IMG/VR virus record: IMGVR_UViG_3300009553_000022
Location: 1 to 64,000 of that record
DNA length: 64,000 nt
From: a virus
Direction: 5' to 3' (one strand)
Shown: piece after piece, positions 1-64,000 of the stretch
Position numbering within the stretch: position 1 is the stretch's first letter
Layout: each line of letters begins with the position of its first letter
Position numbers and translations under genes: made by a program
The notes under the pieces: model-generated
Told to the model about the DNA's origin: nothing
Seen by the model: only the letters and a program-made list of their open reading frames with translations
Databases searched by the model: none

Positions 1-227
1 ACGCCAACGAGCGCGGGATCCAGCAGACGTCGCCGGAGATGTTGCAAGCCTCCAGTGCCGCACCCCTAGCCTTTTTGAAGGAGGCGCAAAATGCGCCGTA
101 TTCTCCGCTCGCGGCTGAAGCGCAGTTGATCCAGGCCCTTGCGGGCAACGGTCAACTCGGCAAGCCCGACGTTGTGGAGAACCTCAGCGGCGCTGAGCGG
201 GCAATGCAAGCCTTCGGGAACATCTAA
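1..227 (+). CDS. C-terminal end of a truncated structural-region protein
   Basis: The reading frame is open from base 3 at the left edge and ends with TAA at 225-227. The visible 74 residues are Ala/Gln-rich and predicted helical (ending ..AMQAFGNI). No domain is recognised. It lies 5 bases before the next gene on the same strand, so it belongs to the same virion-protein operon. An internal ATG at 39 exists, but the frame runs through it to the edge, so the gene most likely begins outside the window. Confidence 0.6.
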   Translation, partial: ANERGIQQTSPEMLQASSAAPLAFLKEAQNAPYSPLAAEAQLIQALAGNGQLGKPDVVENLSGAERAMQAFGNI

Positions 228-232
228 CGACC

Positions 233-1606
233 ATGCCGTTCTACCCTGCACAACGTGGCGGCGGCGGAAACGCCGGCCTGATGTGGAACATCTACAGCGA
301 CCTCTGGGGTCCTGGCAAGAAGCAGCGGGGTGTTGATAACGACCTCCGCGCGCAGGCCAACACTCGCGCGAACGAGGCCAACATGCGTGAGGCTGAGCTG
401 TTCCCGCATCAGCTTGAGCAGGTGAAGACCGCAAGCGCCGAGAAGGCCCGAGAGGCGGCCCGCGGGCAGGCCCTCGACAAGATCGGTCAAGCCCCCCGGG
501 CGCAGCTTCCAAACCTCCCTTTTGTTCCGACGGAAGCAATCAACCAGGGCCTCGCGAAGACCACAACCGACGCCCTCGAAGCGTTAAAAACCACGCCGTT
601 CGCCCAACTGTCACCCGAAAGCCAGGCGTTTGTACAGAGCGCCGCGCGCAATGTCTTCCCCGACCTGAACGAGGCTGACGCGGCGGTGAACTGGGACCGG
701 ATCGTTGGCGCCCGGACAGGGAACGCAGGAATTTTGCCGCAGGCCGTCACGTCTGAAGGCGGCAGGGTCAGCACTCAGTCTGTGCCTGCGTGGAAGGTCG
801 ACGAGGAGAAGTCGAAGGCGGCGCGCTCCAACATGGATGCCCTGACGAAGGCGGGCCAGGGGCTATTTCAAGATCTGCAGGGGCAGCCGATGATCCGAAC
901 TTATTTCGAGTCTAGCAAGGCTGTCGATACGCTGGGCAAGGCGGTCGAAGTCGCGAAGACCAACCCGAACGGAGTCGACGACGTTCAGATCATTTACAAC
1001 TACATCCGGGCGCTTGACCCGTCTGTCGTGAAAGAGGGTGAGATCCGGCTCCTGGCCGAGACCAGCCCGCTTTTGTCGCGGCTCGGCATCAAGCTCGACT
1101 CTCTGACGACCGGCCAAAAGCTGAACCAGAAGCAGCGCGACTTGATCTTGACCGCCGCCAAGCGAGGACTGGAGAGCCACGCGACCGCCGCGCAGAAAGT
1201 CGCTGACTCTTACGTGAAACAGGCCGAAGCCCAGGGCATCCCGTCCGGCAGCGTCGCGTTTCCGCAATTTGGTAGTCCGAAGGTGCAAGATCCGACGACC
1301 CTCGTTACTCCCCCGGGGGCGCCCCCGGCGCAGGCGCCGAACGAAGTGCCGTTTTTCAACTCTGAGGCCGAGGCCGAAGCCGCGAACCTGCCGCCCGGCA
1401 CAGTTGTCTCTTATTATGATCCGGTGAAGGGTCGTAATGTGCGGGCTCGGTGGCATGGACCAGCCCAGGCCGCGCCTGCCGCACCTACGCCTCCGCCTTT
1501 CCAGGCGTGGCCGCCGCAGTTCACGCTGCCGTCAGCGCCGCAGAACCCTGCGCAGCCGGGGTTTCAGCTTCCGGACATTAACCTTCCCCTCATTCTGTCC
1601 CGCTAA
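233..1606 (+). CDS. Virion-associated protein, function unknown
   Basis: 457 aa. The N-terminus (MPFYPAQRGGGGNAGLMW) is followed by a Lys/Ala/Gln-rich, mostly helical middle. The C-terminal ~110 residues are rich in Pro and Ala and look disordered. There is no signal peptide or membrane segment. Its stop overlaps the start of the 2,424-aa polyvalent protein (TAATG), so the two are translationally coupled. By position it may be an internal virion or ejection protein. No family was recognised; the role is inferred from context only. Confidence 0.75.
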   Translation: MPFYPAQRGGGGNAGLMWNIYSDLWGPGKKQRGVDNDLRAQANTRANEANMREAELFPHQLEQVKTASAEKAREAARGQALDKIGQAPRAQLPNLPFVPTEAINQGLAKTTTDALEALKTTPFAQLSPESQAFVQSAARNVFPDLNEADAAVNWDRIVGARTGNAGILPQAVTSEGGRVSTQSVPAWKVDEEKSKAARSNMDALTKAGQGLFQDLQGQPMIRTYFESSKAVDTLGKAVEVAKTNPNGVDDVQIIYNYIRALDPSVVKEGEIRLLAETSPLLSRLGIKLDSLTTGQKLNQKQRDLILTAAKRGLESHATAAQKVADSYVKQAEAQGIPSGSVAFPQFGSPKVQDPTTLVTPPGAPPAQAPNEVPFFNSEAEAEAANLPPGTVVSYYDPVKGRNVRARWHGPAQAAPAAPTPPPFQAWPPQFTLPSAPQNPAQPGFQLPDINLPLILSR

Positions 1607-4600
1607 TGCCTTTCGAGATCCTCGACGAGCAGCCAGCACAGCCCCCGTCGGCAAAACCCGCCGGCGGTTTCGAGGTGCTGGACGAGCAGCCGGTAGACGC
1701 GTCCTTCGTAATGGGCCGCGTCGCACAGGGCCAGCCTGTCAGTCTCGCCGAGGCGAAAATCGTCCGCGACTCCGACCAGAAAGGCGAGGGCTGGGGAAAA
1801 TTCCTCGGTGACGTCGGGCACGGCTTGTGGGAAACCGGCAAGGGCGCCGTCTCGAACGCGGGGAAAGCGTGGATGGATCCCAACCTCCAAGCGTACCCGC
1901 TCAAGAAGTTTACGACGTTGGCCGAGGGGGCTCTCCGCGGGACATACGATCTCGCAAACATGGCCCGGCAGGCCGCGCGGAAGGGCTACGACAAAGTCCG
2001 CGACTCTGGTGCGCCCGAGGACGAAAAAGTCCAGCACCTACAATCCCGCCTGAACCAAAGCGCCGAATGGGCCAAGGGTCGGGCGCAAGGCTGGGACGGA
2101 CAGGGCACGCTGACGCCGTTTGTCGGGAACCTTCCTGACGCCCTCAAGCCCATGCTGGCGCCGTCCGCCCCAGGTGCCGAGGCTGCGAGCTTGGTTCTCG
2201 ACCCGACGCTCTTGATCGGCGGCGAGGGCGCCGTCGGTAAAGGGCTGATGAAGGCCGCCGCCGCGGGCGCGCTGAAAAAGATCCCTGGTGCTGCGAAGGT
2301 TGCTCAGCTGGCCAGCAAAGCCGCAGAGTTGGCTCCTAAAGTCGTCCCGAAGACTCTGGAAGGTGTTGAGAAGGCCGCGAACGCGGTTAAGGAAGCCGCT
2401 GCCAAGCCCGGCGCGTTTGTCCGCCGCGTCCCCGAAGAGTTTCGCGCGCCGGTTTCGACCGCTGCGTTGCCTGTCACTGCGCCGGCACTCGCGACTCGTA
2501 AGGTTGCGGGCGCGGTTTCCAAAGTGGCGGAGTTCACTCGCCGCCTTTCCGAGTTGCCTGGCGCGACGCAGGCCGGATCTCGGCTTCAGCAACTGGCGAA
2601 AGACGCCTCGGCTCCCGCCTGGGCGCGTAATACAGCCCGGGTATTGGATGCTCGCGGTGTTGGTAGCGCGGCGTTTGATGCGGCTTCTGAACTCGGCAAA
2701 GGCGCGGCGCATGGCGGAGCGTACGGCGCCGCATTGGGAGCCGGCACAGCCGAAACCAGCGAGGAACGAGCGCACGCGATCGGCGGGGGTATGGCCCTCG
2801 GTGCCGCGGGGCGCGTGGGCATGCGCTACCTTCCTGCAGGCCGCGCGCACAAGATCGCTCAGATGCAGGCGAACGACCTCGCGTCGTTGTTCGAGCGGTT
2901 GGAAGGCCAGGGAACTCGTCCGGAGCTGCTGGACAAGCTGCCGTCTCACGCAGCCGACACACTGGCGGCGTACACTGCGGCCGTCGACCCCAGCCTAAAA
3001 GTTACTTTGCACGATGACGCCGGATTCGCCGCTGCCGCCCCTGAGCAACCGAACGCCGCCGCGTTTTACAACCCGAAGACCCACGAGGTCGTTCTGAACC
3101 TCGACCGCCTGGGGAGTGCCACCGGCCACGAACTCGGGCACGCTCTGATGTCTGCCCGCAAGGTGGACGGTGAGGCGCGTCTGGCGATTGATTCCGCTCT
3201 CGGCACGGACGGCGTTCTGGCTGCGGCCCGCGAATACGCCGGCCAGTTGGTCGACAACGACCTGAAACGCCAGCCCCCGCCGCTCCCCGGGCAGCCCCCG
3301 CCACTTCCGCAGGCTCGCGAGCAGCTCATTGCGAACAAGATTGCACAGCTGACGCAGGCGCATGGCGGCGACGGCTGGGTGTACTCGGAAATTGTCGCAG
3401 ACGCAGCGAAGAACCAGATCACACCTGACCTGTATAAGAATACGCTCCGGCCCTCGATGGCGAAGACCGTGCTGGAAGCCCTGGGCGCCAAGGCCCGCGG
3501 GGATCTGGCCGGCATGCTGCCGCCTGGCGCGTTGTTTAGCGACGCTCGGATCTACGGCGGCGACATCGCCAAGATGCTGCAAACGCATCTCCGCGAATCT
3601 CACCGCGAAGGCATCAAGCCCACGACCGCGAAAGAGGAAGGCGTCAACGTCCCGTCTGATCTGCTCGGTAAGCACGCTTCTGTTCCAGTTGGCTCGGATG
3701 CCGTGAAGGTTGAAGGTAGCGCGATTGTCCCCCGGACTCCCGCGGAGGTTCGGCAGATTGAGAAGGCGAGACAGCAGGCTGTGAAGCCGATTGTCGACCA
3801 GCAGCCGAAGCCCCAGGGCGACGTAAGTCCCGAGGTGGCTCCGCGTGTTGGTTCGGATGGTACGGTCGAAGTTCGCGGCACCAAGATCAGCGATCAGATC
3901 GCCGGACTCCCGCAGTTTTCGGACGAAGCCAAACGCATCGCGAAGCAGGTCGAGGATGTGATTGCCGGCGGGCAAGGCGGAATTATTCGGACGTGGTACC
4001 AAGCCCTCGGCTCCAGCAAGGTCGGCACCTGGGCGAAGTCTGTACGTAAGAAGCTCGGCAACTGGTCTGTTTCGCAGGTCGACATTGCGCCGTACGAGTT
4101 CCATATTTCCGACGCCAACAACGTTCTTGTGCGTGGAGTATCCCGGACTGCGGCGGAGCAGAAGCTCGCCCGTTGGCAGCAGGAAGGAAAGCTCGACAAG
4201 CTCTGGGGCGGTGACGCGGACGCCTTCAGAAAGGATCTCCACACCTACCTGCAGAACCACGCCCAAGGACTGCGCGGGGCCGTCAACCTCGGCGACGAAG
4301 TCCGGGACGCATTAAATCTATTTGTCACTGGGCAGGCGTCGAAGTTCAAAGACGCGAACCCACTGCGCGCGGACGTCTCAGGCAAGGACAAGAACGGGAT
4401 CATCCGCTCCATCCGCCTGGACCGCATGGCGAACCCTGAGCACGTCGAGGGCAGCCTCCCGCTCGACTGGACAAAGCAACAGCGCAATTTTAGCCCGGCG
4501 GGCGACGATCCGGTCGTTGCGGCCGCTCTCCGAACACCCGGCGGCCAGATCTTCAGCGATCGCTGGCATGGCGGCGCAATGATGCAGATCATGGACGCGG

Positions 4601-7600
4601 CGGGCCGGGGCGAGCTGAAGGAGCCTGCATTTGATTTCGAGAATGTCGCGGATGGTTTCGTCACCAAAAGCGGCAAATTCTTGTCCCGCGAGGAAGCTCT
4701 GCAGCACGCGCAGGCCCAGGGGCAACTCCCGGACAGCGCCCGATTTGAAAACGGGCAGCTGGAGTCCGATGCGTTTGCGGCACAGCGCAGTTTCTCCCCG
4801 TCGTCTGACTCTTACATCGACGACGCCCGCGACGTTTTCGCGAGAGCCCCCTCGCTCCAAACGCTCCGCTTCGACCGCGGAACCGGCGAGTTGATCGATC
4901 ACAAAGGGGACGTTGTTTCCGAGAACGACCTGAAGACGTTGGCACCAGGCGTCGACATGGATCGGGTCCGTGGTGCGGTTGTCACACTGACCGCACTGCA
5001 GGAGTGGGAAGCGCGGCAGGGCAATCTGTTTTCGCAGGTCTCGCAAGCCCCTAAAGCTCCTGGCGAGCCCGTCGAAAACCGTAAGGTGTTATACGCACCG
5101 TCGAAAGACAAACTCGGTTTCTATTCCCAGCTCGAAGAGACGTTAAAAGCGATCCCGCCGAAGTCGTCTCCTGCACAGATTCGCGCCATGTTGCGGCAGG
5201 GTGTGAAGGAAAAGGGCAAGCTACTCGCGAAGCCGGTTAAGGCTGAGGAGATGCGCGATACGAAGGCGCCAGACGGGACGACGTTCGAGGAGTGGCTGAA
5301 CGAGAACCCGAAGGCGACGCTCGACGAGATCAAGTCGTGGGCGCAGGTCAACAAGACGAAGGTATACGCCAATGAAGGCGCGAATAAGATCGAGGGAGAA
5401 GAGTATACCTCTGAGCCTGAGCCCGTGCGGTTTCGCGAGGCTCATTACGTTGAGATCGCGCCTGATCATGTATCAGATCACTTCCGTCAAAAAGTCGAAG
5501 ACGAGTTTCACGACCAATGGGCCGACGAGGTGCCGGAGGAAATGACCAGGCCCGAGTTTAAGGAGGAAGTTGTGCGGCGGATTGATGCTTATCTTAACGA
5601 GCATCCGGTGCGCGAATGGACCGACAACGAGCATGGTTACACGATCCAAGGGTCCAAGGAACAAGGGTACGCTGTATTTACTCCGGACGGCGATGAAGTC
5701 GACTCGGAGATCACTCGCTTTAGTCGCGCAGTCGACGCTGCCAACGAGCACGCGTTTGACGCCATGTCCACGACTGAGCGGCACGACGACGAGATCAGCA
5801 CAGAGCCCCAGTACAGCTCTTATGTCCTCGGCAAAGCCGGGGAGAACTACCAGGAAGTTGTTTTTGAAGTGCCGGGGAACCGTCCTGGTTCTGGCTTCGA
5901 GAGCAGCCATTTCAGCGGCAACCCGGATTACATTTTCCATGCCCGCACGAGTGAATATAAGACGCCGAAGGGCGAGAAGGTTTTCCTGATCGAGGAGACG
6001 CAGAGCGATCTGCACCGCGGGGGACGGGAAGAGGGGTACAAAGATTCGTCAATCGAGCGAAAACGCAAGCAGCTGTCAAACGCCTTCGATGCCCGTAGAG
6101 ACGCGATCTCCCAGGCGAACCAGATAACACCAACTGCTGACTTACAGAAGCTCTTCGCGGACGATCCTGAACTTACTCGCATAAAGGCTGAGAGAGAAAA
6201 GCTCCACGAGTCGCAAGGCAAGCTCCCCGACGCGCCACTCAAAAAATCCTGGTCCGAGTTCCTTCTGAAGTGGGGTCTTCGTGAGGCTGCGGCTCGCGGC
6301 GCGCAGTACCTGGGTTGGGTGACTGGTGGGCAGACTCAAGAGCACTACAATTTGCGGAAGGAAGTCAAAGAACTGTCCTGGGATGGGAAGACACTCAAGG
6401 CGGATCTTGTCCGTGGCGGACAGAGGTCGTTTCCGGCGGCCAACGAGGAAGAGGTCGCGAAGTACGTTGGGAAGGGCGTTGCGAGTCGGTTGGTAACGGC
6501 TGACCTGAAGCCCGAGCCGGCGGTTATGACTGAAGCGCAGTGGGCGCAAAAATTCCCTGAGCAGTGGGCAGAATACGCGAAGTCGCACAGTATTGGGCGA
6601 GATCCGTCTAGTGCACACTGGAAAGCGGTTGAACCAGACGGGGCGTCTAGCGGAGTATTTACTTCGCAAGAAGCCGCGGATTTGTGGTCGAAGCGCGTGT
6701 CTAGTACGCGATCTGTATCCGGCGGAGGTCTTGAGATGGGCGGCGAGTGGGCGGTCAACATGTACGACAAGGCCCACGTCAATTTTCTGGAGGATTACGC
6801 GAAGTCGCAGGGTTGGCTGAAGGCTCTCGGCGCGGAGCAGAGCAAGCCCGACCCGAACCAGCTCGAACTCGCCGGCATGCCCGAGCACAAGGCGAAGCGG
6901 GCTGTTCGAGACGTGGAGATCATTACGAAGCATGCCGGATCGGGTCCTTCTGGGGCACGCGGCGAAGGCGAAACTGCGAAGGTTCACGCGATCGCAATCC
7001 CGCCCGAGGTTAAGGATCACATCCTCCACGAGGGGCAGCCGATGTATTCGCCTAGCAGCGAGCCCGCGGCTCCCGACACGCTGACGGCTCTGCACAACAC
7101 TTCTGGCGCTGGCATTCTGGCCGCGGCTCGTATGGGCGGCATTCCCGCCCCGTCGGTGGCTGTTATGAAGCGGGAGCACCCGTTCTCGTCCTTCGGTGAC
7201 ATCACGCTGATCGCGCCGCGCGACGTTGTGGATCCTGAACACGGCACAAAAGTTTTCGACGCGGACGCGTACACGCCGCGCCAGCCCAAGCCGGAATACG
7301 GTCGGATTCGCTCAGCAGCAAAGAGCCAACTCCGTAAGCAGTTCGAGGCCGAGGTCAAGCGCCTGGACGATTACAGCAACTTCCACGAGGTCCTTGAGGC
7401 ATTGGGCGGACAGTACCGGACGCCGAGCAAGGAAAAGGCTATTGAGGCGATGGGCAACTCTCCCGCCGTTGTGTCTAAGTTCCTTGCCGATACCGGCGGC
7501 AACCCGGCTGACGTCTACCGCCGACAGTCGAAGCCCGGTGCGTCCTCGAACGAGTATTCGACCGAACTCCTTAAGGAACGGGAAACGCTCCGGAAGATTC

Positions 7601-8880
7601 TGTCGGGCCGGCAAGACGAGTTTAATAGCTGGGCCGAGAACATCCTGGACCCCGTATTCGGTCAGCCCTTTGTGAAGGTCGGCGGCCAGCGCCTTCCCTA
7701 CACCGCGGAGAATGTCGCCCGGGCGATGACCGGCAAGACCCGAGCCCAAGAGGGCGGGATGACCTACGGCCCCGGGCACGCCCGCGCGTCTGCCTCCCGC
7801 CAGTTCGGGTCAGTTCCGGAGATGCACAAAGCCGAGGGCAACCTCGTCTCTGACGACGATTTCCAGAAGCACCGCGACGCGCAAGAGCCGATCATGGACG
7901 CGTACCGGCGGGCGGCGGTCGGAGCAAATAACATCGAGCACCGGAGCACCTGGGATAACCTCGACGACGCGATGCGCGTTCTTGGGATGTACTTGCGCGG
8001 CGGCAAGAGCGACAGCCCGGCCCGGATGGCCGCGGCGCTGCGCCGCCACGGGTTCGGAGACGACCCGGAAGTCGTCCAGGCGGCGATCAAAGCTGCAGGC
8101 TCCCTCCGCGATGCTCCGACGGAATACTTCGAGGCCAAGCCGCAACGGGAGGTCAAACTTCCTGAGTTTGTCGGCGCTGTAGTGCCTGAAAAAACCTCTC
8201 CGCGGGTCCTGGCTGTGCTGGAGAAATACGGCATCCAGGTCGAGACATACAAGAACAGCGAAGACCGGCAAGCTGCGACTGTGCGCCTTCGCGAGAAGCT
8301 GGCTGGCGAAGGGCAGGCTGTTCATTTCGCACCATCAGAGGATGAAGGCTTCTTTTACAAAGCCGATCCGGATCTTCCTGGGCACGATCCTAAATACCGT
8401 ACCCCGGAGCCTGAAAGGGACCTGCCGGACGCCTCAACTGCTCGGAATGCCGGACTGATTCATTACTGGCAGGCTCCAAGCGGGAACCTGTACGACGCCG
8501 ACCGTTATCATTGGAAATGGGCACGGGAGCATGTGACAGGCGATGCCGCCGACGCAGTCGAACGGATGATCCGCAATGGCTGGACTAGGATCAACGTCTC
8601 GGCTGGTGACAGGATGGTTCTTGTCCAAGGCCGGCCGAGTCGAGCCCAAAGGGCGAGGTTAGAAGATTTGGGGTTCAGTGTCGAGCTGCCGGTAATGGAC
8701 GACAGCGGCATGCTTTTGATTGAGTCGACGGGTGAGTTCGGCCAACCCCCGGAATTTTCGCCCAGCGGCACAGCCCCGCAGAAGGGCGGTAAACGTCCCG
8801 CCCTCCGCGAGCCTAGGGAACACCTGGCACCAGGTCCGGAGCAACCGGACGACGAAGAGAATGAAACCCACATACAATGA
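1606..8880 (+). CDS. Phage large polyvalent protein with zinc-protease motif
   Basis: 2,424 aa, the largest gene in the window. It opens with a short duplicated motif (PFEILDEQP, then GFEVLDEQP) and a long Ala/Lys-rich helical region. A zincin signature HELGH sits at residues 508-512. Around 1400-1480 is a segment (GNPDYIFHARTSEY then FLIEETQSD) of the type repeated in phage polyvalent proteins. It is followed near 1550-1730 by a region with the motif YLGWVTGGQTQEHYNL. Proteins of this class are known to ride in the capsid and enter the host with the DNA, carrying several enzyme domains against host targets. Only the HExxH motif is a direct functional clue. Coding is continuous with no frameshift. 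Confidence 0.85.
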   Translation: MPFEILDEQPAQPPSAKPAGGFEVLDEQPVDASFVMGRVAQGQPVSLAEAKIVRDSDQKGEGWGKFLGDVGHGLWETGKGAVSNAGKAWMDPNLQAYPLKKFTTLAEGALRGTYDLANMARQAARKGYDKVRDSGAPEDEKVQHLQSRLNQSAEWAKGRAQGWDGQGTLTPFVGNLPDALKPMLAPSAPGAEAASLVLDPTLLIGGEGAVGKGLMKAAAAGALKKIPGAAKVAQLASKAAELAPKVVPKTLEGVEKAANAVKEAAAKPGAFVRRVPEEFRAPVSTAALPVTAPALATRKVAGAVSKVAEFTRRLSELPGATQAGSRLQQLAKDASAPAWARNTARVLDARGVGSAAFDAASELGKGAAHGGAYGAALGAGTAETSEERAHAIGGGMALGAAGRVGMRYLPAGRAHKIAQMQANDLASLFERLEGQGTRPELLDKLPSHAADTLAAYTAAVDPSLKVTLHDDAGFAAAAPEQPNAAAFYNPKTHEVVLNLDRLGSATGHELGHALMSARKVDGEARLAIDSALGTDGVLAAAREYAGQLVDNDLKRQPPPLPGQPPPLPQAREQLIANKIAQLTQAHGGDGWVYSEIVADAAKNQITPDLYKNTLRPSMAKTVLEALGAKARGDLAGMLPPGALFSDARIYGGDIAKMLQTHLRESHREGIKPTTAKEEGVNVPSDLLGKHASVPVGSDAVKVEGSAIVPRTPAEVRQIEKARQQAVKPIVDQQPKPQGDVSPEVAPRVGSDGTVEVRGTKISDQIAGLPQFSDEAKRIAKQVEDVIAGGQGGIIRTWYQALGSSKVGTWAKSVRKKLGNWSVSQVDIAPYEFHISDANNVLVRGVSRTAAEQKLARWQQEGKLDKLWGGDADAFRKDLHTYLQNHAQGLRGAVNLGDEVRDALNLFVTGQASKFKDANPLRADVSGKDKNGIIRSIRLDRMANPEHVEGSLPLDWTKQQRNFSPAGDDPVVAAALRTPGGQIFSDRWHGGAMMQIMDAAGRGELKEPAFDFENVADGFVTKSGKFLSREEALQHAQAQGQLPDSARFENGQLESDAFAAQRSFSPSSDSYIDDARDVFARAPSLQTLRFDRGTGELIDHKGDVVSENDLKTLAPGVDMDRVRGAVVTLTALQEWEARQGNLFSQVSQAPKAPGEPVENRKVLYAPSKDKLGFYSQLEETLKAIPPKSSPAQIRAMLRQGVKEKGKLLAKPVKAEEMRDTKAPDGTTFEEWLNENPKATLDEIKSWAQVNKTKVYANEGANKIEGEEYTSEPEPVRFREAHYVEIAPDHVSDHFRQKVEDEFHDQWADEVPEEMTRPEFKEEVVRRIDAYLNEHPVREWTDNEHGYTIQGSKEQGYAVFTPDGDEVDSEITRFSRAVDAANEHAFDAMSTTERHDDEISTEPQYSSYVLGKAGENYQEVVFEVPGNRPGSGFESSHFSGNPDYIFHARTSEYKTPKGEKVFLIEETQSDLHRGGREEGYKDSSIERKRKQLSNAFDARRDAISQANQITPTADLQKLFADDPELTRIKAEREKLHESQGKLPDAPLKKSWSEFLLKWGLREAAARGAQYLGWVTGGQTQEHYNLRKEVKELSWDGKTLKADLVRGGQRSFPAANEEEVAKYVGKGVASRLVTADLKPEPAVMTEAQWAQKFPEQWAEYAKSHSIGRDPSSAHWKAVEPDGASSGVFTSQEAADLWSKRVSSTRSVSGGGLEMGGEWAVNMYDKAHVNFLEDYAKSQGWLKALGAEQSKPDPNQLELAGMPEHKAKRAVRDVEIITKHAGSGPSGARGEGETAKVHAIAIPPEVKDHILHEGQPMYSPSSEPAAPDTLTALHNTSGAGILAAARMGGIPAPSVAVMKREHPFSSFGDITLIAPRDVVDPEHGTKVFDADAYTPRQPKPEYGRIRSAAKSQLRKQFEAEVKRLDDYSNFHEVLEALGGQYRTPSKEKAIEAMGNSPAVVSKFLADTGGNPADVYRRQSKPGASSNEYSTELLKERETLRKILSGRQDEFNSWAENILDPVFGQPFVKVGGQRLPYTAENVARAMTGKTRAQEGGMTYGPGHARASASRQFGSVPEMHKAEGNLVSDDDFQKHRDAQEPIMDAYRRAAVGANNIEHRSTWDNLDDAMRVLGMYLRGGKSDSPARMAAALRRHGFGDDPEVVQAAIKAAGSLRDAPTEYFEAKPQREVKLPEFVGAVVPEKTSPRVLAVLEKYGIQVETYKNSEDRQAATVRLREKLAGEGQAVHFAPSEDEGFFYKADPDLPGHDPKYRTPEPERDLPDASTARNAGLIHYWQAPSGNLYDADRYHWKWAREHVTGDAADAVERMIRNGWTRINVSAGDRMVLVQGRPSRAQRARLEDLGFSVELPVMDDSGMLLIESTGEFGQPPEFSPSGTAPQKGGKRPALREPREHLAPGPEQPDDEENETHIQ

Positions 8881-9097
8881 ATGCTTCATCGCGGCCCTGA
8901 CCGGACTCCTTGCTGGAGACGCGGGCGGCCTGGCGGAAAAGGTCGTCCAGGGAGGCGGATTCAACAATCCGTCAGACGCGCGGGAGCAGGCCGCGTATAC
9001 GCTCGTCCAGGCCGCTAAGGCGATTGCTGAAGCCGCCGTGTCGGACGCACCGCCTAAACCCCGGGCTGCCCGGGGCTTCACGAGCAAGATCAGTTGA
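8861..9097 (+). CDS. Small helical protein of the tail region
   Basis: 78 aa from ATG 8861 (MKPTYNECFIAALTGLLAG). It overlaps the end of the polyvalent gene by 20 bases. Longer upstream starts in this frame would lie deep inside that gene and read as its shadow. The protein is Ala-rich and amphipathic, without a membrane segment. Its TGA overlaps the TTG start of the tail-fibre gene. Function unknown; perhaps a fibre chaperone or a small virion protein by position. Confidence 0.6.
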   Translation: MKPTYNECFIAALTGLLAGDAGGLAEKVVQGGGFNNPSDAREQAAYTLVQAAKAIAEAAVSDAPPKPRAARGFTSKIS

Positions 9098-10359
9098 AGA
9101 ACGCCCATCAGCACACGATCGATCAAGTAGTCGGCCTCCGGACCTTGTCGGCTGACGTCAGCGCACGACTCGCTGAGATCGAGAATGAGATCTCAGCGAT
9201 CGAAGGGGACATTGCCGCCTTGGAGGGCATAGTCGGGCCGCCCATGGTCCTGGACACCGGCCCGTCGCCGGGGTATACCAAGATCGCCACCCTCAAGCGC
9301 GACGCCGTCGAGCAGTTCTCGGTGCAGGTGGACGGGCAGCTCAACTTGTTCCATTCCGAAGCGGACACCCAGGGCGTCACGATTAGCTGCAACAAGCGCG
9401 GGAAGACTGGCGACGCTAGCGCAGCGCCGGTTTCCGGGGATTCGATTGTGCAACTGCGGGCATACGCCTGGAATGGCTCGACGTACGGCGCAACTGGACA
9501 GATCCAGTTTGTTGCAGGGACGCAGCACAGCGGATCGACTGCCCAAAGCTACGTGCGTGCGTACGCGGTCCCCCCGTCGTCCACAACAGAGACGGAGGTG
9601 CTCCGGGGGACATTCGACTCTTCAGGCAATCCGATGCTCACGATGGGAGGCGCGACGTCGAGCTACCCAGCACTGAAGCGCAACGCCGCGTCGTTTGACG
9701 TGCGCCTGGCCGACGACTCCGCCTATGCCGCTTTTACGACGGGTACGTTACTCGCCGCCACGGGCGGGATGATCATGGGGACGACGGACTCGGCGTCGGT
9801 CTTCGCATACTCCTTCACCTGCAAAAAGCGCGGCACTACCGGCGACGCCAATGCGGCAGTTGCGACAGCGTCGGAGGTAGGAAACTTCTCCTGGCAGTCG
9901 TGGAATGGCTCGGCTTATGTCACAAACGCGCTGATGGTGATCAAGACGGAGGAGGCGCAGTCGTCGGGGCATGCTGGCGCGCAAATTAACTTCCGGACCA
10001 CGGCTGTAGGCTCTGGGTCCGTGACAAACGCGGCCTATATCACGGCTTCGCACAACTTCGTAATCGGCGCCACGTCAACCAACGAGCCCGCGTCCCTCGT
10101 CAAGGGGCTGGTGCTGGAGGCCGGAACCGCAGCCACCGGCGACCCGACGTCGGCGGGGGCGGTGTGGGTAGTGTCCGGGGAAATCCAATACCGGACCAGT
10201 GGGTCGAACGAGGGATCAGGTCAAACTAACCGCGTACACAACCGCGGCGCGCAGCAGGCCGGCGTAGGGACCAACTACACGCTAACGAACTCTGCGGCCC
10301 GGGTGACATTCGGCACGACGAATGCAGAGATCAACTTACCGACTGCCGGCACGTACTAG
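9094..10359 (+). CDS. Tail fibre / receptor-binding protein, ends at an amber codon
   Basis: 421 aa from TTG 9094 (TTGA overlap with the previous gene). An N-terminal heptad-like helix (residues ~8-45) is followed by two related beta-rich modules. Each contains a CxKRGxTGDA motif and a YAWNGS/QSWNGS motif, evidence of internal duplication. A glycine/threonine-rich linker leads to a C-terminal jelly-roll-like start (..AEINLPTAGTY). The frame then meets TAG at 10357-10359 and continues open for 89 more codons that complete the same fold (see next entry). The gene is the last of the virion operon and converges on a minus-strand gene. Confidence 0.75.
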   Translation: MKNAHQHTIDQVVGLRTLSADVSARLAEIENEISAIEGDIAALEGIVGPPMVLDTGPSPGYTKIATLKRDAVEQFSVQVDGQLNLFHSEADTQGVTISCNKRGKTGDASAAPVSGDSIVQLRAYAWNGSTYGATGQIQFVAGTQHSGSTAQSYVRAYAVPPSSTTETEVLRGTFDSSGNPMLTMGGATSSYPALKRNAASFDVRLADDSAYAAFTTGTLLAATGGMIMGTTDSASVFAYSFTCKKRGTTGDANAAVATASEVGNFSWQSWNGSAYVTNALMVIKTEEAQSSGHAGAQINFRTTAVGSGSVTNAAYITASHNFVIGATSTNEPASLVKGLVLEAGTAATGDPTSAGAVWVVSGEIQYRTSGSNEGSGQTNRVHNRGAQQAGVGTNYTLTNSAARVTFGTTNAEINLPTAGTY

Positions 10360-10629
10360 ATCATCGCGAACGTTTCTTTTAACGCCGGCACGACGTCAGG
10401 CGACATCTATTCAGCGGTGCTGCGCAATCTCACCGACTCGACGGACATTGGATCCGCGAAGCGGTTCACCCAGGCCAGCGCGGCACCGCTCAAGTTCAAT
10501 ACGACGCTGATTGAAGTCGTCACGGTTACGGCCCTAAAGGCGGTCGGCATTTTTGCCTACAACGAGACGGCTGCTCGCGGCGCGGTCGAATCAACGACTA
10601 CCCAGGTCGCGTACGTGAGGCTGTTTTAG
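10360..10629 (+). pseudogene. In-frame C-terminal domain of the tail fibre beyond the amber stop
   Basis: This is the same frame as the fibre gene, read from just after TAG 10357-10359 to TAG 10627-10629. The 89 residues (beginning IIANVSFNAG and ending VAYVRLF) alternate beta-strands and turns. They look like the second half of a C1q/TNF-type jelly roll whose first strand lies before the stop. No independent start with a ribosome site is visible. Either the amber codon is read through or suppressed, or it is a nonsense mutation, or it is a one-base error in the assembly. The end overlaps the convergent minus-strand gene by 39 bases. Confidence 0.6.
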
Positions 10630-11307
10630 CCCGACCTGGATCGACTTCATCCAGTCCGGCGGCGGGGCGAACAGATCGGCCATCTTCTTCGGCGCGACAC
10701 GGTCCCCGTTCTCGTCTGCCATCCAGATAAACGTCCAAAAGTCCCCGCTGACGCGGTTCACACAGCCGAGGTCGGTCTTTGCCCCGACTGGGCACGGCCC
10801 CATACGGGCGTTGTCCATGAAGTAGAATTTCCCCTCCCACTGAAAAAGTACGCCGGCGTGGAAGCCCTGGAGACCCCCGAATTGCGACCAGCGGTACAGG
10901 ATCCGGCGGGCCGGGACGCCTTGCGCCTGGAGATAGGACACCGTTGTCGTGCTGAAGGGGTCACAATGCATCGGGACCATGTAGTCCGGCAGGTGCTTAA
11001 ACGACGGCAGCGGGGCAGCCGGGGCACCGAACGCCAGACTGAGCAGCAACAGAACCAGGGTGAGGATAGGGCCGCCCGCAAACACGGTCTGGATCGTTGC
11101 ACTTGGGCACTTGCTGCGAACCCGCGCAGCCGAGACATGGCTCTTGAACTCAAAGGCGTGATCCCGCTTTGTCGTCCACTCCGGGCCGCCTGCGAAGCTG
11201 CCATCCCGCACAAAACTACCATCCGCGCTCCGCGCCCAGCCCGGGCGGGCGGCAACGTACCACGTCTGTTTTAGGTCTCTGCGATATTCAGCCACGATGT
11301 ACTTCAT
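10591..11307 (-). CDS. Membrane-anchored transglutaminase-like protein
   Basis: 238 aa from ATG 11307. A ~75-residue polar N-terminus is followed by one hydrophobic segment (ILTLVLLLLSLAF) and a folded C-terminal half. The order Cys (MHCDPF), GVPARRI, His (GFHAGVLF) and Asp (YFMDNARMGP) resembles the Cys-His-Asp arrangement of transglutaminase-like/papain-fold proteins. The assignment is by motif order only. The gene is antisense to the virion operon and has its own TTGACA-16-TATTGT promoter, with predicted +1 at the start codon. A lone gene with a private promoter beside late genes is typical of moron genes expressed in the lysogen, so superinfection exclusion or host conversion is possible. 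Confidence 0.7.
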   Translation of the reverse strand: MKYIVAEYRRDLKQTWYVAARPGWARSADGSFVRDGSFAGGPEWTTKRDHAFEFKSHVSAARVRSKCPSATIQTVFAGGPILTLVLLLLSLAFGAPAAPLPSFKHLPDYMVPMHCDPFSTTTVSYLQAQGVPARRILYRWSQFGGLQGFHAGVLFQWEGKFYFMDNARMGPCPVGAKTDLGCVNRVSGDFWTFIWMADENGDRVAPKKMADLFAPPPDWMKSIQVGLKQPHVRDLGSR

Positions 11308-11312
11308 ACCGC

Positions 11313-11340
11313 ACAATACGACACTGTCTGACGTTGTCAA
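11313..11340 (-). promoter_or_regulatory. Sigma-70-type promoter of the transglutaminase-like gene
   Basis: On the minus strand, TTGACA (11340-11335), a 16-bp spacer and TATTGT (11318-11313). The predicted +1 is about 11306, at the ATG (11307), so the mRNA would be leaderless. The -35 box overlaps a tandem operator-like pair, TGTCTGACG then TTGTCAAAC (11325-11342). Confidence 0.6.
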
Positions 11341-11362
11341 ACGTGGCTTTTCGTGGTAAGTT
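11334..11362 (+). promoter_or_regulatory. Possible divergent sigma-70-type promoter
   Basis: Plus strand TTGTCA (11334-11339), 17-bp spacer, TAAGTT (11357-11362). The predicted +1 is about 11369, at the ATG of the lipoprotein gene (11368). The boxes match less well than the minus-strand promoter they overlap. It shares the same TGTCWRAC pair. Confidence 0.4.
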
Positions 11363-11367
11363 ACTGA

Positions 11368-11946
11368 ATGCCACGGCTTCGTTTCTTCTCGCTTCTTTTC
11401 CTTGCGCCCGCGCTCCTTGTAGGCTGCATCGGCCCTCGCCCACTGCGCCCAGGCAACGCCTCCCTTTCCGCCGGCACAAACGGCATTGTGGCCACCGTCC
11501 GGCAGCCGGAAAACCCCCAGCAAGCGTCCTCGCAGCAGATCGAACGGGTCACGGAGACGCGCCCAGACGGCACCGTGCGGGTGACTGAGAAGGCGGGCGC
11601 GACCATTGGAGCCGCGCAGAAGGATACGGCCAGGGAGATCGCCGCGAAGCTTGCCAGCACCCGGCCCGTCCAGATCGTCGGGGTGATCCTAATCCTGGCC
11701 GCCTTGGCGATGTTCCACCCAGTTGTTCGGGCCGTGACCGCCAGCTCAACGCTGCAAATGGTGACCGGCGCCGTTGGGTTGTTCCTCATTTTTGCGCCCG
11801 TGGTCGTGGTTGGAAACGAGAAGCTCCTTCTGGTCCTAGGCATCGCCGGGCCAGCTGCGTACTTCTTCATTCACCGACACGGGAAGTTGCAGGGCTTGGT
11901 CGATGCGAATAAAAACGGCATCGACGACCGGGAGGAAAAACAATGA
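11368..11946 (+). CDS. Lipoprotein with three predicted membrane segments
   Basis: 192 aa. The N-terminal signal (MPRLRFFSLLFLAPALLVGC) ends in a lipobox-like LVGC with the lipidated Cys at residue 20. After ~75 polar residues come three hydrophobic stretches (VQIVGVILILAALAMF, MVTGAVGLFLIFAPVVVV and LLVLGIAGPAAYFFI) and an acidic tail with a DANKNGIDD motif. The stop overlaps the ATG of a holin-like gene (ATGA), so this looks like a lysis cassette. A lipobox plus several membrane helices is not a usual spanin layout, so the exact role is open. Confidence 0.7.
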   Translation: MPRLRFFSLLFLAPALLVGCIGPRPLRPGNASLSAGTNGIVATVRQPENPQQASSQQIERVTETRPDGTVRVTEKAGATIGAAQKDTAREIAAKLASTRPVQIVGVILILAALAMFHPVVRAVTASSTLQMVTGAVGLFLIFAPVVVVGNEKLLLVLGIAGPAAYFFIHRHGKLQGLVDANKNGIDDREEKQ

Positions 11947-12152
11947 AGATTCTAGACACAGCCCCAGGAAAAGACGGGGCGATCGGACTGTTCGGGATTG
12001 CGGCGGCGACAGGAAGCCACTGGATTGCGCAGCTGGAGCCGTGGCTCGCCCTTGGTTCACACATCTTCGGTTTTGTTGCAGCTGGTCTCTCGGCTGCGCT
12101 GCTTGCGCTCCGCTTATGGCGCGCAATCAAGAAAAGGGGGGACGACAAGTGA
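11943..12152 (+). CDS. Holin-like small membrane protein
   Basis: 69 aa with two hydrophobic stretches (GAIGLFGIAAATG, weak, and FGFVAAGLSAALLALRLW, strong) and a charged tail (RAIKKRGDDK). Size, topology and position between a lipoprotein and a small basic protein fit a phage holin that permeabilises the inner membrane. It starts in an ATGA overlap with the preceding gene. No endolysin is evident beside it; one may lie outside the window or within the polyvalent protein. Confidence 0.6.
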   Translation: MKILDTAPGKDGAIGLFGIAAATGSHWIAQLEPWLALGSHIFGFVAAGLSAALLALRLWRAIKKRGDDK

Positions 12153-12295
12153 TCGTCCACGATCATGGCAAGTTCCATGTGCGCTCAGAGAATGGGCGCA
12201 AGAACCTGGGCACCTACAAGACGAAGGAGGAGGCCGTCAAACGGCTTCAGCAGGTCCACTACTTCAAAACCCACCCTAAGAAGGGCGGGAAGTAA
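12149..12295 (+). CDS. Small basic protein with KTKEEAVKRLxQV motif
   Basis: 48 aa from GTG 12149 (GTGA overlap with the holin-like gene). The sequence runs from HVRSENGRKNLGTYKTK to the end HPKKGGK. It matches a small protein type common in phage genomes, with a GTYKTKxEAxKRLxQVxYFK core of unknown function. Several in-frame upstream codons lie within the previous gene; the overlapping GTG is the most economical start. It converges with the minus-strand replication block, overlapping it by 20 bases. Confidence 0.65.
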   Translation: MIVHDHGKFHVRSENGRKNLGTYKTKEEAVKRLQQVHYFKTHPKKGGK

Positions 12296-12818
12296 GCTTT
12301 TCCACCTTCGCGCGATACCAATCGAACCACTGCGCCGCGGAGCCTTTGAAGCCCGCGGTTTTTGCGTTTTCGAGGTACTCGTAGATTTCCCCCGACAGGC
12401 ACGCGCGGAGTAAATAAAACCATTTTGGGTCATACATGACCGCCAGCTTGTCGGGCCAACAGAGCGCCGACGGCTTTTCTCCACACATGCTCGCCAAGTG
12501 CCGCGAGTGAAACAGGCACAGCCGGTACGCCTGCAAGGCTCTTTGCTCGGCTTCCAACTCTCCCCGGCCTACAACTACCCGGTACCAGAACTTCACCAGC
12601 CTCCGCACCAAGCGGCTGCCGCCGACGGGGTGCAAGCGCCCCTCCTGGCCGTCAATGTTCGGTTGACCCCAGTAACCCCAGTCGTGGACGACAATGCAGA
12701 GCCATTCAAAGCCCCGCGGCCAGCACCCCTGGAATTTCCGCCAGGCCAGGGCAACCGTAACCGGGTGCCAAGCGAATTGGTGGACGCCAAAGAGAAGGCT
12801 ACGAGTTCCCAGAGTCAT
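12276..12818 (-). CDS. Conserved phage protein with HD-like motif
   Basis: 180 aa. Motifs include CIVVHDWGYWGQPNIDG, a later FHSRHLA, and CWPDKLAV. The His-Asp pair plus the downstream HSRH and DK suggest a metal-binding HD-like helical fold, as in other conserved phage proteins with a HDxGYWGxPNxDGxEGxxHP signature. The substrate is unknown. It is the last gene of the long minus-strand replication block and is joined to the HAD gene by a TGATG overlap. Confidence 0.7.
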   Translation of the reverse strand: MTLGTRSLLFGVHQFAWHPVTVALAWRKFQGCWPRGFEWLCIVVHDWGYWGQPNIDGQEGRLHPVGGSRLVRRLVKFWYRVVVGRGELEAEQRALQAYRLCLFHSRHLASMCGEKPSALCWPDKLAVMYDPKWFYLLRACLSGEIYEYLENAKTAGFKGSAAQWFDWYRAKVEKLTSRPS

Positions 12819-13159
12819 CAGTCGATGTTCATGCCGAGGATTTCCCCCGTGTTACGTTCAACGCAGACCGCGCGGTCGTCCCAGAGCTGGTACATCTGCA
12901 TGTCCTTGATGTTGGTAACTGGTAAGACTTGACCAATGTGCTCTATGCACCAGTTCTGAGTCGGGCGCAGGACTGAGACGTCTCGGTCTTGGACTCGCGC
13001 AGTGAAGATCCGGACTTCGGTGCCTTCCGCGAGCCAAAGCTTGATGCGATCCACCATCGGCCGGATCGGTTCTCCGATATGCTCGATGCCTTTCCATCCG
13101 TCGTAATGCGCAAGCGTTCCGTCGAGGTCGACGCCGATCCAGCCGTTTCTGTGACTCAT
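12818..13159 (-). CDS. HAD-superfamily phosphatase-like protein
   Basis: 113 aa. HAD motif I is GVDLDGTLAHYD (nucleophile and acid Asp), motif II is IFTAR, and a terminal acidic motif is LWDDRAV. The short length and IGEPIRPMV segment match small HAD proteins carried by phages and proteobacteria. The likely activity is dephosphorylation of a small molecule such as a nucleotide. It starts in an ATGA overlap with the resolvase gene. Confidence 0.8.
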   Translation of the reverse strand: MSHRNGWIGVDLDGTLAHYDGWKGIEHIGEPIRPMVDRIKLWLAEGTEVRIFTARVQDRDVSVLRPTQNWCIEHIGQVLPVTNIKDMQMYQLWDDRAVCVERNTGEILGMNID

Positions 13160-13608
13160 AAAGTTTCTTTGGCCCAGAGGGCGATAAGTGCGGCGTCAGA
13201 GGTGCCGTGGTCCTTTTTACGTTTGAACAAATCCGCTTGCGCCGGGAACAGCCCGATCGCGACGTCCCGCGTCATCTCCTTGAAGGGCTTCTTGGGCAGC
13301 CCCAGTTTCTTCTTCCAGTAGTTCGTCCACTTCAGCGGATGAACCTCGATCATTCGTCCGAGGTGCGTTGTGTAGATAGCCCCCTCCGCGACGCCTGTAG
13401 ACCTTCCGAAGGAAAACACGCTGCAGACACCCTCACCTGGGCGCGCATTAACCGCCTCAATCACGACCACGTCGGCCCCTGGGCTGAGTGTCGCGACAGC
13501 CCGCGCAATGTCCCGGCGCGCCTTGAAATCGCGCATTGCGGTCAGCTTGCCGTCCTCCAAACGGACGCACGCGCCTGAAATACCGGGGTCGATTGAGACG
13601 ACGATCAT
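13156..13608 (-). CDS. RuvC-like Holliday-junction resolvase
   Basis: 150 aa with an RNase H-like resolvase core. The acidic residues are SIDPGISG near the N-terminus, VIEAV in the middle, and DHGTSDAALIALWA near the C-terminus (the paired Asp motif). It likely cleaves branched DNA during replication, recombination or packaging. The gene overlaps the kinase gene above it and the HAD gene below it by 4 bases each. Confidence 0.85.
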   Translation of the reverse strand: MIVVSIDPGISGACVRLEDGKLTAMRDFKARRDIARAVATLSPGADVVVIEAVNARPGEGVCSVFSFGRSTGVAEGAIYTTHLGRMIEVHPLKWTNYWKKKLGLPKKPFKEMTRDVAIGLFPAQADLFKRKKDHGTSDAALIALWAKETL

Positions 13609-14159
13609 ACCGGCACTTCGTCGCGATACCCCAGCAACTCGCGTGCATAGCCGCTGAGACGGACCGGGATCTTGAAGATGTCGCGAAACAACCAGATCAG
13701 CTTTGCGTGATAGTCTTCGAGCGTGCCGTCATTGTGGATCGCACAACCGTTTGGCAGGGCTAAAATGTCCTCCCGCGTAAACGTCACGGTGAAATCTTCG
13801 GGGACGCCTGGGCGGTCGACCCAAACGACATGATCGAACAGAGGGGCGGCGGCTAAGACCTCGACCTTGTCGCGGCATCCGGTGCAGATGTCTCCTGTGG
13901 CAAGGCAGAGCTTCACCAAGAACGCCGGATCGCCGCGGCGCATCCAATCACAGTGATCCTTCCAAAACTGCCGGTTGTTGTGGCGCTCGTCGTATGCGGT
14001 TTGCGGGTGAACTCCCAGCGCCGATGCGACTGACTCTTTCGCGGCCCAGGATGTCGAGCCGGTGTAGCGAAGGCCCAGGTGGGACTCGGCAAACTTTGCG
14101 GCTTCGTCTTTCCCTGCGCGGCCCCAGCCGACGAACAATACTCGTTTATTTCGCTCCAT
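13605..14159 (-). CDS. Deoxynucleoside monophosphate kinase-like protein
   Basis: 184 aa from ATG 14159 (MERNKRVLFVGWGRAGKDEA). The P-loop is GWGRAGKDE, as in phage dNMP kinases that recognise a short GxxxxGKD motif. The middle region (HNNRQFWKDHCDWMR and the VWVDRPG segment) fits the same fold. It would recharge dNMPs for phage DNA synthesis. A longer start at 14201 would read through the end of the small upstream gene, so the ATG before the P-loop is preferred. Confidence 0.75.
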   Translation of the reverse strand: MERNKRVLFVGWGRAGKDEAAKFAESHLGLRYTGSTSWAAKESVASALGVHPQTAYDERHNNRQFWKDHCDWMRRGDPAFLVKLCLATGDICTGCRDKVEVLAAAPLFDHVVWVDRPGVPEDFTVTFTREDILALPNGCAIHNDGTLEDYHAKLIWLFRDIFKIPVRLSGYARELLGYRDEVPV

Positions 14160-14340
14160 AGGTTGCGGCAATGTCTGCGTTGACCCCGTCGAGGGCGCCA
14201 TACGCGGATGTTTGAACGACTTCGGCCATGTGGATCCCGCCCTCCGTCAGCTGTAGGAGATCGGCCTGCGTGAACTCGTTCACTCGAACGAATTTGCGGC
14301 CGTCCGACAGCTCGATCATGACTGCGACGGAGAGCTTCAT
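14146..14340 (-). CDS. Small protein of the replication block
   Basis: 64 aa (MKLSVAVMIELSDGRKFVRV...). Its beta-rich N-terminus contains an ELSDGRKFVRV segment. It overlaps the kinase start by 14 bases and begins in an ATGA overlap with the upstream gene. No family recognised. Confidence 0.6.
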   Translation of the reverse strand: MKLSVAVMIELSDGRKFVRVNEFTQADLLQLTEGGIHMAEVVQTSAYGALDGVNADIAATYGAK

Positions 14341-14633
14341 TGGCTGAAAATTAAGAACTCACCTCGGGACGGGTCGTAAATGACCTCGGAGATCTGGATC
14401 CCTTTTTCTGCGAGGGTCTTTAGCATCGCCTCGAATGCCGGCAGGGAATCCCGCTCGCTGAAGGTGAGAATGCGGGGCAGCGTCCGAACCTCGCCGGCCC
14501 GGTCTTTCAACTCAGCGGTGTACATCCGGCGCTGGATTTCGATCAGCTTGCCGGCAAGTTCCTGGTGCCGCGGAATCAGCGGAGCGAACTCCTTGAAGAC
14601 CTCGGCGTGTTGTTTGCGGAGATCGGAAATCAC
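14337..14633 (-). CDS. Small coiled-coil-like protein
   Basis: 98 aa from GTG 14633, chosen because it overlaps the upstream stop as GTGA, the same junction used by its neighbours. The N-terminal half is a charged helix (LRKQHAEVFKEFAPLIPRHQ). The C-terminal half ends IYDPSRGEFLIFSQ. Function unknown. Confidence 0.6.
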   Translation of the reverse strand: MISDLRKQHAEVFKEFAPLIPRHQELAGKLIEIQRRMYTAELKDRAGEVRTLPRILTFSERDSLPAFEAMLKTLAEKGIQISEVIYDPSRGEFLIFSQ

Positions 14634-15046
14634 TTTCCGCCCTCCACATTCCTCGCCCATTTCACCGCGAAAGTGTCCGCGAACGATGCGCGTGCCTCCC
14701 GTTCGCGTATATAACGCAGCGCGGTCTCGTGCCGGGTCTCGCCCTCGAATTTCTGCGCTACGGCATACAGAAGCTCGTTATACTGCTCCTGGGCTTTTGA
14801 CGACTCCGCGGGGCCGGGCGGGGGTTCGTCCACCGTCCTGTAATTGCAGTCAACGCGGGCGCGGATCTCGTCGAGAAGCTGGCCGGTCGTCGCGTTTCCA
14901 AGCCAGGGCTGCGACCAAATCTCTTCGAGGATCTCCGCGAAGGCTTCCGCCAGCGCAGTGTCCATTACTTTGTGCTTCGTCCACGGCTTACACCATGCCT
15001 GCGCAGCTTTCTCCCGTGCCAGTTGCATGCTCGCTTCTTTGCTCAC
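14630..15046 (-). CDS. Conserved phage protein of the replication block
   Basis: 138 aa from GTG 15046 (VSKEASMQLAREKAAQAW...), which overlaps the stop of the phosphoesterase gene as GTGA. The central segment contains the motif TALAEAFAEILEEIW and resembles small phage proteins of unknown function. Any longer version would be a shadow of the phosphoesterase gene. Confidence 0.6.
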   Translation of the reverse strand: MSKEASMQLAREKAAQAWCKPWTKHKVMDTALAEAFAEILEEIWSQPWLGNATTGQLLDEIRARVDCNYRTVDEPPPGPAESSKAQEQYNELLYAVAQKFEGETRHETALRYIREREARASFADTFAVKWARNVEGGK

Positions 15047-16323
15047 TTGGACACCTCGACCTTCTTCGCCAAGCGCGCCGGCAGGTCGTATGGGATCACG
15101 TCCTGAGACGGCGCCGTATGGAGGTTCAGCTCGTAATTCCAGCTCCGCCCGTGCTTGGGGTGGACTCCAAAAAACAGCTGGAACGGCCGGCAAGGAGTGA
15201 AATTGCAGTGCAGGGCGAACTCGTCGTCTGCGAAAAACGCGCCGTTGATCAGATACCGGCCGACAGCCGTCGAGGCACTAACTCCGCGGTGCTTGTCGCC
15301 GACGATGTAATAGTCAGGAGCCTTCTCGCCGATCGCGTTGTATCGCTGCGTCGTCGCGTTGACTTCCCGGCCCATTGCATGCGCGGGAATGCCGAGGGCC
15401 TTGTCGCCGCCGGACAGGTGATCGCCGTGCGCGATTTTGATCCGAGAGTTGAGGATGTCGAAGACTTGCTGCGCGCCTTCTTCCAGGATGAACTTCGCAT
15501 TGCCTGGGCCGGACGTTTCGAGCAGGGCCTGGATCTGGCCGAGGACAATGAAGTCGAAGTTGCTGTAACGGTTCTCCGTTGGCGGCTTCTTCTGGTTCTG
15601 CCAACGGCTGTGATTGCCACCAAGACCGCGACAAACGACTTCCGGGACGACTCGCGACAGCCGCGCAACAAACTGGTAGTACGCCAGCGACGCCAGCAGC
15701 ACTTGATCCGCCACAAGCCAGCGGTTCGGGACCTCCTGGCAATGCGACAGCGCACCTTCGACGAGGTCACCGAGGAAAAGGATGTTCAGCCGGCTAATCG
15801 GGTTCGCGACGTTCTCCACCAGAAGACGGCTCACCGTCTGCTCGATGAAATACAGCCGGTCCAGGAATACCCGGGGGTTGTAGTTACCGAAGCCGAGGGT
15901 GTGCCCAGGCGTCACAATCTTCCCGACGTGAGAGTCCGAGATGACAAGGACGGCGTCCTCGGGTTGGCCGGGCTTCCGGCTGGCTTTCAGAGGCGCCGGA
16001 ATGTTGACCGTAAAGCCGTTGTCGATGCTCCCGATCACCGCGTCCCGGAACTCGCCGACAATCTCCTGCTCGTGGGCGACGCGTTTCAGCAGCTTCTTGT
16101 AACGCCGCGCCGCCTCGTCCGCCTCGCGGAGCTTGTGATCGTCCCGCGCCTGCTGTAGGTCCTCCTGGAGAGTCGTTTTGTTCGGGGCGGGATTCGACAG
16201 CTTGCTGAGCGCGCCGCGCGCCTGGTTCTCGGTGATCCCGAATTCCTTGGCGATGGCGTGCCGTCCTGCTTTTGGGTTTGCAGCGCGATAGGCTGCGATC
16301 TTCTGGATCAATGCTTGGGTCAT
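15043..16323 (-). CDS. Calcineurin-like metallophosphoesterase with N-terminal HTH
   Basis: 426 aa from ATG 16323. Residues ~5-45 form a helix-turn-helix (HAIAKEFGITENQARGAL), followed by a coiled segment. The phosphoesterase motifs follow in order: DSHVGK, FLGDLVEG, GGNHSR, IAHGDHL and GDKHRG, covering the usual metal ligands. Phage proteins of this class may act as nucleases or phosphatases on nucleic acid. A sigma-54-like site ends 26 bases before the ATG and heads this operon of seven further genes. Starts further upstream would lie within the promoter. Confidence 0.85.
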   Translation of the reverse strand: MTQALIQKIAAYRAANPKAGRHAIAKEFGITENQARGALSKLSNPAPNKTTLQEDLQQARDDHKLREADEAARRYKKLLKRVAHEQEIVGEFRDAVIGSIDNGFTVNIPAPLKASRKPGQPEDAVLVISDSHVGKIVTPGHTLGFGNYNPRVFLDRLYFIEQTVSRLLVENVANPISRLNILFLGDLVEGALSHCQEVPNRWLVADQVLLASLAYYQFVARLSRVVPEVVCRGLGGNHSRWQNQKKPPTENRYSNFDFIVLGQIQALLETSGPGNAKFILEEGAQQVFDILNSRIKIAHGDHLSGGDKALGIPAHAMGREVNATTQRYNAIGEKAPDYYIVGDKHRGVSASTAVGRYLINGAFFADDEFALHCNFTPCRPFQLFFGVHPKHGRSWNYELNLHTAPSQDVIPYDLPARLAKKVEVSK

Positions 16324-16348
16324 ACAACGTTCTACAGTGTCAGACATC

Positions 16349-16364
16349 AGCACAAGCTGTACCT
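16349..16364 (-). promoter_or_regulatory. Sigma-54-type promoter a (degenerate)
   Basis: Minus strand AGGTACAGCTTGTGCT: GG and GC separated by 10 bases, with TGC intact but TGGCAC degraded to AGGTAC. It is followed by the family extension GATGTCTGACACTGTAGAA. It begins on the last base of the polymerase stop codon. Predicted +1 is about 16338; the +4 codon is GTA instead of GTG, and the gene uses ATG 16323. Confidence 0.6.
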
Positions 16365-18187
16365 CATTTCATGTACCGATCGGCGAGTTTTCCTTCGACT
16401 CCGAGAGGAAGATCCGGAGCCCACTCCGGCGGGATCGACATGAGCCGCTCCGCCTCCTTCATTGCCTCGCGTGCGCCCTGGATCGGGACCGCACAAATAA
16501 GTTCGTCGTGGCTGTGGAAAATCACCGGGATGCCCGCCCGCTCCACGCGGAGGATACCCTCAGCAGCGACGTCTCGGGCCATGCGCTGCGTCACGTTCTC
16601 CGTCAGCAGGCCGTGCCACAGTGACGGGATCCGCGAGTTGTGGCTCGTGTCTCCCCTGATCTTGAAAGAGCAGTAATTCCCGTCGGCGCATGAGCGCACA
16701 TGAAAATGTTTCAGCGGGATCCCGTTCGGCATCATCATGCACAACTCGCGATCCTTGTCGCGGGCAGCCGCGCGGATGTACTCCTTCATCCGGCCCCAGA
16801 ACGAGGTGATCTTTGGGTTGGCCGCGCGGAACTGATCCACTTGGGCCTGGAGCTGCGCCTCTGTGTAGTTCAACCCCTCCTTCAGCGCGCCGCGGCCGAA
16901 CGCCCCGGTGCCGCCGGCATATCCACCTGACAAAACGTGAACTTTACACACTTTGCGAAGCCCGTTGTTCTCTTCCTTCAGGACACCGCCGCCCCAGGCC
17001 AGCGCGTAGCGCGCATAAGCCTCGTAAATTTCCATCCCTTGCCGCATCGCCTGGAGCATGGCCTCATTGCCGGCGAGCCAGTGCAGGCACCGCGGCTCAA
17101 TCTGCGAGTAGTCGATCAGAGCGAACAGGCAGCCAGGCGGCGGAATCAAGTACCTCCGCATGTCGATCCCCGCGTCACCCTCGAAATCACCCCACTCCGC
17201 CATTTCCTCGGCGAATGCGACTGAGCTGTCGAGGTTCTGGACGTTGACGCCTGTGCTGCTCCACCGCTTCGTATGGGGCGCCCCGCAATAGCGGAACTCC
17301 AGGGGGAAAATGCCGTTGTGGACGCACCTTTGCAGGGTCTTGAGTTTCTTCTGCTTTGTGTTCGCCCCGCGGAGCGTCCGCATGTTCTTCACGAGCTTCG
17401 CCAGCTCCGGGTTGGCCGCCATCCAGCGCGCACATGCCTCGTCCCGCTTGTCCAGGGACGCAGGAGCCGCGACGCCGTGCCGCGAGCAGTAGTCCCCGAA
17501 CGCGTCCATACTCAGCGGCTTCCTGTCTTCGTGAACCCACGGCAGGCAGTTAATCGCCTCAAATCGCAGCCGCTCCAGGTGGGTTAAATCCTCTTCGACC
17601 GCGTCTGTGTCAATGTGGACGCCGCGCCGGTTGATCATCCGTGTGTGCGCTGCAACAGCGGCCTCAATCTCCGGCAGTGGCGGCATCTTCTCCAACATCT
17701 GCTTTTCCGTAAGCGAGTCGTTGAGGCAGTAGTCAACGACTCTCTGCTGCTCGCTGTCGGGTAACGAATTGAAGTCGACCCCCTTCATGCGATCCCGGAT
17801 CGTTTTATCGACAGAGGTGCCCAGCAGGGTCTTCGACAGACCGGCAACATTGCTAGGTAACTGCTGGCCGGCCGCCTGATCGAGAAGGCAGTGCCACTCA
17901 TGAACCGTCTTGCCGTAATGCTTCTCGAAAAACGCTTGGTCAAAGTTCGAGTGCGCGGCGACAAACTGGAGGTTGGGATCCTTATACCAGGAGTCGCCCA
18001 ACATCTGCCCCGCTTGTGCCGGTGTGCCGCAGAATTCCAGATCGTCGGAGACGACCGAGACGAGATACGCGTCGACCGCGGCGACGTAGTTCTTCAGTCC
18101 CATTGTGTCGACTGAAATCTCCTTGTCGTACGGCGTCTCGAAATCGACGACCACGCACTTGCGGCCAGCAAATTGGATCGGCTTCAT
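16364..18187 (-). CDS. Family A DNA polymerase with 3'-5' exonuclease
   Basis: 607 aa. Exonuclease motifs are DFET (15-18), NFDQ (81-84) and YCLND (153-157). Polymerase motif A is DYSQIEPR (359-366), with Pro where Leu is usual. Motif B is RKVCKVHVLSGGYAGG (411-426), with a Val-Leu-Ser in place of the common Phe-Gly region. Motif C is HSHDELI (558-564). All catalytic acids are present, so it should be an active replicative polymerase. Its length fits compact phage PolA enzymes that lack the 5' nuclease domain. ATGA overlap with the gene below. Confidence 0.92.
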   Translation of the reverse strand: MKPIQFAGRKCVVVDFETPYDKEISVDTMGLKNYVAAVDAYLVSVVSDDLEFCGTPAQAGQMLGDSWYKDPNLQFVAAHSNFDQAFFEKHYGKTVHEWHCLLDQAAGQQLPSNVAGLSKTLLGTSVDKTIRDRMKGVDFNSLPDSEQQRVVDYCLNDSLTEKQMLEKMPPLPEIEAAVAAHTRMINRRGVHIDTDAVEEDLTHLERLRFEAINCLPWVHEDRKPLSMDAFGDYCSRHGVAAPASLDKRDEACARWMAANPELAKLVKNMRTLRGANTKQKKLKTLQRCVHNGIFPLEFRYCGAPHTKRWSSTGVNVQNLDSSVAFAEEMAEWGDFEGDAGIDMRRYLIPPPGCLFALIDYSQIEPRCLHWLAGNEAMLQAMRQGMEIYEAYARYALAWGGGVLKEENNGLRKVCKVHVLSGGYAGGTGAFGRGALKEGLNYTEAQLQAQVDQFRAANPKITSFWGRMKEYIRAAARDKDRELCMMMPNGIPLKHFHVRSCADGNYCSFKIRGDTSHNSRIPSLWHGLLTENVTQRMARDVAAEGILRVERAGIPVIFHSHDELICAVPIQGAREAMKEAERLMSIPPEWAPDLPLGVEGKLADRYMK

Positions 18188-18561
18188 TCGCGGGGTACGA
18201 GAAGTCCTGCATTCCAGTCACGGCACAGCGTTGCGAGGGTGCCGTATACCGGTACTCCCAAGCTGTCCGCAAAGTTCACTTCTGCGCGTGCGCCAGAAGA
18301 CCGAGCCCAGTCATTCGTCAGAAGCACCGCGTCGCATCGGCGGAGTAACTCAAGATCACCATCAAGCCAAACATCGTCGGGGGCTGCGCCTTGAAAGAAA
18401 CGTGTATTTGTGTGCGGACAAAGGACTGCAAACCCGGCATGCCAGGCTTGAAGGGCCAGCTCCTCAGCGCGGCGTATGTTCTGCTCAATCTCCCAGGCGT
18501 TTGCTCCCCGGAAGGGGCCTGCGACGTAGACAACGAGTTTTCTAACGACGATGTGCGCCAT
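18184..18561 (-). CDS. DUF4406-like / deoxyribosyltransferase-fold protein
   Basis: 125 aa from ATG 18561. The N-terminus (LVVYVAGPFRGANAWEIEQN) has the VAGPxRG motif of DUF4406 and nucleoside 2-deoxyribosyltransferase-fold proteins. WLDGDLELLRRCDAVLL and SSGARAEVNFA fit the rest of the fold. It may act in nucleotide salvage. A long in-frame extension upstream is antisense and shadow sequence from the methylase gene. The gap to that gene is only 2 bases. Confidence 0.75.
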   Translation of the reverse strand: MAHIVVRKLVVYVAGPFRGANAWEIEQNIRRAEELALQAWHAGFAVLCPHTNTRFFQGAAPDDVWLDGDLELLRRCDAVLLTNDWARSSGARAEVNFADSLGVPVYGTLATLCRDWNAGLLVPRE

Positions 18562-18563
18562 AA

Positions 18564-19223
18564 TTAGACGTACGAGATCCCGAGTTGGCGACCAAGGTCG
18601 GTAAGCATGTCGGTCGGTGGAACGGCAGGCGGAGAAAAAGCGGCCCCCGGTTGGGAAGCGGTCGTTTCGCGAGCCGCAGGGGCGGCTGGCGCTGATGGCG
18701 CTGGGGGCCTGAAGATGACAAGCATGGACGGGAATGGGGCGGAGTCCTTGCATCCGCCAAATTTGAGACGGGACCGGATAAATCGGACCTCGGCGTATGG
18801 AAGTATGTAGTCGTGGAAAACCGCTTTGTCGGTGCGTGATGGGAGCAGCATGACAACAGTCGCGCCCTTCTGGGCCTCGGCCCACGCCTTCACGACAAAA
18901 TCATCCTGCCCGGCCTTGTACTTCGTGTTGCAGTGGCCGCGTTGTTTACAACGCTTCTTTTTGCAGTTCGGACTGCACACCGCTTCAGCCTCACTGTACG
19001 GCGGGTTTACCCATACCGTGTTTGGCGCCCACTCCTGCCTGAGTGCGTCATCCTGCTCGGTGAAATACTTCGCGACTTTTGCGTTTTCCGCACTCGCCGC
19101 CGCATCGAGCGTAAATCGAAACTCGGCGTCGAGGGGGAGAAACGTTGTGAGCGGGGTTTCCCAGCTATCGGATCCGCCCGTGTCGGCGGAGGAAAACATC
19201 ACTTTTTTGTCGTGGTCGTTCAT
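18564..19223 (-). CDS. Phage DNA N6-adenine methyltransferase (Dam type)
   Basis: 219 aa. It shows the phage Dam layout: DSWETPLTTFLPLDAEF, FTLDAAAS, then WVNPPYSEAE with the NPPY catalytic motif. A Cys-rich insert (CSPNCKKKRCKQRGHC) may bind zinc. The tail is Pro/Ala-rich. It probably methylates adenine in phage DNA against host restriction or to mark replication state. The ATG overlaps the stop of a six-codon leader reading frame directly behind the sigma-54 site, so translation is probably coupled. Confidence 0.85.
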   Translation of the reverse strand: MNDHDKKVMFSSADTGGSDSWETPLTTFLPLDAEFRFTLDAAASAENAKVAKYFTEQDDALRQEWAPNTVWVNPPYSEAEAVCSPNCKKKRCKQRGHCNTKYKAGQDDFVVKAWAEAQKGATVVMLLPSRTDKAVFHDYILPYAEVRFIRSRLKFGGCKDSAPFPSMLVIFRPPAPSAPAAPAARETTASQPGAAFSPPAVPPTDMLTDLGRQLGISYV

Positions 19224-19240
19224 GGGTTAGCGTGTTTCAC
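19220..19240 (-). CDS. Six-codon leader peptide MKHANP
   Basis: GTG 19240 starts six codons (VKHANP, initiated as Met) and a TGA whose bases overlap the methylase ATG (ATGA). The GTG lies at predicted +4 of sigma-54 promoter b, the same place where other operons of the family begin their first gene. It is either a coupling leader or a relic of the conserved start. Confidence 0.4.
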   Translation of the reverse strand: MKHANP

Positions 19241-19253
19241 AGTGTCAGACAAG

Positions 19254-19269
19254 AGCAAACGATGTGCCA
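19254..19269 (-). promoter_or_regulatory. Sigma-54-type promoter b
   Basis: Minus strand TGGCACATCGTTTGCT, a near-perfect match to the -24/-12 consensus, including TTGC. It is followed by CTTGTCTGACACTGTGAAAC. It sits 3 bases after the stop of the primase-helicase and faces the methylase, DUF4406 and polymerase genes. Predicted +1 is about 19243. Confidence 0.8.
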
Positions 19270-19272
19270 CGT

Positions 19273-21403
19273 TTATCGCTTCAGCAGAATCGACTTGGTG
19301 ATCTTGAAATCCCGCTCCGCGGTGCCCTCGACGTGCTCGATCCCCGAGTTTTCCATGCGGGCCAGGGTCCGGAGCTGGGTCGAGAAGCGACGCATCTGCC
19401 ACTGCTGCACGAGGGGCCGCACCGGCTCACAGCCAATCATCGCGCTGTATAGTGCTGTGGGGGTGCCGGTCCAGACGTCGGTGTTGTCAAAAACTACCGA
19501 CTGGCTGGCGAACAACGCGATCAGCTCGTACAGGTCGCGCGCTCCGCTCTGTTGCTTGCTGAGTTCGAGCAGTGACGGGTCAAAATAGCTTTCAACACCC
19601 GTTCGGCCCCCGATCCAGATCTCCGCGGGCGGGTTGTATTGCAGCAGCCAGCGGGCGAACATCGCCAGCTCCCGCGCGATCGCCGCCTCGGGGTTCTCCG
19701 GCCACTTGCCAGGGAACGCCTGGGCGAGGAAGAACATGAACTTGTCGCGAGTGTTCTCGTTCACTTCCGGCAACACTGCCGCAGAAGCCGCGTCGCAGTT
19801 GAGGGTGCCGAAAACACGGCCGCACCACACGAGCGACGCCTTCTTCGGAACTTCGGATGCCGGCTCTGCTCCGGGTTGACGACAAGCCCCTTCAACCGCT
19901 GGGCTGCAGACGACGCCTCGCGGTCGTTGGACGGAGCGTCCTCGTCGTTCATTGCCAGCAGGGCGCACTCGAAAAGCTCGTCATTGAATGCATCCCGCGC
20001 TGTCAAATGGCCCCAAGGGTTCGCCGACCGATACCCAGCCAGGGGCTTAACGACGTGCAGGCACCACAGCGTTTTGCCGGAGTTGACGGGGCCGGCCAGA
20101 AACAGCGCCTGACCCATTGTCGGCTTGTGGTTCAAAACCGACTCGTAGAAACGCTTGTGCCAGGCCATCGCGTGATGAAACCCAGCGCCGTACAGGCTGT
20201 GGGCTAGGCTCCAGATGAAGGGAAAGTCGCGTTCCGGCACGACAAGCTCGACTTGCGCCGGTTGGACAGGGATTAGATTACAGGTGTTTAGCATCCGCCT
20301 CCCGTCGATCTCGATCATGCCTGGACGTCGACAGACGAACGGCGCGGCGTGCTCGACGCGGTTAAATGTGTTGATGTGGTGCAGGACCCGGTGAGCCTCG
20401 GAGACTGTTTGTCCTTTGACTTTCTGCGTCGACAGCCCGCCACAGGCGAGGTGCAGCAGCGTGCTCTCGCGGTCGTAGTCGCGCCAAACGCCGCCGATGT
20501 TGATGAAGTAAGTTCGCCCGTCCCAGGCGGAATCTGCCGCGAGGTTCCCGAGGCTCCTGACCCGGTTCTCGTCGCACCACTTCGCGCCGAAAAGGGCCTC
20601 CCAGGACATGAACGGGACATTGCCAGTAAAGCACAGCATGCCGTCGGGCTTAATCTGGCAGCCGTTCGGGTTGTCTGCCGTCTCGTCCCAGAAACGCGGG
20701 CCAAGGTTGTTCACCTCGAACGGACCTTGCCAGCGACCGGGCCACTTCTCCGCAACCTTCGCCGCGATGACTTCGAGGGGCAGGTTGTCCGTGCTGCCGG
20801 TGTGCTTCTTTGCGACGCTGGCCACAACGCCAAACAACGTCTTCCAGGCGATCGGGGCATTGCCCAAGGCGCGCCACTCGCCCCGTTCGTCCAGACTTGT
20901 TCCGGCTTGCACGAAGCCTCGTCAAATCCGGCAAACGCTGTCGCCAGCTTAAACTTGTCGACGAACGCTTTAATGACTGCCGCGGCGTGCGCGGAGTTCA
21001 TTACCAGGATCGGGCGCTCGAACAGCCACACGGGCCGGAGCTTGTTGCTGAGCGTGGTTTCCAGAAATGTCGGGCGGAAATCTTCGGGGATCTGCGCGAT
21101 TAACGCGTCAACGTCTGTCTGCACGACGTCGTAATCCAGGGCCAGCCCGTTCATTGAATGGGCCTCGTTGCCGCTGCCTACGCGGAGAGTCGGAATGGCC
21201 CCACGCACCGCGGAATAAATTTGCCACTGAAAATCAGGCTTCGCGGTGAGTTCGCGGCGGTCCCGTTTCGGCATCGCCTTGAGTTCGGCAAGCCGCCCCT
21301 CGCCCGGGTCATACTTCCAGGGCTCGGCGAGTTCGCCGGTCTTGGCGCGGAGGTTCGGGAAACAGACAAAAAGGGGCGGCATGTAAAAGGGGAAAGAGGG
21401 CAT
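19273..21403 (-). CDS. Primase-helicase, split by two apparent -1 frameshifts
   Basis: Three overlapping frames join into one protein of about 700 aa. The first (21403 to about 20895) has PrimPol-like motifs: LALDYDVVQTD and FDEASCKPEQVW. The second (to about 19880) carries the helicase Walker A (AGPVNSGKT) and Walker B-like LLAMNDEDAP. The third (to 19273) carries VWCGRVFGTLNCD and the remainder of a D5/SF3-type ATPase. Both switches are -1, near GGGG (about 20893) and CCC (about 19876, minus-strand sense). A single missing base at each would restore one frame. Either two sequence errors or real frameshifting; the fused product would be the replicative primase-helicase. Confidence 0.75.
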
Positions 21404-21435
21404 CCGTGCCCTTATTTACTCCGGGAAGGAGAGCC

Positions 21436-22344
21436 TTACTCGGAAGCTTCACCGTCCTCGCGGACAGTGCTGCCGCGGAGCGCAGCGGCGTAGTGTCGGA
21501 TCTCGGGGCCGGACTCCTCGCGGAGCACGTTGACCTCGGGCACCCAGACGGAGAACTTGCCGCCGGTCGTCCGAACGACTTTCATCGTCCAAACGAATTT
21601 TTCCAACATGGCGGCCTTGCCTGGGACGACAGCCTGCATCTTCGTCTTGCTGTAGATCGGCGTGAAAAAGCGGGAGTATGCGCCACCCGAGCAGTAATAC
21701 ACTGCCGGCGCGTACCGCTTGCCGTCGGCCTCGATCACAAAGCCGGGGTGCTTGCAGTTGGCGGGTTCTTCCAGGAGCAGGAGAAACTTCGCCGTTTTCT
21801 GCCAGCGGAGTTTGACACCGTCCGGGGAGTAACCGACACCGCCGCCGCACGCCTGGGCTTCTTGCAGCGTGTCGACGATGCGCGACGTCATGCCCTCTTC
21901 CATTTCCTCCTTCGTGAGGTTCTCGCGGTACTGCGTTTTGACCTTCACCGGAATGAACCGAAGAACCGGGTTATTGGCCGGATTCTGCAGGTCGGGGATC
22001 CCGAAGAGGACCTCGTCCGCGTAGAGCGTGACGCCCTGGTTGAACTTCTTCGCGAGTTCCCCGGAGCCGTTGACGAGCTGGAATCGAGGCACGCGCAAGT
22101 CGCTTGCGTCGACTTCGCCCTCGATGCCTTCGATACCGGAGCCGGCGACGTCGCGGCGAACAGTAACGGCTGTCGAAGCCGTCTGCGTTTCGCCTGCCGG
22201 GACGACTTCGGCCGTGAAAGTCGGACCGACGCCCAGCTCATGAGCCAAGCGATCCGCGGCGTTTTCGTCAACGGGTAGGTGCGAGGTGTCGGCGGGGGGA
22301 GTAGCCGCTTGTGCGGCCGGTTTTCTGAGTGTTGCTGTAACCAT
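21436..22344 (-). CDS. Putative ssDNA-binding / recombination-associated protein
   Basis: 302 aa. An Ala/Thr-rich disordered N-terminus (~70 aa) is followed by a beta-rich domain with RVPRFQLVNGSGELAKKF and VLFGIPDLQNPANNP. The C-terminus is acidic (..REDGEASE), as in single-strand DNA-binding proteins. It lies between a DUF2800 nuclease and the primase-helicase, where related phages encode ssDNA-binding proteins. No family motif is decisive, so the call rests on context and the acidic tail. Confidence 0.5.
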   Translation of the reverse strand: MVTATLRKPAAQAATPPADTSHLPVDENAADRLAHELGVGPTFTAEVVPAGETQTASTAVTVRRDVAGSGIEGIEGEVDASDLRVPRFQLVNGSGELAKKFNQGVTLYADEVLFGIPDLQNPANNPVLRFIPVKVKTQYRENLTKEEMEEGMTSRIVDTLQEAQACGGGVGYSPDGVKLRWQKTAKFLLLLEEPANCKHPGFVIEADGKRYAPAVYYCSGGAYSRFFTPIYSKTKMQAVVPGKAAMLEKFVWTMKVVRTTGGKFSVWVPEVNVLREESGPEIRHYAAALRGSTVREDGEASE

Positions 22345-22372
22345 GTGGTTTTGCGTTGTTGGGGTTTGGTGT

Positions 22373-22600
22373 TTAGGATCCGGAGACTTTCTCCGAAATT
22401 GCAGGCGCCGATTTTTCCAAGCGAATCGTCGCGTACTGGATCAGGCCGTCGGCGCGTGTGAGTAAGTTTTCCGCCGAAAGGGTCATCGCCATGATCTCCT
22501 TTGCTTGCTTCTTGGTCGACTTGGCCTCGCGGGCTTGCTCCTTAGCTTCAGCCAGGATCCGCTTTTTCAGCTTCGGATCGCTAGTCTGATTTGCTTTCAC
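22373..22600 (-). CDS. Possible nested gene: C-terminal 75 residues of the DUF2800 frame
   Basis: GTG 22600 lies at predicted +4 of sigma-54 promoter c and is in frame with the DUF2800 gene. It would yield a separate 75-aa Lys/Ala-rich helical protein (MKANQTSDPKLKKR...). The DUF2800 part upstream is already about 382 aa, close to what such proteins usually need. The segment may thus be produced both as a tail of the nuclease and as an independent product. Confidence 0.4.
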   Translation of the reverse strand: MKANQTSDPKLKKRILAEAKEQAREAKSTKKQAKEIMAMTLSAENLLTRADGLIQYATIRLEKSAPAISEKVSGS

Positions 22601-23746
22601 GGTGCCAGACTGTAGCAGACCCTGTGCCACGTTGTTTGACATGGCGACGTAGCTGTCCGCGAAAACTGCTTCCAACTTGGTTAGCGCGATGTCGCAGCAG
22701 CCCAAAACTTGATCGGGGGTTAAGACGTCTTTCAGCGCCTCAGCGACAAGCGCCGGCTCGTGAACTGACCGATCCCGCTTCCTGGCGCACGCCTTGATGA
22801 CAACCTCCTGGCCAGGGGCGACCTCCACGCGAAGCACGCCGTTAGGTTCCGCCTGGGCTAACTCTAACGCTCTCGCCTTTATCCCACTCTTGCTCTCTTC
22901 CAGGAGAGTTTCGAGGCGGTCGAGGATGTAACACGCCTTGGCGACGTCTTCCGGCGTGTGAATTTCTATCGCGCTGAACGTCGACGGCATCGGCAGCGGC
23001 TCAGCCTTCTGAACTGCGACCGCTGCGGTCTGAACGAGTGCGGGACAACTCCCGGCCCGCGAACAAAAATCGCAATACGGATTGACGTTGAGCGTCGGGT
23101 TTGGTTGCTGCGCGCTGCGAATGACCCCTTGAACGGCTGTAAATATATCATATAACTCCTCCCGGCGAAAGCTGGCCGCGGTCGTTTTGTGCAGTTTCGG
23201 CTGCACGAACAGCACACCCAGCTTGCCGAGCTTCGGGAATTTGTGGAACGATCCGAGCGCGTACGCCTTGCCCTGGTAGTTGACTGCGGCAGGTGGTACG
23301 GGTATCCAACCGAACTTATGATCAATCAAGACGCCCGTCGTTCCATCCTTTAAAATGATCAAAACGTCGAGGTGCCCGGCTGTCAGCTCTTGTCCCGTCG
23401 GGTCCGGAACTGTCACCCTGATTTCGTTGTGGATCTCCTCCCAACCTGCCGCGATCCAACGGTCCATTTCCTTGCATGAGAATGCGAGGAGCGTGTAGTC
23501 CTCGTCACTGATCGCGAACTCCCCCGACTGACTTAATTCGTCCAACGCTGTCAGTGTACGCGTGTGCCGCCCCTCCTTCACACGATCGACCAAAACGTCG
23601 GCGAGTTCATGCAAACGGGTACCTTCTCGGGACGCCTCGGACTCGCCGTCGTTAGGCAAGTAGCCGGGACAAGCTGCATAGGCGTTGAGTTTCGACGGCC
23701 CGTAGCGGTGATGCGTTCGGGCGGCGTGGTTAGGTTGTTCGTTCAT
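22373..23746 (-). CDS. DUF2800-type PD-(D/E)XK nuclease with Fe-S cysteines
   Basis: 457 aa. An N-terminal Cys (CPGYLPN, C26) and a C-terminal CxxCxxxxxC (C225, C228, C234) form the Cas4/AddB-like cluster. The nuclease core is GHLDVLI (D127) and LIDHKFG (D142, K144), preceded by RLHELAD. It likely resects DNA ends in replication or recombination together with the ssDNA-binding-like protein downstream. Residues after ~382 form a Lys-rich helical extension that reads through sigma-54 promoter c. It begins 17 bases inside the preceding gene. Confidence 0.8.
   Translation of the reverse strand: MNEQPNHAARTHHRYGPSKLNAYAACPGYLPNDGESEASREGTRLHELADVLVDRVKEGRHTRTLTALDELSQSGEFAISDEDYTLLAFSCKEMDRWIAAGWEEIHNEIRVTVPDPTGQELTAGHLDVLIILKDGTTGVLIDHKFGWIPVPPAAVNYQGKAYALGSFHKFPKLGKLGVLFVQPKLHKTTAASFRREELYDIFTAVQGVIRSAQQPNPTLNVNPYCDFCSRAGSCPALVQTAAVAVQKAEPLPMPSTFSAIEIHTPEDVAKACYILDRLETLLEESKSGIKARALELAQAEPNGVLRVEVAPGQEVVIKACARKRDRSVHEPALVAEALKDVLTPDQVLGCCDIALTKLEAVFADSYVAMSNNVAQGLLQSGTVKANQTSDPKLKKRILAEAKEQAREAKSTKKQAKEIMAMTLSAENLLTRADGLIQYATIRLEKSAPAISEKVSGS
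22614..22629 (-). promoter_or_regulatory. Sigma-54-type promoter c (inside a coding region)
   Basis: Minus strand TGGCACAGGGTCTGCT, followed by ACAGTCTGGCACCGTGAAAG. It has the same spacing and +4 GTG as the other members, but lies inside the DUF2800 frame. It would drive the nested frame, the ssDNA-binding-like gene and the primase-helicase. Predicted +1 is about 22603. Confidence 0.7.
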
Positions 23747-23960
23747 TTGAAATCACTGGATGAAAGCGCGACGCGTCGAGCTTGAACTCGATCTCCATGT
23801 TGTCGCCGTCCCCGCCGTGGATGACAGCGCCGCTCGTTACGCCCTTCACGCGGATTACCCATTTCCCGTCGCTATAACCCCACGCGGCGCCTTCGAGACT
23901 GGCGTACACTTGGATCTTGTGTGGCTTGGTAGGCAGTCCGTTGTCGTTGTGTGTTCTCAC
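23730..23960 (-). CDS. Small beta-rich protein
   Basis: 76 aa from GTG 23960, overlapping the helicase stop as GTGA. The middle (YSDGKWVIRVKGVTSGAVIHGG) looks like a small beta-barrel or beta-sheet. No family recognised. It is positioned between the helicase and the DUF2800 nuclease. Confidence 0.55.
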   Translation of the reverse strand: MRTHNDNGLPTKPHKIQVYASLEGAAWGYSDGKWVIRVKGVTSGAVIHGGDGDNMEIEFKLDASRFHPVISNERTT

Positions 23961-25468
23961 GGTGTTAGGTCTCCGTCGTTGAGTAAGTCGATGCGGTCCG
24001 CCTTTGCGCGCACGTTCGTCGCGATGCTCTCCTCCTCGGTGCCGCGGAAGACCAAAAGGTATTGCTGACTGAAACCGCCGCCATCGCGGTTTACGCGACC
24101 AAAGCCCTGCTTCAGCAAGTCGGCGCGATCAGGCGGCGAGAACAGGCTTACGCGTTCGGTCTGCTTGAAAGGGTCGTGGAAACCGATCCCGACGCCGCCA
24201 GCTGCGGTGTTGGCAACGAGCGCAGGCAGCCGGTTCCCTTGCATGTCCTTCTCGATGTGCCCGCGGTCTTCGGCGGACGTGTCGCCGTCGAGGATCGGGA
24301 CCTCGCAACCGAGGGCCTTTGATAAGGCCGCGGCCAACTGCTTCGCGGTCTCGCGGTAGTTCACGAAGCACACCACGGGGCAGGATTGCGCGTAGTCGAC
24401 GGCAAACTCCTTCATGTCCGGAACCTTCAGAAGTTCGAGGGCCTGGCGGGCGCGGATCAGCTTCTCCAGGGCGGTTGCCGCGTCGTCCTGCTGGGCTCGG
24501 CGCTGCTGGTACAACTCGGCGATCTCGCCGGCTAAGCGCCGGGCTTTGTCGGTCGGGTCCAGCAGCCGAGCGTCGATGATGGTCTTCGGGAAGCCCGGAA
24601 TGTCGGCCTTGCGAAGGCGCGCCGCGCGCGCGGGAAACAGCGTGGAATTGAGATCCAGAATCGCCTGCCGCGCCTCCGCGGCGACGAGCGGGTCGTCAGA
24701 GTTCGCAGGGAATTGAAAGCCTCCGAACACGCCGGGCTTTACGCCGTGCTTGAAGAGCCACCACTTGTAGTCGCTCAGACTGTGCAATCCGAGGGCGTAC
24801 CCGAGGGCTTTGAGTTTCAGCGGTGAGTCGGCGGCCGTCGCCGACATCGTGTGGACGTATCGGAATTGCCGCTTAGCGGCGATCAGCATTTTGCTTTGCA
24901 GGCTAGTAGCGCCAGAGCACCGGTCTACCTCGTCGAAGATCGCCATCTCGTAGGCCTGCCCCCACTGCCAGCGGCTTCCCCTCGCGCACAAAACTTCGTG
25001 GCCAAAGGCGGACTCGGTTTCTCGCGGTCCCAAGGCCCACCGGCAGTTGTTGGGGCTGTACGCTTCGTCCTCGTCTTCCCGCGCGAGCCGTCGCGTCTCC
25101 TGAAACTTCGTCGAGCGCGCCCATTCCGCGAAAACCTCAAACTCTTTCCACTCGGCGCAGCATTGCAGTTGTATTTCTGCCCACGTCTCGGCGAGGGGCT
25201 TTTTGATGTAACGGCTAACACCCCGCGCGTCTTCGTAATTGATGATCTGGGCCGGGACTCCGACCCGCTCCGACCACTCTTCCCAGGAGGGGATCACGGA
25301 CTTCGGGCAAAGAATCAGCGGCACGCAGTCGAGGGCTTGGGCAAGTGCTAACGCACACGGCGTCTTCCCGGTGCCTGTGTCGCTGGCGTCGAGGGCCGCG
25401 CGGTTCGTGCGGAGCACCTTCAGCAAGTGCTCGACGTGCGGCTTCTGATATTCGCGGAGGAAGTTCAA
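23957..25468 (-). CDS. SNF2/DEAD-like helicase with an HNH-related insertion
   Basis: 503 aa superfamily 2 helicase. Walker A is SDTGTGKT (29-36), motif Ia region is LILCPKSV (51-58), and motif II is FDEVDR (178-183). Motif III-like MSATA follows. The C-terminal RecA lobe shows VCFVNYRET, NTAAGGVGIGFHDP and QGFGRVNRDG. Residues ~104-152 are unlike a helicase: CAEWKEFEVFAEWA and EAYSPNNCRWALGPRE resemble the C-terminal half of the HNH/AP2-like protein encoded two genes upstream. Its role is probably replication fork or recombination remodelling. GTGA overlap with the next gene. Confidence 0.85.
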   Translation of the reverse strand: MNFLREYQKPHVEHLLKVLRTNRAALDASDTGTGKTPCALALAQALDCVPLILCPKSVIPSWEEWSERVGVPAQIINYEDARGVSRYIKKPLAETWAEIQLQCCAEWKEFEVFAEWARSTKFQETRRLAREDEDEAYSPNNCRWALGPRETESAFGHEVLCARGSRWQWGQAYEMAIFDEVDRCSGATSLQSKMLIAAKRQFRYVHTMSATAADSPLKLKALGYALGLHSLSDYKWWLFKHGVKPGVFGGFQFPANSDDPLVAAEARQAILDLNSTLFPARAARLRKADIPGFPKTIIDARLLDPTDKARRLAGEIAELYQQRRAQQDDAATALEKLIRARQALELLKVPDMKEFAVDYAQSCPVVCFVNYRETAKQLAAALSKALGCEVPILDGDTSAEDRGHIEKDMQGNRLPALVANTAAGGVGIGFHDPFKQTERVSLFSPPDRADLLKQGFGRVNRDGGGFSQQYLLVFRGTEEESIATNVRAKADRIDLLNDGDLTP

Positions 25469-25668
25469 CCGACCTCCTCGGCTCGGATTTCCTTGGCTCC
25501 GATGTCCAGCAGCTCCTGCGCACTGGAGAAAATCGCGGAAGGCAGATAGTCGTCCAGACGCGCTTTTCGGATCTCAACGACCGCTTCTCCGTAAACCTGT
25601 CGGACCCGGAAGAAGTCGGGAAGGCCGTACTCAGATTCGGGGCCGAGCTTGAAATATCTCAGACTCAT
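25465..25668 (-). CDS. Small protein ahead of the helicase
   Basis: 67 aa from ATG 25668, which overlaps the stop of a 24-aa membrane peptide (ATGA). The sequence MSLRYFKLGPESEYGLPDFF leads into a helical part ending ..AKEIRAEEVG. It overlaps the helicase start by 4 bases. Function unknown. Confidence 0.6.
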   Translation of the reverse strand: MSLRYFKLGPESEYGLPDFFRVRQVYGEAVVEIRKARLDDYLPSAIFSSAQELLDIGAKEIRAEEVG

Positions 25669-25739
25669 GTCAGCGCAACAAAGAGCAGCATGCCGAGGCC
25701 GATCGCAGTGGCGGCCAACCACAGACGGAAAAATTTCAT
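25665..25739 (-). CDS. 24-residue membrane peptide
   Basis: ATG 25739 to TGA 25665. Apart from the first few residues it is one hydrophobic helix (MKFFRLWLAATAIGLGMLLF...). It is tied to both neighbours by ATGA overlaps, the junction type used across this operon, which supports it being translated. Role unknown. Confidence 0.5.
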   Translation of the reverse strand: MKFFRLWLAATAIGLGMLLFVALT

Positions 25740-26476
25740 TCGCCGAACACAGAGCCGCGGGGTTTGATGCCGACGAATCCGGCGACGGACGCGTCGAGGG
25801 TCTTGCGCCCTCCATTGTGTACCTCTGTCGCCGCCTCGATCCGCTCCATGACGAAGCGATCCAGGAGGGCCAGGAAATCGGCGCCGACGCGTTTACCCCG
25901 GGCCTTGGCACGGGCTTTAACTTTTGACACGACTAGGAACTGTGGTTTTCTCATGCTATTTTTGGGTTTATTTTTGCGACTGCGGCGCGTGTTCTGCGCC
26001 TGCTCACAAAGTGGGATCCAGCAGCAGTTATCTGGGCAGTAGTTTCCGTTGACCTCCCTGCGCTCTATGGTGAGGTCTTCCCGGAAACCGGACCCACGAG
26101 CCCACTGAGCGAAAGGAATGAATTCCTCCCACTCAGGGCAAATCGTGATCCCCCGGCCTCCGTAGCTGTGGAAATTAGGGTCCTTGGGGTTGCGGCAACG
26201 CTGCCGCATGTTGGTCCAAACCTTGTGCAGGGGCGTCTTTGTCTCGCCGTGAACGCGGAACCGGGTCGCGTTAAGCCGGCCTTTTTCTCGGGCGGCGCAG
26301 CCGCAAGACGTCGTATTGCCCGCGCGGAGGTTGTCGAACCTCGCCACAAATTCGGTTCCGCAGTCGCACCGCACTTGCCGGTAACGCGTGGGGAACTGCT
26401 GCCCGTGCGTGGCGCCGGGGCCTAGAATGACAACCCGCCCGTAACGCTCGGGATCCGATGTTTGTCTAGGTCTCAC
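25736..26476 (-). CDS. HNH/AP2-like endonuclease-type protein
   Basis: 246 aa from GTG 26476. An N-terminal zinc-binding segment (RCDCGTEFVARFDNLR then TSCGC) precedes a core with HKVWTNMRQRCRNP, GGRGITICPEW and NGNYCPDNCCWIPL, typical of phage HNH/AP2 homing-type proteins. The tail is Lys/Arg-rich. The GTG is at predicted +4 of sigma-54 promoter d. Earlier ATG/TTG codons in frame (reading ARRLLMSDAV) lie upstream of the predicted +1 and are translated promoter sequence. It heads the operon down to the DUF2800 gene. Confidence 0.75.
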   Translation of the reverse strand: MRPRQTSDPERYGRVVILGPGATHGQQFPTRYRQVRCDCGTEFVARFDNLRAGNTTSCGCAAREKGRLNATRFRVHGETKTPLHKVWTNMRQRCRNPKDPNFHSYGGRGITICPEWEEFIPFAQWARGSGFREDLTIERREVNGNYCPDNCCWIPLCEQAQNTRRSRKNKPKNSMRKPQFLVVSKVKARAKARGKRVGADFLALLDRFVMERIEAATEVHNGGRKTLDASVAGFVGIKPRGSVFGE

Positions 26477-26489
26477 AGCGTCAGACATG

Positions 26490-26505
26490 AGCAGACGCCG
26501 TGCCA
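26490..26505 (-). promoter_or_regulatory. Sigma-54-type promoter d
   Basis: Minus strand TGGCACGGCGTCTGCT, identical over 16 bases to promoter f on the other strand. It is followed by CATGTCTGACGCTGTGAGAC. Predicted +1 is about 26479, with GTG at +4. TGTCAGAC and CTGACAGTG motifs lie 120-150 bases upstream and could be activator or repressor sites. Confidence 0.85.
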
Positions 26506-26506
26506 C

Positions 26507-26752
26507 GTTTTGAGAACTTAGGGCACCCTTGAACTAGCCGGCCTGAACTTAGATCCTGGGGTTTTGCCGAAAAGAGTAGGCAAAAACAGAGAAGGGCCGC
26601 CGGGGTAAAAACCGCTTGATCTCCTTGTCAGACGTGGTTTACTACGGCCTGACAGTGTACCGAGTCACACTTTAAACATAATTCTGCGACCCGCGCAATA
26701 GCCCCGAAAACCGCTTAATTTTAACCGTAACTTGCCGATTGAACTAGCGTAT
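26507..26752 (+). promoter_or_regulatory. Intergenic region between divergent operons
   Basis: 246 bases without a gene, AT-richer than its surroundings. It holds the upstream side of sigma-54 promoter d and, toward the integrase side, TGTCAGACG (26627-26635) and CTGACAGTG (26651-26659), members of the TGTCWRAC family. CTGACA followed after 17 bases by TTAAAC is a weak candidate promoter for the integrase operon. No strong -10 is visible. Confidence 0.35.
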
Positions 26753-27001
26753 ATGAGCCACCAACATACATGGGTCCTGGCGGTCCTGGAAGAGGGCCGC
26801 GTCAGCCAACACATCGAAATCCGGTCGTTCCCGTCCCGCCGCGAGGCGCTTCTCGCCCTGGGCAGTTACGGCGAGGCCTGGCCCGGAGAGTCGCAGCAAC
26901 GGTTCCTAGACGCCGTAAACGGCGATCAACTGGACGTTGCCGAAGTCGTCGCGGGGAACAACTTCACTCTGACCTGGACAATCAAATCGACCGCCCTATG
27001 A
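26753..27001 (+). CDS. Small protein upstream of the integrase
   Basis: 82 aa from ATG 26753 (MSHQHTWVLAVLEEGRVSQH...). It overlaps the integrase start as ATGA, so they form one operon. There is no obvious excisionase HTH; the fold looks alpha/beta. It could be an integration accessory factor, but nothing in the sequence shows that. Confidence 0.6.
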   Translation: MSHQHTWVLAVLEEGRVSQHIEIRSFPSRREALLALGSYGEAWPGESQQRFLDAVNGDQLDVAEVVAGNNFTLTWTIKSTAL

Positions 27002-28143
27002 GCAGCCGATGGGAAACAACCAAAGTGCCGGGCATCCGCCGCGACAAAGCGACTGGGATGCTTTACCTGAACAAGAGCGTCAACGGTCGAGTCTACGGCG
27101 AGAGCCTGAAGACGACGGACCTCGCGGTCGCGAAGCAGAAGTTTTTCGCACGCCTCGCGGAGCTGGCAAGCGAGCCCCGCCCGATAGCCCCGAAGCCCGA
27201 GCGGTATTCCCTGGGTGAGATCCTCGACACTTACGCCGCCCGGCTCGACGCGGAGCACGGCTCCCTCGACCCGAAAACCATCAAGCGGAAGAAGTGGACG
27301 CTGTCGACGATCGTCTCGACCTGGGGCGAAGTGCCGGTCCTCAAGACCCGCGGCGTCGGTAGCTTCCGCAGTCTCCCCGCGAAGCGCGTCAGCTATGACG
27401 ACCTCCTGGCGTGGCGGAAGCATTTCATCGACCCGAAGGGCGGCAACTTCAAGCCGTCGTATTTCAACCTCGTCCGCGATGTCCTCGAAGAGGTGTTTGA
27501 CCTGGCTGTCGAGTTCGGGCAGATCCGCGAGAATCCCGTTTGTCGTCTCAGCGTCGCAGCGGTGCCCCGCGCGCATTACGTCCTGCCGACTGGTGAACAG
27601 TGGGCGGCGATGCTGGCCAAGATCGACACGGCGACCGAGGTCGGTCAGAACTGCCGCGACTTGCTCGAAGGGCTGTCGTTGACGGGACTGCGGATCAGCG
27701 AGGCGTATGCTCTGCGCGTCGAGATGGTTGACCTGGAAGCCCGCGAGGTTCGCTTGCCGGCCGCGATTGTCAAAGGCCGTAACGGGCGAAGGAACGGACG
27801 GACGATCGATCTTATTCCCGAAGCTCACGCACTCATGACGCGGCTTGTCGCGACCGCTGGCCCGGACGGGCTGATCTTCAAAGCCGAGGGACGACGCACA
27901 TTGACGCGCATCTGCAAGGAAGCTGGCTGGACAGCGAAATTTACTCTCCACTCGTGCCGACATTTCTTCGCGACGCGGATGCTTGAATCGGGCGTGCCGG
28001 TACAGACCGTTGCGGAATGGATGGGACATCAGGACGGCGGCACGCTGCTACTGAAGACCTACACGCATCTTTGCCGGCGGCATGGGAAGGCGGCTGCGGC
28101 GAAGGTTACGATTTTCCCGGGCGAGAAGAAGGACGCAGTCTAA
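26998..28143 (+). CDS. Tyrosine-family integrase
   Basis: 381 aa from ATG 26998. The N-terminal arm/core-binding part (to ~residue 180) includes NKSVNGRVYGESL. The catalytic domain carries TGLRISEA (Arg), VKGRNGRRNG (Lys region), LHSCRHFFATRM (His-x-x-Arg), MGHQDG (His) and TYTHL (Tyr nucleophile). All expected catalytic residues are present. It should insert and excise the phage at an attachment site, so the phage is temperate. The attP is expected nearby but not identified. Confidence 0.92.
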   Translation: MSSRWETTKVPGIRRDKATGMLYLNKSVNGRVYGESLKTTDLAVAKQKFFARLAELASEPRPIAPKPERYSLGEILDTYAARLDAEHGSLDPKTIKRKKWTLSTIVSTWGEVPVLKTRGVGSFRSLPAKRVSYDDLLAWRKHFIDPKGGNFKPSYFNLVRDVLEEVFDLAVEFGQIRENPVCRLSVAAVPRAHYVLPTGEQWAAMLAKIDTATEVGQNCRDLLEGLSLTGLRISEAYALRVEMVDLEAREVRLPAAIVKGRNGRRNGRTIDLIPEAHALMTRLVATAGPDGLIFKAEGRRTLTRICKEAGWTAKFTLHSCRHFFATRMLESGVPVQTVAEWMGHQDGGTLLLKTYTHLCRRHGKAAAAKVTIFPGEKKDAV

Positions 28144-28339
28144 ACGCAAAGGTGCAGATCGCCGAGCAGTGGTCTGTCAACACGCTTAACTGTTCGGCAA
28201 CTGGAACAGATCCCGCAGCGTTTCCCGTTACGGTCTAGCAGCGCGCCTGCCGCCATACGTTCAAGCTCTTCAGGGTTTCAAGTTCCGTCGTGGTAAAACC
28301 CGCCCGCGTCGTTTAGTGTGGTAGACGGTCATTTCGCTT
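28144..28339. other. Noncoding region after the integrase; possible attP location
   Basis: 196 bases without a convincing gene between the converging integrase and regulatory operon. It contains a perfect 6-bp inverted repeat, CTGTTC/GAACAG with an 8-base loop (28190-28209), and no U-rich tract after it. Position next to the integrase makes it a plausible attP or terminator region, but no core sequence can be proven from this window. Confidence 0.3.
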
Positions 28340-28561
28340 TTACGCGGGGTTCGAGTATCGGCCCAGGTCAATCTCCACGCGTTCGCGGACAGTGTCGCAA
28401 TCCTTGTAAATTGCGGGGATCGACACGGTCATGCGAACATCCTCGCCGCACTCTGGCCAACCAGGGTAGTGGTCCTCGGCCGAAAGCGTCGCGTCCCACT
28501 TCTTTAGCAGTGCGGCCAGTTCGGCCCGGAATTCGATTTCAACTTGCTGTGATGTCTGCAT
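28340..28561 (-). CDS. Small acidic phage protein
   Basis: 73 aa (MQTSQQVEIEFRAELAALL...). Motifs LSAEDHYPGWPECGEDVRM and RVEIDLGRY resemble a small protein type found in phages, function unknown. It overlaps the next gene upstream by 23 bases and is the last gene of the activator operon. Confidence 0.65.
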   Translation of the reverse strand: MQTSQQVEIEFRAELAALLKKWDATLSAEDHYPGWPECGEDVRMTVSIPAIYKDCDTVRERVEIDLGRYSNPA

Positions 28562-28898
28562 ATTTCTGAACGTCCTTCTTCCGCACTAAATACGGCCGGA
28601 ATGGCTTCAACGAAGCGGTGCAGACTAGGCACTCCTCCCGTCGGCCTGTGGCTGAACCCTGTTCGTATTCTGGCGGCCCATCAAGAGAGCGGTGCTCCCG
28701 GCCCCTTCGGAATTTGTAATTGTCGACGATCGCCATTCTCAAGCCGATCACGTACCCGGTGCCGGACTCGCACAGCGGCGTCGGCGAAGCCTGCCGGACA
28801 CACCCCTGGCCGTGAACGTAGTCACTCAAAAAGCGTTCGGAGCAAGTCATGCCGTAGGCCGGCCCGTGTTCGATTTTCTGGCCAATGAAATAGTTCAA
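28539..28898 (-). CDS. Unknown protein downstream of the sigma-54 activator
   Basis: 119 aa (MNYFIGQKIEHGPAYG...). Cys-containing motifs (MTCSERFLSDYVHGQGC and EECLVC) could bind a metal. It starts in an ATGA overlap with the activator gene, so it is co-translated with it. No family recognised. Confidence 0.6.
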   Translation of the reverse strand: MNYFIGQKIEHGPAYGMTCSERFLSDYVHGQGCVRQASPTPLCESGTGYVIGLRMAIVDNYKFRRGREHRSLDGPPEYEQGSATGRREECLVCTASLKPFRPYLVRKKDVQKYADITAS

Positions 28899-29782
28899 GC
28901 TACCTCCTTCAACGTAATCCCAAGAGCTGCCAGCTTCGCACGGCCCCCATCCCGGTTGACGCCCAGGGCCTCACTAAACTGCGTGACGTTCCCAGCCTCA
29001 GCCCAGACAGCCCGCAAGGCGGCCTCGTCGAGGCATGCGTCCGGTATGGTTCCCAGGAGCAGCAACCGCGACAGCCAGCCGAACAGCTCCCGACAGTTCC
29101 CTGTCCAGGGCCGCGTCTGCAGGTCGAGCAATATCTCCGGCGAGAGCACGGGAACCGGAAGCTTATGCCTCTTCGCTTCGGCTGCGAGGAACTGGGCCGC
29201 GAGGGCTCCCAGGTCTTCCGGCCGTTCCCGCAATGGTGGAATCTCCAGGGTGAAGGCGGCGAGGCGATGATAGAGGTCGGCGCGGAGCTTGCCGGACTTG
29301 ATTGTGGCGGCTGGGTCGACATTCATCGCCGCGACGATCCGCACGTCGACAAATTCGTCTCGGTCGCTGCCCAGGGAGCGCACCCGACTATCCTGGAGGG
29401 TCCGCAAGAGCTTCGACTGCGCCTGAGCCGGCATCTCCGACAGCTCGTCGAGGAACAGCGTCCCGCCAGATGCCGCGCGGAACAGGCCCAGCCGCGACGT
29501 TACAGAGCCCGTATACGCGCCCCGCTGCGCGCCGAACAGCTCGCTTTCAATTAAATCGGCAGGAAGCGCCGCACAGTTCAGCGAAACCTTCGGCCCCGCG
29601 GCGCGGGGGCTATTGCCGTGGATCAGGTTCGCGAAGACCTCCTTGCCCGTCCCCGTCTCACCCAGGACGAGAACAGGGACATCAAATTTAGCGAGATGCA
29701 CAGCCTTACGGGCAAGTGCCTGAATGGCCGGACTAGCAAAGATAGGGACCAAGCGAGTTTCATAAAGGTGCCGTCCTGGCAA
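28895..29782 (-). CDS. Minimal sigma-54 activator (bEBP, PspF-like)
   Basis: 295 aa: an AAA+ domain and a DNA-binding domain with no N-terminal receiver, GAF or PAS domain. Walker A is GETGTGKE (41-48). The sigma-54 contact loop is GAYTGS (88-93) where GAFTGA is canonical; the essential Thr is kept. Walker B is GGTLFLDE (106-113), the arginine-finger region LRADLYHRL (166-174), and sensor II NCREL (229-233). The C-terminus is a Fis-type helix-turn-helix (NVTQFSEALGVNRD, 265-278). Such proteins hydrolyse ATP to open promoters bound by RpoN polymerase. The TTG start at 29782 is uncertain. The gene is second in an operon with a sigma-70-type promoter, while at least eight sigma-54-type sites lie elsewhere in the window. 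Confidence 0.92.
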   Translation of the reverse strand: MPGRHLYETRLVPIFASPAIQALARKAVHLAKFDVPVLVLGETGTGKEVFANLIHGNSPRAAGPKVSLNCAALPADLIESELFGAQRGAYTGSVTSRLGLFRAASGGTLFLDELSEMPAQAQSKLLRTLQDSRVRSLGSDRDEFVDVRIVAAMNVDPAATIKSGKLRADLYHRLAAFTLEIPPLRERPEDLGALAAQFLAAEAKRHKLPVPVLSPEILLDLQTRPWTGNCRELFGWLSRLLLLGTIPDACLDEAALRAVWAEAGNVTQFSEALGVNRDGGRAKLAALGITLKEVA

Positions 29783-29791
29783 GGTTGATGG

Positions 29792-29956
29792 TTAAAGGAC
29801 GACCTGCTCGCGGACCCGAACGCCGTGGCGCCGCAGGCTCTCCGACAGTTGGCTGGCGAAGGCATCGGCGTCCTGCCGGGTGTAAAACGTGCCACACTCC
29901 CCCCAACCGTCCCACCGGCCAGGGCCTATTTTAGTCTCAACAACGTATTGCTTCAT
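29792..29956 (-). CDS. Small protein leading the activator operon
   Basis: 54 aa from ATG 29956 (MKQYVVETKIGPGRWDGWGE...). A TFYTRQDADAFASQL segment suggests a small alpha/beta fold. It is the first gene after the minus-strand promoter, 9 bases before the activator TTG. Longer in-frame starts would read through the promoter region. Role unknown. Confidence 0.6.
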   Translation of the reverse strand: MKQYVVETKIGPGRWDGWGECGTFYTRQDADAFASQLSESLRRHGVRVREQVVL

Positions 29957-29963
29957 GCATGAC

Positions 29964-29991
29964 ACGGTAGCACCATGCACTACGTTGTCAA
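29964..29991 (-). promoter_or_regulatory. Sigma-70-type promoter of the activator operon
   Basis: Minus strand TTGACA (29991-29986), 16-bp spacer, TACCGT (29969-29964). The -10 is weak. Predicted +1 is within a few bases of ATG 29956. The -35 box overlaps the operator-like CGTTGTCAAACG (29983-29994). This would let the activator be made before any sigma-54 transcription. Confidence 0.5.
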
Positions 29992-30014
29992 ACGCACGAA
30001 CACAAAACAATACA

Positions 30015-30043
30015 TTGACAACTCCCGTGGGCAGCCGATAAAC
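30015..30043 (+). promoter_or_regulatory. Sigma-70-type promoter of the ribbon-helix-helix gene
   Basis: TTGACA (30015-30020), then GATAAA at 16 bp or ATAAAC at 17 bp. The predicted +1 is about 30049 and the ATG is at 30051, so the message is leaderless or nearly so. The promoter is divergent from the activator operon, with the operator-like site in between. Confidence 0.55.
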
Positions 30044-30050
30044 CTGTGGT

Positions 30051-30353
30051 ATGAAAAGCAGCGTACGACAAAAGCCTGACCAAAAAATAGATCGGACGAG
30101 ACCCGAGCAGTTCGCGGTGCGAATCACGGACAACCTGCGGTCGCGTGTCGAGGCCGTCGCCGCAGCCTTATCCAACGAAGCGCAAACGACTACCATATCC
30201 GACGTTGCCCGACGCTGTCTAGTCGGGCATTTGCCGGTGCTGGAGCGTGAACTCGGGCTTGTTGAAAACCGGCCGCAGTCGGCGGAAACGGATACAACGC
30301 AGTGGGTCGCGGAAGCGAAAAAGCGCGCAACTAAAGCCAATGCCAAAGTCTAA
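30051..30353 (+). CDS. Ribbon-helix-helix DNA-binding protein, candidate repressor
   Basis: 100 aa. A basic N-terminal arm (~20 aa) leads to a strand EQFAVRITDN and two helices (NLRSRVEAVAAALSNEAQ and TTISDVARRCLVGHLP) in the Arc/CopG/MetJ arrangement. Such dimers bind short, often tandem, sequences with about one-turn spacing. It is transcribed away from the activator operon, and the shared intergenic region holds TGTCAAAC-type sites also found at most phage promoters. This makes it the best candidate for the regulator that reads those sites; that link is inference. Confidence 0.7.
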   Translation: MKSSVRQKPDQKIDRTRPEQFAVRITDNLRSRVEAVAAALSNEAQTTTISDVARRCLVGHLPVLERELGLVENRPQSAETDTTQWVAEAKKRATKANAKV

Positions 30354-30373
30354 CGGGTGGGACAAAAGTAGAA

Positions 30374-30401
30374 TTGCAGAGGCACCGCGGGACGGTATGG
30401 A
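30374..30401 (+). promoter_or_regulatory. Weak sigma-70-type promoter of the PAS gene
   Basis: TTGCAG (30374-30379), 16-bp spacer, TATGGA (30396-30401). The predicted +1 is about 30408, two bases before ATG 30410, the same leaderless geometry seen at other operons. It has no obvious TGTCWRAC site. Confidence 0.4.
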
Positions 30402-30409
30402 TACGGTGC

Positions 30410-30775
30410 ATGCAGATAATCGGCAACCAGTTTGAACTTTTTTGGGTGAGCGACTCGGACGGATCCGGCTGGACCCTTAGCCGGGCGCTACAAACGCACC
30501 TCGGGCTGTCGCATGTCAGCTCGTACGAGGATGTGCTGGCCGCGGTGCATCCCAGGGACCAGCGGCGCGTCCGGCAGCAACTCGAATCGGCCCGCAGCGC
30601 ACGGGACGGCATTACGCTGAAGTTCAAGGTTTGGCTGCCAAGCAACCAGGTTTTTGCCCAGGCGAGGCTAGTCGGCTGGCCGCGGTTCATAAACGGGAAT
30701 ACCTTCCTGGGCCACATCGGTTTTTGGCGTATCAAACTCCCATCGGCCCCGCCCGATATCGGAGATCTCAACTAA
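30410..30775 (+). CDS. Stand-alone PAS-domain protein
   Basis: 121 aa from ATG 30410. The pattern FELFWVSDSDGSGWTLS, HLGLSHVSSYEDVLAAVHPRD and GHIGFWRI follows the PAS fold-3 order, including the HPxD motif that precedes the long helix. There is no kinase or output domain and no signal peptide. A solo PAS protein is unusual in a phage. Here it lies near a sigma-54 activator that lacks the PAS or receiver domain usual in the cellular family, so it might sense a host signal for it. The partnership is inferred from position only. Confidence 0.7.
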   Translation: MQIIGNQFELFWVSDSDGSGWTLSRALQTHLGLSHVSSYEDVLAAVHPRDQRRVRQQLESARSARDGITLKFKVWLPSNQVFAQARLVGWPRFINGNTFLGHIGFWRIKLPSAPPDIGDLN

Positions 30776-30820
30776 ATTGCCTTGCGCTGCACAGCTTTGT
30801 ATCATCTTGTCAAACACAGT

Positions 30821-30849
30821 TTGACAACGTCGCACGCATGAACTATTCT
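30821..30849 (+). promoter_or_regulatory. Sigma-70-type promoter of the DUF932 gene
   Basis: TTGACA (30821-30826), 17 bp, TATTCT (30844-30849). The -35 lies in a perfect inverted repeat TTGTCAAAC-ACA-GTTTGACAA (30807-30827), the best single palindrome of the operator family. A purine-rich AGGAAAA stretch lies before ATG 30873, so this message does have a leader of about 16 bases. Confidence 0.7.
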
Positions 30850-30872
30850 CCGGGCGTCAGGAAAACAAAATT

Positions 30873-31688
30873 ATGCAAACACTGAACGTCAAGAGCCGAA
30901 CAATTCTCAGCAATGAAGACCTCAATCGCATCGCTCCCAGCATCTTCGCGGAGCACGCGGCTTCCCACCTCACCGAACGTTACGCGTTCTTCCCCACGTC
31001 CCGCGTCGTCGACGCTATGCGCGGCGCAGGATGGAACCCCGTAGCCGCCCAAGAGATGCGCGCCCGTAAGGAAGAACGCCGCGGCTTCCAGACCCACGTC
31101 GTCCGCTTCCAGAAGGCCATTCACACGCTCGCGGTGGGCGACAGCGTCTTCGAGCTGATCCTGAAAAACGCGCATGATGGCGGCTGCTCCTGGCAGATGC
31201 ACGCCGGTCTCTACCGCGCGACCTGTGCCAACGGCATGGTCGTCTCCGAAGGCGTCTCGCAGCAGGCCAACATCCGGCACAGCGGGCGGGAAATCGACGA
31301 GATCATCAGCAACAGCTTCAGCATCGCTGAACGCCTGCCCCTCATGGCCGAGCACGTTGGCAAATTCAGCAGCCGACTCCTCACCGACACCGAAGCTCGC
31401 ACCTTCGCGGCGGGTGCCCTGGCCCTTCGCTACGAGGCCAACGAGGCGCCGATCAAGGCCGAGGCCCTCTTGACCGCCCGCCGGGCTGGCGACGTCGGAA
31501 ACGACCTCTGGCGCACGTTCAACCGCGTTCAGGAAAACCTGATGCGCGGCAAGCAACGCGGGTACAAGATTACGGCCGCCAGCCGGGGCTTTCTGCGCAA
31601 GGTCAGCACCCGCCCGGTCACCGCGATCAACGAAGATCTGCGTATCAATAAGGAACTTTGGAGCCTCGCCGAGAGCTTCTCGGCATAA
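30873..31688 (+). CDS. DUF932 phage/plasmid protein
   Basis: 271 aa. The motif order matches the DUF932 family found on phages and plasmids: RYAFFPTSRVVDAMRGAGW, VRFQKAIHTLAVGDSVFEL, HAGLYRATCANGMVV. It is related in name only to antirestriction-type loci; the biochemical function is unknown. It is a single-gene transcription unit, with its own promoter and a strong terminator directly after it, so it is probably made early and in quantity. Confidence 0.85.
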   Translation: MQTLNVKSRTILSNEDLNRIAPSIFAEHAASHLTERYAFFPTSRVVDAMRGAGWNPVAAQEMRARKEERRGFQTHVVRFQKAIHTLAVGDSVFELILKNAHDGGCSWQMHAGLYRATCANGMVVSEGVSQQANIRHSGREIDEIISNSFSIAERLPLMAEHVGKFSSRLLTDTEARTFAAGALALRYEANEAPIKAEALLTARRAGDVGNDLWRTFNRVQENLMRGKQRGYKITAASRGFLRKVSTRPVTAINEDLRINKELWSLAESFSA

Positions 31689-31758
31689 TTTACTCACGGG
31701 CGGCTGGCCCTGTGCAATCCTCCCAATTCAGCCCGCCCCAAATAGCCCACCTCAAAAC

Positions 31759-31790
31759 AAGGCCCTGCACCCACAGGGCCTTTTCTTTTT
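31759..31790 (+). terminator. Rho-independent terminator after DUF932
   Basis: A perfect 9-bp stem AAGGCCCTG/CAGGGCCTT with a 6-base loop (CACCCA) is followed by TTCTTTTT. It is the clearest intrinsic terminator in the window. It insulates DUF932 from the next promoter, which starts about 20 bases later. Confidence 0.9.
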
Positions 31791-31812
31791 GTCAAATTGT
31801 GTCTGACAGAGT

Positions 31813-31841
31813 TTGACAAAGTAACCTAAGCGGATTAGGAT
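31813..31841 (+). promoter_or_regulatory. Sigma-70-type promoter of the PAPS-reductase/methylase operon
   Basis: TTGACA (31813-31818), 17 bp, TAGGAT (31836-31841). The predicted +1 is 31848, the A of the ATG: a leaderless message. Three operator-like units lie in a row: TTTGTCAAA (31788-31796), TGTCTGACA (31800-31808) and TTTGACAAA (31812-31820). Confidence 0.75.
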
Positions 31842-31847
31842 ACCGGC

Positions 31848-32648
31848 ATGGGAACGACAACCGAAAAACTCCTCCGCTGGGCCGACTACATCGTGATCAA
31901 CACCTCGGCGGGCAAAGACTCGCAGGCGATGATGGACTACGTTTGCCGCCTCGCATTTTCAGCCGGCATGCTGCACAAGGTCGTCGCCGTCCACGCCGAC
32001 CTGGGCCGCGTCGAATGGAAGGGCACCCGCGAGCTGGCCGAGGAGCACGCCAAGTACTACGGCATTCCGTTCCACGTCGTCCGTCGCGAGAAGGGCGACC
32101 TCCTGGAGCAGGTCGAGGCGCGCGGCATGTGGCCGGACAGCGGCAACCGCTACTGCACCAGCGACCAGAAGCGCGACCAAGTGGCCAAGTTCCACACGCA
32201 GCTTTCCCTCAAACCGGTTGTCCCCGGGCGCCGCGTCCGCATCCTTAACTGCATGGGCTTCCGCAAAGACGAGAGCCCGGCCCGCGCGAAACGCCGCCCT
32301 GTCCAGGCGGACAGCCGCACGACAAACGGCAAGAAGGCCGTGCTGAACTGGCTCCCGATCCACACCTGGAGCGTCGATCTCGTCTGGAGCACGATCCGCG
32401 CCTCCGGCGTCCCCCATCATTACGCCTACGACAAGGGCATGCCCAGGCTGTCCTGCTGCTTCTGCATCTTCGCCCCTAAGGACGCCTTGGTCATCGCAGG
32501 CCGGGAGAACCCGGAGCTTCTCGCGGAGTACGTGCGGGTCGAGGCGAAGATCGGCCACAGCTTCCGAAACAAATTCAAGATCGCGGAGGTCCAGGAGGCG
32601 ATCGCCGCAGGCTACCAACCCAAGAACGTTCAAAACTGGACAATGTAA
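31848..32648 (+). CDS. PAPS-reductase / PP-loop family protein
   Basis: 266 aa. The PP-loop is NTSAGKDSQAMM near residue 20, followed by VAVHADLGRVEWKGT and RYCTSDQKRDQ, the usual PAPS-reductase-family order. A late CCFCIF motif adds paired cysteines. Members activate or reduce sulfur-containing adenylates, and related DndC proteins serve DNA phosphorothioation. No other Dnd gene is seen. It is coupled by TAATG to a C5 methylase, so a joint role in DNA modification or restriction evasion is plausible but unproven. Confidence 0.85.
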   Translation: MGTTTEKLLRWADYIVINTSAGKDSQAMMDYVCRLAFSAGMLHKVVAVHADLGRVEWKGTRELAEEHAKYYGIPFHVVRREKGDLLEQVEARGMWPDSGNRYCTSDQKRDQVAKFHTQLSLKPVVPGRRVRILNCMGFRKDESPARAKRRPVQADSRTTNGKKAVLNWLPIHTWSVDLVWSTIRASGVPHHYAYDKGMPRLSCCFCIFAPKDALVIAGRENPELLAEYVRVEAKIGHSFRNKFKIAEVQEAIAAGYQPKNVQNWTM

Positions 32649-33538
32649 TGAAAGCTGTTGATTTATTCGCGGGCGCTGGCGGGTTCTCCACTGGCGCGAA
32701 GATGGCCGGCGTCGATGTCGTATGGGCGGCGAACCACTGGCGCGCAGCCGTCGACTGTCATGCGGCGAATCACCCCAGCGTCGCGCACATGTGCCAGGAC
32801 CTGCATCAAGCCGACTGGAATCAGGTCCCAGCGCACGACGTCCTGCTGGCGTCTCCGTCCTGCCAGGGGCATGCCAAGGCCCGCGGGAAGGAGCGGCCCC
32901 ACCACGACGCCGCGCGGTCTACCGCCTGGGCCGTCGTCTCCTGCGCCGAGGTTCACCGCCCGGAATTTGTCGTTGTCGAGAATGTCCCCGAGTTTCGGCG
33001 CTGGCTCCTTTACCCGGCGTGGACGCAGGCGATGAACGCCCTGGGCTACTCCACCGCGGAGCACGTTATCAACGCCGCCGACCACGGCGTCCCTCAATCC
33101 CGCGTGCGCCTGTTCGTCGTATGCTCGCGGAGCAAGGCGCCCCTGCAGCTGAAGTTCCAGCCGAAGGCCCACGTCCCGGCTAGCTCGTTCATCACAGCCC
33201 CAGGGACGACTCCCGTCAGCTCGCTGTGCGCCCGTTCCCAGGCCCGCATAGCAAACGGCCGCGCGGAGCACGGCAGCCGGTTTCTCATGGCTTATTTTGG
33301 CACGGAGAAGGGCGGGCGGAGCCTTAACGCACCCCTCGGCACCGTCACCACGCGCGACCGGTACGCCCTGGTCGACGGCGACAACTGCCGGATCCTGACC
33401 GTTGACGAGTACCGGCAGGCAATGGGGTTCCCCGACTACCAGCTGCCGGCCAACAAGAAGCTCGCGAAGCACCTGCTCGGCAACGCGGTTTGTCCGCCTG
33501 TGGCCCGCGATATCCTCCTGCAACTGGCTAAGAACTAG
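32648..33538 (+). CDS. DNA (cytosine-5) methyltransferase
   Basis: 296 aa. C5-methylase motifs in order: DLFAGAGGFSTG (I), SPSCQGH with catalytic Cys (IV; Ser replaces the usual first Pro), VVENV (VI), QSRVRLF (VIII), APLGTVTTRDR (target region) and GNAVCPP (X). All catalytic elements are kept, so activity is expected. It is cotranscribed with the PAPS-reductase-like gene from an early promoter, fitting protection of phage DNA from host restriction. It ends in TAG, so TAG is a normal stop in this genome. Confidence 0.92.
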   Translation: MKAVDLFAGAGGFSTGAKMAGVDVVWAANHWRAAVDCHAANHPSVAHMCQDLHQADWNQVPAHDVLLASPSCQGHAKARGKERPHHDAARSTAWAVVSCAEVHRPEFVVVENVPEFRRWLLYPAWTQAMNALGYSTAEHVINAADHGVPQSRVRLFVVCSRSKAPLQLKFQPKAHVPASSFITAPGTTPVSSLCARSQARIANGRAEHGSRFLMAYFGTEKGGRSLNAPLGTVTTRDRYALVDGDNCRILTVDEYRQAMGFPDYQLPANKKLAKHLLGNAVCPPVARDILLQLAKN

Positions 33539-33577
33539 GCCTTTGTGAGACACGGTAAAATAATGTCAGACAACGTT

Positions 33578-33606
33578 TGACAACGTAACCGAACCGGCTT
33601 AGGATA
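33578..33606 (+). promoter_or_regulatory. Sigma-70-type promoter of the long early operon
   Basis: TTGACA (33578-33583), 17 bp, TAGGAT (33601-33606), nearly the same as the promoter at 31813. The predicted +1 is about 33613 and the ATG is at 33615. TGTCAGACA (33565-33573) and GTTTGACAA (33576-33584) form the operator-like pair. Confidence 0.75.
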
Positions 33607-33614
33607 GCGACGCA

Positions 33615-33884
33615 ATGAGCAAGAAACTCTGGACCGGAAAGACCGCGAGACAAGAACTGTTCAGCTTCGTGCAGATACGCGCTGCGGCGAGCGACTGGGA
33701 CATAAACGACGCCTTCGAGAGTGTCCTAGACGGCGCGGAAGGCTGCCCAGACGGGTCGCTGAAACGCGAGATGCTGCGTTACTGGGAAGGCCTCGACTGG
33801 CGCGCCCAGGGGCGTCTCATCAGCGAAATTCGAGCCGCCGTACGCCGTGGCGACCGCCTCGCGGGCCTTAAAATCCAACGCTAA
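33615..33884 (+). CDS. Early-region protein, unknown
   Basis: 89 aa (MSKKLWTGKTARQELFSFVQ...). Predicted mostly helical, with charged residues and no cysteine pairs or membrane segment beyond a single CPDG. First gene of the long early operon and started at the predicted transcription start. No family recognised; host-takeover function is possible from position. Confidence 0.7.
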   Translation: MSKKLWTGKTARQELFSFVQIRAAASDWDINDAFESVLDGAEGCPDGSLKREMLRYWEGLDWRAQGRLISEIRAAVRRGDRLAGLKIQR

Positions 33885-33892
33885 CAAACAAG

Positions 33893-34480
33893 ATGAACAC
33901 ACCCACAGACACCGAAATCGCGGACCTACTACGTCAAACCACCTTGCCGAACGGCCAGGCGTTACGCCCACCGCAGAGAATGCACGGCTACATCGACTCT
34001 GATTACGGCTGGGAACTGTACACGGTGTTCAGCGAGAACAGGCGCCTTTGCACGGCGCTGTCAATCCGCACGCCGCGGGGAGCCGGCGACAAGATCGAGG
34101 CCCTGTACGTCGAAGTGGACAGCATCAAACGCGGGCGTCGGCGGACCTTCGCGTCGCAAGAGAAAGTCGACCTGAATCAGCCCGCCTGGCAGGGCGCGCT
34201 GGTCTCCGCAATTCTCCGCGCGTACTCTGGCATGGACTCCTTACACACTTCCAAAGCCAACCGCATCCAGGCGCAGCGCGATGCCGAGGCTAGCCGCGAG
34301 GCCTTCGGGGAAGAGATCACGAAGCTGACCGGCACTTACGTCGGCAGCTGGCAAGTGCTAAAGGGGGCGGAAGGCGCCCCTGTGGGCATCAGCCGGCAAT
34401 ACAACATCCACGGCAACACCGCTGCCGAGGTCGTGGCGAAGATGAAAGCGATCGAAGCGATCCTGATGGAGGGCCAATGA
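33893..34480 (+). CDS. Early-region protein, unknown
   Basis: 195 aa (MNTPTDTEIADLLRQTTLPN...). An N-terminal beta-rich region (GYIDSDYGWELYTVF and TALSIRTPRG) is followed by a helical C-terminus (NTAAEVVAKMKAIEAIL). It overlaps the next gene as ATGA. Function unknown. Confidence 0.7.
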   Translation: MNTPTDTEIADLLRQTTLPNGQALRPPQRMHGYIDSDYGWELYTVFSENRRLCTALSIRTPRGAGDKIEALYVEVDSIKRGRRRTFASQEKVDLNQPAWQGALVSAILRAYSGMDSLHTSKANRIQAQRDAEASREAFGEEITKLTGTYVGSWQVLKGAEGAPVGISRQYNIHGNTAAEVVAKMKAIEAILMEGQ

Positions 34481-34677
34481 AAAAGACCTTTCGAGAATTT
34501 TACGAGCTGGCCAAAAAACTTAACCGCCAACGCGGCGGCGACGACTGGAACTTTGACCACGACAACCGCCTGGATGTGACGCAGGGACACGGCGGGGTGA
34601 GTCTCAGTTGGTTCGACCGCGCCCGCGGCATATATCGGCGTAGCTACGTCCGAGGCGCCATCCTAATCAAGCCATGA
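34477..34677 (+). CDS. Early-region small protein
   Basis: 66 aa (MKKTFREFYELAKKLNRQRG...), with a helical basic start and a beta-rich, aromatic end. ATGA overlaps at both ends tie it to its neighbours. Function unknown. Confidence 0.65.
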   Translation: MKKTFREFYELAKKLNRQRGGDDWNFDHDNRLDVTQGHGGVSLSWFDRARGIYRRSYVRGAILIKP

Positions 34678-34892
34678 TTCAAGTCGTCGCAATTTATTCC
34701 TGGGAGGGGTGGGACGCCGTCAAGGTGCTTGTGGATGGAAAGCCGTTTCTGGCCTACCCGTCCGGCTCCTTACGTATCCGCTGGCGGATTCCCGGAAAAG
34801 AGCTGACCGCCCAGGCGCGGCGAGCCGTCGGGCGCGCGATCTGGAAAGCGCACGAAGACCCGAAAACGCCTCGATTTAAGACCAAGCCATGA
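34674..34892 (+). CDS. Early-region small basic protein
   Basis: 72 aa (MIQVVAIYSWEGWDAVKVLV...), beta-rich first half and a basic helix later (AQARRAVGRAIWKAHED). ATGA overlaps at both ends. Function unknown. Confidence 0.65.
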   Translation: MIQVVAIYSWEGWDAVKVLVDGKPFLAYPSGSLRIRWRIPGKELTAQARRAVGRAIWKAHEDPKTPRFKTKP

Positions 34893-34972
34893 AACTGAGC
34901 GGCGCCGAACGCGCCAAGTATCAAATGGCCGTCCGCAACCGGGAATCCTATGTCGGAACCTTGTCCGCATAA
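34889..34972 (+). CDS. 27-residue peptide gene
   Basis: ATG 34889 to TAA 34972, beginning MKLSGAERAKYQMAVRNRES. It starts in an ATGA overlap like its neighbours, and the helical, charged sequence is not a shadow of another gene. Function unknown. Confidence 0.45.
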   Translation: MKLSGAERAKYQMAVRNRESYVGTLSA

Positions 34973-34978
34973 CTGCAC

Positions 34979-35182
34979 ATGACCGTCGAGACCTTCCAGC
35001 CCCGTTTTATCGCCGCGGCCAAGCTGCCCGCACTCGCGAACCTGTGGCACCTGTCCCGCGCAGCCGCCAGCGGCCGGCACGAAAGGCTTCTCTGGACCTC
35101 CAAACACTTCGCAAACGAGAACCCCGAAGTTTCGCCCACAGCCGCATACAAAGACCTCTGCGACTGGCTGGCGTGGAACTAA
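34979..35182 (+). CDS. Early-region small protein
   Basis: 67 aa (MTVETFQPRFIAAAKLPALA...). Mostly helical, with an aromatic end (YKDLCDWLAWN). Six bases after the preceding stop. Function unknown. An exact-spacing TGGCAC-type match inside it (35045) is treated as chance. Confidence 0.6.
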   Translation: MTVETFQPRFIAAAKLPALANLWHLSRAAASGRHERLLWTSKHFANENPEVSPTAAYKDLCDWLAWN

Positions 35183-35195
35183 CACCGCAACCGCT

Positions 35196-35666
35196 ATGAA
35201 CTACGCCAAACTTGGAACCGTCTCGCACGGCACAATGAACCCCGAGCATCTGCTGCGCAGGCTCTCCGCCGAACTCAAGCACCAGCTCGACCGCAATCCG
35301 CAATGGTGCGCGGAGCACCCGGCCGTATCGCGCCGGCTGAAGGAACTCGCCAGCGTCGCCGAGGTAGTCGGCTCAGACAACGACGACGCGTCGGAGACTG
35401 TAAGCGAACTCTTCGATCTCCTCGACAACTTCGCCCCGCCGTACACGTCCTTCTGCTCTCACCCAGGCGACGGCTCGGACTTCGGGTACTGGCCGCACGA
35501 CATCGAGAGCATCAAGGAGGACATCGACTTTAGCTCCTCCGCGGAGGCCGAGTACCCGCCGACCGACTTCGCCGGCGAATGGCTTCATATCAACGAGCGC
35601 GGCAACTGCACGCTCTACACCCGCAGCGAGGCGGGCCGGGATACGGAGCTTTGGTCTCTTGTCTAA
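35196..35666 (+). CDS. Early-region acidic protein
   Basis: 156 aa, acidic throughout (for example SDNDDASETVSELFDLLDN and SIKEDIDFSSSAEAEYPP). Strong acidity without a membrane segment is common in DNA-mimic and host-inhibitor proteins, but there is no family match. It ends with a beta-rich WLHINERGNCTLYTRSEAG. Function unknown. Confidence 0.7.
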   Translation: MNYAKLGTVSHGTMNPEHLLRRLSAELKHQLDRNPQWCAEHPAVSRRLKELASVAEVVGSDNDDASETVSELFDLLDNFAPPYTSFCSHPGDGSDFGYWPHDIESIKEDIDFSSSAEAEYPPTDFAGEWLHINERGNCTLYTRSEAGRDTELWSLV

Positions 35667-35696
35667 CACTGCAACACAACATCAAACACAAACTAT

Positions 35697-35936
35697 ATGG
35701 ACACCATCGAATACGAACAAGGCTACGACGAAGGTTACGACGCAGGCCGCGCGGGGGGCTACTCGGACGGCTACTCAGACGGCGTCGCGCACGCCCAGAC
35801 CAGCACGCCGGCCCACCGGGTCGCGCAGTACGTCGACAACCGCGCCGGTGCGAACGGGGCTGTGGCCCTGATCTTCGCGGCTGTGGTCATCGACCTCGGG
35901 ATCATCGCCAGCGTCATCTACTACCTGGCGCGATGA
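35697..35936 (+). CDS. Gly/Tyr-repeat membrane protein
   Basis: 79 aa. The N-terminus repeats a GY[DS][ED]GY unit (EQGYDEGYDAGRAGGYSDGY), and the C-terminus is one membrane helix (VALIFAAVVIDLGIIASVIYY). Start at ATG 35697. It overlaps the next gene as ATGA. Possibly an inner-membrane early protein; function unknown. Confidence 0.65.
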   Translation: MDTIEYEQGYDEGYDAGRAGGYSDGYSDGVAHAQTSTPAHRVAQYVDNRAGANGAVALIFAAVVIDLGIIASVIYYLAR

Positions 35937-36304
35937 CAGTCGACGAGCTGATCGAAGCGGTCGCGGCGCGAGTCACGACAACGGACTTGCGCCTCGACTC
36001 AAAACTGCATGCTCAAATGGCCCTCGACTTCAACCAGACCCGCGCGGAGCGGGAATACCACGAAGCCCGCGCGCGTGAACTGACACCGTTCCATGTCGAA
36101 CCCGGCGCGCCATGCCCGTTCTGCTGCAAGAAGCCGACCCGGCTGGCGTGGACCTGGGAGCACCTCTCCCAATGTTATGCAAAAACGAAACCGCCCACGC
36201 ATTCGCCGCACCTGGGGCACGCTACGACCAACGACCCGAGTCAAACCGTCAGCCAAGCGGTACAACCGCCGTTTACTCAAAATGGCCCTTTTACCGCGCA
36301 GTGA
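35933..36304 (+). CDS. Early-region protein with zinc-like cysteines
   Basis: 123 aa from ATG 35933 (MTVDELIEAVAARVTTTDLR...). A Cys cluster CPFCCKKPTRLAWTWEHLSQC could bind zinc. The tail is Pro/Thr/Gln-rich and probably disordered. Longer in-frame starts upstream are shadows of other genes; the ATGA overlap fixes this one. Function unknown. Confidence 0.6.
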   Translation: MTVDELIEAVAARVTTTDLRLDSKLHAQMALDFNQTRAEREYHEARARELTPFHVEPGAPCPFCCKKPTRLAWTWEHLSQCYAKTKPPTHSPHLGHATTNDPSQTVSQAVQPPFTQNGPFTAQ

Positions 36305-36307
36305 ATT

Positions 36308-36460
36308 ATGAAACCTCTCGAACAAATCAAAACCTATTTCGCCGTCATTGGCCGGCAAGGCGGGCTCGTGAAGTCGAAGCAGAAGGCTATCGCCTCGCGG
36401 CTCAACGGCGCGAAGGGTGGACGCCCCCGCAGGAAGATTTTGGGCGCGTCGCCCAAGTAA
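36308..36460 (+). CDS. Small basic NGxKGGRPRK-type protein
   Basis: 50 aa. The second half (KAIASRLNGAKGGRPRRKIL) carries the basic GAKGGRPR motif found in many tiny phage and mobile-element proteins, and probably contacts nucleic acid. Start at ATG 36308, 3 bases after the preceding stop. Function unknown. Confidence 0.55.
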   Translation: MKPLEQIKTYFAVIGRQGGLVKSKQKAIASRLNGAKGGRPRRKILGASPK

Positions 36461-36471
36461 CCCCAAACCCA

Positions 36472-36855
36472 ATGAAGAAAACCACACTGACGGTGCTCGC
36501 CATGATGGCGGCAGTTATTACGGCCACGGCTGGCGTCAAACAAATCGGCGAAATTAATGGCGTGAAGATCTACCGGATCCGCACTGCCAGCCTGTTCGCC
36601 CCTAGCAGCACGACAATCGTCGCGGCGAACACCAATGCGCCCGGCTCGTTGGAAGTGCTGAACGGCGTCGGCAACCCTGGCTTTGTGCCGGCAGTCGCGA
36701 ACGCGGGTGGAATGGCGGGCGGCGCCGCCCTCCTGCGTCCGGCTCGTTCGAGCACGAACGTCGAGCAGTCCGGCGCGTCGAGCGCCACAGCGACCGCCAC
36801 GTCCACGGGCGGCGGCGACCGACAGAACGGCAGCATCCATCACAACGGCAACTAA
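36472..36855 (+). CDS. Small exported protein
   Basis: 127 aa from ATG 36472. A classical signal peptide (MKKTTLTVLAMMAAVITATA) precedes a Gly/Ala/Thr-rich mature part with VKIYRIRTASLFAPSS and no Cys. An exported early or lysogenic protein could act at the cell envelope, for instance in exclusion; no family was recognised. A GC-rich hairpin with a T-run follows it. Confidence 0.65.
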   Translation: MKKTTLTVLAMMAAVITATAGVKQIGEINGVKIYRIRTASLFAPSSTTIVAANTNAPGSLEVLNGVGNPGFVPAVANAGGMAGGAALLRPARSSTNVEQSGASSATATATSTGGGDRQNGSIHHNGN

Positions 36856-36863
36856 GCGTAACG

Positions 36864-36892
36864 AGCCCCACGGACGGGGCGCGCCCCTTTTA
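36864..36892 (+). terminator. Possible intrinsic terminator
   Basis: GCCCC-acgga-cGGGGC (36865-36880) overlaps a perfect palindrome GGGGCGCGCCCC (36876-36887), followed by TTTTATG. The next gene starts at 36892, so termination is probably partial, if it happens. Confidence 0.5.
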
Positions 36893-37011
36893 TGGAATAC
36901 CCAGAATGCTACAGTCACGCGCAGCCGGAGGCGCAGCAGGCTTTGCGCGACTACCTCAACGACAAGATTTCCGAAGGCGACCTAATCAGGCTAGCCGCAA
37001 CAATCCTATGA
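36892..37011 (+). CDS. 39-residue early-region protein
   Basis: ATG 36892 to TGA 37011 (MEYPECYSHAQPEAQQALRD...). Helical and acidic. Its stop overlaps the next ATG (ATGA), which supports translation. Function unknown. Confidence 0.5.
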   Translation: MEYPECYSHAQPEAQQALRDYLNDKISEGDLIRLAATIL

Positions 37012-37217
37012 CCGACCAACGACTCAAAGAGTGGAATGCAACATTTCCGCCTGGCTCGCCGTGCATCCTTCGCCTGGACGACGGCAGCGAAATTCAAACC
37101 CGCACACGCAGTAAGGCGTGGAGGCTCGGCCACGGTACGGTTGTCGTCTCGCTGGCAGGCCAGTCCGGCGGCTGGCTCCTCGGACGCCTCAAGATGATGG
37201 AAACCCACAAGCTCTAA
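37008..37217 (+). CDS. Small phage protein
   Basis: 69 aa from ATG 37008 (MTDQRLKEWNATFPPGSPCI). The segments LRLDDGSEIQTRTRSKAWRL and GTVVVSLAGQSGGWLLGRL resemble a small beta-barrel protein often seen in phages. Function unknown. Confidence 0.65.
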   Translation: MTDQRLKEWNATFPPGSPCILRLDDGSEIQTRTRSKAWRLGHGTVVVSLAGQSGGWLLGRLKMMETHKL

Positions 37218-37221
37218 CCCT

Positions 37222-37836
37222 ATGGCCCAACGTGAATATTCGTACGCGGCTGCCTTCATCGCTTTCGCGAAGGGGGACAAGCTCGAAGACATCAGCGAGA
37301 CCCTCGGCATCCCGCTGCAAACCCTCCGCAACAAGTCCCGCGATGAGTGCTGGCGCAAGCTGGCCACGCAGCTGCAACAGAGCATCGTCCCCCTGTCTTC
37401 CCCGAAGTCCGCGGAGCGCGATATCGAGCGCATCAAGAAGAACCGCGAGGACAACATCCGCCTGGCTGAGAAGCTCCGGGTCGACGCGGAGCGCGTGATT
37501 GACGCCCTGCTGGATAACACGCTGACCATTGAGCACGTCAACAGCAAGGGGCTCATCACAAACAGGCGCCCGAACATCCAGGACCGCACAGCTCTTGCCG
37601 GCTACGTCAAGACGATCGCAGAGACGCTATACAGAGCGCATGGCGACGTTCTCCTGGCCCGCGAGACGGACGCCCTGCCCCAGCAGGCTGCCCAGGTCGT
37701 AATCAACCTACCCGCCGCGATAGCCCGGCCCCGCGCGGAGCGCGAGCTGGTCGACGACGCGAAGCCGATCATCGAGCTGAGACCTCCACAACAGGCCGAG
37801 GCCGTAACAGTCACCCGAACACCCGAACAGCAATGA
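37222..37836 (+). CDS. HTH protein, terminase-small-subunit-like
   Basis: 204 aa. An N-terminal helix-turn-helix (FAKGDKLEDISETLGIPLQT) is followed by long helices and a Pro/Gln tail. The layout resembles phage small-terminase DNA-binding proteins, but the large terminase is 12 kb away and in another transcription unit, so this may be an early regulator instead. ATGA overlap with the next gene. Confidence 0.55.
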   Translation: MAQREYSYAAAFIAFAKGDKLEDISETLGIPLQTLRNKSRDECWRKLATQLQQSIVPLSSPKSAERDIERIKKNREDNIRLAEKLRVDAERVIDALLDNTLTIEHVNSKGLITNRRPNIQDRTALAGYVKTIAETLYRAHGDVLLARETDALPQQAAQVVINLPAAIARPRAERELVDDAKPIIELRPPQQAEAVTVTRTPEQQ

Positions 37837-38093
37837 AACTATTCTTAATCGACCGAATTGACCGCGTGGATTACGGCGAATTTGACGGCGCCGTCGTCGC
37901 CGCGCCAGACGAGGAGACTGCGCGCAACATGCACCCAAGGGACGGCCAGCCTGTTGCCTGGGACGAGAAGCCTTACGCAAACGGGCTTCCTAACTGGGCC
38001 TTCACCCCGCACAACGTCCAGGTAACGTATATTGGGGAAGCTAAGGAAGGCACGGCGGCCGGCGTTGTCCTCAGCAGTTACAGAGCGGGTTGA
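37833..38093 (+). CDS. Small phage protein
   Basis: 86 aa (MKLFLIDRIDRVDYGEFDGA...). An alpha/beta protein with VVAAPDEETARNMHP and VQVTYIGEAKEG, matching a small protein type recurring in phages. Function unknown. ATGA overlap upstream. Confidence 0.65.
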   Translation: MKLFLIDRIDRVDYGEFDGAVVAAPDEETARNMHPRDGQPVAWDEKPYANGLPNWAFTPHNVQVTYIGEAKEGTAAGVVLSSYRAG

Positions 38094-38098
38094 TACTT

Positions 38099-38359
38099 AT
38101 GAGCCCATACGACGCCATTACCCAGCGCCTCCGACAAATCCTCAGGCCGCGCGGCGACGAAACTCTAATCGAGACCGCGGAGCGTGTAGTCAAAGAGAAT
38201 GAAGCACTCCGCGAGTGCCTCGGCATAGCGATTAGTCGGATCGCGGAGCTGGAGAAGCAGCTCGCCGACATCAAAGAATGCAACTGCGACGTGTGCCAGT
38301 GCTACGGCGTCGGTGCCTGTCAGCAGGACGATCCGGACTGGGACCCTCAAGAGATATGA
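38099..38359 (+). CDS. Coiled-coil protein with Cys-rich end
   Basis: 86 aa from ATG 38099; a TTG at 38090 overlapping the upstream stop is an equally possible start. A helical coiled coil (TAERVVKENEALRECLGIAI) precedes a Cys cluster (CNCDVCQCYGVGAC) that may bind metal. Function unknown. Confidence 0.55.
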   Translation: MSPYDAITQRLRQILRPRGDETLIETAERVVKENEALRECLGIAISRIAELEKQLADIKECNCDVCQCYGVGACQQDDPDWDPQEI

Positions 38360-38595
38360 AACGCCTCGAACAAAGACCCCGCGACCTGATTTTGCGGAAC
38401 GCGATGCGCCTGCTGCGCGCTAAGTACAGAGGGCGGCCCGCCTGGGCGCTTGTCCAAGACATCACCGGCTTCGGCTGCACCTACTCAATGGAGGTTTGCC
38501 GCGAACTCGGGATCAACCCTTGCAACCCGTTCAAAGAGTTCCCTGTGAAAGGCTACGCGGGCAGGGTTGTGCTGTGCGAGTTCAACGAGGAATGA
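38356..38595 (+). CDS. Early-region small protein
   Basis: 79 aa from ATG 38356 (MKRLEQRPRDLILRNAMRLL...). A basic helical first half and a middle with VQDITGFGCTYSMEVCRELG. ATGA overlaps at both ends. Function unknown. Confidence 0.6.
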   Translation: MKRLEQRPRDLILRNAMRLLRAKYRGRPAWALVQDITGFGCTYSMEVCRELGINPCNPFKEFPVKGYAGRVVLCEFNEE

Positions 38596-38825
38596 AGTTT
38601 GTCCCACCCAAGCCGCCTGTCTGCTGCGGCAAACCAGCGAAGCCTTACATGGAGAAGTACGGTAAGCCGTGCCACTCTACCGAGATGGGATTTCGTTGCG
38701 TCGTGTGCAAACGATCAAGGCTGCCGTACGACCTACCAGGCGATGCCTGGTTGCCGTTTGTCCCGTTCACTCCGGAGCAGCAGGCGAATTACGAAGAGAA
38801 TCTGCGGGCTGAGGGACTGGCGTAG
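38592..38825 (+). CDS. Zinc-ribbon-like small protein
   Basis: 77 aa from ATG 38592. Cysteine pairs (PPVCCGKPAKPY and FRCVVCKRSRLPYDLPGD) suggest a zinc ribbon. ATGA overlap upstream. Function unknown. Confidence 0.6.
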   Translation: MKFVPPKPPVCCGKPAKPYMEKYGKPCHSTEMGFRCVVCKRSRLPYDLPGDAWLPFVPFTPEQQANYEENLRAEGLA

Positions 38826-38829
38826 GGTA

Positions 38830-38964
38830 GTGGCAGGCGTAGCAAAGAAACTGCGGGCCGGTGAAGATGATCCAAGACAGGGGGTAAGCGGAGTCTGGTC
38901 AGTCTACGCGTACGGCTTTAGAGAGAATGTGCCGATCGTACGGTACCGTGGGGTCCTTAGATGA
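38830..38964 (+). CDS. Possible 44-residue protein at the operon end
   Basis: GTG 38830 to TGA 38964; beta-rich sequence with GVWSVYAYGFRENVPIVRYR. It is the last plus-strand frame before a convergent minus-strand operon. A different frame just downstream (LEECDLCHDLYQIVSE) also looks protein-like, so the gene end may be disrupted. Low certainty. Confidence 0.35.
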   Translation: MAGVAKKLRAGEDDPRQGVSGVWSVYAYGFRENVPIVRYRGVLR

Positions 38965-39048
38965 CCGATTAGTGTACGTCAGGCCGCTGGAGGAGTGCGA
39001 TCTCTGTCACGACCTTTACCAAATAGTGAGCGAGGTGCGCTCGGTAGT

Positions 39049-39348
39049 TCAAACAGGCGTGCATACACGGGAGGGGACATACTTCTCGCAAAATGCCTCG
39101 TCCGTCATGCTGAAGACGCGGTCTCCATCCTTCACGATCCAGGCGGTCCCAATGCCCACGTCCTTCGAGCCGCGTATGTAAACCTTCGCGGAGTACACCC
39201 TGCCCTTCTCGGGGTTGTGCATCGCCGCGCATATAGAGAGGCCAAACGGCATAGGCTCACCGCGCAAGAGTATGTCTTCAGCGGCCTTCTGGGTGAACTG
39301 GATCGCCTCGACTGCGTGGGGTTTGGTGACGTAGTTTTGTGGTTTCAT
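39049..39348 (-). CDS. Small phage protein
   Basis: 99 aa from ATG 39348 (MKPQNYVTKPHAVEAIQFTQ...). The AVEAIQFT motif near the start and the IGTAWIVKDGDRVFSMTDEA segment with a C-terminal FCEKY match a small protein type common in phages, function unknown. Last gene of the 39-41 kb minus-strand operon. Confidence 0.7.
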   Translation of the reverse strand: MKPQNYVTKPHAVEAIQFTQKAAEDILLRGEPMPFGLSICAAMHNPEKGRVYSAKVYIRGSKDVGIGTAWIVKDGDRVFSMTDEAFCEKYVPSRVCTPV

Positions 39349-39554
39349 GTGTCGCACTCCGGGCACCCGCGCACTGTTTGCCGATCGCAGTGACAGACGG
39401 AGCGCCGTTTCTTCTTCTTCTTCGGCCCCCAGTTGATAGAGTCGTAGTTGTTGCGGTACTGGTCGGACCGGTTATTGCGCGGCGAGTCGCCTTTGCCCGG
39501 CCCTGTCTTTGTCGTGGGGCCGTATTCAGGTCCGTATAGGTCTCCGGGTTTCAT
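39345..39554 (-). CDS. Small Cys-containing phage protein
   Basis: 69 aa from ATG 39554. A polar middle (TGPGKGDSPRNN) contains GDSPR and a Lys tract, and the end CHCDRQTVRGCPEC may bind zinc. Overlaps its neighbours by 4 bases each. Function unknown. Confidence 0.6.
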   Translation of the reverse strand: MKPGDLYGPEYGPTTKTGPGKGDSPRNNRSDQYRNNYDSINWGPKKKKKRRSVCHCDRQTVRGCPECDT

Positions 39555-39775
39555 TTCGATTTTAGATAATCTGGGTTTTGAATTAGGTCGACCACACACT
39601 CGAAAATTTCGTCGTGGGACTCACCGTCGCCGATGCTGTACCACCAGTCCGCAAAGCCGCCGATGCTATCCAGCTCATGAAAGACTTTCCACGCCACCTT
39701 CCGCGCGGGATCAAGTGGCAGCGTGTGCAGCAGCCTGCCCTCCTTGCGGGCCTTGTAGATCTCGGAGTAGGTCAT
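39551..39775 (-). CDS. Small helical protein
   Basis: 74 aa (MTYSEIYKARKEGRLLHTLP...). Contains FHELDSIGGFADWWYSIGDG and an acidic helix. ATGA overlaps on both sides. Function unknown. Confidence 0.65.
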   Translation of the reverse strand: MTYSEIYKARKEGRLLHTLPLDPARKVAWKVFHELDSIGGFADWWYSIGDGESHDEIFECVVDLIQNPDYLKSK

Positions 39776-40023
39776 TGCGGTTTAGAACAGGGGCAGTGCG
39801 CGGCGTGTATGACGCTGCTGCCGCGGGAGAGGTAGACGTGCCCTTCGTGGTGCAACTCGACGAGGCCCAGGGAGGGGATTAGTACGCACCAGGCGTTTGT
39901 CTGCGGCGCTGGCGCCTCGGGGACTGGCGTGGGGGCGCAGGTCACCAGATAGACGCCGACAAGCGCAAGCGGAATCAGCAGAATGGAGGCGGCGGCGAGT
40001 GCGAGGGTTTTCAGAAATTTCAT
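39772..40023 (-). CDS. Small exported or membrane-anchored protein
   Basis: 83 aa from ATG 40023. A signal-like hydrophobic start (MKFLKTLALAAASILLIPLA) ends near LVTCAP, a weak lipobox-like site. The mature part is short with HxxGHVYL and a CPC near the end. Function unknown. Confidence 0.6.
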   Translation of the reverse strand: MKFLKTLALAAASILLIPLALVGVYLVTCAPTPVPEAPAPQTNAWCVLIPSLGLVELHHEGHVYLSRGSSVIHAAHCPCSKPQ

Positions 40024-40031
40024 GGGAGGTT

Positions 40032-40217
40032 TCACTTCCATACGAAAGAGGTTTGCCCGTTCGTGGGGTTGATCGCCCAGTACGCCGCGCCGTGCGCGAT
40101 CGCATCCCGCTGCCAGCCCGAGACGGTGCCAGCCGCGCCGACAATCACGCCCAGGCCGACGCCCAGAACAAAAACGACGAGTACGGCGGTACCATCAAGA
40201 AGGGGATCAGAGCGCAT
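40032..40217 (-). CDS. Small membrane protein
   Basis: 61 aa from ATG 40217. One strong membrane helix (GTAVLVVFVLGVGLGVIVGA) precedes a polar C-terminus ending GQTSFVWK. Function unknown; it could be a minor envelope protein. Confidence 0.6.
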   Translation of the reverse strand: MRSDPLLDGTAVLVVFVLGVGLGVIVGAAGTVSGWQRDAIAHGAAYWAINPTNGQTSFVWK

Positions 40218-40225
40218 AAATATGG

Positions 40226-40993
40226 TCAGTGGGCGGCTTCCGCCCACGGCGCATCGTCGGGGTCGGGATGGTATCCGATGGTTAGGATCTGCGTTGCGAT
40301 CTCCGTGCCGGATTCTCTGAACGCGCCAGCTGGGACGTCTTCACGCTCCCACTCGTAGCCGTCCAGAACGTCGTCCCACTCGTCCAGATGCCCAGGCGCG
40401 ACGATGGCGACAAGGCGGCCCCCATCAGCGAGCCACTTGAGCGCGTGCGTGACGTGCTTGATGTCAGAGCCCCGCGTAAAGGGCGGGTTCATCACGATGC
40501 GGCTGTACTTGATGGCGGGCGGGGGCAGAGTGAGGAAGTCGGCGATCTCCACCGTGCGCTCTTCGCCCTCCAGGTGTTTCTCGTTCTCGGGGTTCAGCTC
40601 GATGCAATAGACCCATGACGCACCAGCTCCCAGGCAGGCACGCGCGAGCGCGCCCTGTCCAGCCGAAGGCTCAAGGACGACATGCTCATCGAGAGAGGCA
40701 AGCGCGGCCACTCGCTCGGCCAGATGCGGCGGCGTATAGAATGCCTGGAACTTCTTGCGCTCGTCGATGGAGACGCCGCTGCCGAGCATCGCGGACAGCT
40801 TCGCTGTCGGACACGACTCAAATAGATGGCCCTTGCCGCGCTTCCACCTTCCACCAGCAGCGCGCAGAGCCTTGTCGACGGCCTCATACAGTGGGCGCGG
40901 CAACTGTGCGTCGGGGAGGCATACAGCGTTGCCGACGACTGTTGCACCGCGGAGCACGTCCGCAACTTCGGGGGAGATTTTAACGTCGGCCAT
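40226..40993 (-). CDS. Class I methyltransferase, N6-adenine type
   Basis: 255 aa. FYTPPHLAERVAALA, then LEPSAGQGALARACL (SAM-binding motif I), and MNPPFTRGSDIKHV with the catalytic NPPF. This is the arrangement of N6-adenine methylases of the TaqI-like class. An N-terminal ~85 residues may recognise DNA. It is the third DNA methylase of the window and adds to an apparent restriction-evasion set. Confidence 0.8.
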   Translation of the reverse strand: MADVKISPEVADVLRGATVVGNAVCLPDAQLPRPLYEAVDKALRAAGGRWKRGKGHLFESCPTAKLSAMLGSGVSIDERKKFQAFYTPPHLAERVAALASLDEHVVLEPSAGQGALARACLGAGASWVYCIELNPENEKHLEGEERTVEIADFLTLPPPAIKYSRIVMNPPFTRGSDIKHVTHALKWLADGGRLVAIVAPGHLDEWDDVLDGYEWEREDVPAGAFRESGTEIATQILTIGYHPDPDDAPWAEAAH

Positions 40994-40996
40994 AGG

Positions 40997-41356
40997 TCAG
41001 GGGACGATGATGGGAGAAGACGCCTGGGCCTTCGGCGCGCGGCGGCGGCGCTGGAGAATGGCCTCGCACCACGCAGCCGCGACAGCAGCCACCTGGACGA
41101 GTTCTGTATACAGCTGGCGGTCTCGCTCCTCCTCGGTCGTCAGGACGCCGTTGCGGTAGTCACACAGCGCACGGGCGACTTCCCCGTTCTCCTCCGCGAG
41201 GACAGTGTAGCGCGCCTCGTCCAAGACGTTGGGGGCCGCACAGGTCCAGGCAAATTTGCCTGACTTGCATAGAACCTCCTGGCGCTCGCGCTCCGCGATG
41301 ATGTCGTTCAGGACGGCTAGGCGAGCCGCGGCTCCGAGTTTGTCAGTGTCAGTCAC
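40997..41356 (-). CDS. MazG-like nucleotide pyrophosphohydrolase-type protein
   Basis: 119 aa from GTG 41356, at predicted +4 of sigma-54 promoter e. The helix TVLAEENGEVARALCDYR carries a MazG-like EExGEV motif, and the rest is helical. Such proteins hydrolyse NTPs or lower alarmone levels during infection. The apparent start further upstream (AHRLLMSGT) is translated promoter sequence. It leads the operon that runs to 39049. Confidence 0.65.
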   Translation of the reverse strand: MTDTDKLGAAARLAVLNDIIAERERQEVLCKSGKFAWTCAAPNVLDEARYTVLAEENGEVARALCDYRNGVLTTEEERDRQLYTELVQVAAVAAAWCEAILQRRRRAPKAQASSPIIVP

Positions 41357-41369
41357 AGTCCCAGACATG

Positions 41370-41385
41370 AGCAGCCGGTGTGCCA
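41370..41385 (-). promoter_or_regulatory. Sigma-54-type promoter e
   Basis: Minus strand TGGCACACCGGCTGCT preceded by T, followed by CATGTCTGGGACTGTGACTG. Predicted +1 is about 41359 and GTG at +4 starts the MazG-like gene. Just upstream is TGTCTGACAG-CGTCAAACGT, an operator-like pair abutting the -24 box. Confidence 0.8.
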
Positions 41386-41471
41386 ACGTTTGACGCTGTC
41401 AGACAGTGGTGTGCAGTGTCGAGGCCTGAATGTTAGGCACGTCTAATATTGTTAGGCTGTATTATACCCGG

Positions 41472-41949
41472 CGCGGAGCGCGTGAAAATCACGCAGGTAA
41501 GTGTGCCATTTTGTCTCACTGCGCAGTTTTTGCACAGTGCCGGTTGTGTGTGTGCACGGACCCAGTAGCCCCGCGGGAGCACGATTCAGCCCCCACATCG
41601 CCGCCGCAGCCCGCCCGGACCCGGCGCCGACCCTGGGCGTCAACGGGTTAGGCGCGCTCCGCGGCGAGGCCTGGGGCGCTCACACTTGTAGTAAGGGTGT
41701 GCGCGACGGCGGCTAAGACGCTGAGGCTGAGGGGCATATCCCCCGCGGAGCACGCTTGAACTAGGGAGGGGAACTAGCGCGAACGTTAACGGTAGCGCGG
41801 TCCCCAGGCGCAACCCACCGCGGAGCACGTAAGGTGTTGATAATAAACCGATTCCCCCCGAGACCCCCGGGGAAGGGAACCCCCGGCGGGGGCAGAGGGA
41901 CCGAATTTTTGAATTTTGGCCGGTCAGAAAGTCCGCGGCGCGCTCCGCG
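41472..41949. repeat. Five iteron-like 11-mers CGCGGAGC[A/G]CG
   Basis: Copies at 41472-41482 (+), 41653-41663 (-), 41744-41754 (+), 41819-41829 (+) and 41939-41949 (-). The first, second and last have G at the variable base, the others A. More copies are scattered in coding DNA elsewhere (for example 21516, 30952, 33056, 37412, 37492, 40951), but none is as dense as here. Confidence 0.65.
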
Positions 41950-41981
41950 AGGGGCTTGCAGGCGGAAAGCGGGTTCTCAGG

Positions 41982-42134
41982 CAAAAGGCGGAAATTTTGC
42001 CAAAAACAGGGGGGAGGTCCCTCCCATACCATCTAGTAAGAATAATATAATAATAATAATAAAATAATATTATTACTAGTAATGGAGTAGGGAGCCACTT
42101 CCCCCCTGTTTTGGCCGAAATTCCCGCCTTTTCG
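41982..42134. repeat. Long inverted repeat around an AT-rich core
   Basis: The left arm (41982-42025) and the reverse complement of the right arm (42090-42134) align over ~45 bases with roughly 85% identity, sharing AAAAGGCGG and CAGGGGGGA. Between them lies a tract made almost only of A and T (42034-42083), itself partly palindromic (CTAGTAAGAATAATAT against ATATTATTACTAG). It could extrude as a cruciform or unwind easily. Confidence 0.75.
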
Positions 42135-42136
42135 TG

Positions 42137-42165
42137 TTGCACGGTGTCAAACGGCGTGTTACAGT
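42137..42165 (+). promoter_or_regulatory. Sigma-70-type promoter at the right of the noncoding region
   Basis: TTGCAC (42137-42142), 17 bp, TACAGT (42160-42165). Predicted +1 is about 42172, six bases before ATG 42178. The spacer holds TGTCAAACG and the start region TGTCTGAAG, operator-like units. Confidence 0.5.
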
Positions 42166-42177
42166 GTCTGAAGTCTT

Positions 42178-42879
42178 ATGTGTCCTGTTAGAATCGTGTC
42201 TGTTGACGTCGAAAAGCTCGGGCGCTGGCCCGGTCTCCGGCCCGACTACGTGGAGCTTGGCCAGGAGTTTGATTCCATCGCTGCGCTTGGGCGGGCGTTC
42301 GGTTACCCGCCCAGGTCGCTTCAGCTTAGAGACAAGCCGCTGCGGCTTCACTGCGGTGTCACGATTCAGTTCACTGACGTCCCGGTACCGACGAGGCAGG
42401 AGATCCGCGACGAGTGTGTGCGCCTCCTGGAGTCTGGTGACCCTGCGACAATACAGCGGGCAGCCTTACGTGCCGCGTTTGCGGTGCGGTTCGGTCTAGT
42501 CGACGAGGGCCGGCAGAACTGCCCGGCTGATCGGATGTATCGGACGCTGCAAGATGCCGGTGCGCTCCGCGACGTCGAGCGCCTTTTCGACCACAGGCAC
42601 TACTTCCGTCGTGAGAACACGGCGGTGCTGGTGACGCAGCCGTATGGGCTCGGGCGCGCGGAGGATCCGACGTTGCACGAGTGGGCAGCCCGGTTTGGGA
42701 TCGTGGTTTCAGGGGAGGACGAGTGGTCGTTTCACTATCCCGGCCAGACGTCGCTGATTATGTTCGAGCTGGACTTGCCGGCCGTCCGGCGTCTGGGTGT
42801 GACCGCCTACCGCACCCAGCGTAAAGCCCGACGCGAAGAGAACATCGCCGCATTGCGACGCCACCACAATCTCGTATGA
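42178..42879 (+). CDS. Unknown protein with CGVT module
   Basis: 233 aa. The first ~65 residues (FDSIAALGRAFGYPPRSLQL then LRLHCGVTIQF) resemble the last ~45 residues of the next gene (HLGYASANYLACRLAG then KLGCGVTVCYV). Both have a GY-x(n)-CGVT pattern of the kind used as small DNA-recognition modules beside homing-type proteins. The rest is helical. First gene after the origin-like region. Function unknown. Confidence 0.6.
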   Translation: MCPVRIVSVDVEKLGRWPGLRPDYVELGQEFDSIAALGRAFGYPPRSLQLRDKPLRLHCGVTIQFTDVPVPTRQEIRDECVRLLESGDPATIQRAALRAAFAVRFGLVDEGRQNCPADRMYRTLQDAGALRDVERLFDHRHYFRRENTAVLVTQPYGLGRAEDPTLHEWAARFGIVVSGEDEWSFHYPGQTSLIMFELDLPAVRRLGVTAYRTQRKARREENIAALRRHHNLV

Positions 42880-43277
42880 ATCCGCCTCAACTCGCTCGCT
42901 GGAACGGCTCCGCATGGGAGCCCCTGGACGTCTCGCCGGAGTGCCTGAAGATCGTCGACCTAATACTCGGGCTCCCGGGAAGCAGAAACTCCGTTGTCAA
43001 CGGACAGCCGCCGCCCGTGCCGCACAAACCCGGGCGCCCCGCGGAGCCCGTGTGCGTGGAGGAGGTCGATGACGCGGCTTATGCCTCCTGGTGTGAGAAG
43101 CACCCCGGCGCGAAGCCCGTGGACCTGAGCACGGTCTGGAGCAGTGGTGCGGAAGGCTCGGCTCACCTGGGATACGCCTCGGCGAACTATCTCGCCTGTC
43201 GGCTGGCCGGCAAGCGCAGCGTCAAGCTGGGCTGTGGTGTGACGGTTTGCTACGTGAAACACTCCCGATTCGACTAA
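42876..43277 (+). CDS. Unknown protein with C-terminal CGVT module
   Basis: 133 aa in ATGA overlap with the previous gene. The N-terminal half is Pro-rich (NGQPPPVPHKPGRPAEPV), and the C-terminal half has the GYASANYLACRLAG and GCGVTVCYV module shared with its neighbour. The two may be paralogues that gained the module by duplication. Function unknown. Confidence 0.6.
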   Translation: MNPPQLARWNGSAWEPLDVSPECLKIVDLILGLPGSRNSVVNGQPPPVPHKPGRPAEPVCVEEVDDAAYASWCEKHPGAKPVDLSTVWSSGAEGSAHLGYASANYLACRLAGKRSVKLGCGVTVCYVKHSRFD

Positions 43278-43280
43278 ACA

Positions 43281-43403
43281 GTGCACGCCTGCCTGAACTA
43301 CTCGGCCCACATGTACCGCTGCTGCTGGCTTTGCCGGAAGCGCCTCACACCGACGATCGTTTGTAACTGGTGTTGGCTAGGTACTTGGTCTGATTTTGTC
43401 TGA
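43281..43403 (+). CDS. Zinc-finger-like micro-protein
   Basis: 40 aa from GTG 43281, or 30 aa from ATG 43311. The core CCWLCRKRLTPTIVCNWCW has CxxC-x9-CxxC spacing, typical of a small zinc ribbon. The stop lies 5 bases before sigma-54 promoter f. It may be a nucleic-acid-binding peptide; function unknown. Confidence 0.45.
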   Translation: MHACLNYSAHMYRCCWLCRKRLTPTIVCNWCWLGTWSDFV

Positions 43404-43408
43404 CACTG

Positions 43409-43424
43409 TGGCACGGCGTCTGCT
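43409..43424 (+). promoter_or_regulatory. Sigma-54-type promoter f
   Basis: TGGCACGGCGTCTGCT, identical to promoter d. It is followed by CATGTCTGGAGGTGTGAGC and preceded by TGTCTGACACTG. Predicted +1 is about 43435, with GTG at +4 (43438). Confidence 0.85.
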
Positions 43425-43437
43425 CATGTCTGGAGGT

Positions 43438-43644
43438 GTGAGCAAGCAACTAACACGAAGCAGCGTCAAAGCAATGAAGCCGGCCGAGCAGGCCGCGGCG
43501 TACTTCGCTGACAACACGGCGATGTATGTAACCAACGATCGGCCCGGCCCCAGCCTGCGAGCGCAAGAAGCGTTCTGGAACGACTGGCAGGAGGCCCTGG
43601 ACACCTGGAAGGCGACGCTGCCTCGCGACCGTTTCTCCGTATGA
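43438..43644 (+). CDS. First gene of the operon behind promoter f, unknown
   Basis: 68 aa from GTG 43438 (VSKQLTRSSVKAMKPAEQAA, first residue Met). ATG 43474 is an alternative start. Helical, with WNDWQEALDTWKATLP. The in-frame TTG/ATG codons further upstream encode the promoter itself (ARRLLMSGG) and precede predicted +1. ATGA overlap with the next gene. Function unknown. Confidence 0.6.
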   Translation: MSKQLTRSSVKAMKPAEQAAAYFADNTAMYVTNDRPGPSLRAQEAFWNDWQEALDTWKATLPRDRFSV

Positions 43645-43976
43645 GCACGACCACAACTGCACTCCGATTTGGCGGCGACGACTTGGAAGTCGCGTTCTGG
43701 CAGTTCCACGAGGAAAACCCTCAGGTGTATTCGCTGCTGCGCGACGAGGCGTTGAAGAAGCGCCGTGCTGGTGCGACGAAGCTCGGCATTGCGAAGCTGT
43801 ACGAGCAAATCCGCTGGGAGATGGCCCACGGCGTCATTCCTGAGGACGATTGTTTCGTCCTGAACAACAATCACCGCGCGCTGTATGCCCGCTTCTTGAT
43901 GGAGCAAGAGCCGGAGTTGAGAGGCTTCTTCGAGATCCGAACTCGGGTCAGCACCCGCCCGCCCGTATGCGCGTAA
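43641..43976 (+). CDS. Unknown helical protein
   Basis: 111 aa (MSTTTTALRFGGDDLEVAFW...). Contains QFHEENPQVYSLLRDEALKK and KLYEQIRWEMAHGVIPE, features of a small helical phage protein that recurs in temperate phages. ATGA overlap upstream, 10-base overlap downstream. Function unknown. Confidence 0.65.
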   Translation: MSTTTTALRFGGDDLEVAFWQFHEENPQVYSLLRDEALKKRRAGATKLGIAKLYEQIRWEMAHGVIPEDDCFVLNNNHRALYARFLMEQEPELRGFFEIRTRVSTRPPVCA

Positions 43977-44257
43977 CCGTCAACGTTCGGCAAGAAGAGA
44001 TCGACAAAGGCGAACGCTGCTCAGCCTGCAACTGCGCTGTCGCCCTGGCTGTGCTCCGCGCGGTGCCCGATGCGACGCATGTCCGGGTTGAAGGGGCTCT
44101 GACACGGCAGACGATCTGCATCTACGCGCCGGCCTGGAACCCCTCGACTGTCACTATCTGCTCCCCGGAGTCCGTCGGGCGTTTTGTTGACGCCTACGAC
44201 AAGAGCCTGCCTGTCGCCCCGTTCTCGTTCGACATCGAAATCCCGGATTTTGAATGA
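43967..44257 (+). CDS. Unknown small protein
   Basis: 96 aa from ATG 43967 (MRVTVNVRQEEIDKGERCSA...). It resembles a small phage protein with a CxxCxC segment after a beta-strand (GERCSACNCAVALAVLR). The ATG overlaps the previous gene by 10 bases. Function unknown. Confidence 0.6.
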   Translation: MRVTVNVRQEEIDKGERCSACNCAVALAVLRAVPDATHVRVEGALTRQTICIYAPAWNPSTVTICSPESVGRFVDAYDKSLPVAPFSFDIEIPDFE

Positions 44258-44718
44258 GCCCGCATCTTCGATACCTCTCTTACCTGATCCGCCACAAGTG
44301 GTTTGTCTTTGTGGCCGGCCTCAAAGTCGGCGCGCCGCTGTGGCGTTTAATCATCCACGACTGGTCAAAGTCTTTGCCCTCGGAGTGGCTCGCCTACGTC
44401 GAGAGCTTTTACGGCGGACACAACCCACGCCCCCAGTGGGTGAAGGAAGATTTTGACCGCGCTTGGCTGCGTCACCAACACCGCAACGATCACCATTGGC
44501 AGCACTGGGTCCTTCGCAACGACGACGGTTCGACCAAGCCGCTGCAGATGCCGATCGCCTGCGCCGAGGAGATGGTTGCGGACTGGGCCGGCGCGGGCCG
44601 CGCAATTACTGGCAAGTGGGAGGTTGCGGCATGGTATGCCAAGAACCACGAGAAGATCCTTCTGCACCCGAACACTGCCGCAGTCGTCGACGCCATGCTG
44701 AAAGTGTATTTCCCGTGA
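44254..44718 (+). CDS. DUF5662-like phage protein
   Basis: 154 aa. It has the HxxWVFxAGxxxGxPLWRxxxHDWSKxxPxEW pattern (residues ~14-45) and a later HQHRNDHHWQHW His-rich segment, matching the DUF5662 family. The many His and Asp suggest metal binding. ATGA overlap upstream. Function unknown. Confidence 0.75.
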   Translation: MSPHLRYLSYLIRHKWFVFVAGLKVGAPLWRLIIHDWSKSLPSEWLAYVESFYGGHNPRPQWVKEDFDRAWLRHQHRNDHHWQHWVLRNDDGSTKPLQMPIACAEEMVADWAGAGRAITGKWEVAAWYAKNHEKILLHPNTAAVVDAMLKVYFP

Positions 44719-45113
44719 ACATCGAAACTCACACCATCGCCGGGACTGCAACCGGGCGGCCCAGTTGTGTTGAAAATAATCAGTCTCCAGTCGCCTGGAC
44801 GCTCGTTGCTGGGCTGGCGTTTGCGGTCGACCTGGAAGAGAAGGCCGCGAAAGTCGGGCTGCATGTCGCCCTCGGCGGTGGCGTGCTGTATCGAGGTTAC
44901 TCCTGCAAGGATCTCGACGTGATCATTTACCCGAACGGGCCGATTGATCCGAACTGGCAGGAGACCGCGATCAAATTCATCGACGAGCATGTCGGCAAGT
45001 CGATTCGCTGCACGCGTGATCGCGACGTCGCCACCAACAAGCACGTCCGGACCGCGCGAATCGCAAACGGCGACTTCGCTGGCAAACGCGTCGATTTCTT
45101 TTTGCTCTCGTGA
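44715..45113 (+). CDS. Nucleotidyltransferase-fold protein
   Basis: 132 aa from GTG 44715 (GTGA overlap). The motif ALGGGVLYRGYSCKDLDVII matches the Gly-rich helix turn and DxD of the nucleotidyltransferase fold, and a last Asp is in RVDFFLLS. Such proteins transfer nucleotides to small molecules or proteins; substrate unknown. Confidence 0.65.
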   Translation: MNIETHTIAGTATGRPSCVENNQSPVAWTLVAGLAFAVDLEEKAAKVGLHVALGGGVLYRGYSCKDLDVIIYPNGPIDPNWQETAIKFIDEHVGKSIRCTRDRDVATNKHVRTARIANGDFAGKRVDFFLLS

Positions 45114-45172
45114 AAATCCTGATGATGCTCGCCCTGCTAACCCTGCTGCTCTGGCGGATATTCGACAAATAA
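45110..45172 (+). CDS. 20-residue membrane peptide
   Basis: GTG 45110 to TAA 45172: mostly one hydrophobic helix (KILMMLALLTLLLWRIF). GTGA overlap with the previous gene. Similar in style to the 24-residue peptide at 25665-25739. Function unknown. Confidence 0.45.
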   Translation: MKILMMLALLTLLLWRIFDK

Positions 45173-45173
45173 T

Positions 45174-45323
45174 ATGCCCAACAACAACCCTCCAACTGAC
45201 TGGCTCCGCGTTGCGCTGAAACTCTTCGTGGGGTTCGGCATTATGTGCGTCGCCGTCGGCGCCGCGACCCTCTTCGCCCACTTCATTGCGCTGCTCGCGG
45301 GCATCCTGGGAGGAGTGCTTTGA
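45174..45323 (+). CDS. Small membrane protein
   Basis: 49 aa from ATG 45174. A hydrophobic C-terminal two-thirds (FGIMCVAVGAATLFAHFIAL) forms one or two helices. Its TGA overlaps the TTG of the Nudix gene. Function unknown. Confidence 0.5.
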   Translation: MPNNNPPTDWLRVALKLFVGFGIMCVAVGAATLFAHFIALLAGILGGVL

Positions 45324-45730
45324 AAGAGTACGTCGCCGGATTTTTGTTCTCCACCGACCGCAGCCGGGTCGTTCTGATCTGCAAAGAGAAACCCGCCTGG
45401 CAGGCCGGCAAGCTGAACGGAGTCGGCGGGAAGATCGAGCGCGACGAGCTGCCGCATCAGGCCATGCGCCGCGAGTTCTTCGAGGAAACCGGCGCGAAGA
45501 CTTGCGTCTCGGACTGGCACCACTTCTGCAGGTACCAGGGTGAGGATTGTGTCGTGCATTTCTTCCGTGCCTTTAAAGATCTCGAAGTCGAGTCAGTGAC
45601 GAGCGAGCTTGTGCGCTGGTACTACGTCCGTGAACTGAACACATACCCCACGCTGCCTAACCTCTCCTGGCTGGTGCCGTTTGCCCTCGACGAAACGCTG
45701 TCGCATTCTGAGGTCTACGAGGTGGCTTAA
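45320..45730 (+). CDS. Nudix hydrolase
   Basis: 136 aa from TTG 45320 (TTGA overlap). The Nudix box is complete: GGKIERDELPHQAMRREF followed by FEETG. It would hydrolyse a nucleoside diphosphate derivative, for example an oxidised dNTP or an RNA cap. The 5' part of a longer frame is Arg-rich shadow sequence. An exact-spacing TGGCAC-type match at 45515 inside it is treated as chance. Confidence 0.85.
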   Translation: MKEYVAGFLFSTDRSRVVLICKEKPAWQAGKLNGVGGKIERDELPHQAMRREFFEETGAKTCVSDWHHFCRYQGEDCVVHFFRAFKDLEVESVTSELVRWYYVRELNTYPTLPNLSWLVPFALDETLSHSEVYEVA

Positions 45731-45736
45731 CCGCCC

Positions 45737-45751
45737 GAAGTGTGGTATATT
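45737..45751 (+). promoter_or_regulatory. Extended -10 promoter, copy 1
   Basis: GAAGTGTGGTATATT, with TGG-TATATT as an extended -10. The same 15 bases recur at 50903-50917. No clear -35. Predicted +1 is about 45758, with AAGGAGG before ATG 45774. Confidence 0.55.
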
Positions 45752-45773
45752 TCCCGCGTTCCAGAAGGAGGCA

Positions 45774-46229
45774 ATGAAAGTCTGCGGCATGACAGGGGAT
45801 CAGGTCCAGGGCCTTGTCCGTTACTGGCAGGAAAAGCTGCGACTGCGTGATTGGGACATATCGGTTGAGTTCGTCGACCCGCGCGATATTCCGGACAGCT
45901 GGGGATCGAATGAGTATGAGGCGGACTTGCTCCGCGCCAAGATCAAGATTTCGACGGACCAGCCGTCGATGCGGTGCTTAATCGACACGATATGCCACGA
46001 ACTGTTGCATCTGATGTTTCACCTGGCGGAGCCGGAAACCCCGGAGATGCGGATCACCGAGCAGGGTATTGTCCGAATTGCACCGGTCTTGGCAGAATTT
46101 TACCTCGGATCCCTTCCTTCCACGAAACGCTGCGAAGGAAATTGCAGATCATCCGCGGCGCGCAAAAAAGTTTCGCGCAAGCGTTCCGGAAGATCGACGT
46201 CGACGCGTCGGAAGTTCGGCGCTGGTTGA
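45774..46229 (+). CDS. HExxH metallopeptidase-like protein, end possibly frameshifted
   Basis: 151 aa from ATG 45774. The N-terminal domain (LVRYWQEKLRLRDWDISVEF) leads to a zinc motif CHELLHLMFH. From about residue 117 (base ~46120) the sequence turns Arg/Ser-rich and loses character, while the -1 frame becomes protein-like (see next entry). The real product may be a fusion. AAGGAGG lies just before the start. Confidence 0.6.
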   Translation: MKVCGMTGDQVQGLVRYWQEKLRLRDWDISVEFVDPRDIPDSWGSNEYEADLLRAKIKISTDQPSMRCLIDTICHELLHLMFHLAEPETPEMRITEQGIVRIAPVLAEFYLGSLPSTKRCEGNCRSSAARKKVSRKRSGRSTSTRRKFGAG

Positions 46230-46555
46230 TCGGTGAGGCGTGGCCAAGTCGTCGGCGCATGGAGCAGATCGATGCGCTGTATGAATGGTGCTGGAGGAAG
46301 TCGAGGCGAAGAACCGAGTTCCGCAGCGTGCGCCACTATCGCGACAAGGCGATGAAGGAAGGCCCGAAGTTCGACGCCCAGGGGAACCCGATTCCGCTGC
46401 CGAAGCCTCCGCCGCGAAAAGCGAAGGCGGCTTGTTTCAAACTGCCTGAAGCGCCGGCCCGTTACGTGGTCGACGAGAAAATTTTTGATGCTGGTGAATA
46501 CAAACCAACCGATCCGTCCGCTCCCGGCGCCCTGGAGGTGCCCGCTGTGCGGTAG
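46142..46555 (+). CDS. Helical HTH-like protein, perhaps fused to the metallopeptidase
   Basis: 137 aa from TTG 46142, a weak start. The segment AQKSFAQAFRKIDVDASEVR followed by RWLIGEAWPSRRRMEQIDAL looks like a small HTH. The tail is Lys/Pro-rich. In-frame protein-like sequence extends 5' to the point where the preceding gene degrades, so a single missing base near 46110 would fuse the two. Function unknown. Confidence 0.5.
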   Translation: MQIIRGAQKSFAQAFRKIDVDASEVRRWLIGEAWPSRRRMEQIDALYEWCWRKSRRRTEFRSVRHYRDKAMKEGPKFDAQGNPIPLPKPPPRKAKAACFKLPEAPARYVVDEKIFDAGEYKPTDPSAPGALEVPAVR

Positions 46556-46697
46556 CGGCATGGCGCCGCATGCGGATCGATGCCCGTGCAACGGGCCGTA
46601 TCCGAAGCCGCCTGGACCTTACGAGTACGTTCCGCCGGCTCCAGGACTGCCGGGACCTTACGAGTGCTTTCCGCCACCGTGGATCGCCTGGTGCTAA
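46488..46697 (+). CDS. Zinc-ribbon-like Pro-rich small protein
   Basis: 69 aa from ATG 46488, overlapping the previous frame by 68 bases. RCPLCGSGMAPHADRCPC is zinc-ribbon-like. The C-terminal half repeats a Pro-rich GPYE unit (PPGPYEYVPP then LPGPYECFPP). Function unknown. Confidence 0.5.
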   Translation: MLVNTNQPIRPLPAPWRCPLCGSGMAPHADRCPCNGPYPKPPGPYEYVPPAPGLPGPYECFPPPWIAWC

Positions 46698-46701
46698 TTT
46701 T

Positions 46702-46878
46702 ATGGCAAACCCAACATACTCAAGCGCGACGAATCCTGGCAAAGGGTCCGAAGGGCGCCAAATCGAAAACAAGAAACGTGTTCAAAACACCGGCTACGCT
46801 CATGCGGCCGCGCTGAAGGGTCCGATCAAGACGACCCCCAAACGCTGCCCAGGCAGCCGCAACACCGCGGGGAAGTGA
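46702..46878 (+). CDS. Small polar protein
   Basis: 58 aa from ATG 46702 (MANPTYSSATNPGKGSEGRQ...). Basic, probably disordered. Its TGA overlaps the GTG of the next gene. Function unknown. Confidence 0.5.
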   Translation: MANPTYSSATNPGKGSEGRQIENKKRVQNTGYAHAAALKGPIKTTPKRCPGSRNTAGK

Positions 46879-47048
46879 AGAAGGCCGGGCGACCGCGCGG
46901 ACCGCATCGAGTGTTCGTAACCGTCACCGTGTTACCCTCGACGCTGGCTTCGCTCGACCGCTTGGTGTTTGCCCTGGGGAAGAAGCTTTCCCGGGGCCGG
47001 CTCCTCGACCTCGTGCTCCCCGTAATCGAGAACGACCTGAACAAATGA
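46875..47048 (+). CDS. Second ribbon-helix-helix-like protein
   Basis: 57 aa from GTG 46875 (GTGA overlap). A basic arm (KKAGRPRGPHR), a strand VFVTVTVLP, and two helices (STLASLDRLVFALGKKLSRG then RLLDLVLPVIENDL) follow the Arc/CopG plan. It may be a second regulator acting on late genes. Target unknown. Confidence 0.5.
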   Translation: MKKAGRPRGPHRVFVTVTVLPSTLASLDRLVFALGKKLSRGRLLDLVLPVIENDLNK

Positions 47049-47203
47049 TCCGCTTCAACCGCAATCTGCTCCTGCCGAGCTTTTGTGTCGACCTGTGCTG
47101 GCATTCCGGCCCGCGCCGCCTGCCCACGCTCCACATCCACCTTTGGCGCTGGTCGCTGACCGTCAACTCGCCATGGGATCATCTCATGTCTGACATTGAC
47201 TGA
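47045..47203 (+). CDS. Small protein before promoter g
   Basis: 52 aa (MIRFNRNLLLPSFCVDLCWH...), aromatic and His-rich in the middle. ATGA overlap upstream. It ends 5 bases before sigma-54 promoter g. Function unknown. Confidence 0.45.
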   Translation: MIRFNRNLLLPSFCVDLCWHSGPRRLPTLHIHLWRWSLTVNSPWDHLMSDID

Positions 47204-47208
47204 AACCG

Positions 47209-47224
47209 TGGCACGGTAGCTGCT
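47209..47224 (+). promoter_or_regulatory. Sigma-54-type promoter g
   Basis: TGGCACGGTAGCTGCT, followed by CTTGTCTGACACTGTGAAAC. It is preceded by TGTCTGACAT-TGACTGAAAC, an operator-like tandem. Predicted +1 is about 47235, with GTG at +4. It heads the operon with the protease, FkbM methylase, terminase and probably the portal. Confidence 0.85.
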
Positions 47225-47237
47225 CTTGTCTGACACT

Positions 47238-47465
47238 GTGAAACGTCTACTGACACAAGTTCGCATCTGGTTGATGCGGTATCACGCGGAGTTCCTCCTG
47301 CAACGCGTTCTCGCCGAAATCGATCGGATCGATGCGATCCAATACGCGAACATTCGTCGCGATCGCGAAATCATTCGTCTTTCCCAAGAAGCCGACAAAC
47401 TCGAAGCCTCCCTTGACGCGGAGAGCCGACGCCGCAAACGCGCCTTCTTGGAACTCCCGGACTAG
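47238..47465 (+). CDS. Coiled-coil protein behind promoter g
   Basis: 75 aa from GTG 47238 (VKRLLTQVRIWLMRYHAEFL, first residue Met). A basic helix is followed by a charged coiled coil (REIIRLSQEADKLEASLDAE). An apparent upstream TTG start (SDTV) precedes predicted +1. Function unknown. Confidence 0.6.
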   Translation: MKRLLTQVRIWLMRYHAEFLLQRVLAEIDRIDAIQYANIRRDREIIRLSQEADKLEASLDAESRRRKRAFLELPD

Positions 47466-47544
47466 TGCCGCCTTTGGGGCCGCTGAGGTTTTGTCCAGCG
47501 CGAAGGGTCCAGACGTAAACTGCACCACCCCAATAAAATTTCGT

Positions 47545-47820
47545 ATGCCTCCTTTGGTCGCAAAGCCCCCCGCCGTTCTCGGCGTCAAGCAACGCAAAAC
47601 CCTCCGGGTCGACATGCCGACGCTTCCGCCCGGCGCCGTCATCCGCGCGACGGATCGCAACTACGTGATCCAGCGAAACGGTTCCTGGGTGCGCCGCGAC
47701 CGCGAGGAGGAGCTGCCAGCCCGCAAGTCCATGGTTTATCTGGCGCACCCCTCCCGGCCGCCGTACGTCCACCGAACCAAAACAACCGCGGATCCGATCC
47801 CATTCAACGTGGCGCGTTGA
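47545..47820 (+). CDS. Small basic protein
   Basis: 91 aa from ATG 47545 (MPPLVAKPPAVLGVKQRKTL...). Contains GAVIRATDRNYVIQRNGSWV, beta-rich, and a basic Pro-rich end. A 79-base gap precedes it. Position before the packaging genes suggests a minor virion protein. Function unknown. Confidence 0.55.
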   Translation: MPPLVAKPPAVLGVKQRKTLRVDMPTLPPGAVIRATDRNYVIQRNGSWVRRDREEELPARKSMVYLAHPSRPPYVHRTKTTADPIPFNVAR

Positions 47821-47831
47821 TTCCTACACCT

Positions 47832-48593
47832 ATGAAATACCTCAGCTGCCTGCTGTTGTTCGTACTCACTGCGTTCTCAACCCCCGCGGCAACGAGTTCC
47901 GCCGCGATCCAACACGTCCAGGCGGTGTCTGTCACCGTGATCGCTGGCCGGTCGGCGGGAAGTGGTACGCTGATTACCCGCACGAACCCCGCGGGCAAGG
48001 AGTTTACCCTGTGCCTGACGGCGGGGCATGTCATTGAGGGCAGCGTCGGTGCCGGTGCCCACTCTGTCACGAACCACGCGGCCGTCATCCCGCCAATTCC
48101 GTTTCCCCTCGCCTCACCGAGCAGTTCGGCTGCCGTCCAGGTTATGACCACGATCACAGAGGGCGACCGCATCGTCGGTTGTACGCTCATTGACGCCGTC
48201 GTCGTTGCGTTCTCTCCTGCGGATCAGGACGACATCGCTATATTGTTGCTTCGGAAAATCGTACGCCATCCGGACGTTAGATTTGGGACGGACAAGGCGC
48301 CGTCGATCGGGACCCCGCTTATGCATGTCGGATCGATGATGGGGCCGTTTGGCGCTGGAAGCTTCACGACAGGCGTCTTGTCTCAGACCGGGCGCGTGAT
48401 GTTTGACGTGGAATTCGATCAGACGAGTTGTACAGCACTCCCCGGCTCTTCGGGCGGCGGGGTGTTCGACGAGTCCGGCACCTATGTCGGTATGCTGGTG
48501 AGAGGATCGGCAGCGACGGTCAACTTTACCGTGCCGGTGCGCCGGCTTCGGGCCTGGGCCAAGTCGCAGGGCATCCCCTGGTTGTTCCCATGA
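47832..48593 (+). CDS. Exported trypsin-like serine protease
   Basis: 253 aa from ATG 47832; a TTG at 47817 overlapping the previous stop is an alternative. A signal peptide (MKYLSCLLLFVLTAFSTPAA) precedes an S1 chymotrypsin/trypsin-type fold. The triad is His in CLTAGHVI, Asp in DQDDIAILLL and Ser in LPGSSGGGVFD. All three residues are present, so activity is expected. A secreted protease is unusual for a phage late operon; it might act on the envelope or on virion proteins. It is coupled to the FkbM methylase by an ATGA overlap. Confidence 0.8.
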   Translation: MKYLSCLLLFVLTAFSTPAATSSAAIQHVQAVSVTVIAGRSAGSGTLITRTNPAGKEFTLCLTAGHVIEGSVGAGAHSVTNHAAVIPPIPFPLASPSSSAAVQVMTTITEGDRIVGCTLIDAVVVAFSPADQDDIAILLLRKIVRHPDVRFGTDKAPSIGTPLMHVGSMMGPFGAGSFTTGVLSQTGRVMFDVEFDQTSCTALPGSSGGGVFDESGTYVGMLVRGSAATVNFTVPVRRLRAWAKSQGIPWLFP

Positions 48594-49303
48594 GCCCGAC
48601 CGAAATACCGCCTGGATTCTGTCGATTGCCGATTGATGTATTGGCTTACCAGGAGGTCGTCATCCAGAACTGTTACCGCCTGCCAACATCCGTCCCGCCT
48701 GGGCAGGTAGCCGTCGACATCGGCGCGCACATCGGCTGTTTCACTTGCGAGGCGCTTGACCGGGGCTTTGACCGCGTCTTTTCCTTCGAGGCCGACCCTC
48801 GGAACTTTTCCCAGCTCTGCCGGAACGCGGTTCGTCGGCCCGACGCGCGTCGCGCAGAGCTGCAATGGGGTGCCGTGTGGCGGTCCGACAAGCCTTTGAC
48901 TGATCTCCGAATGGCCTGGCAGTTCGATCCGAACGTCCGCGAGACGAACACAGGCGGCGGGTCGGTGGCACTGAGCTTCGGATCTGGCGACTTGGTCCCG
49001 GGGCACTCGCTCCGCAGCGTCTTCCAGCGCCTCGACCAACTCAAGATCCCCCGGATTAATTTTCTCAAGCTGGACTGCGAGGGCTCCGAGTTTCCGATCC
49101 TTTACTCCGCGCCGGACCTACTCGATCGCGTCGACCGCATCGCAGCAGAGCTTCACGACAACCTGCCTTGGAAATCTGACGCGCTCGTCGACGGCTTCGA
49201 GAATACTGAAGAGGCCGTGCACAGCTTTCTTCGGTCGCACGGATTCACAACCGAACGCGCCGACGGATTCCCAAACCGCCCTTATTTGTTCGCGGAGCGA
49301 TAA
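48590..49303 (+). CDS. FkbM-family methyltransferase
   Basis: 237 aa from ATG 48590. SAM-binding motif VAVDIGAHIGCFTCEAL, then RVFSFEADPRNFSQL and a conserved INFLKLDCEGSEFPIL, the FkbM signature order. Such enzymes methylate hydroxyls, often on sugars. With two glycosyltransferases and a cupin in the same late region it may decorate a virion glycan. TAATG overlap with the terminase. Confidence 0.85.
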   Translation: MSPTEIPPGFCRLPIDVLAYQEVVIQNCYRLPTSVPPGQVAVDIGAHIGCFTCEALDRGFDRVFSFEADPRNFSQLCRNAVRRPDARRAELQWGAVWRSDKPLTDLRMAWQFDPNVRETNTGGGSVALSFGSGDLVPGHSLRSVFQRLDQLKIPRINFLKLDCEGSEFPILYSAPDLLDRVDRIAAELHDNLPWKSDALVDGFENTEEAVHSFLRSHGFTTERADGFPNRPYLFAER

Positions 49304-50904
49304 TGCCCGAATCGGATGCCGACCTCACCGCCCTTCCGTCTGATGCGCTTTCCGCAGAGGAACGTCGTCGGCTGACGGCGCAGCCCGCCTCTACTCTTGC
49401 GGACTGGTACAAGCCCTCGAAATCAATCTCGGAGTTCCACGCCTCTCGCGCACGCATACGCTGCTTAGTCGGCGCTCGTGGAACGGGGAAGACAACTGCG
49501 ATCGCAGTCGACTGCGTCGGTCACATTACCCACAACCCAGGCGCAAAAGCGTACATTCTCCGGAAGACCCAAGAGTCTAATGAGAGCACCACCCAGGAGA
49601 CTTTTGAGGAAGTTTTCTCGAAGTGTGGTTATACCGATACCGGCCTGTCGCTGTTTAAGAAGATCGAAGGTGGCAAATACTACAGGGTTCCCTCGGCGGA
49701 AGCGATTCGACTGTTCACGATCTTCCTAAACAAAAAACCAAACAAAACACAGATCCTTCAGTGGTTGGAGACGATCGGAAATCGGTTTTGCGGGCATATC
49801 CATTTCAGCGGTGTTCCGGACGCGTCGAAACGCGACAGCCGTTTTCGTGGCTACGAATGCAGTTATTTGGTTTTCGTCGAGGCCGACCAGCTCGTCGAGG
49901 CGGATTTTCAGATGGCCCAGCTTTGTCTGCGCTGGAAAGACGCGTACGGGAAACAGATCGGAGACTACTCGTGCATCCTGGACACTAACCCGCCCGGCAC
50001 GAAGCACTGGATCGCCAAGTTCGAGGCCGACAGCAAGACCCGCTCAGATGTGCAGTTTTGGCACCTGCACATTGACGAAAACGCCCACAATCTCCCCGAG
50101 GGCTACGTCGAAAACGCTAAGCGTGTGTATGCGCGCCGCCCGGCGATGTACAAGCGGATGATCGAGGGCCAGTACGCCGACGCCTTCGATGGGGAGCCCG
50201 TGCTCTGGGCGTTTACGGAAGAGCACGCCTACGACGATCTCCCCTGGCCCCGCGGTGCCTACCTGGTTCGTGGTTGGGACTTCGGTACGAGCAACTCAGT
50301 GATTTTCTCGGCCTACTGGTCCGAGGGGCCAGACGAGTACTGGTGGGATTTGTGGGAGCACTACGCGGAAATGTCCGACGTCGAGCGCCAGTGCCGCGCC
50401 GCGTGGGACATCACGAAGGAAGTTTTCCCGTTCTGGAATGACCGCTCGATATGTTCCGGCGTTCTCGATGCTTGCGACCCCGCCGGGAATGCGAAGACTG
50501 ATAAGGGCAGCTCGATTGCCGTGCTCAACACGCACAGCATATACCCGAAGTTTTCGACCAAGCACCGCAGTCTGCCGGTGACTCTCGCCGCGTATAACCG
50601 GATCCTGGAGAAAAAAGACCGCTTCGGGCGCCTCATTTATCGGATCGACCGGAAGAATTGCGAGCGCCTATACCTGGGCTCCGCCGGCGGCTACCGTTAC
50701 CCCACCGAGAAGGAGGTCGGCTATAAGTCCGGCGAGCCCGGCAAGGGGCCGGATTTCGGCAATTACGACCACGTTGTTGACGCCTCCCGGTACGCGAAGG
50801 TCAATTTCCTGCGCCTAATGAAGGTCGAAATGGAGGCCATGCAGAAGCCGGTCGGTCGTCTGGCTGCTAAAACATCCGTGAACCCCGCTAGAAGCTGGCG
50901 CTGA
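49303..50904 (+). CDS. terL: Terminase large subunit
   Basis: 533 aa. The ATPase has Walker A GARGTGKT (57-64) and Walker B region YLVFVEADQ. The nuclease domain has RGWDFGTSN, DACDPAGN and a final DHVVDASRY, which supply the three acidic metal ligands. It packages DNA into the prohead through the portal encoded next. A matching small subunit is not certain; the HTH protein at 37222 is one candidate. It starts in a TAATG overlap with the FkbM gene. Confidence 0.92.
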   Translation: MPESDADLTALPSDALSAEERRRLTAQPASTLADWYKPSKSISEFHASRARIRCLVGARGTGKTTAIAVDCVGHITHNPGAKAYILRKTQESNESTTQETFEEVFSKCGYTDTGLSLFKKIEGGKYYRVPSAEAIRLFTIFLNKKPNKTQILQWLETIGNRFCGHIHFSGVPDASKRDSRFRGYECSYLVFVEADQLVEADFQMAQLCLRWKDAYGKQIGDYSCILDTNPPGTKHWIAKFEADSKTRSDVQFWHLHIDENAHNLPEGYVENAKRVYARRPAMYKRMIEGQYADAFDGEPVLWAFTEEHAYDDLPWPRGAYLVRGWDFGTSNSVIFSAYWSEGPDEYWWDLWEHYAEMSDVERQCRAAWDITKEVFPFWNDRSICSGVLDACDPAGNAKTDKGSSIAVLNTHSIYPKFSTKHRSLPVTLAAYNRILEKKDRFGRLIYRIDRKNCERLYLGSAGGYRYPTEKEVGYKSGEPGKGPDFGNYDHVVDASRYAKVNFLRLMKVEMEAMQKPVGRLAAKTSVNPARSWR

Positions 50905-50917
50905 AGTGTGGTATATT
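50903..50917 (+). promoter_or_regulatory. Extended -10 promoter, copy 2
   Basis: GAAGTGTGGTATATT, the same 15 bases as at 45737, overlapping the terminase stop codon by 2 bases. Predicted +1 is about 50924. A good GGAGG (50933-50937) precedes ATG 50945 by 7 bases, so this message has a leader. Confidence 0.55.
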
Positions 50918-50944
50918 AGGCGGTCCCAGTTCGGAGGTTCTCTT

Positions 50945-51382
50945 ATGCCTGATCCAATGCCTATGCCCACGCCCGCGGAAGATGCGAAACCGGCCCAGCC
51001 GGCGCCGTCCCTCTATCTCAACGAGAAGGACCTCGACAACTTCGGACTGCACGACTGCGTTCCCGGTGAGAAGTACACCGCGACGATCGACTTCACTGTA
51101 ACCGGCATGGATGCGCCGAGTAATGGCGAAGCCAGCAAGCGAATCGAAATCGACAAGATGTCCGACATCCAGCCGCACCAGGGCGCGGGCGACGTCGCCG
51201 CTCCGGAGACGATGGAAGAGGGATTGCCGATCGACGCCGAACCCGTTCCCGACGAGGCGGAGCCCACGGAAGAGCCCGACGGCGAAGAGGACGCCGGCGA
51301 CATGTCGAAGCCGTATATTCGGCGCAAGGCGAAGAAACCCTCGCAGTTCCCGGTGGACGTCAAGAAGCTTCAACGACTCTGA
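50945..51382 (+). CDS. Head-region accessory protein
   Basis: 145 aa from ATG 50945, with a strong ribosome site. A Pro-rich start is followed by SLYLNEKDLDNFGLHDCVPG and KYTATIDFTVTGMDAPSNGE, a beta-rich core seen in small structural proteins near phage portals. An acidic region (~95-120) leads to a basic tail (IRRKAKKPSQFPVDVKKLQR). Probably a minor head or decoration protein; not proven. Confidence 0.65.
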   Translation: MPDPMPMPTPAEDAKPAQPAPSLYLNEKDLDNFGLHDCVPGEKYTATIDFTVTGMDAPSNGEASKRIEIDKMSDIQPHQGAGDVAAPETMEEGLPIDAEPVPDEAEPTEEPDGEEDAGDMSKPYIRRKAKKPSQFPVDVKKLQRL

Positions 51383-51385
51383 TCC

Positions 51386-51679
51386 ATGCTCCCGAACCTA
51401 TTTTCTGGTCCGTCCATGCCCGGGGCCGTCCCTGGCTCCCTTCCGCCGTCCACTACCGGGCAGGTCACCGCGCCGCCGCCAGCTGCGGCGCCGCCCGTTT
51501 CGTCGCCCCTCGCGGGGCCGATGATGCCTGGGCCGCTCGCCCCGTCTGAACCCGACTACATGGTTGAGAGGCAGGAAGACGGCACGTTGTTGATTCGGAT
51601 CAAAAACCCGGACGGGACGCCTGGCGTTGTGGTCAAACACATGCCGCCGATCAAGCAGGCCGGAGCACCAGCCCGGTAA
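51386..51679 (+). CDS. Pro-rich head-region protein
   Basis: 97 aa. The first ~55 residues are Pro/Gly/Ala-rich and disordered, the last ~40 beta-rich (YMVERQEDGTLLIRIKNPDG). It lies 3 bases after the previous gene and just before the portal. Possibly a virion linker. Function unknown. Confidence 0.55.
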   Translation: MLPNLFSGPSMPGAVPGSLPPSTTGQVTAPPPAAAPPVSSPLAGPMMPGPLAPSEPDYMVERQEDGTLLIRIKNPDGTPGVVVKHMPPIKQAGAPAR

Positions 51680-51695
51680 GTAACGCCTCCCACCT

Positions 51696-53792
51696 GTGGA
51701 TCGCTTCTTAGCCCGCCGTCTAGAGACCGACGAAGACTTTCAAAAGAAGGTCTCCAGGTTGGCGAAGGACTATCTCGGGCTAGGTCAGCAGTCTGTCACG
51801 TACTACACCGAGGAGTTCGATCAAGCACACGATCTGCTGATGTGCTACGCGCCCCTGTCGAAGGCCGACTTGGAGCAACTCGAACGCGGCCACCCAAAGC
51901 GTTTTATCCTGCCGATGTCGGCGACGCAGATCACGACGATGACAACGTTCATCGCGCAGATGCTGTTCGGCGACACGCAGCCCTGGAAGGTGGAAGGACG
52001 CGGACCCGAAGACGAGGCAAGCGCCGAACACGTCAATCAACTTCTTCGCTGGAACGCCGAGCAGCAGCCGTCTTACCTGCTCGGGTACCTCTGGGTGCAA
52101 GACATTCTTACGTACAACCGGGGAATTCGGTACAACTCCTGGCAACCGGTCTATGAGACCGAGGTCGTGAATGTGGAGATTGAGGACCCCGAGGACCTGG
52201 ACGAAGAGGGCAATCCGAAAAAGTACACGCGGCCAGCGAAGCGCCGCAAAGAAGTCGCGGCGTACAACCACATCCACCTTGTAAGCCCGTACGAGTTTGT
52301 TTGCGATCCGTCGATTCCTCTTTGGCGATTTCAGCAGGGCCGTTTCGCTGGTCATCGGACTCTGATCCCGTGGCTGGAGCTTGAGAAACGATCTCGGCTG
52401 TCGCCCGATCATCCGTCGTACGTCCTGCCAAGCGCCGTCGGGAAGCTGAAGAAGAAAAAGAAGACCGACGCGGGCAATATCGGCATGGGCACGATCGTCG
52501 CCGGGGGCGGCGCGGCTACGAGGGTCAGCGCGACCACTTCCCGGACTGCGTTTGAGCGCAATCGGTCGAACGCCAACCCGGATACAACCGCCGACAAAAA
52601 CGACGCTGGGATCGTCGAGTGCCACGAGCTTTACATCCGGCTGATCCCGTCCGACAACGAACTTTATGAGGGCGACGAGCAGGTCATTTTCCAGGTGCTC
52701 GTCGGGAATCAAGACGTGGTTCTTGCGATCAACGAGTCGCCGAACAAGCACGACCAGTACCCATATTCCGCGGCTGAAGGGCGCCCGTCGGCGTATTATC
52801 AGTACTCCCCGAGCTGGTTGATGATGCTGAAGCCGATCCAGGATTACATCGATTACCTCGAAAACCGCCGGCAGCAGTCCATCGCGCGCACCTCGGGCAA
52901 CATGTTCATTGTCCGGCCCGACAAGGTCAACATCGCCGACTTTATGGACCCGGACAAGGACGGCCTGCTGATCCCGATCCTTCCCGACGCGACGTCGGAC
53001 CGGCTCGACGACATCGTCAAGCAAGTTCCGGTCACCGACCTGACTCAGCAGTTTCGCCAGGAGATTCAAGACTTCACAGCGTTCTCTGAGACCGTCACGG
53101 GTGTGAACGCGCCAATGCAGGGCGCAATGACCGACGACACGACCGCGACCCAGTACGTCGGGACCCAGCAAATGTCTGCGGGTCGTCTGTCGTCCGTCGC
53201 GAGGTTGATCAGCGTTCAGGGCCTTGTCCCGGAAACGCGTCAGATCGTTTCTAATTTCCAGCAGTTCTTGACGACGCCGATGTCTCTTCGGTTCGTCCCG
53301 AACGGGGTCGACGGGGCCTCGACGTTCCACGGTCAGCGGGCTCTGGACGTCTCGCCTGACACGATTCAAGGACAGTTTGATTTCATCGCGCACGACGGCA
53401 GCCTGCCAGGCACCGACGCGCGGAAGGTTGCTGCGATCTCCCGGCTGTTGGAGCTGGTGCCGGTCGTACCGCAGTACTTCCAGCCCGCCCCTGGCAACAT
53501 CGACGCCCGCGCCTTGATTCTGGCCGGGGCCAAGGCCGCCGGCTTACAAGTCGAAAACTTCCAATTTACGCCGGACACCGCCGCCCAGGAGGCCGCTGCC
53601 ACAATGCCGCCCGCGCCGCCGGAAGGTGCCCCGCCCGGCCCGGAATCCCCGGCGACCGAGCCTGTGCCCACTTTGCCCGACCTTGTCGGAACTCCGCCAG
53701 CTAACCAAGGCCCAGGCCGGCCCCCGACCCCGACTATGTCGGAGTTGCCGTCTGCCGAGCCTCTCCAAGTCCGCCCGCAGAACGCGTATTAA
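51696..53792 (+). CDS. Portal protein
   Basis: 698 aa from GTG 51696. An N-terminal helical region (FDQAHDLLMCYAPLSKADLE) and FILPMSATQITTMTTFIAQM start the portal core. The middle contains an acidic loop and a Lys-rich patch (KLKKKKKTDAG), then DYIDYLENRRQQSIARTSGN and GAMTDDTTATQYVGTQQMSA. The C-terminal ~70 residues are Pro-rich. Size and order fit the long portals of podovirus-type phages, which form the dodecameric DNA channel. It sits right after the terminase and head-accessory genes. Confidence 0.85.
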   Translation: MDRFLARRLETDEDFQKKVSRLAKDYLGLGQQSVTYYTEEFDQAHDLLMCYAPLSKADLEQLERGHPKRFILPMSATQITTMTTFIAQMLFGDTQPWKVEGRGPEDEASAEHVNQLLRWNAEQQPSYLLGYLWVQDILTYNRGIRYNSWQPVYETEVVNVEIEDPEDLDEEGNPKKYTRPAKRRKEVAAYNHIHLVSPYEFVCDPSIPLWRFQQGRFAGHRTLIPWLELEKRSRLSPDHPSYVLPSAVGKLKKKKKTDAGNIGMGTIVAGGGAATRVSATTSRTAFERNRSNANPDTTADKNDAGIVECHELYIRLIPSDNELYEGDEQVIFQVLVGNQDVVLAINESPNKHDQYPYSAAEGRPSAYYQYSPSWLMMLKPIQDYIDYLENRRQQSIARTSGNMFIVRPDKVNIADFMDPDKDGLLIPILPDATSDRLDDIVKQVPVTDLTQQFRQEIQDFTAFSETVTGVNAPMQGAMTDDTTATQYVGTQQMSAGRLSSVARLISVQGLVPETRQIVSNFQQFLTTPMSLRFVPNGVDGASTFHGQRALDVSPDTIQGQFDFIAHDGSLPGTDARKVAAISRLLELVPVVPQYFQPAPGNIDARALILAGAKAAGLQVENFQFTPDTAAQEAAATMPPAPPEGAPPGPESPATEPVPTLPDLVGTPPANQGPGRPPTPTMSELPSAEPLQVRPQNAY

Positions 53793-53807
53793 GGCGTTTG
53801 ACACGTT

Positions 53808-53823
53808 GGCACGGAGTCTGCTC
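53808..53823 (+). promoter_or_regulatory. Sigma-54-type promoter h
   Basis: TGGCACGGAGTCTGCT preceded by T, followed by CCTGTCTAACGCTGTGAAAC. It lies 15 bases after the portal stop. Predicted +1 is about 53834, with GTG at +4. It faces the scaffold, capsid and tail genes, and perhaps beyond the right edge. Confidence 0.85.
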
Positions 53824-53836
53824 CTGTCTAACGCTG

Positions 53837-54057
53837 TGAAACTAATGCCAATAGATCACGAAGCGGAGCGTCGTGTATTATCGACGCTCCCGAATTCTCC
53901 CGCCCATGCCGTGATCCACAACGCGCTGGCTCGTGATATTGAGGCAGCTCGGTCCAAGTTGGAAACCTGCAGCAGCGCCGAGTTGTGCCAGATTCAGGCT
54001 GAAATTTTAGTCCGCCGGCAGCTCGTCGGCTGGCTTGCAACGACCCACAAACGCTAA
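53837..54057 (+). CDS. Small helical protein behind promoter h
   Basis: 73 aa from GTG 53837 (VKLMPIDHEAERRVLSTLPN, first residue Met); ATG 53846 is an alternative. Helical, with CSSAELCQIQAEILVRRQLV. Longer in-frame starts run through the promoter and the portal end. Between portal and scaffold genes it may be a small head-assembly factor. Function unknown. Confidence 0.6.
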
Positions 54058-54058
54058 T

Positions 54059-55288
54059 ATGGATCCCAAACCCAACACACCCCCGTCTAAACCCGCGTCG
54101 GCGCCGTCTCCGGCGGCCACGCCAGCCGCTACAGCGCCGAAGCCTGCCGCAGCTCCGCGCCCGGCTTCGACCACGCCGAAGCCCGCCGCGGCCAAGCCGG
54201 CTGAGACCCCCCGCAACGACAAGGGGCAGTTCGCACAAGGTCCGCGACCCAAGTCTGCGCCGATGAGTGCCCGGAAGGCGCTGGGTCTGCCCGAGGATCC
54301 GTCGAAGACCGTCGCGACAATCGTCGACGGCGCACGAAAAAACCTCAAGGCGGTTCACTCCTACCACAACGTTCCGGATCCTGCCGCGCCGGCCACTCCG
54401 CCGCCAGCTCCTGCGGCCCCGGACGCCCCGGTTGAGGTGACGCCGCCCGCCGAAGACCCAGCCGCTCCTGCGGCGCCTGCGGTCAGCCCGCCGCCTGCGA
54501 AGGTGAAGATCGGCGACAAGGAATATACGACCGAGGAATTGACTGCCCGGATGGCCGAGCTGGAGCAAGCCGCCAAGCCTGCCGCTGCCCCACCGGCACC
54601 TGCAGCGCCGCCCGCGGAGCCGCCGCGGCAGATGACGCCGGAAGAACTCAAAGCGGCGGAAGAAAAATGGGTGACGGAAACCGCGAAAGAGTTCGCTCCG
54701 CCCATTACGGAGGCCGAACTTGACACGATCCTCGCTGGCGGTAAGGACGCTGTGGCCGCGATGGCTGCGATCCGGTCCCGCGACATCGCGACGGCCCTCC
54801 TGGCTGCGCGCAAGGACATTTCGGCGTTGATCGCCCCGGAGCTGGCTAAAATCGGGCCGATCGCGGCTCATTTCGAGCAGCTTCAGCGGTATACGGCCAC
54901 GCAAGAGTTTGTCCAGGAGTACCCGGACTTCGCACCGCATGTGGATTTGGCTGTCAGCGTGGCGGAGCAGCTCATGGAGAAGTACCCCGAGCAGTTCTTC
55001 GCCCTGACGGACGCTCAGCGCCGCGCCGAGGTTGCCCGGCAAACCGACGTGATCCTGAGCGCGAACTTCAAGCGGTTCAATCCTAACGCGACTGGCACCT
55101 GGCGCGACGCCGCGAAGCCTGCCGCCGCTCCGCCGGCTGCGCCCGTTCCCTCGCCGACGCCCGCCGCTCCGCCGGCTGCGCCCGTTCCCCCGCCGGTTCG
55201 GCCGCTGGCGAGCAATCCGCCGTCGTCTCAGTCTGGCGCCGCAGCTCCGGACTTCCAGTCTTCTGTGGCCCGCAGCTTGCGTAAGTGA
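54059..55288 (+). CDS. Scaffold-like assembly protein
   Basis: 409 aa from ATG 54059. Pro/Ala-rich arms at both ends flank a helical, acidic middle (EELKAAEEKWVTETAKEF, FEQLQRYTATQEFVQEYPDF). Low-complexity ends and an acidic helical core, directly before the capsid region, are typical of phage scaffolding proteins that are removed during head maturation. No family motif; the call is by position and composition. Confidence 0.65.
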   Translation: MDPKPNTPPSKPASAPSPAATPAATAPKPAAAPRPASTTPKPAAAKPAETPRNDKGQFAQGPRPKSAPMSARKALGLPEDPSKTVATIVDGARKNLKAVHSYHNVPDPAAPATPPPAPAAPDAPVEVTPPAEDPAAPAAPAVSPPPAKVKIGDKEYTTEELTARMAELEQAAKPAAAPPAPAAPPAEPPRQMTPEELKAAEEKWVTETAKEFAPPITEAELDTILAGGKDAVAAMAAIRSRDIATALLAARKDISALIAPELAKIGPIAAHFEQLQRYTATQEFVQEYPDFAPHVDLAVSVAEQLMEKYPEQFFALTDAQRRAEVARQTDVILSANFKRFNPNATGTWRDAAKPAAAPPAAPVPSPTPAAPPAAPVPPPVRPLASNPPSSQSGAAAPDFQSSVARSLRK

Positions 55289-55776
55289 TGAGCGACTCCG
55301 CGGAGTTTTTGAGTCGCCCGGACCCGTTGGCGTCGTTTGCCGCCTGGTATTTGTCTACTGTGCGCGGCGACCTGGGCAACGTTCCGCACCAAGCCGTCGA
55401 GAAGATCGAGATCGGCTCGGCGATCACGCTGTTTCGTTCGCCGCCGTTCCTGGTTGAACTCCTCTTGTTCCACCCGAATACGGTGATCAAGCCGCACTCA
55501 CACCCTGATGTTGACACGGTCGTCGTGTATATCTGCGGCGACATGTCGTTGACGGTCGCGGGCCAGGAGCTTTTTCCGCTCGGGTCTACCAACGTACAGC
55601 CTGACGGCGGCTCGAACCGTCGCGGGATTCCGGTGCGCTTTCCTCCTGGCGTCGTCCACTCCGGGCAGATCGGAGCGACCGGAGGCGCGCTGCTGTCAAT
55701 TCAGCGGTGGCTGGCCGGAGAGCCCACGTCTGTAAAAAACAACTGGCGAGGAGAAGACGGGTCGACACAAGGATGA
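55288..55776 (+). CDS. Cupin-fold protein
   Basis: 162 aa from ATG 55288 (GTG 55285 is possible). The cupin metal motif is KPHSHPDVD followed by VVYICGD and, later, FPPGVVHSG. A small cupin beside two glycosyltransferases and downstream of an FkbM methylase may modify a sugar or amino-acid residue on a virion protein, or simply bind one. Its TGA overlaps the next ATG. Confidence 0.65.
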   Translation: MSDSAEFLSRPDPLASFAAWYLSTVRGDLGNVPHQAVEKIEIGSAITLFRSPPFLVELLLFHPNTVIKPHSHPDVDTVVVYICGDMSLTVAGQELFPLGSTNVQPDGGSNRRGIPVRFPPGVVHSGQIGATGGALLSIQRWLAGEPTSVKNNWRGEDGSTQG

Positions 55777-56519
55777 AAATTTACATCTCAGCGCACAACC
55801 GCAAGCCTGAGTTGCTGCGAATCAACTCACTCGTGTTTGACACTCTTCGCGTCGGGTTCCCCACTGCGGAGATTGAGATCTGGGGGAACGGTCGGGACGA
55901 AGCACTTAATTTGCATTGGCTGGAGCAAGCTGCCCGCGTCGAGGGCAAGTTTGTTTTGAGGGACGAGCAGACGTACGGAGAACGGATCCAGGAGTGGATC
56001 GACCGCATGGACGAACCTTTCGTCATCTGCGACACCGACATCGTCTTTTATGACAACATGGAAACGGTCGAGTGGAAGGGGCCGCTCCACGGCTGCCATG
56101 TGCCGGCGTTTCATTGCCCGTTTGCGAAGACCCGGACTGTGGATCGCTTGCACACGCACCTGCTGTACTTTGATCCGACCCAGATCAGGAAGTCGATTTC
56201 GCGTGTGCGAACAGTTATCCCCGACAACTACCTGACTCCCTGGGCAGACATGATCCTGCCTGCGCGAGTACCGCACCGGTCCGGATGGCAGTTTTACGAC
56301 ATCGCCGCGGCACTGTACCACACCGTCGGCGGGTACGCGTTCACGCCGGAAATCCGGGACCGGTACAGTCATCTGAACTGTGGTACGATTAGCGATCTCG
56401 TCGGTTCCTCCGTCGGTTTGGATCTCACCGCCGCGCACCAAGCAATCGCCGAAAACCCCGAGCTGGGCCGCGGCATCTGGCGGAAACAAGACGAATTCTT
56501 CAAACAGTACGCAGTATGA
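55773..56519 (+). CDS. Glycosyltransferase-like protein 1
   Basis: 248 aa from ATG 55773. An alpha/beta N-terminus (MKIYISAHNRKPELLRINSL) leads to a DxD motif in EPFVICDTDIVFYDN, as in GT-A glycosyltransferases that bind a nucleotide sugar through a metal. The C-terminal half has HLNCGTISDLVGSSVGLDLT. It is coupled on both sides by ATGA overlaps in the late head operon, so the acceptor is plausibly a virion protein. Confidence 0.7.
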   Translation: MKIYISAHNRKPELLRINSLVFDTLRVGFPTAEIEIWGNGRDEALNLHWLEQAARVEGKFVLRDEQTYGERIQEWIDRMDEPFVICDTDIVFYDNMETVEWKGPLHGCHVPAFHCPFAKTRTVDRLHTHLLYFDPTQIRKSISRVRTVIPDNYLTPWADMILPARVPHRSGWQFYDIAAALYHTVGGYAFTPEIRDRYSHLNCGTISDLVGSSVGLDLTAAHQAIAENPELGRGIWRKQDEFFKQYAV

Positions 56520-57139
56520 AACACAGCATTTTCTTAGGCATGCCGATGTATGGCGCCGTTCACGGCGACGCCGCGATCTCTATGATGGCTGTGGCGGCCC
56601 GAGCCGCTGCGACGAACGTTCTCCGCGGAGTCGAGGGAAACTTTTTTGGTGCCCTCGGCGAAGCACGCAACCAGCTCGTAAAGTCGGCTCTCAGTTCTGG
56701 GGCCAGTCACATACTCTTCCTTGACGCTGACATGGTCGTCCCGTCGGACGCCCCGCGTCTGCTGCTGAAACATAACCTGCCGGTCGTGTCGGCGCTATAC
56801 TTCGAGCGCGTACCTCCGTTCAAGCCGATCGTGGGTAGGGTGTCCGAGAACCCGCGTTGCGGCGATTATCTGGATTATCCGCCCGGGGTTTCTGAAGTCG
56901 GTCTTGTTGGCTGCGGATGCTTGCTCGTGAACCTAGATGTCTTCCGGAAGATTGCTGACCACCTGAAGGCCGAGGAGTGGTTTACGTTTTTCTCCAAGCG
57001 TGCGGGCGAGGACATCAGCTTTTGCAAGCTGTGCCGCGACCTGGGGATCAAGATGTACCTCGACGCCGATGTGAAGTGTGATCACGTCGCACAGTTGCTC
57101 GTCGGCGAGGCGGATTTCAAGAAGGCGTTTGATCGGTGA
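56516..57139 (+). CDS. Glycosyltransferase-like protein 2
   Basis: 207 aa. GT-A-like core with GEARNQLVKSALSSGASHIL and a DAD motif in FLDADMVVPSD, then VVSALYFERVPPFKP and a GEDISFCKLCRDLG segment with the ED pair common to GT-2 enzymes. Coupled to glycosyltransferase 1. A terminator follows and then the capsid gene. Confidence 0.75.
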   Translation: MKHSIFLGMPMYGAVHGDAAISMMAVAARAAATNVLRGVEGNFFGALGEARNQLVKSALSSGASHILFLDADMVVPSDAPRLLLKHNLPVVSALYFERVPPFKPIVGRVSENPRCGDYLDYPPGVSEVGLVGCGCLLVNLDVFRKIADHLKAEEWFTFFSKRAGEDISFCKLCRDLGIKMYLDADVKCDHVAQLLVGEADFKKAFDR

Positions 57140-57159
57140 TCGGTTCGGCATTTCCTAAT

Positions 57160-57206
57160 AAAAGATCTATCGCCCGGTGACGGGCTCTAGCGCCGGGATC
57201 TTTTTT
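57160..57206 (+). terminator. Terminator before the capsid gene
   Basis: AAAAGATC pairs with GATCTTTT around an inner CCCGG/CCGGG stem, and also a small CCCG-GTGA-CGGG hairpin, ending in TTTTTT (57201-57206). It would separate the glycosyltransferase genes from the capsid gene, perhaps to give the latter its own message level. Confidence 0.65.
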
Positions 57207-57311
57207 GGGTTAGGTTACAGGCGTCCAAGATACCGCTGATCGCGCCAAGGAGCGATTGGGCGGCTCTTCAAAAAAGTTCGGGGCTTCTGTCCCCCAAAAA
57301 GAAAACGCACT

Positions 57312-58523
57312 ATGTCCGCCATTTCAGGTCTCCTCTCCACCGCCGAAGCCGCAACCAACGAGTTGGTCGGGGAGTTCCAGGAAACGATCTTCGTCCGCAA
57401 CAGCCGCGGTTTCAACGTCGGATCGACCCTCTTCGGTCTCATGAGCCGCCTTGACAACGAAGGCGCCGAGAACCTGGAGTACAACTGGTTTGAACGCGAT
57501 CCCGTCCGCAAGACGGTCTACGCCCAAGCTACCGCGACGTCTTCGATCACCGCGCTGACCTTCAGCGACACTGCTACCGGTGCCGCGGGGACCGTCAACT
57601 TCCTTTTGCACGCCGGTATGGTCCTGATGGACGACCGGACGCGTGAGTATGTCAAGGTCACGGCGACCCCGACCGACACGACCAACACGATCACCGTCAC
57701 CCGCGGTTTTGCCAACACCGCCGCGACGATCAACGCTGGTGATACGTTCACGATCGTTACCCTGGGCAAGGGTGAAGGTTCGGATCCCGTCCGCGCGGCG
57801 TACGAGAATCCCTCCACGCTCACGAACTACATTCAGACCTTCAACTCGACTGTCGAGCTGACCAATGCCTTCAAAGGCAGCGTTCTCCGCACGGACATCG
57901 AGGGGCCTCTGAACGATCGCCGACTGCAGGCGCTCGAAAAAATTTCCCGCGACATCGAGTTTGCGTACCTGCTCGGGGCCAAGAAGAAAACCGCCTCGAC
58001 CAGCAACGCCGGTTTTGAATACTTCACCGGTGGAGTCTACCAGGGCCTCGTCGACGCTGCTCTGACGAGCAACGTCCAGGACGGCGCGTCGATCACGCTC
58101 GCCAACTTCAACGCCTGGCTGCAGAACGTGCTGCCTTACGGCTCCGACGCGAAGCTCGCTTTCGCCGGCCCCCAGGCTTACTCCGCTATTTCCACGTTCG
58201 CGAACACCGGGACCAACGGTTACCGGATCATGCAGAACGAAACGGTTTTCGGCATGCACATCCAGGTTATCAACACGCCCTTCGGCGAGCTGAACCTGGC
58301 GCAACATCCACTCCTCCGCGAGGCCGTCGGTCTCCGTGACTGGATGTTCGTCCTCGACCTCCCGCACCTGACTCAGAAGGTGTTTGAGAAGCTCTTCCTG
58401 GAAGACAACATCCAGAGCAACGGAGTTGATTCCTACAAGGAGCAGTTCCGCGCGAAGTTGGGTTTGCGGATGAAATTCCCGAACGCCTTCGGGGTCATCT
58501 ACGACCTTACCACCATCACGTAA
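57312..58523 (+). CDS. Major capsid protein, SU10-type (HK97 fold)
   Basis: 403 aa. The pattern of the SU10/DUF5309 capsid family is visible: an N-terminal LVGEFQETIFVRNSRGFNVG, a central insertion domain with repeated short strands (~80-160), and a C-terminal part with RIMQNETVFGMHIQVINTPF, MFVLDLPHLTQKVFEK and FRAKLGLRMKFPNAFGVIYD. It forms the icosahedral shell. Purine-rich sequence but no classical GGAGG precedes the ATG. A terminator lies upstream and small head genes downstream. Confidence 0.85.
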   Translation: MSAISGLLSTAEAATNELVGEFQETIFVRNSRGFNVGSTLFGLMSRLDNEGAENLEYNWFERDPVRKTVYAQATATSSITALTFSDTATGAAGTVNFLLHAGMVLMDDRTREYVKVTATPTDTTNTITVTRGFANTAATINAGDTFTIVTLGKGEGSDPVRAAYENPSTLTNYIQTFNSTVELTNAFKGSVLRTDIEGPLNDRRLQALEKISRDIEFAYLLGAKKKTASTSNAGFEYFTGGVYQGLVDAALTSNVQDGASITLANFNAWLQNVLPYGSDAKLAFAGPQAYSAISTFANTGTNGYRIMQNETVFGMHIQVINTPFGELNLAQHPLLREAVGLRDWMFVLDLPHLTQKVFEKLFLEDNIQSNGVDSYKEQFRAKLGLRMKFPNAFGVIYDLTTIT

Positions 58524-58526
58524 GCG

Positions 58527-58793
58527 ATGGCGAAGGCCGTCATGGAAGCGAAGGCCGCGGTCGATCTCGTATCGCCTGCCCTTTCTCGACCAGAAGAGAA
58601 GCCGGCCCCGGCTCCCGAACCTCCCCGCAAGTCCTGGCGGTTCGTGAACAATAAAAGCTGGTGGCAGGAGCTGGCCCTAAGAGACGGGTCGAAACTAAAA
58701 TTCCCGTCGCAAGAGTTCGTCACTGAAGACGCAACACTTGCGGCACAACTGACCGAACTTGTCGCTAAGGGCATCCTGTGCGACGGAAACTGA
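58527..58793 (+). CDS. Small protein after the capsid gene
   Basis: 88 aa (MAKAVMEAKAAVDLVSPALS...). A Pro-rich stretch is followed by WRFVNNKSWWQELALRDGSK, beta-rich. Perhaps a head-stabilising or decoration protein by position. Function unknown. Confidence 0.6.
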   Translation: MAKAVMEAKAAVDLVSPALSRPEEKPAPAPEPPRKSWRFVNNKSWWQELALRDGSKLKFPSQEFVTEDATLAAQLTELVAKGILCDGN

Positions 58794-58799
58794 TAGATT

Positions 58800-58961
58800 A
58801 TGGCAAACGAACCCAAAAAGGGCGCAAACAAGAGCGGCGTGACTCACAAGGAATACGTCGCAGTGATCGGCGGCATTCCGCCCAAGAAAACCGTTCGCGA
58901 GATCGATGCGGATGTCAAGCCGCGCGCCAATGGCCGCGCTCCTGGCTCCGTTCGGAAGTAA
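58800..58961 (+). CDS. Small basic protein
   Basis: 53 aa from ATG 58800 (MANEPKKGANKSGVTHKEYV...). Lys/Arg/Gly-rich, ending ANGRAPGSVRK. Just before a strong terminator. Function unknown. Confidence 0.55.
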   Translation: MANEPKKGANKSGVTHKEYVAVIGGIPPKKTVREIDADVKPRANGRAPGSVRK

Positions 58962-59002
58962 GCAACCCGGCCCGCGCGCTCCGCGCGTAAACGCAATTTC
59001 GC

Positions 59003-59044
59003 AGGCCGCGGGCGTATTATCACGCTCGCGGTCCTTTTTCTTTT
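59003..59044 (+). terminator. Rho-independent terminator after the head genes
   Basis: The stem pairs GGCCGCGGGCGT with ACGCTCGCGGTCC (59004-59033, one mismatch and one G-T pair) around the loop ATTATC, followed by TTTTTCTTTT. It should limit transcription from the capsid genes into the tail genes. Confidence 0.8.
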
Positions 59045-59047
59045 CCT

Positions 59048-59683
59048 ATGACCCTCGCAGACCTGAACGGCCTCATGGTAACGGGCGTGAGCCGGACCGA
59101 CATTACTGCCAACGGTTCGGACGACTATTCGTCTTTCCTCAACGAGGCGCAGAGGGCGATCTGTCAGCGCCGGTCGTTCAAGTGGATGCGGACGAGTGCT
59201 GATCTGACTATCCCAGCCGGCGATGTCGCCGTCACGCTGCCGGAGAACTTCAAGGAGCTGACGAAAGGGCGCACGCCTGTGGTTCAGGTCGATTCGTCCC
59301 AGGATCCCGAGGTTCTTACTCCTGTCGATGTCTGGACTCTGGAAAAGCAGCAACGTCGCGGGATGACGGCCCCGTTTTTGACTGTCCGCCTGGACACGAC
59401 AACCGACCCGCCCCAGCTCGCGCTACTGGCCTCGTTTGACACTGACGTCGACCTTCGTGTCAGTTACTACGCCTTCCCGGACGACCTCGTCGAGGATGGC
59501 GACGAGAACCGACTCACGGTCGATCATCCCCACATGCTGCTGAACAAGGCCAAGGCTCTCGCGTTCGCCTCTGTGAACGATGCGACCACTCGGGATTTTG
59601 AGGAGTTGTTTGAGAGCCAGTTTAAGGTAGTCGCGGGCTTTGACGCCTACTCCAGTTTGTCGGGCACAGTTTCGAGGATGTAA
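59048..59683 (+). CDS. Tail adaptor / tubular-A-like protein
   Basis: 211 aa. An N-terminal helix pair (DDYSSFLNEAQRAICQRRSF) is followed by a beta-rich domain (RTSADLTIPAGDVAVTLPEN) and a C-terminal helix. This layout and the place right after the head genes fit head-tail adaptor (tubular A-like) proteins of podovirus-type phages. Fold assignment is by pattern only. Confidence 0.6.
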   Translation: MTLADLNGLMVTGVSRTDITANGSDDYSSFLNEAQRAICQRRSFKWMRTSADLTIPAGDVAVTLPENFKELTKGRTPVVQVDSSQDPEVLTPVDVWTLEKQQRRGMTAPFLTVRLDTTTDPPQLALLASFDTDVDLRVSYYAFPDDLVEDGDENRLTVDHPHMLLNKAKALAFASVNDATTRDFEELFESQFKVVAGFDAYSSLSGTVSRM

Positions 59684-59687
59684 TCTT

Positions 59688-60443
59688 ATGGCAATTTTCA
59701 CCGATACCGATCCGTCTGATTCTGACAGCGTGCGCCTGGGCGCGCAGCAAATCCGCGAGCTGAAGGAGATCCTCAACAACACGTTGGGGCTGCTTTACAC
59801 GCTGTCGCCGGTCGACGACCCCGAGGGTTCCGCGGCTGCCGTCGCCGGAGGTGTTTCGCAAACGATGATCGCGGATTTGGCGATCTCGTCTGGCAAGTTG
59901 GCTGCCAATGCTGTCACCACCGCAAAGATCACCGATAGCAACGTCACCACTGCGAAGATCGCTGACTCGAATGTCACCACTGCGAAGATCGCTGACTCGA
60001 ATGTCACCACTGCGAAGATCGCTGACTCGAATGTCACCACTGCGAAAATTGCGGCCGGTACGAACGGGCAAGTTCTGGTCACGTCTGGCGGAGCCGCCAC
60101 TTGGGGCTCGGCCCTGCAAGCAACCGCGAACCAGTCGATCGGCAGTGCTGCCGAGGCGATCAACCTCTCAGTCGCGCATGGGCTGGCTGCGGTGCCGAAG
60201 TATGCGGAGTGGGTGCTGGTCTGCACCGACGCCGGGGGCGACGCCGGGTACTCGCAGAATGACGAAGTGTCGATCGTGTCCAACCACGAGAACAACTCGC
60301 AGGTGACGACCTGGCGCGACGCGACGAACGTTGGCGTTTCATTCACGTCTGGGCTCTCGTTAAAGGTTTACAACAAGTCGACGCAGGCCCTCACCAGTAT
60401 CTCGCGTTCCAAGTGGCGCGCGAAAGCTTACTTCTCTCTGTAA
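59688..60443 (+). CDS. Tail/fibre protein with decapeptide repeats
   Basis: 251 aa from ATG 59688. A helical start (RLGAQQIRELKEILNNTLGL) is followed by five near-identical VTTAKI[AT]DSN decapeptides (~76-123). The C-terminus is a compact beta domain (YAEWVLVCTDAGGDAGYSQN and SLKVYNKSTQALTSISRSKW). The repeats resemble beta-helical or trimeric stalk repeats of phage fibres. The stop overlaps the next ATG (TAATG). Confidence 0.65.
   Translation: MAIFTDTDPSDSDSVRLGAQQIRELKEILNNTLGLLYTLSPVDDPEGSAAAVAGGVSQTMIADLAISSGKLAANAVTTAKITDSNVTTAKIADSNVTTAKIADSNVTTAKIADSNVTTAKIAAGTNGQVLVTSGGAATWGSALQATANQSIGSAAEAINLSVAHGLAAVPKYAEWVLVCTDAGGDAGYSQNDEVSIVSNHENNSQVTTWRDATNVGVSFTSGLSLKVYNKSTQALTSISRSKWRAKAYFSL
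59913..60056 (+). repeat. Tandem 30-bp coding repeat
   Basis: Units at 59913, 59943, 59973, 60003 and a partial one at 60033, each coding VTTAKI[A/T]DSN. The three copies at 59943-60032 are identical in DNA, including silent positions, so they expanded recently or are kept homogeneous. Confidence 0.85.
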
Positions 60444-63400
60444 TGCGGCGCAAACGCCCTCTCCAAGTGCGAGTCGCGGCCCCTTCCCGGGGCCTCGTTA
60501 CCCGCTTGCCTCCCGAGCTGGCCGACAAGCTGAAGCCGAACGACGTAAACCGCACATGTGTCGTTGCGCAAAACGTCCGTTTCGAGGATGGCGTGGTCGC
60601 TGCGGCGCCTGGGTTCGAGCAGGTCGAAATGAGCGACAGCCTCGCGACTACGTTGCTGCACCATTGGACGCTGAACGAAGCTAGTGAGACGCGGGTTGAC
60701 GTACACGGCGACAACGACATGGAGGATTTCGGCGGGTTCCCTACGAGCGCGACAGCGGGGAAGTTCGACGACGCGGCGAATTTTCAGGATGTCGCCTCGG
60801 ACGACATTGCTTTGCGGACCAACAGCGCGCTTGCTCTGGTTGACGGGAGCGATTTGACGGTCACAGGCTGGTTTCGATTCACCGGCGGCGCGGGAGTCCT
60901 GCACTTGTTTGGTGTACCCGACGCTTTCGATCTCGCGATTGAGAGCCAGAAGCTCGCCTTTTACGCCTGGGATACGCTGAACAGTTCGGTTCGGGTTGAG
61001 TCGGCGTCGTTGTCGCCGAGCACTATTTATTTTTTCGCGGCCACGATTGAAAGTGGCAACGAGATCTCGATCCGGGTCAACGCCGCGACTGCGGTTACGG
61101 ACAACTTCAGCGGCATTTCCACATTTCCGGGCCGGCCTGTTATTGGCGGCGCCTCGGGTAGTAGCGGCTCCGGCGGCTTCTGGCTCGATTCTCTGAGCGT
61201 CTTCTCGTCCGTACTGTCGACGGCCGAAATTGATCGGCTTTACAACTCTGGCGACGGCCTTGACTACCCTTTCCTCGGCGGAGTGTTCTACACGATCCAC
61301 CAAGCCGACTACCTGCAGAGTCCGGACAATCCGCTCTTCTTCTGCAACCTCTCGCACATTTATCTGGCGACGCGGAGCTACTCCGCCAGCCCGCGCACGT
61401 TCAGCGTTGTGCTGACGGATCTCTTTGAGGCAGACGCCCCGACCAGTGCCGAACTTCGCTGGCACGCCTGCGATTTCTTCAATCGAGTAGTCTTTGCAGC
61501 CGACGGCGTGACGCCGCAGCAGTATTTGACGGGAGTCGCGACGAGTGACTTGCCCGGCCTTCCGTCCAACGCCGATTACGCTGGAGTAACCGCGTTCGCG
61601 GGGCACTTGCTGCTGTGGAGCGGCGTTACCCTGAAATGGTGCGACCTCAACGACGCGACGAACTGGATCCCAGTCGCTGAGACCGTAACCACGAACAGCC
61701 TTGCGGTCGCGACGGGAGGCTTTACGCAGCCTTCCCTGGGCAATACGACCTCGGTCTTCTACGTCGACGACGCTCCGACGGGCTGGGTTGTCGGGATGTT
61801 TGTTCGCATCGAGCACAGTACGGCGTCCGTCAGCTACTACGCTGTTGCGTCAATCTCGCCGTTTCTGTCCCTGACTGCGACTAGTGTCGCCAGCTCTCAG
61901 ACCGCGACCGGGTCCGCGACAACGGCGATTTTTATAACCGAGCCCGTCGAGTGGGAGGCCGGCACGATCGTTGTCGTGGGGTCGAGTATTTTGACTGTGG
62001 CGGATTCAGCGGAAGCGTCGACAGACGCCTGGATCGTGTACGCTGATGCCACCGTCACGGCGGGCTCTCCGCGAACTGTCACGGGATTGATTCTCTCGTC
62101 ACAGGATACGGACCTCGCCGTCGACGATTACATTTCTATCGGCCCGAACACGATCCCGGGCCGAGACGTCTATAAGATCACCGCAATCTCGACCGATACC
62201 TCGACGGGCAAAGTCAAGCTGAACTTGAGCCAGGTCGGAAATTCCGGCACTGGTTCTAATCCGCTCGGCGACGCGGCGACGATTGTAGACGGCTCTGTCG
62301 TTGTCCGTCAGCCGTGGGTTTCGCTCACCAATGCCGGGAGCAACGTCACGGTCTCGGCTTCGACGACGATCTCTGAGAAGTACGGCCTGACGCTCACGCT
62401 GCAGGATCTGACCGGTGCCCAGGCCGGCGGCACTATCAGCGCCGGCGCGACTCTCGTGCCTCTGGAAGCGAATGAGGCCGGAGAAGCGCAGTTTGTCGGG
62501 AACGACGACAACGGCGATATTTTGGAGGTCGTGCCGGTGGGCGAGTATGCGGTTTCGCTGAAGGCGCGGTCGGTCTCGTCGGTCCAGTACGTCGGGAGGC
62601 AACAGGGCGTTTTCTTCCGCCGCACCGAGTTGCGCAGCGACGGGCTGCTTGCACGGAATGCCTGGGCAAAGTTGGGCGATTCGCGGATCGCGTTCCTCGG
62701 GCGCAAAGAGCTGTACGTCTACTCCGGCGGGCAGTCGGCGGAGCCGGTTTGCCAACAGTTCACGCGGCAGCTGTACGCGGAGCTTGATCGCGCCCGCCTG
62801 GGCGAGGCGTTTGCGTTCCACAACGAGCTGCGAAATGAGCTTTGGCTTGTCTACCCCACCATCGGCGGCGGGCAGAAGGTTCTGATCTGGAATCATCTGG
62901 AGGATACCGCAACCATCGACGACTACGAGACCGATTCGGGACATCTCACAACGGCCGCCCAAGCCGACTGGAGTACGGATCCCGTATGGTCCGACACAGT
63001 CGGAAGCTGGGAGAGCCTTGAAGATGGTGTGACTTGGTCGAGCCTCACCGCGTCGGGCGAGCAGCTGCTGACGCTGATCGCGAACGGGCTCGGCACCGTG
63101 GCCGTGCAGGGCGAGGTGTGGAATCGAGACGGAGACGGATACGACTGTGTCGCGGAAACCTGCGACTACGACTTCGGCGACTCGGAAGCGTTCAAGTACG
63201 TTGACGCCGTCCGTGTGGTTTTCGATCGGGGCACCGACAACGTCGAGCGGCTAGTTTATGTGCAGATCGGCACGCGGAAAGACTCCTTGTCGCCGGTCGT
63301 CTACAGCGCCCGGCACGCAATCAACATCTCTGACGCGCAGTCGCAGCCGGTGAAGGTCAACCCAGGCGGCGCGGGCCGGTTTATTCGGCTCCGGTTCACT

Positions 63401-63472
63401 TCTGAGGATCCCGATGTGAAGTGGAGGATCTCCGGCTTCGAGATCATCGCGCGGGCCGGCAATACGTACTGA
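60443..63472 (+). CDS. Large tail protein (nozzle/hub-like) with a LamG-like domain
   Basis: 1,009 aa from ATG 60443. The start (GLVTRLPPELADKLKPNDVN, then QNVRFEDGVVAAAPGFEQVE) resembles the opening of tail nozzle/hub proteins that form beta-propellers. Residues ~70-280 look like an inserted concanavalin/LamG domain (LLHHWTLNEASETRVD, LTVTGWFRFTGGAGVLHLFG, STAEIDRLYNSGDGLDYPFL), likely carbohydrate-binding. The rest is long beta-rich sequence ending in a ~150-residue globular domain. Confidence 0.7.
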   Translation: MRRKRPLQVRVAAPSRGLVTRLPPELADKLKPNDVNRTCVVAQNVRFEDGVVAAAPGFEQVEMSDSLATTLLHHWTLNEASETRVDVHGDNDMEDFGGFPTSATAGKFDDAANFQDVASDDIALRTNSALALVDGSDLTVTGWFRFTGGAGVLHLFGVPDAFDLAIESQKLAFYAWDTLNSSVRVESASLSPSTIYFFAATIESGNEISIRVNAATAVTDNFSGISTFPGRPVIGGASGSSGSGGFWLDSLSVFSSVLSTAEIDRLYNSGDGLDYPFLGGVFYTIHQADYLQSPDNPLFFCNLSHIYLATRSYSASPRTFSVVLTDLFEADAPTSAELRWHACDFFNRVVFAADGVTPQQYLTGVATSDLPGLPSNADYAGVTAFAGHLLLWSGVTLKWCDLNDATNWIPVAETVTTNSLAVATGGFTQPSLGNTTSVFYVDDAPTGWVVGMFVRIEHSTASVSYYAVASISPFLSLTATSVASSQTATGSATTAIFITEPVEWEAGTIVVVGSSILTVADSAEASTDAWIVYADATVTAGSPRTVTGLILSSQDTDLAVDDYISIGPNTIPGRDVYKITAISTDTSTGKVKLNLSQVGNSGTGSNPLGDAATIVDGSVVVRQPWVSLTNAGSNVTVSASTTISEKYGLTLTLQDLTGAQAGGTISAGATLVPLEANEAGEAQFVGNDDNGDILEVVPVGEYAVSLKARSVSSVQYVGRQQGVFFRRTELRSDGLLARNAWAKLGDSRIAFLGRKELYVYSGGQSAEPVCQQFTRQLYAELDRARLGEAFAFHNELRNELWLVYPTIGGGQKVLIWNHLEDTATIDDYETDSGHLTTAAQADWSTDPVWSDTVGSWESLEDGVTWSSLTASGEQLLTLIANGLGTVAVQGEVWNRDGDGYDCVAETCDYDFGDSEAFKYVDAVRVVFDRGTDNVERLVYVQIGTRKDSLSPVVYSARHAINISDAQSQPVKVNPGGAGRFIRLRFTSEDPDVKWRISGFEIIARAGNTY

Positions 63473-63473
63473 A

Positions 63474-64000
63474 ATGCCGATCGAAGTCCCAAAAATTGTT
63501 TTGCCGGCGCCGCTCCGCCAAGCCCGGAACGAGGCGGAACGGAACAACGTCTTGCTGAGGTTTACTCGCGAGACTGAATCGGCCTTTAAGGGCCTGGTTG
63601 ATAGTCACGGCAATCTTATTTCTTCCATAAACACCCTGGAGGAAGATGTCGCATCTCTCCGGGAGACAGTTGAGGCTCTTCCCGCCGGGGGAACGGGTGC
63701 GGCCGGCCCGCCAGGACCTCCAGGGGCGCAAGGGCCGCCGGGGGCGGACGGTGCTGATGGCGCGGACGGTGCTGATGGCGCGGACGGCACGCCAGCCGCA
63801 AGCGAGATCCGATACTCCGACGGCCGGGCGGTCGAGTTCTTTGACGACTACGCTGCCGGCTCGATCTCCACGTTCGACAAGGGGCTAGGATTCGATACGA
63901 ACGGCGTAGGCACCGGCTGCACGATCGTCTCTAAAACGATGGTATCGGGACAAGTGCATAACCGGCTTGCGATTAATCAGGGTCAGTACGGGCGAAAACT
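63474..64000 (+). CDS. Collagen-like tail fibre, cut by the right edge
   Basis: At least 175 residues from ATG 63474. A charged coiled-coil start (NEAERNNVLLRFTRETESAF) leads to ten or so Gly-x-x collagen triplets (GPPGPPGAQGPPGADG, then repeated GAD), and then a globular domain (VEFFDDYAAGSISTFDKGLG). Collagen-like stalks are common in phage fibres. The C-terminal receptor-binding part is outside the window. Confidence 0.75.
   Translation, partial: MPIEVPKIVLPAPLRQARNEAERNNVLLRFTRETESAFKGLVDSHGNLISSINTLEEDVASLRETVEALPAGGTGAAGPPGPPGAQGPPGADGADGADGADGADGTPAASEIRYSDGRAVEFFDDYAAGSISTFDKGLGFDTNGVGTGCTIVSKTMVSGQVHNRLAINQGQYGRK

Follow-up and report, generated by a model that had tools for sequence, protein, structure and literature searches.

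The intergenic region at 41.4-42.18 kb of this phage genome, in which a putative initiator-binding block lies beside a hairpin-forming unwinding element, is put forward here with middling confidence as the replication origin of the phage. Origin activity is suggested by sequence features: a melting minimum adjoins a conserved block, repeats cluster in the region and strand polarity changes near it. An origin is the most likely single explanation that accounts for all four together. The coordinates of the features are collected in Table 1.

The window, that is the whole stretch of DNA analysed, comprises bases 1-64000 of the 66,629-bp IMG/VR virus record IMGVR_UViG_3300009553_000022. The record represents a tailed phage, since large terminase, portal and major capsid protein are all encoded. 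Among its other genes are those for a family-A DNA polymerase (PolA), exonucleases, a helicase and a tyrosine integrase, and because of the last of these the phage is probably temperate. A relative designated L004 (record G001, 35,160 bp) encodes a TerL 86% identical to that of the phage and is the sole close relative that spans the hairpin region. It aligns from 39.4 kb of the window to 66,629 and then with window positions 1-6572, and this unbroken order across the record ends indicates a circular or circularly permuted genome and a nearly complete record. DNA and protein searches of phage records gave no match for the region or for the first rightward gene, TerL matches in these records reached 23-26% identity at most, and a prophage search using TerL found none. 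Neither a tRNA nor a tmRNA was found in the window, and an Rfam search of the whole window gave no match. One product, a 2424-aa protein (1606-8880, + strand), carries at residues 1825-1983 a nuclease domain of the PBECR5 (Barnase/EndoU/ColicinE5/RelE-like) type. Short direct repeats at 59912-60057, within the gene 59688-60443, are common to L004 and another record, L003.

Table 1. Positions of the features in and around the candidate origin region (window coordinates).
Feature	Position	Strand	Basis
Possible initiator, primase/helicase-like gene in three successive frames	19273..21403	-	Weak DUF5906 match
Exact TGGCACRNNNNYTGCW sites	19254-19269(-), 22614-22629(-), 26490-26505(-), 41370-41385(-), 43409(+), 47209(+), 53807(+)
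Sigma-54-type promoter-like site TGGCACACCGGCTGCT, leftward operon	41370..41385	-	Motif search
Cluster of CCGCGGAGCRCG-type repeats, candidate protein-binding	41471..41950		41471+, 41653-, 41743+, 41818+, 41939-; variant near 41572
19 nt identical to L004 2247-2265, upstream extension of block	41632..41650		19/19
Conserved non-coding block	41754..41941		78% identical to L004 2358-2544
Left arm, imperfect inverted repeat	41983..42051	+	Repeat search, fold, direct reading
A/T core, least stable 50 bp of record, candidate unwinding element	42033..42082		Composition, melting scan
Right arm, imperfect inverted repeat	42064..42132	+	Repeat search, fold
Promoter/operator-like stretch, rightward operon, TGTCAAAC at 42145	42139..42178	+	Weak, direct reading

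The hairpin and its A/T core

The initial annotation described the only long gene-free region, left by divergent operons, with an inverted repeat at 41982-42134 around a nearly pure A/T core. The gap is indeed the longest (839 bp, ORF-based calls) but not the only long one, as others measure about 590-715 bp, and gene calls place the operons that diverge from it leftward at 40997-41386 and rightward from 42178. The repeat was correctly located and the composition of its core borne out (95% A+T across 40 nt). Its arms, given as 45 bp and imperfect, are imperfect but longer: 69 nt each and 74% complementary, with 12 nt between them, in a hairpin of ~150 bases. On direct reading the best-matched part is the outermost 32 nt (41983-42014 / 42101-42132), where 28 of 32 positions pair and 4 differ.

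Folded as single-strand DNA the hairpin reached -41.6 kcal/mol, compared with -15.5 ± 2.8 for 200 dinucleotide shuffles (z = -9.3), none of which folded equally well; as RNA it gave z = -8.9. In a genome-wide scan its hairpin score of 37-38 was the best in the 66.6-kb record, the runner-up scoring 17, and the peak scores of eight Markov-randomised genomes were 14-18. The hairpin is genuine and well beyond chance. A chimeric-read artefact is an unlikely source, because near-perfect arms would then be expected and these arms are too diverged.

It also appears quite unlikely that a fold-back (MITE-like) insertion or an inverted duplication in a tolerant gap gave rise to the hairpin, next to a block that is itself functional. 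Such an event would fit the full-length palindrome, the close matching of its outer ends and the lack of such a hairpin in L004, but no second copy was found in the phage genome and no target-site duplication is visible around the hairpin on direct reading. Furthermore, the arm-consensus pattern had no exact match in viral and genome contigs, the arms matched nothing in plasmids and phages, and L004 has a melting minimum of its own at the same place. Plasmid matches (300 of 302 from Enterococcus) covered the A/T core alone and were taken as low-complexity. Pattern matches in L007, L015 and L016 occurred by chance within unrelated sequence, and one 19-nt match in L012, with nothing further by blastn, was likewise counted as chance.

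The A/T core is the sole spot in the record with an A+T content of at least 80%. By nearest-neighbour energies the stability of the whole record is lowest there for stretches of 30, 50 and 100 bp alike, with -24.6 per 30-step window at the core, a mean of -46.5 (sd 3.4) and a next best value of -33.2. The core thereby displays the local melting minimum in A/T-rich DNA that characterises iteron and A+T-rich theta origins. In L004 the stability minima for 30, 50 and 100 bp are found at 3623-3722, between the common block and the common rightward operon. This coincidence is moderate evidence on its own, since intergenic DNA is generally AT-richer; A/T-rich tracts mark promoters too.

Conserved block, repeats and strand polarity

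The non-coding block next to the hairpin includes 32 successive bases (GTTGATAATAAACCGATTCCCCCCGAGACCCC) identical to L004, and the matching coding DNA of the two genomes is mostly 67-74% identical, with one short coding stretch at 80%. The long hairpin itself is absent from L004, whose A/T tract gave z = -2.1 relative to shuffles and a hairpin score of 12. The tract is located ahead of the same rightward operon as the hairpin of the window. The second rightward gene (133 aa) is common to both genomes and the first (233 aa) is absent at that place in L004, which has a 264-aa gene (2687-3481), its start resembling a signal peptide, between the block and the tract. Similarity of the hairpin region to L004 3480-3800 was strong against plain shuffles, but homology is not claimed because shuffles preserving local composition equalled it in 2-5%.

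Repeats of the CCGCGGAGCRCG type, allowing a single mismatch, were seen 25 times with 4 expected, and five copies fall inside 480 bp here. They do not form a regular initiator-repeat array, the spacing being irregular, both orientations occurring and copies being found within genes too. Nor did CGTYAACGGKTA qualify as an iteron, with just 4 near-matches in the window, unclustered. The tetranucleotide CTAG is strongly depleted (50 seen, about 236 expected); five copies occur in a stretch of 490 bp (26422-26906) around the integrase gene start, and the block and hairpin together contain four more (41761, 41774, 42033 and 42076).

A region that is non-coding, conserved and repeat-bearing might also serve for packaging (pac/cos), for attachment or for partition, but this reading is very improbable here. 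The integrase gene (26770-28143) is 14 kb from the hairpin, so the region does not adjoin it as an attP would, and the terminase is 7 kb distant. For a partition site, one of the functions raised in the initial annotation, no specific support emerged: among the genes scanned none was recognised as a partition gene, and a phage that integrates needs none.

The octamer CGCGGAGC was found 23 times on the + strand and 5 times on the - strand to the left of the hairpin (8.7-42.03 kb), and 6 and 9 times, respectively, to the right (Fisher p = 0.008). The contrast of 21 exceeds codon effects, synonymous-codon shuffles giving 5.8 ± 2.7. A free change-point search placed the change of polarity at 40.9-41.3 kb (permutation p = 0.03), which is suggestive only, because other k-mers switch elsewhere in the same search, some of them more strongly. 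The signal is moreover one-sided and lacks the textbook two-arm pattern, since the excess is mostly on the left + strand. In L004 the octamer counts were 5+/1- to the left and 1+/5- to the right of a split just ahead of its A/T tract (Fisher p = 0.08). GC skew at fourfold sites of + strand genes was -0.16 on the left and -0.01 on the right, in agreement with the octamer polarity, and a contrary group of five leftward genes at 39-41.4 kb had a skew of -0.21, against the expectation for an origin.

Of the functions initially proposed, a replication origin has the best support. It is favoured by the melting minimum, the position shared with the relative, the conserved block and the polarity change, and disfavoured by the hairpin not being kept in L004 and by the cumulative GC skew, the check then recommended, whose raw curve has no decisive extremum at the hairpin. 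The PolA, exonucleases and helicase of the phage were counted for an origin as well. Counted against it, beside the missing hairpin, were the irregular repeats, the one-sided octamer, the contrary skew, the distant and weakly identified initiator, the association of A/T-rich tracts with promoters and the coverage by a single relative.

Divergent operons and sigma-54-type sites

The main rival to an origin is a transcriptional control region, a possible though doubtful reading in which the gap holds operators and promoters of the divergent operons, the hairpin acts as insulator/terminator or leader, and the A/T core is a bend or protein-binding tract. Divergent operons do flank the site, conserved blocks between such operons are frequently regulatory, and a sigma-54-type site on the leftward side and the operator-like TGTCAAAC on the rightward side would suit this role. 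The hairpin is also stable as RNA and contains terminator-like sub-hairpins on both strands, but its loop of about 50 nt and its U-tracts of only U4-U5 are unlike the compact G/C stem of a good intrinsic terminator, and there are no convergent genes needing termination. The distance of 50-100 bp by which the A/T core precedes the apparent rightward promoter is too great for an UP element, and the octamer polarity is not predicted by regulation alone. One region can do both jobs, serving as origin and in transcriptional control.

Including the site beside the leftward operon, seven exact TGGCACRNNNNYTGCW sites were identified, and with at most one mismatch there were 9, against 2.2 expected; they stand mostly directly ahead of genes, and similar sites are present in L004 too. 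The product of the gene at 28895-29782 (- strand) has the AAA+ domain of a sigma-54 activator (PF00158, E 5e-59), with GAYTGS at the position of the GAFTGA loop. From these motif and domain matches, the phage may be transcribed through the host sigma-54 RNA polymerase; a literature search for a phage driving its genes in this way found none. Operator-like TGTCAAAC / TGTCTGACA repeats, exemplified by the palindrome TGTCAAACACAGTTTGACA at 30808, occur at 30808-30826, 31800-31818, 33572-33582, 16346, 19251 and 47187-47227, adjoining promoters and sigma-54-type sites.

Candidate initiator and comparison with known origins

Three overlapping frames on the - strand, 20 kb from the hairpin, resemble one protein and likely represent a primase/helicase gene split by an assembly error or by a real frame change. 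The middle piece matched DUF5906 at E = 0.0018, below the curated cut-off, and carries a Walker-A-like motif, GPVNSGKT. No match to a primase domain profile and none in a PDB sequence search was obtained for the candidate, and AlphaFold models of two pieces were too poor for use (mean pLDDT 32-39).

Initiation at the proposed origin may be depicted as follows: The conserved block and/or the repeats at 41.47-41.95 kb would be bound by an initiator of the phage, perhaps the one encoded by the primase/helicase-like gene at 19.3-21.4 kb. The A/T core, where the genome is least stable, would open next, and the imperfect inverted repeat could extrude on supercoiled DNA and expose a single strand. 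This strand might then serve helicase loading and priming, with the stem-loop origin of plasmid pRN1 as the model.

Replication of pRN1 requires a 100-nt stem-loop that is poorly conserved in sequence and has conserved flanks; its authors reported a similar stem-loop in phage BIP-1, and replicons of this type combine a prim-pol with an SF3 helicase (PMC4234260). The phage shares with them a long stem-loop (100 nt in pRN1, 150 nt here) far above chance, with a large loop, weak sequence conservation and a conserved non-coding neighbour, and also a primase/helicase-like gene. It differs in that the candidate initiator is encoded 20 kb away and its primase domain is no more than putative. Two defining features of the type were not found, namely retention of the stem-loop across relatives (here the one relative, L004) and a site immediately following the gene for the replication protein, and the likeness to pRN1 is an analogy at most.

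An A/T-rich unwinding element beside initiator repeats is the general rule for bacterial, plasmid and lambda origins (PMC5043065). The A/T core adjoining a repeat-bearing conserved block follows this arrangement, but the region differs from lambda-type iteron origins by its additional long hairpin and by the lack of an iteron array with regular, helically phased spacing; nor was a gene for a lambda O-like initiator recognised around it. The ori of phage P4 has direct repeats and works with a Toprim primase; neither was found here. Shared with the P4 ori, which is served by the alpha protein, are an A/T-rich segment and an initiator of the primase/helicase type (PMC4234260 in part).

The element probably belongs to an already known kind and not to a new one. 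It is unlikely to represent a distinct form of dsDNA bacterial-phage origin, one in which a fast-evolving, cruciform-forming stem-loop with an A/T tip is recognised as initiation site by a primase/helicase-type initiator and a genome-wide polar CGCGGAGC is oriented to the stem-loop.

Small genomes show only weak strand skew, which is why the replication origin of most uncultured phages is not known. In this case melting minimum, conserved non-coding block and polar octamer converge on about one spot in two diverged relatives, which yields a fragment of ~0.8 kb for testing and a route to the origins in similar phages.
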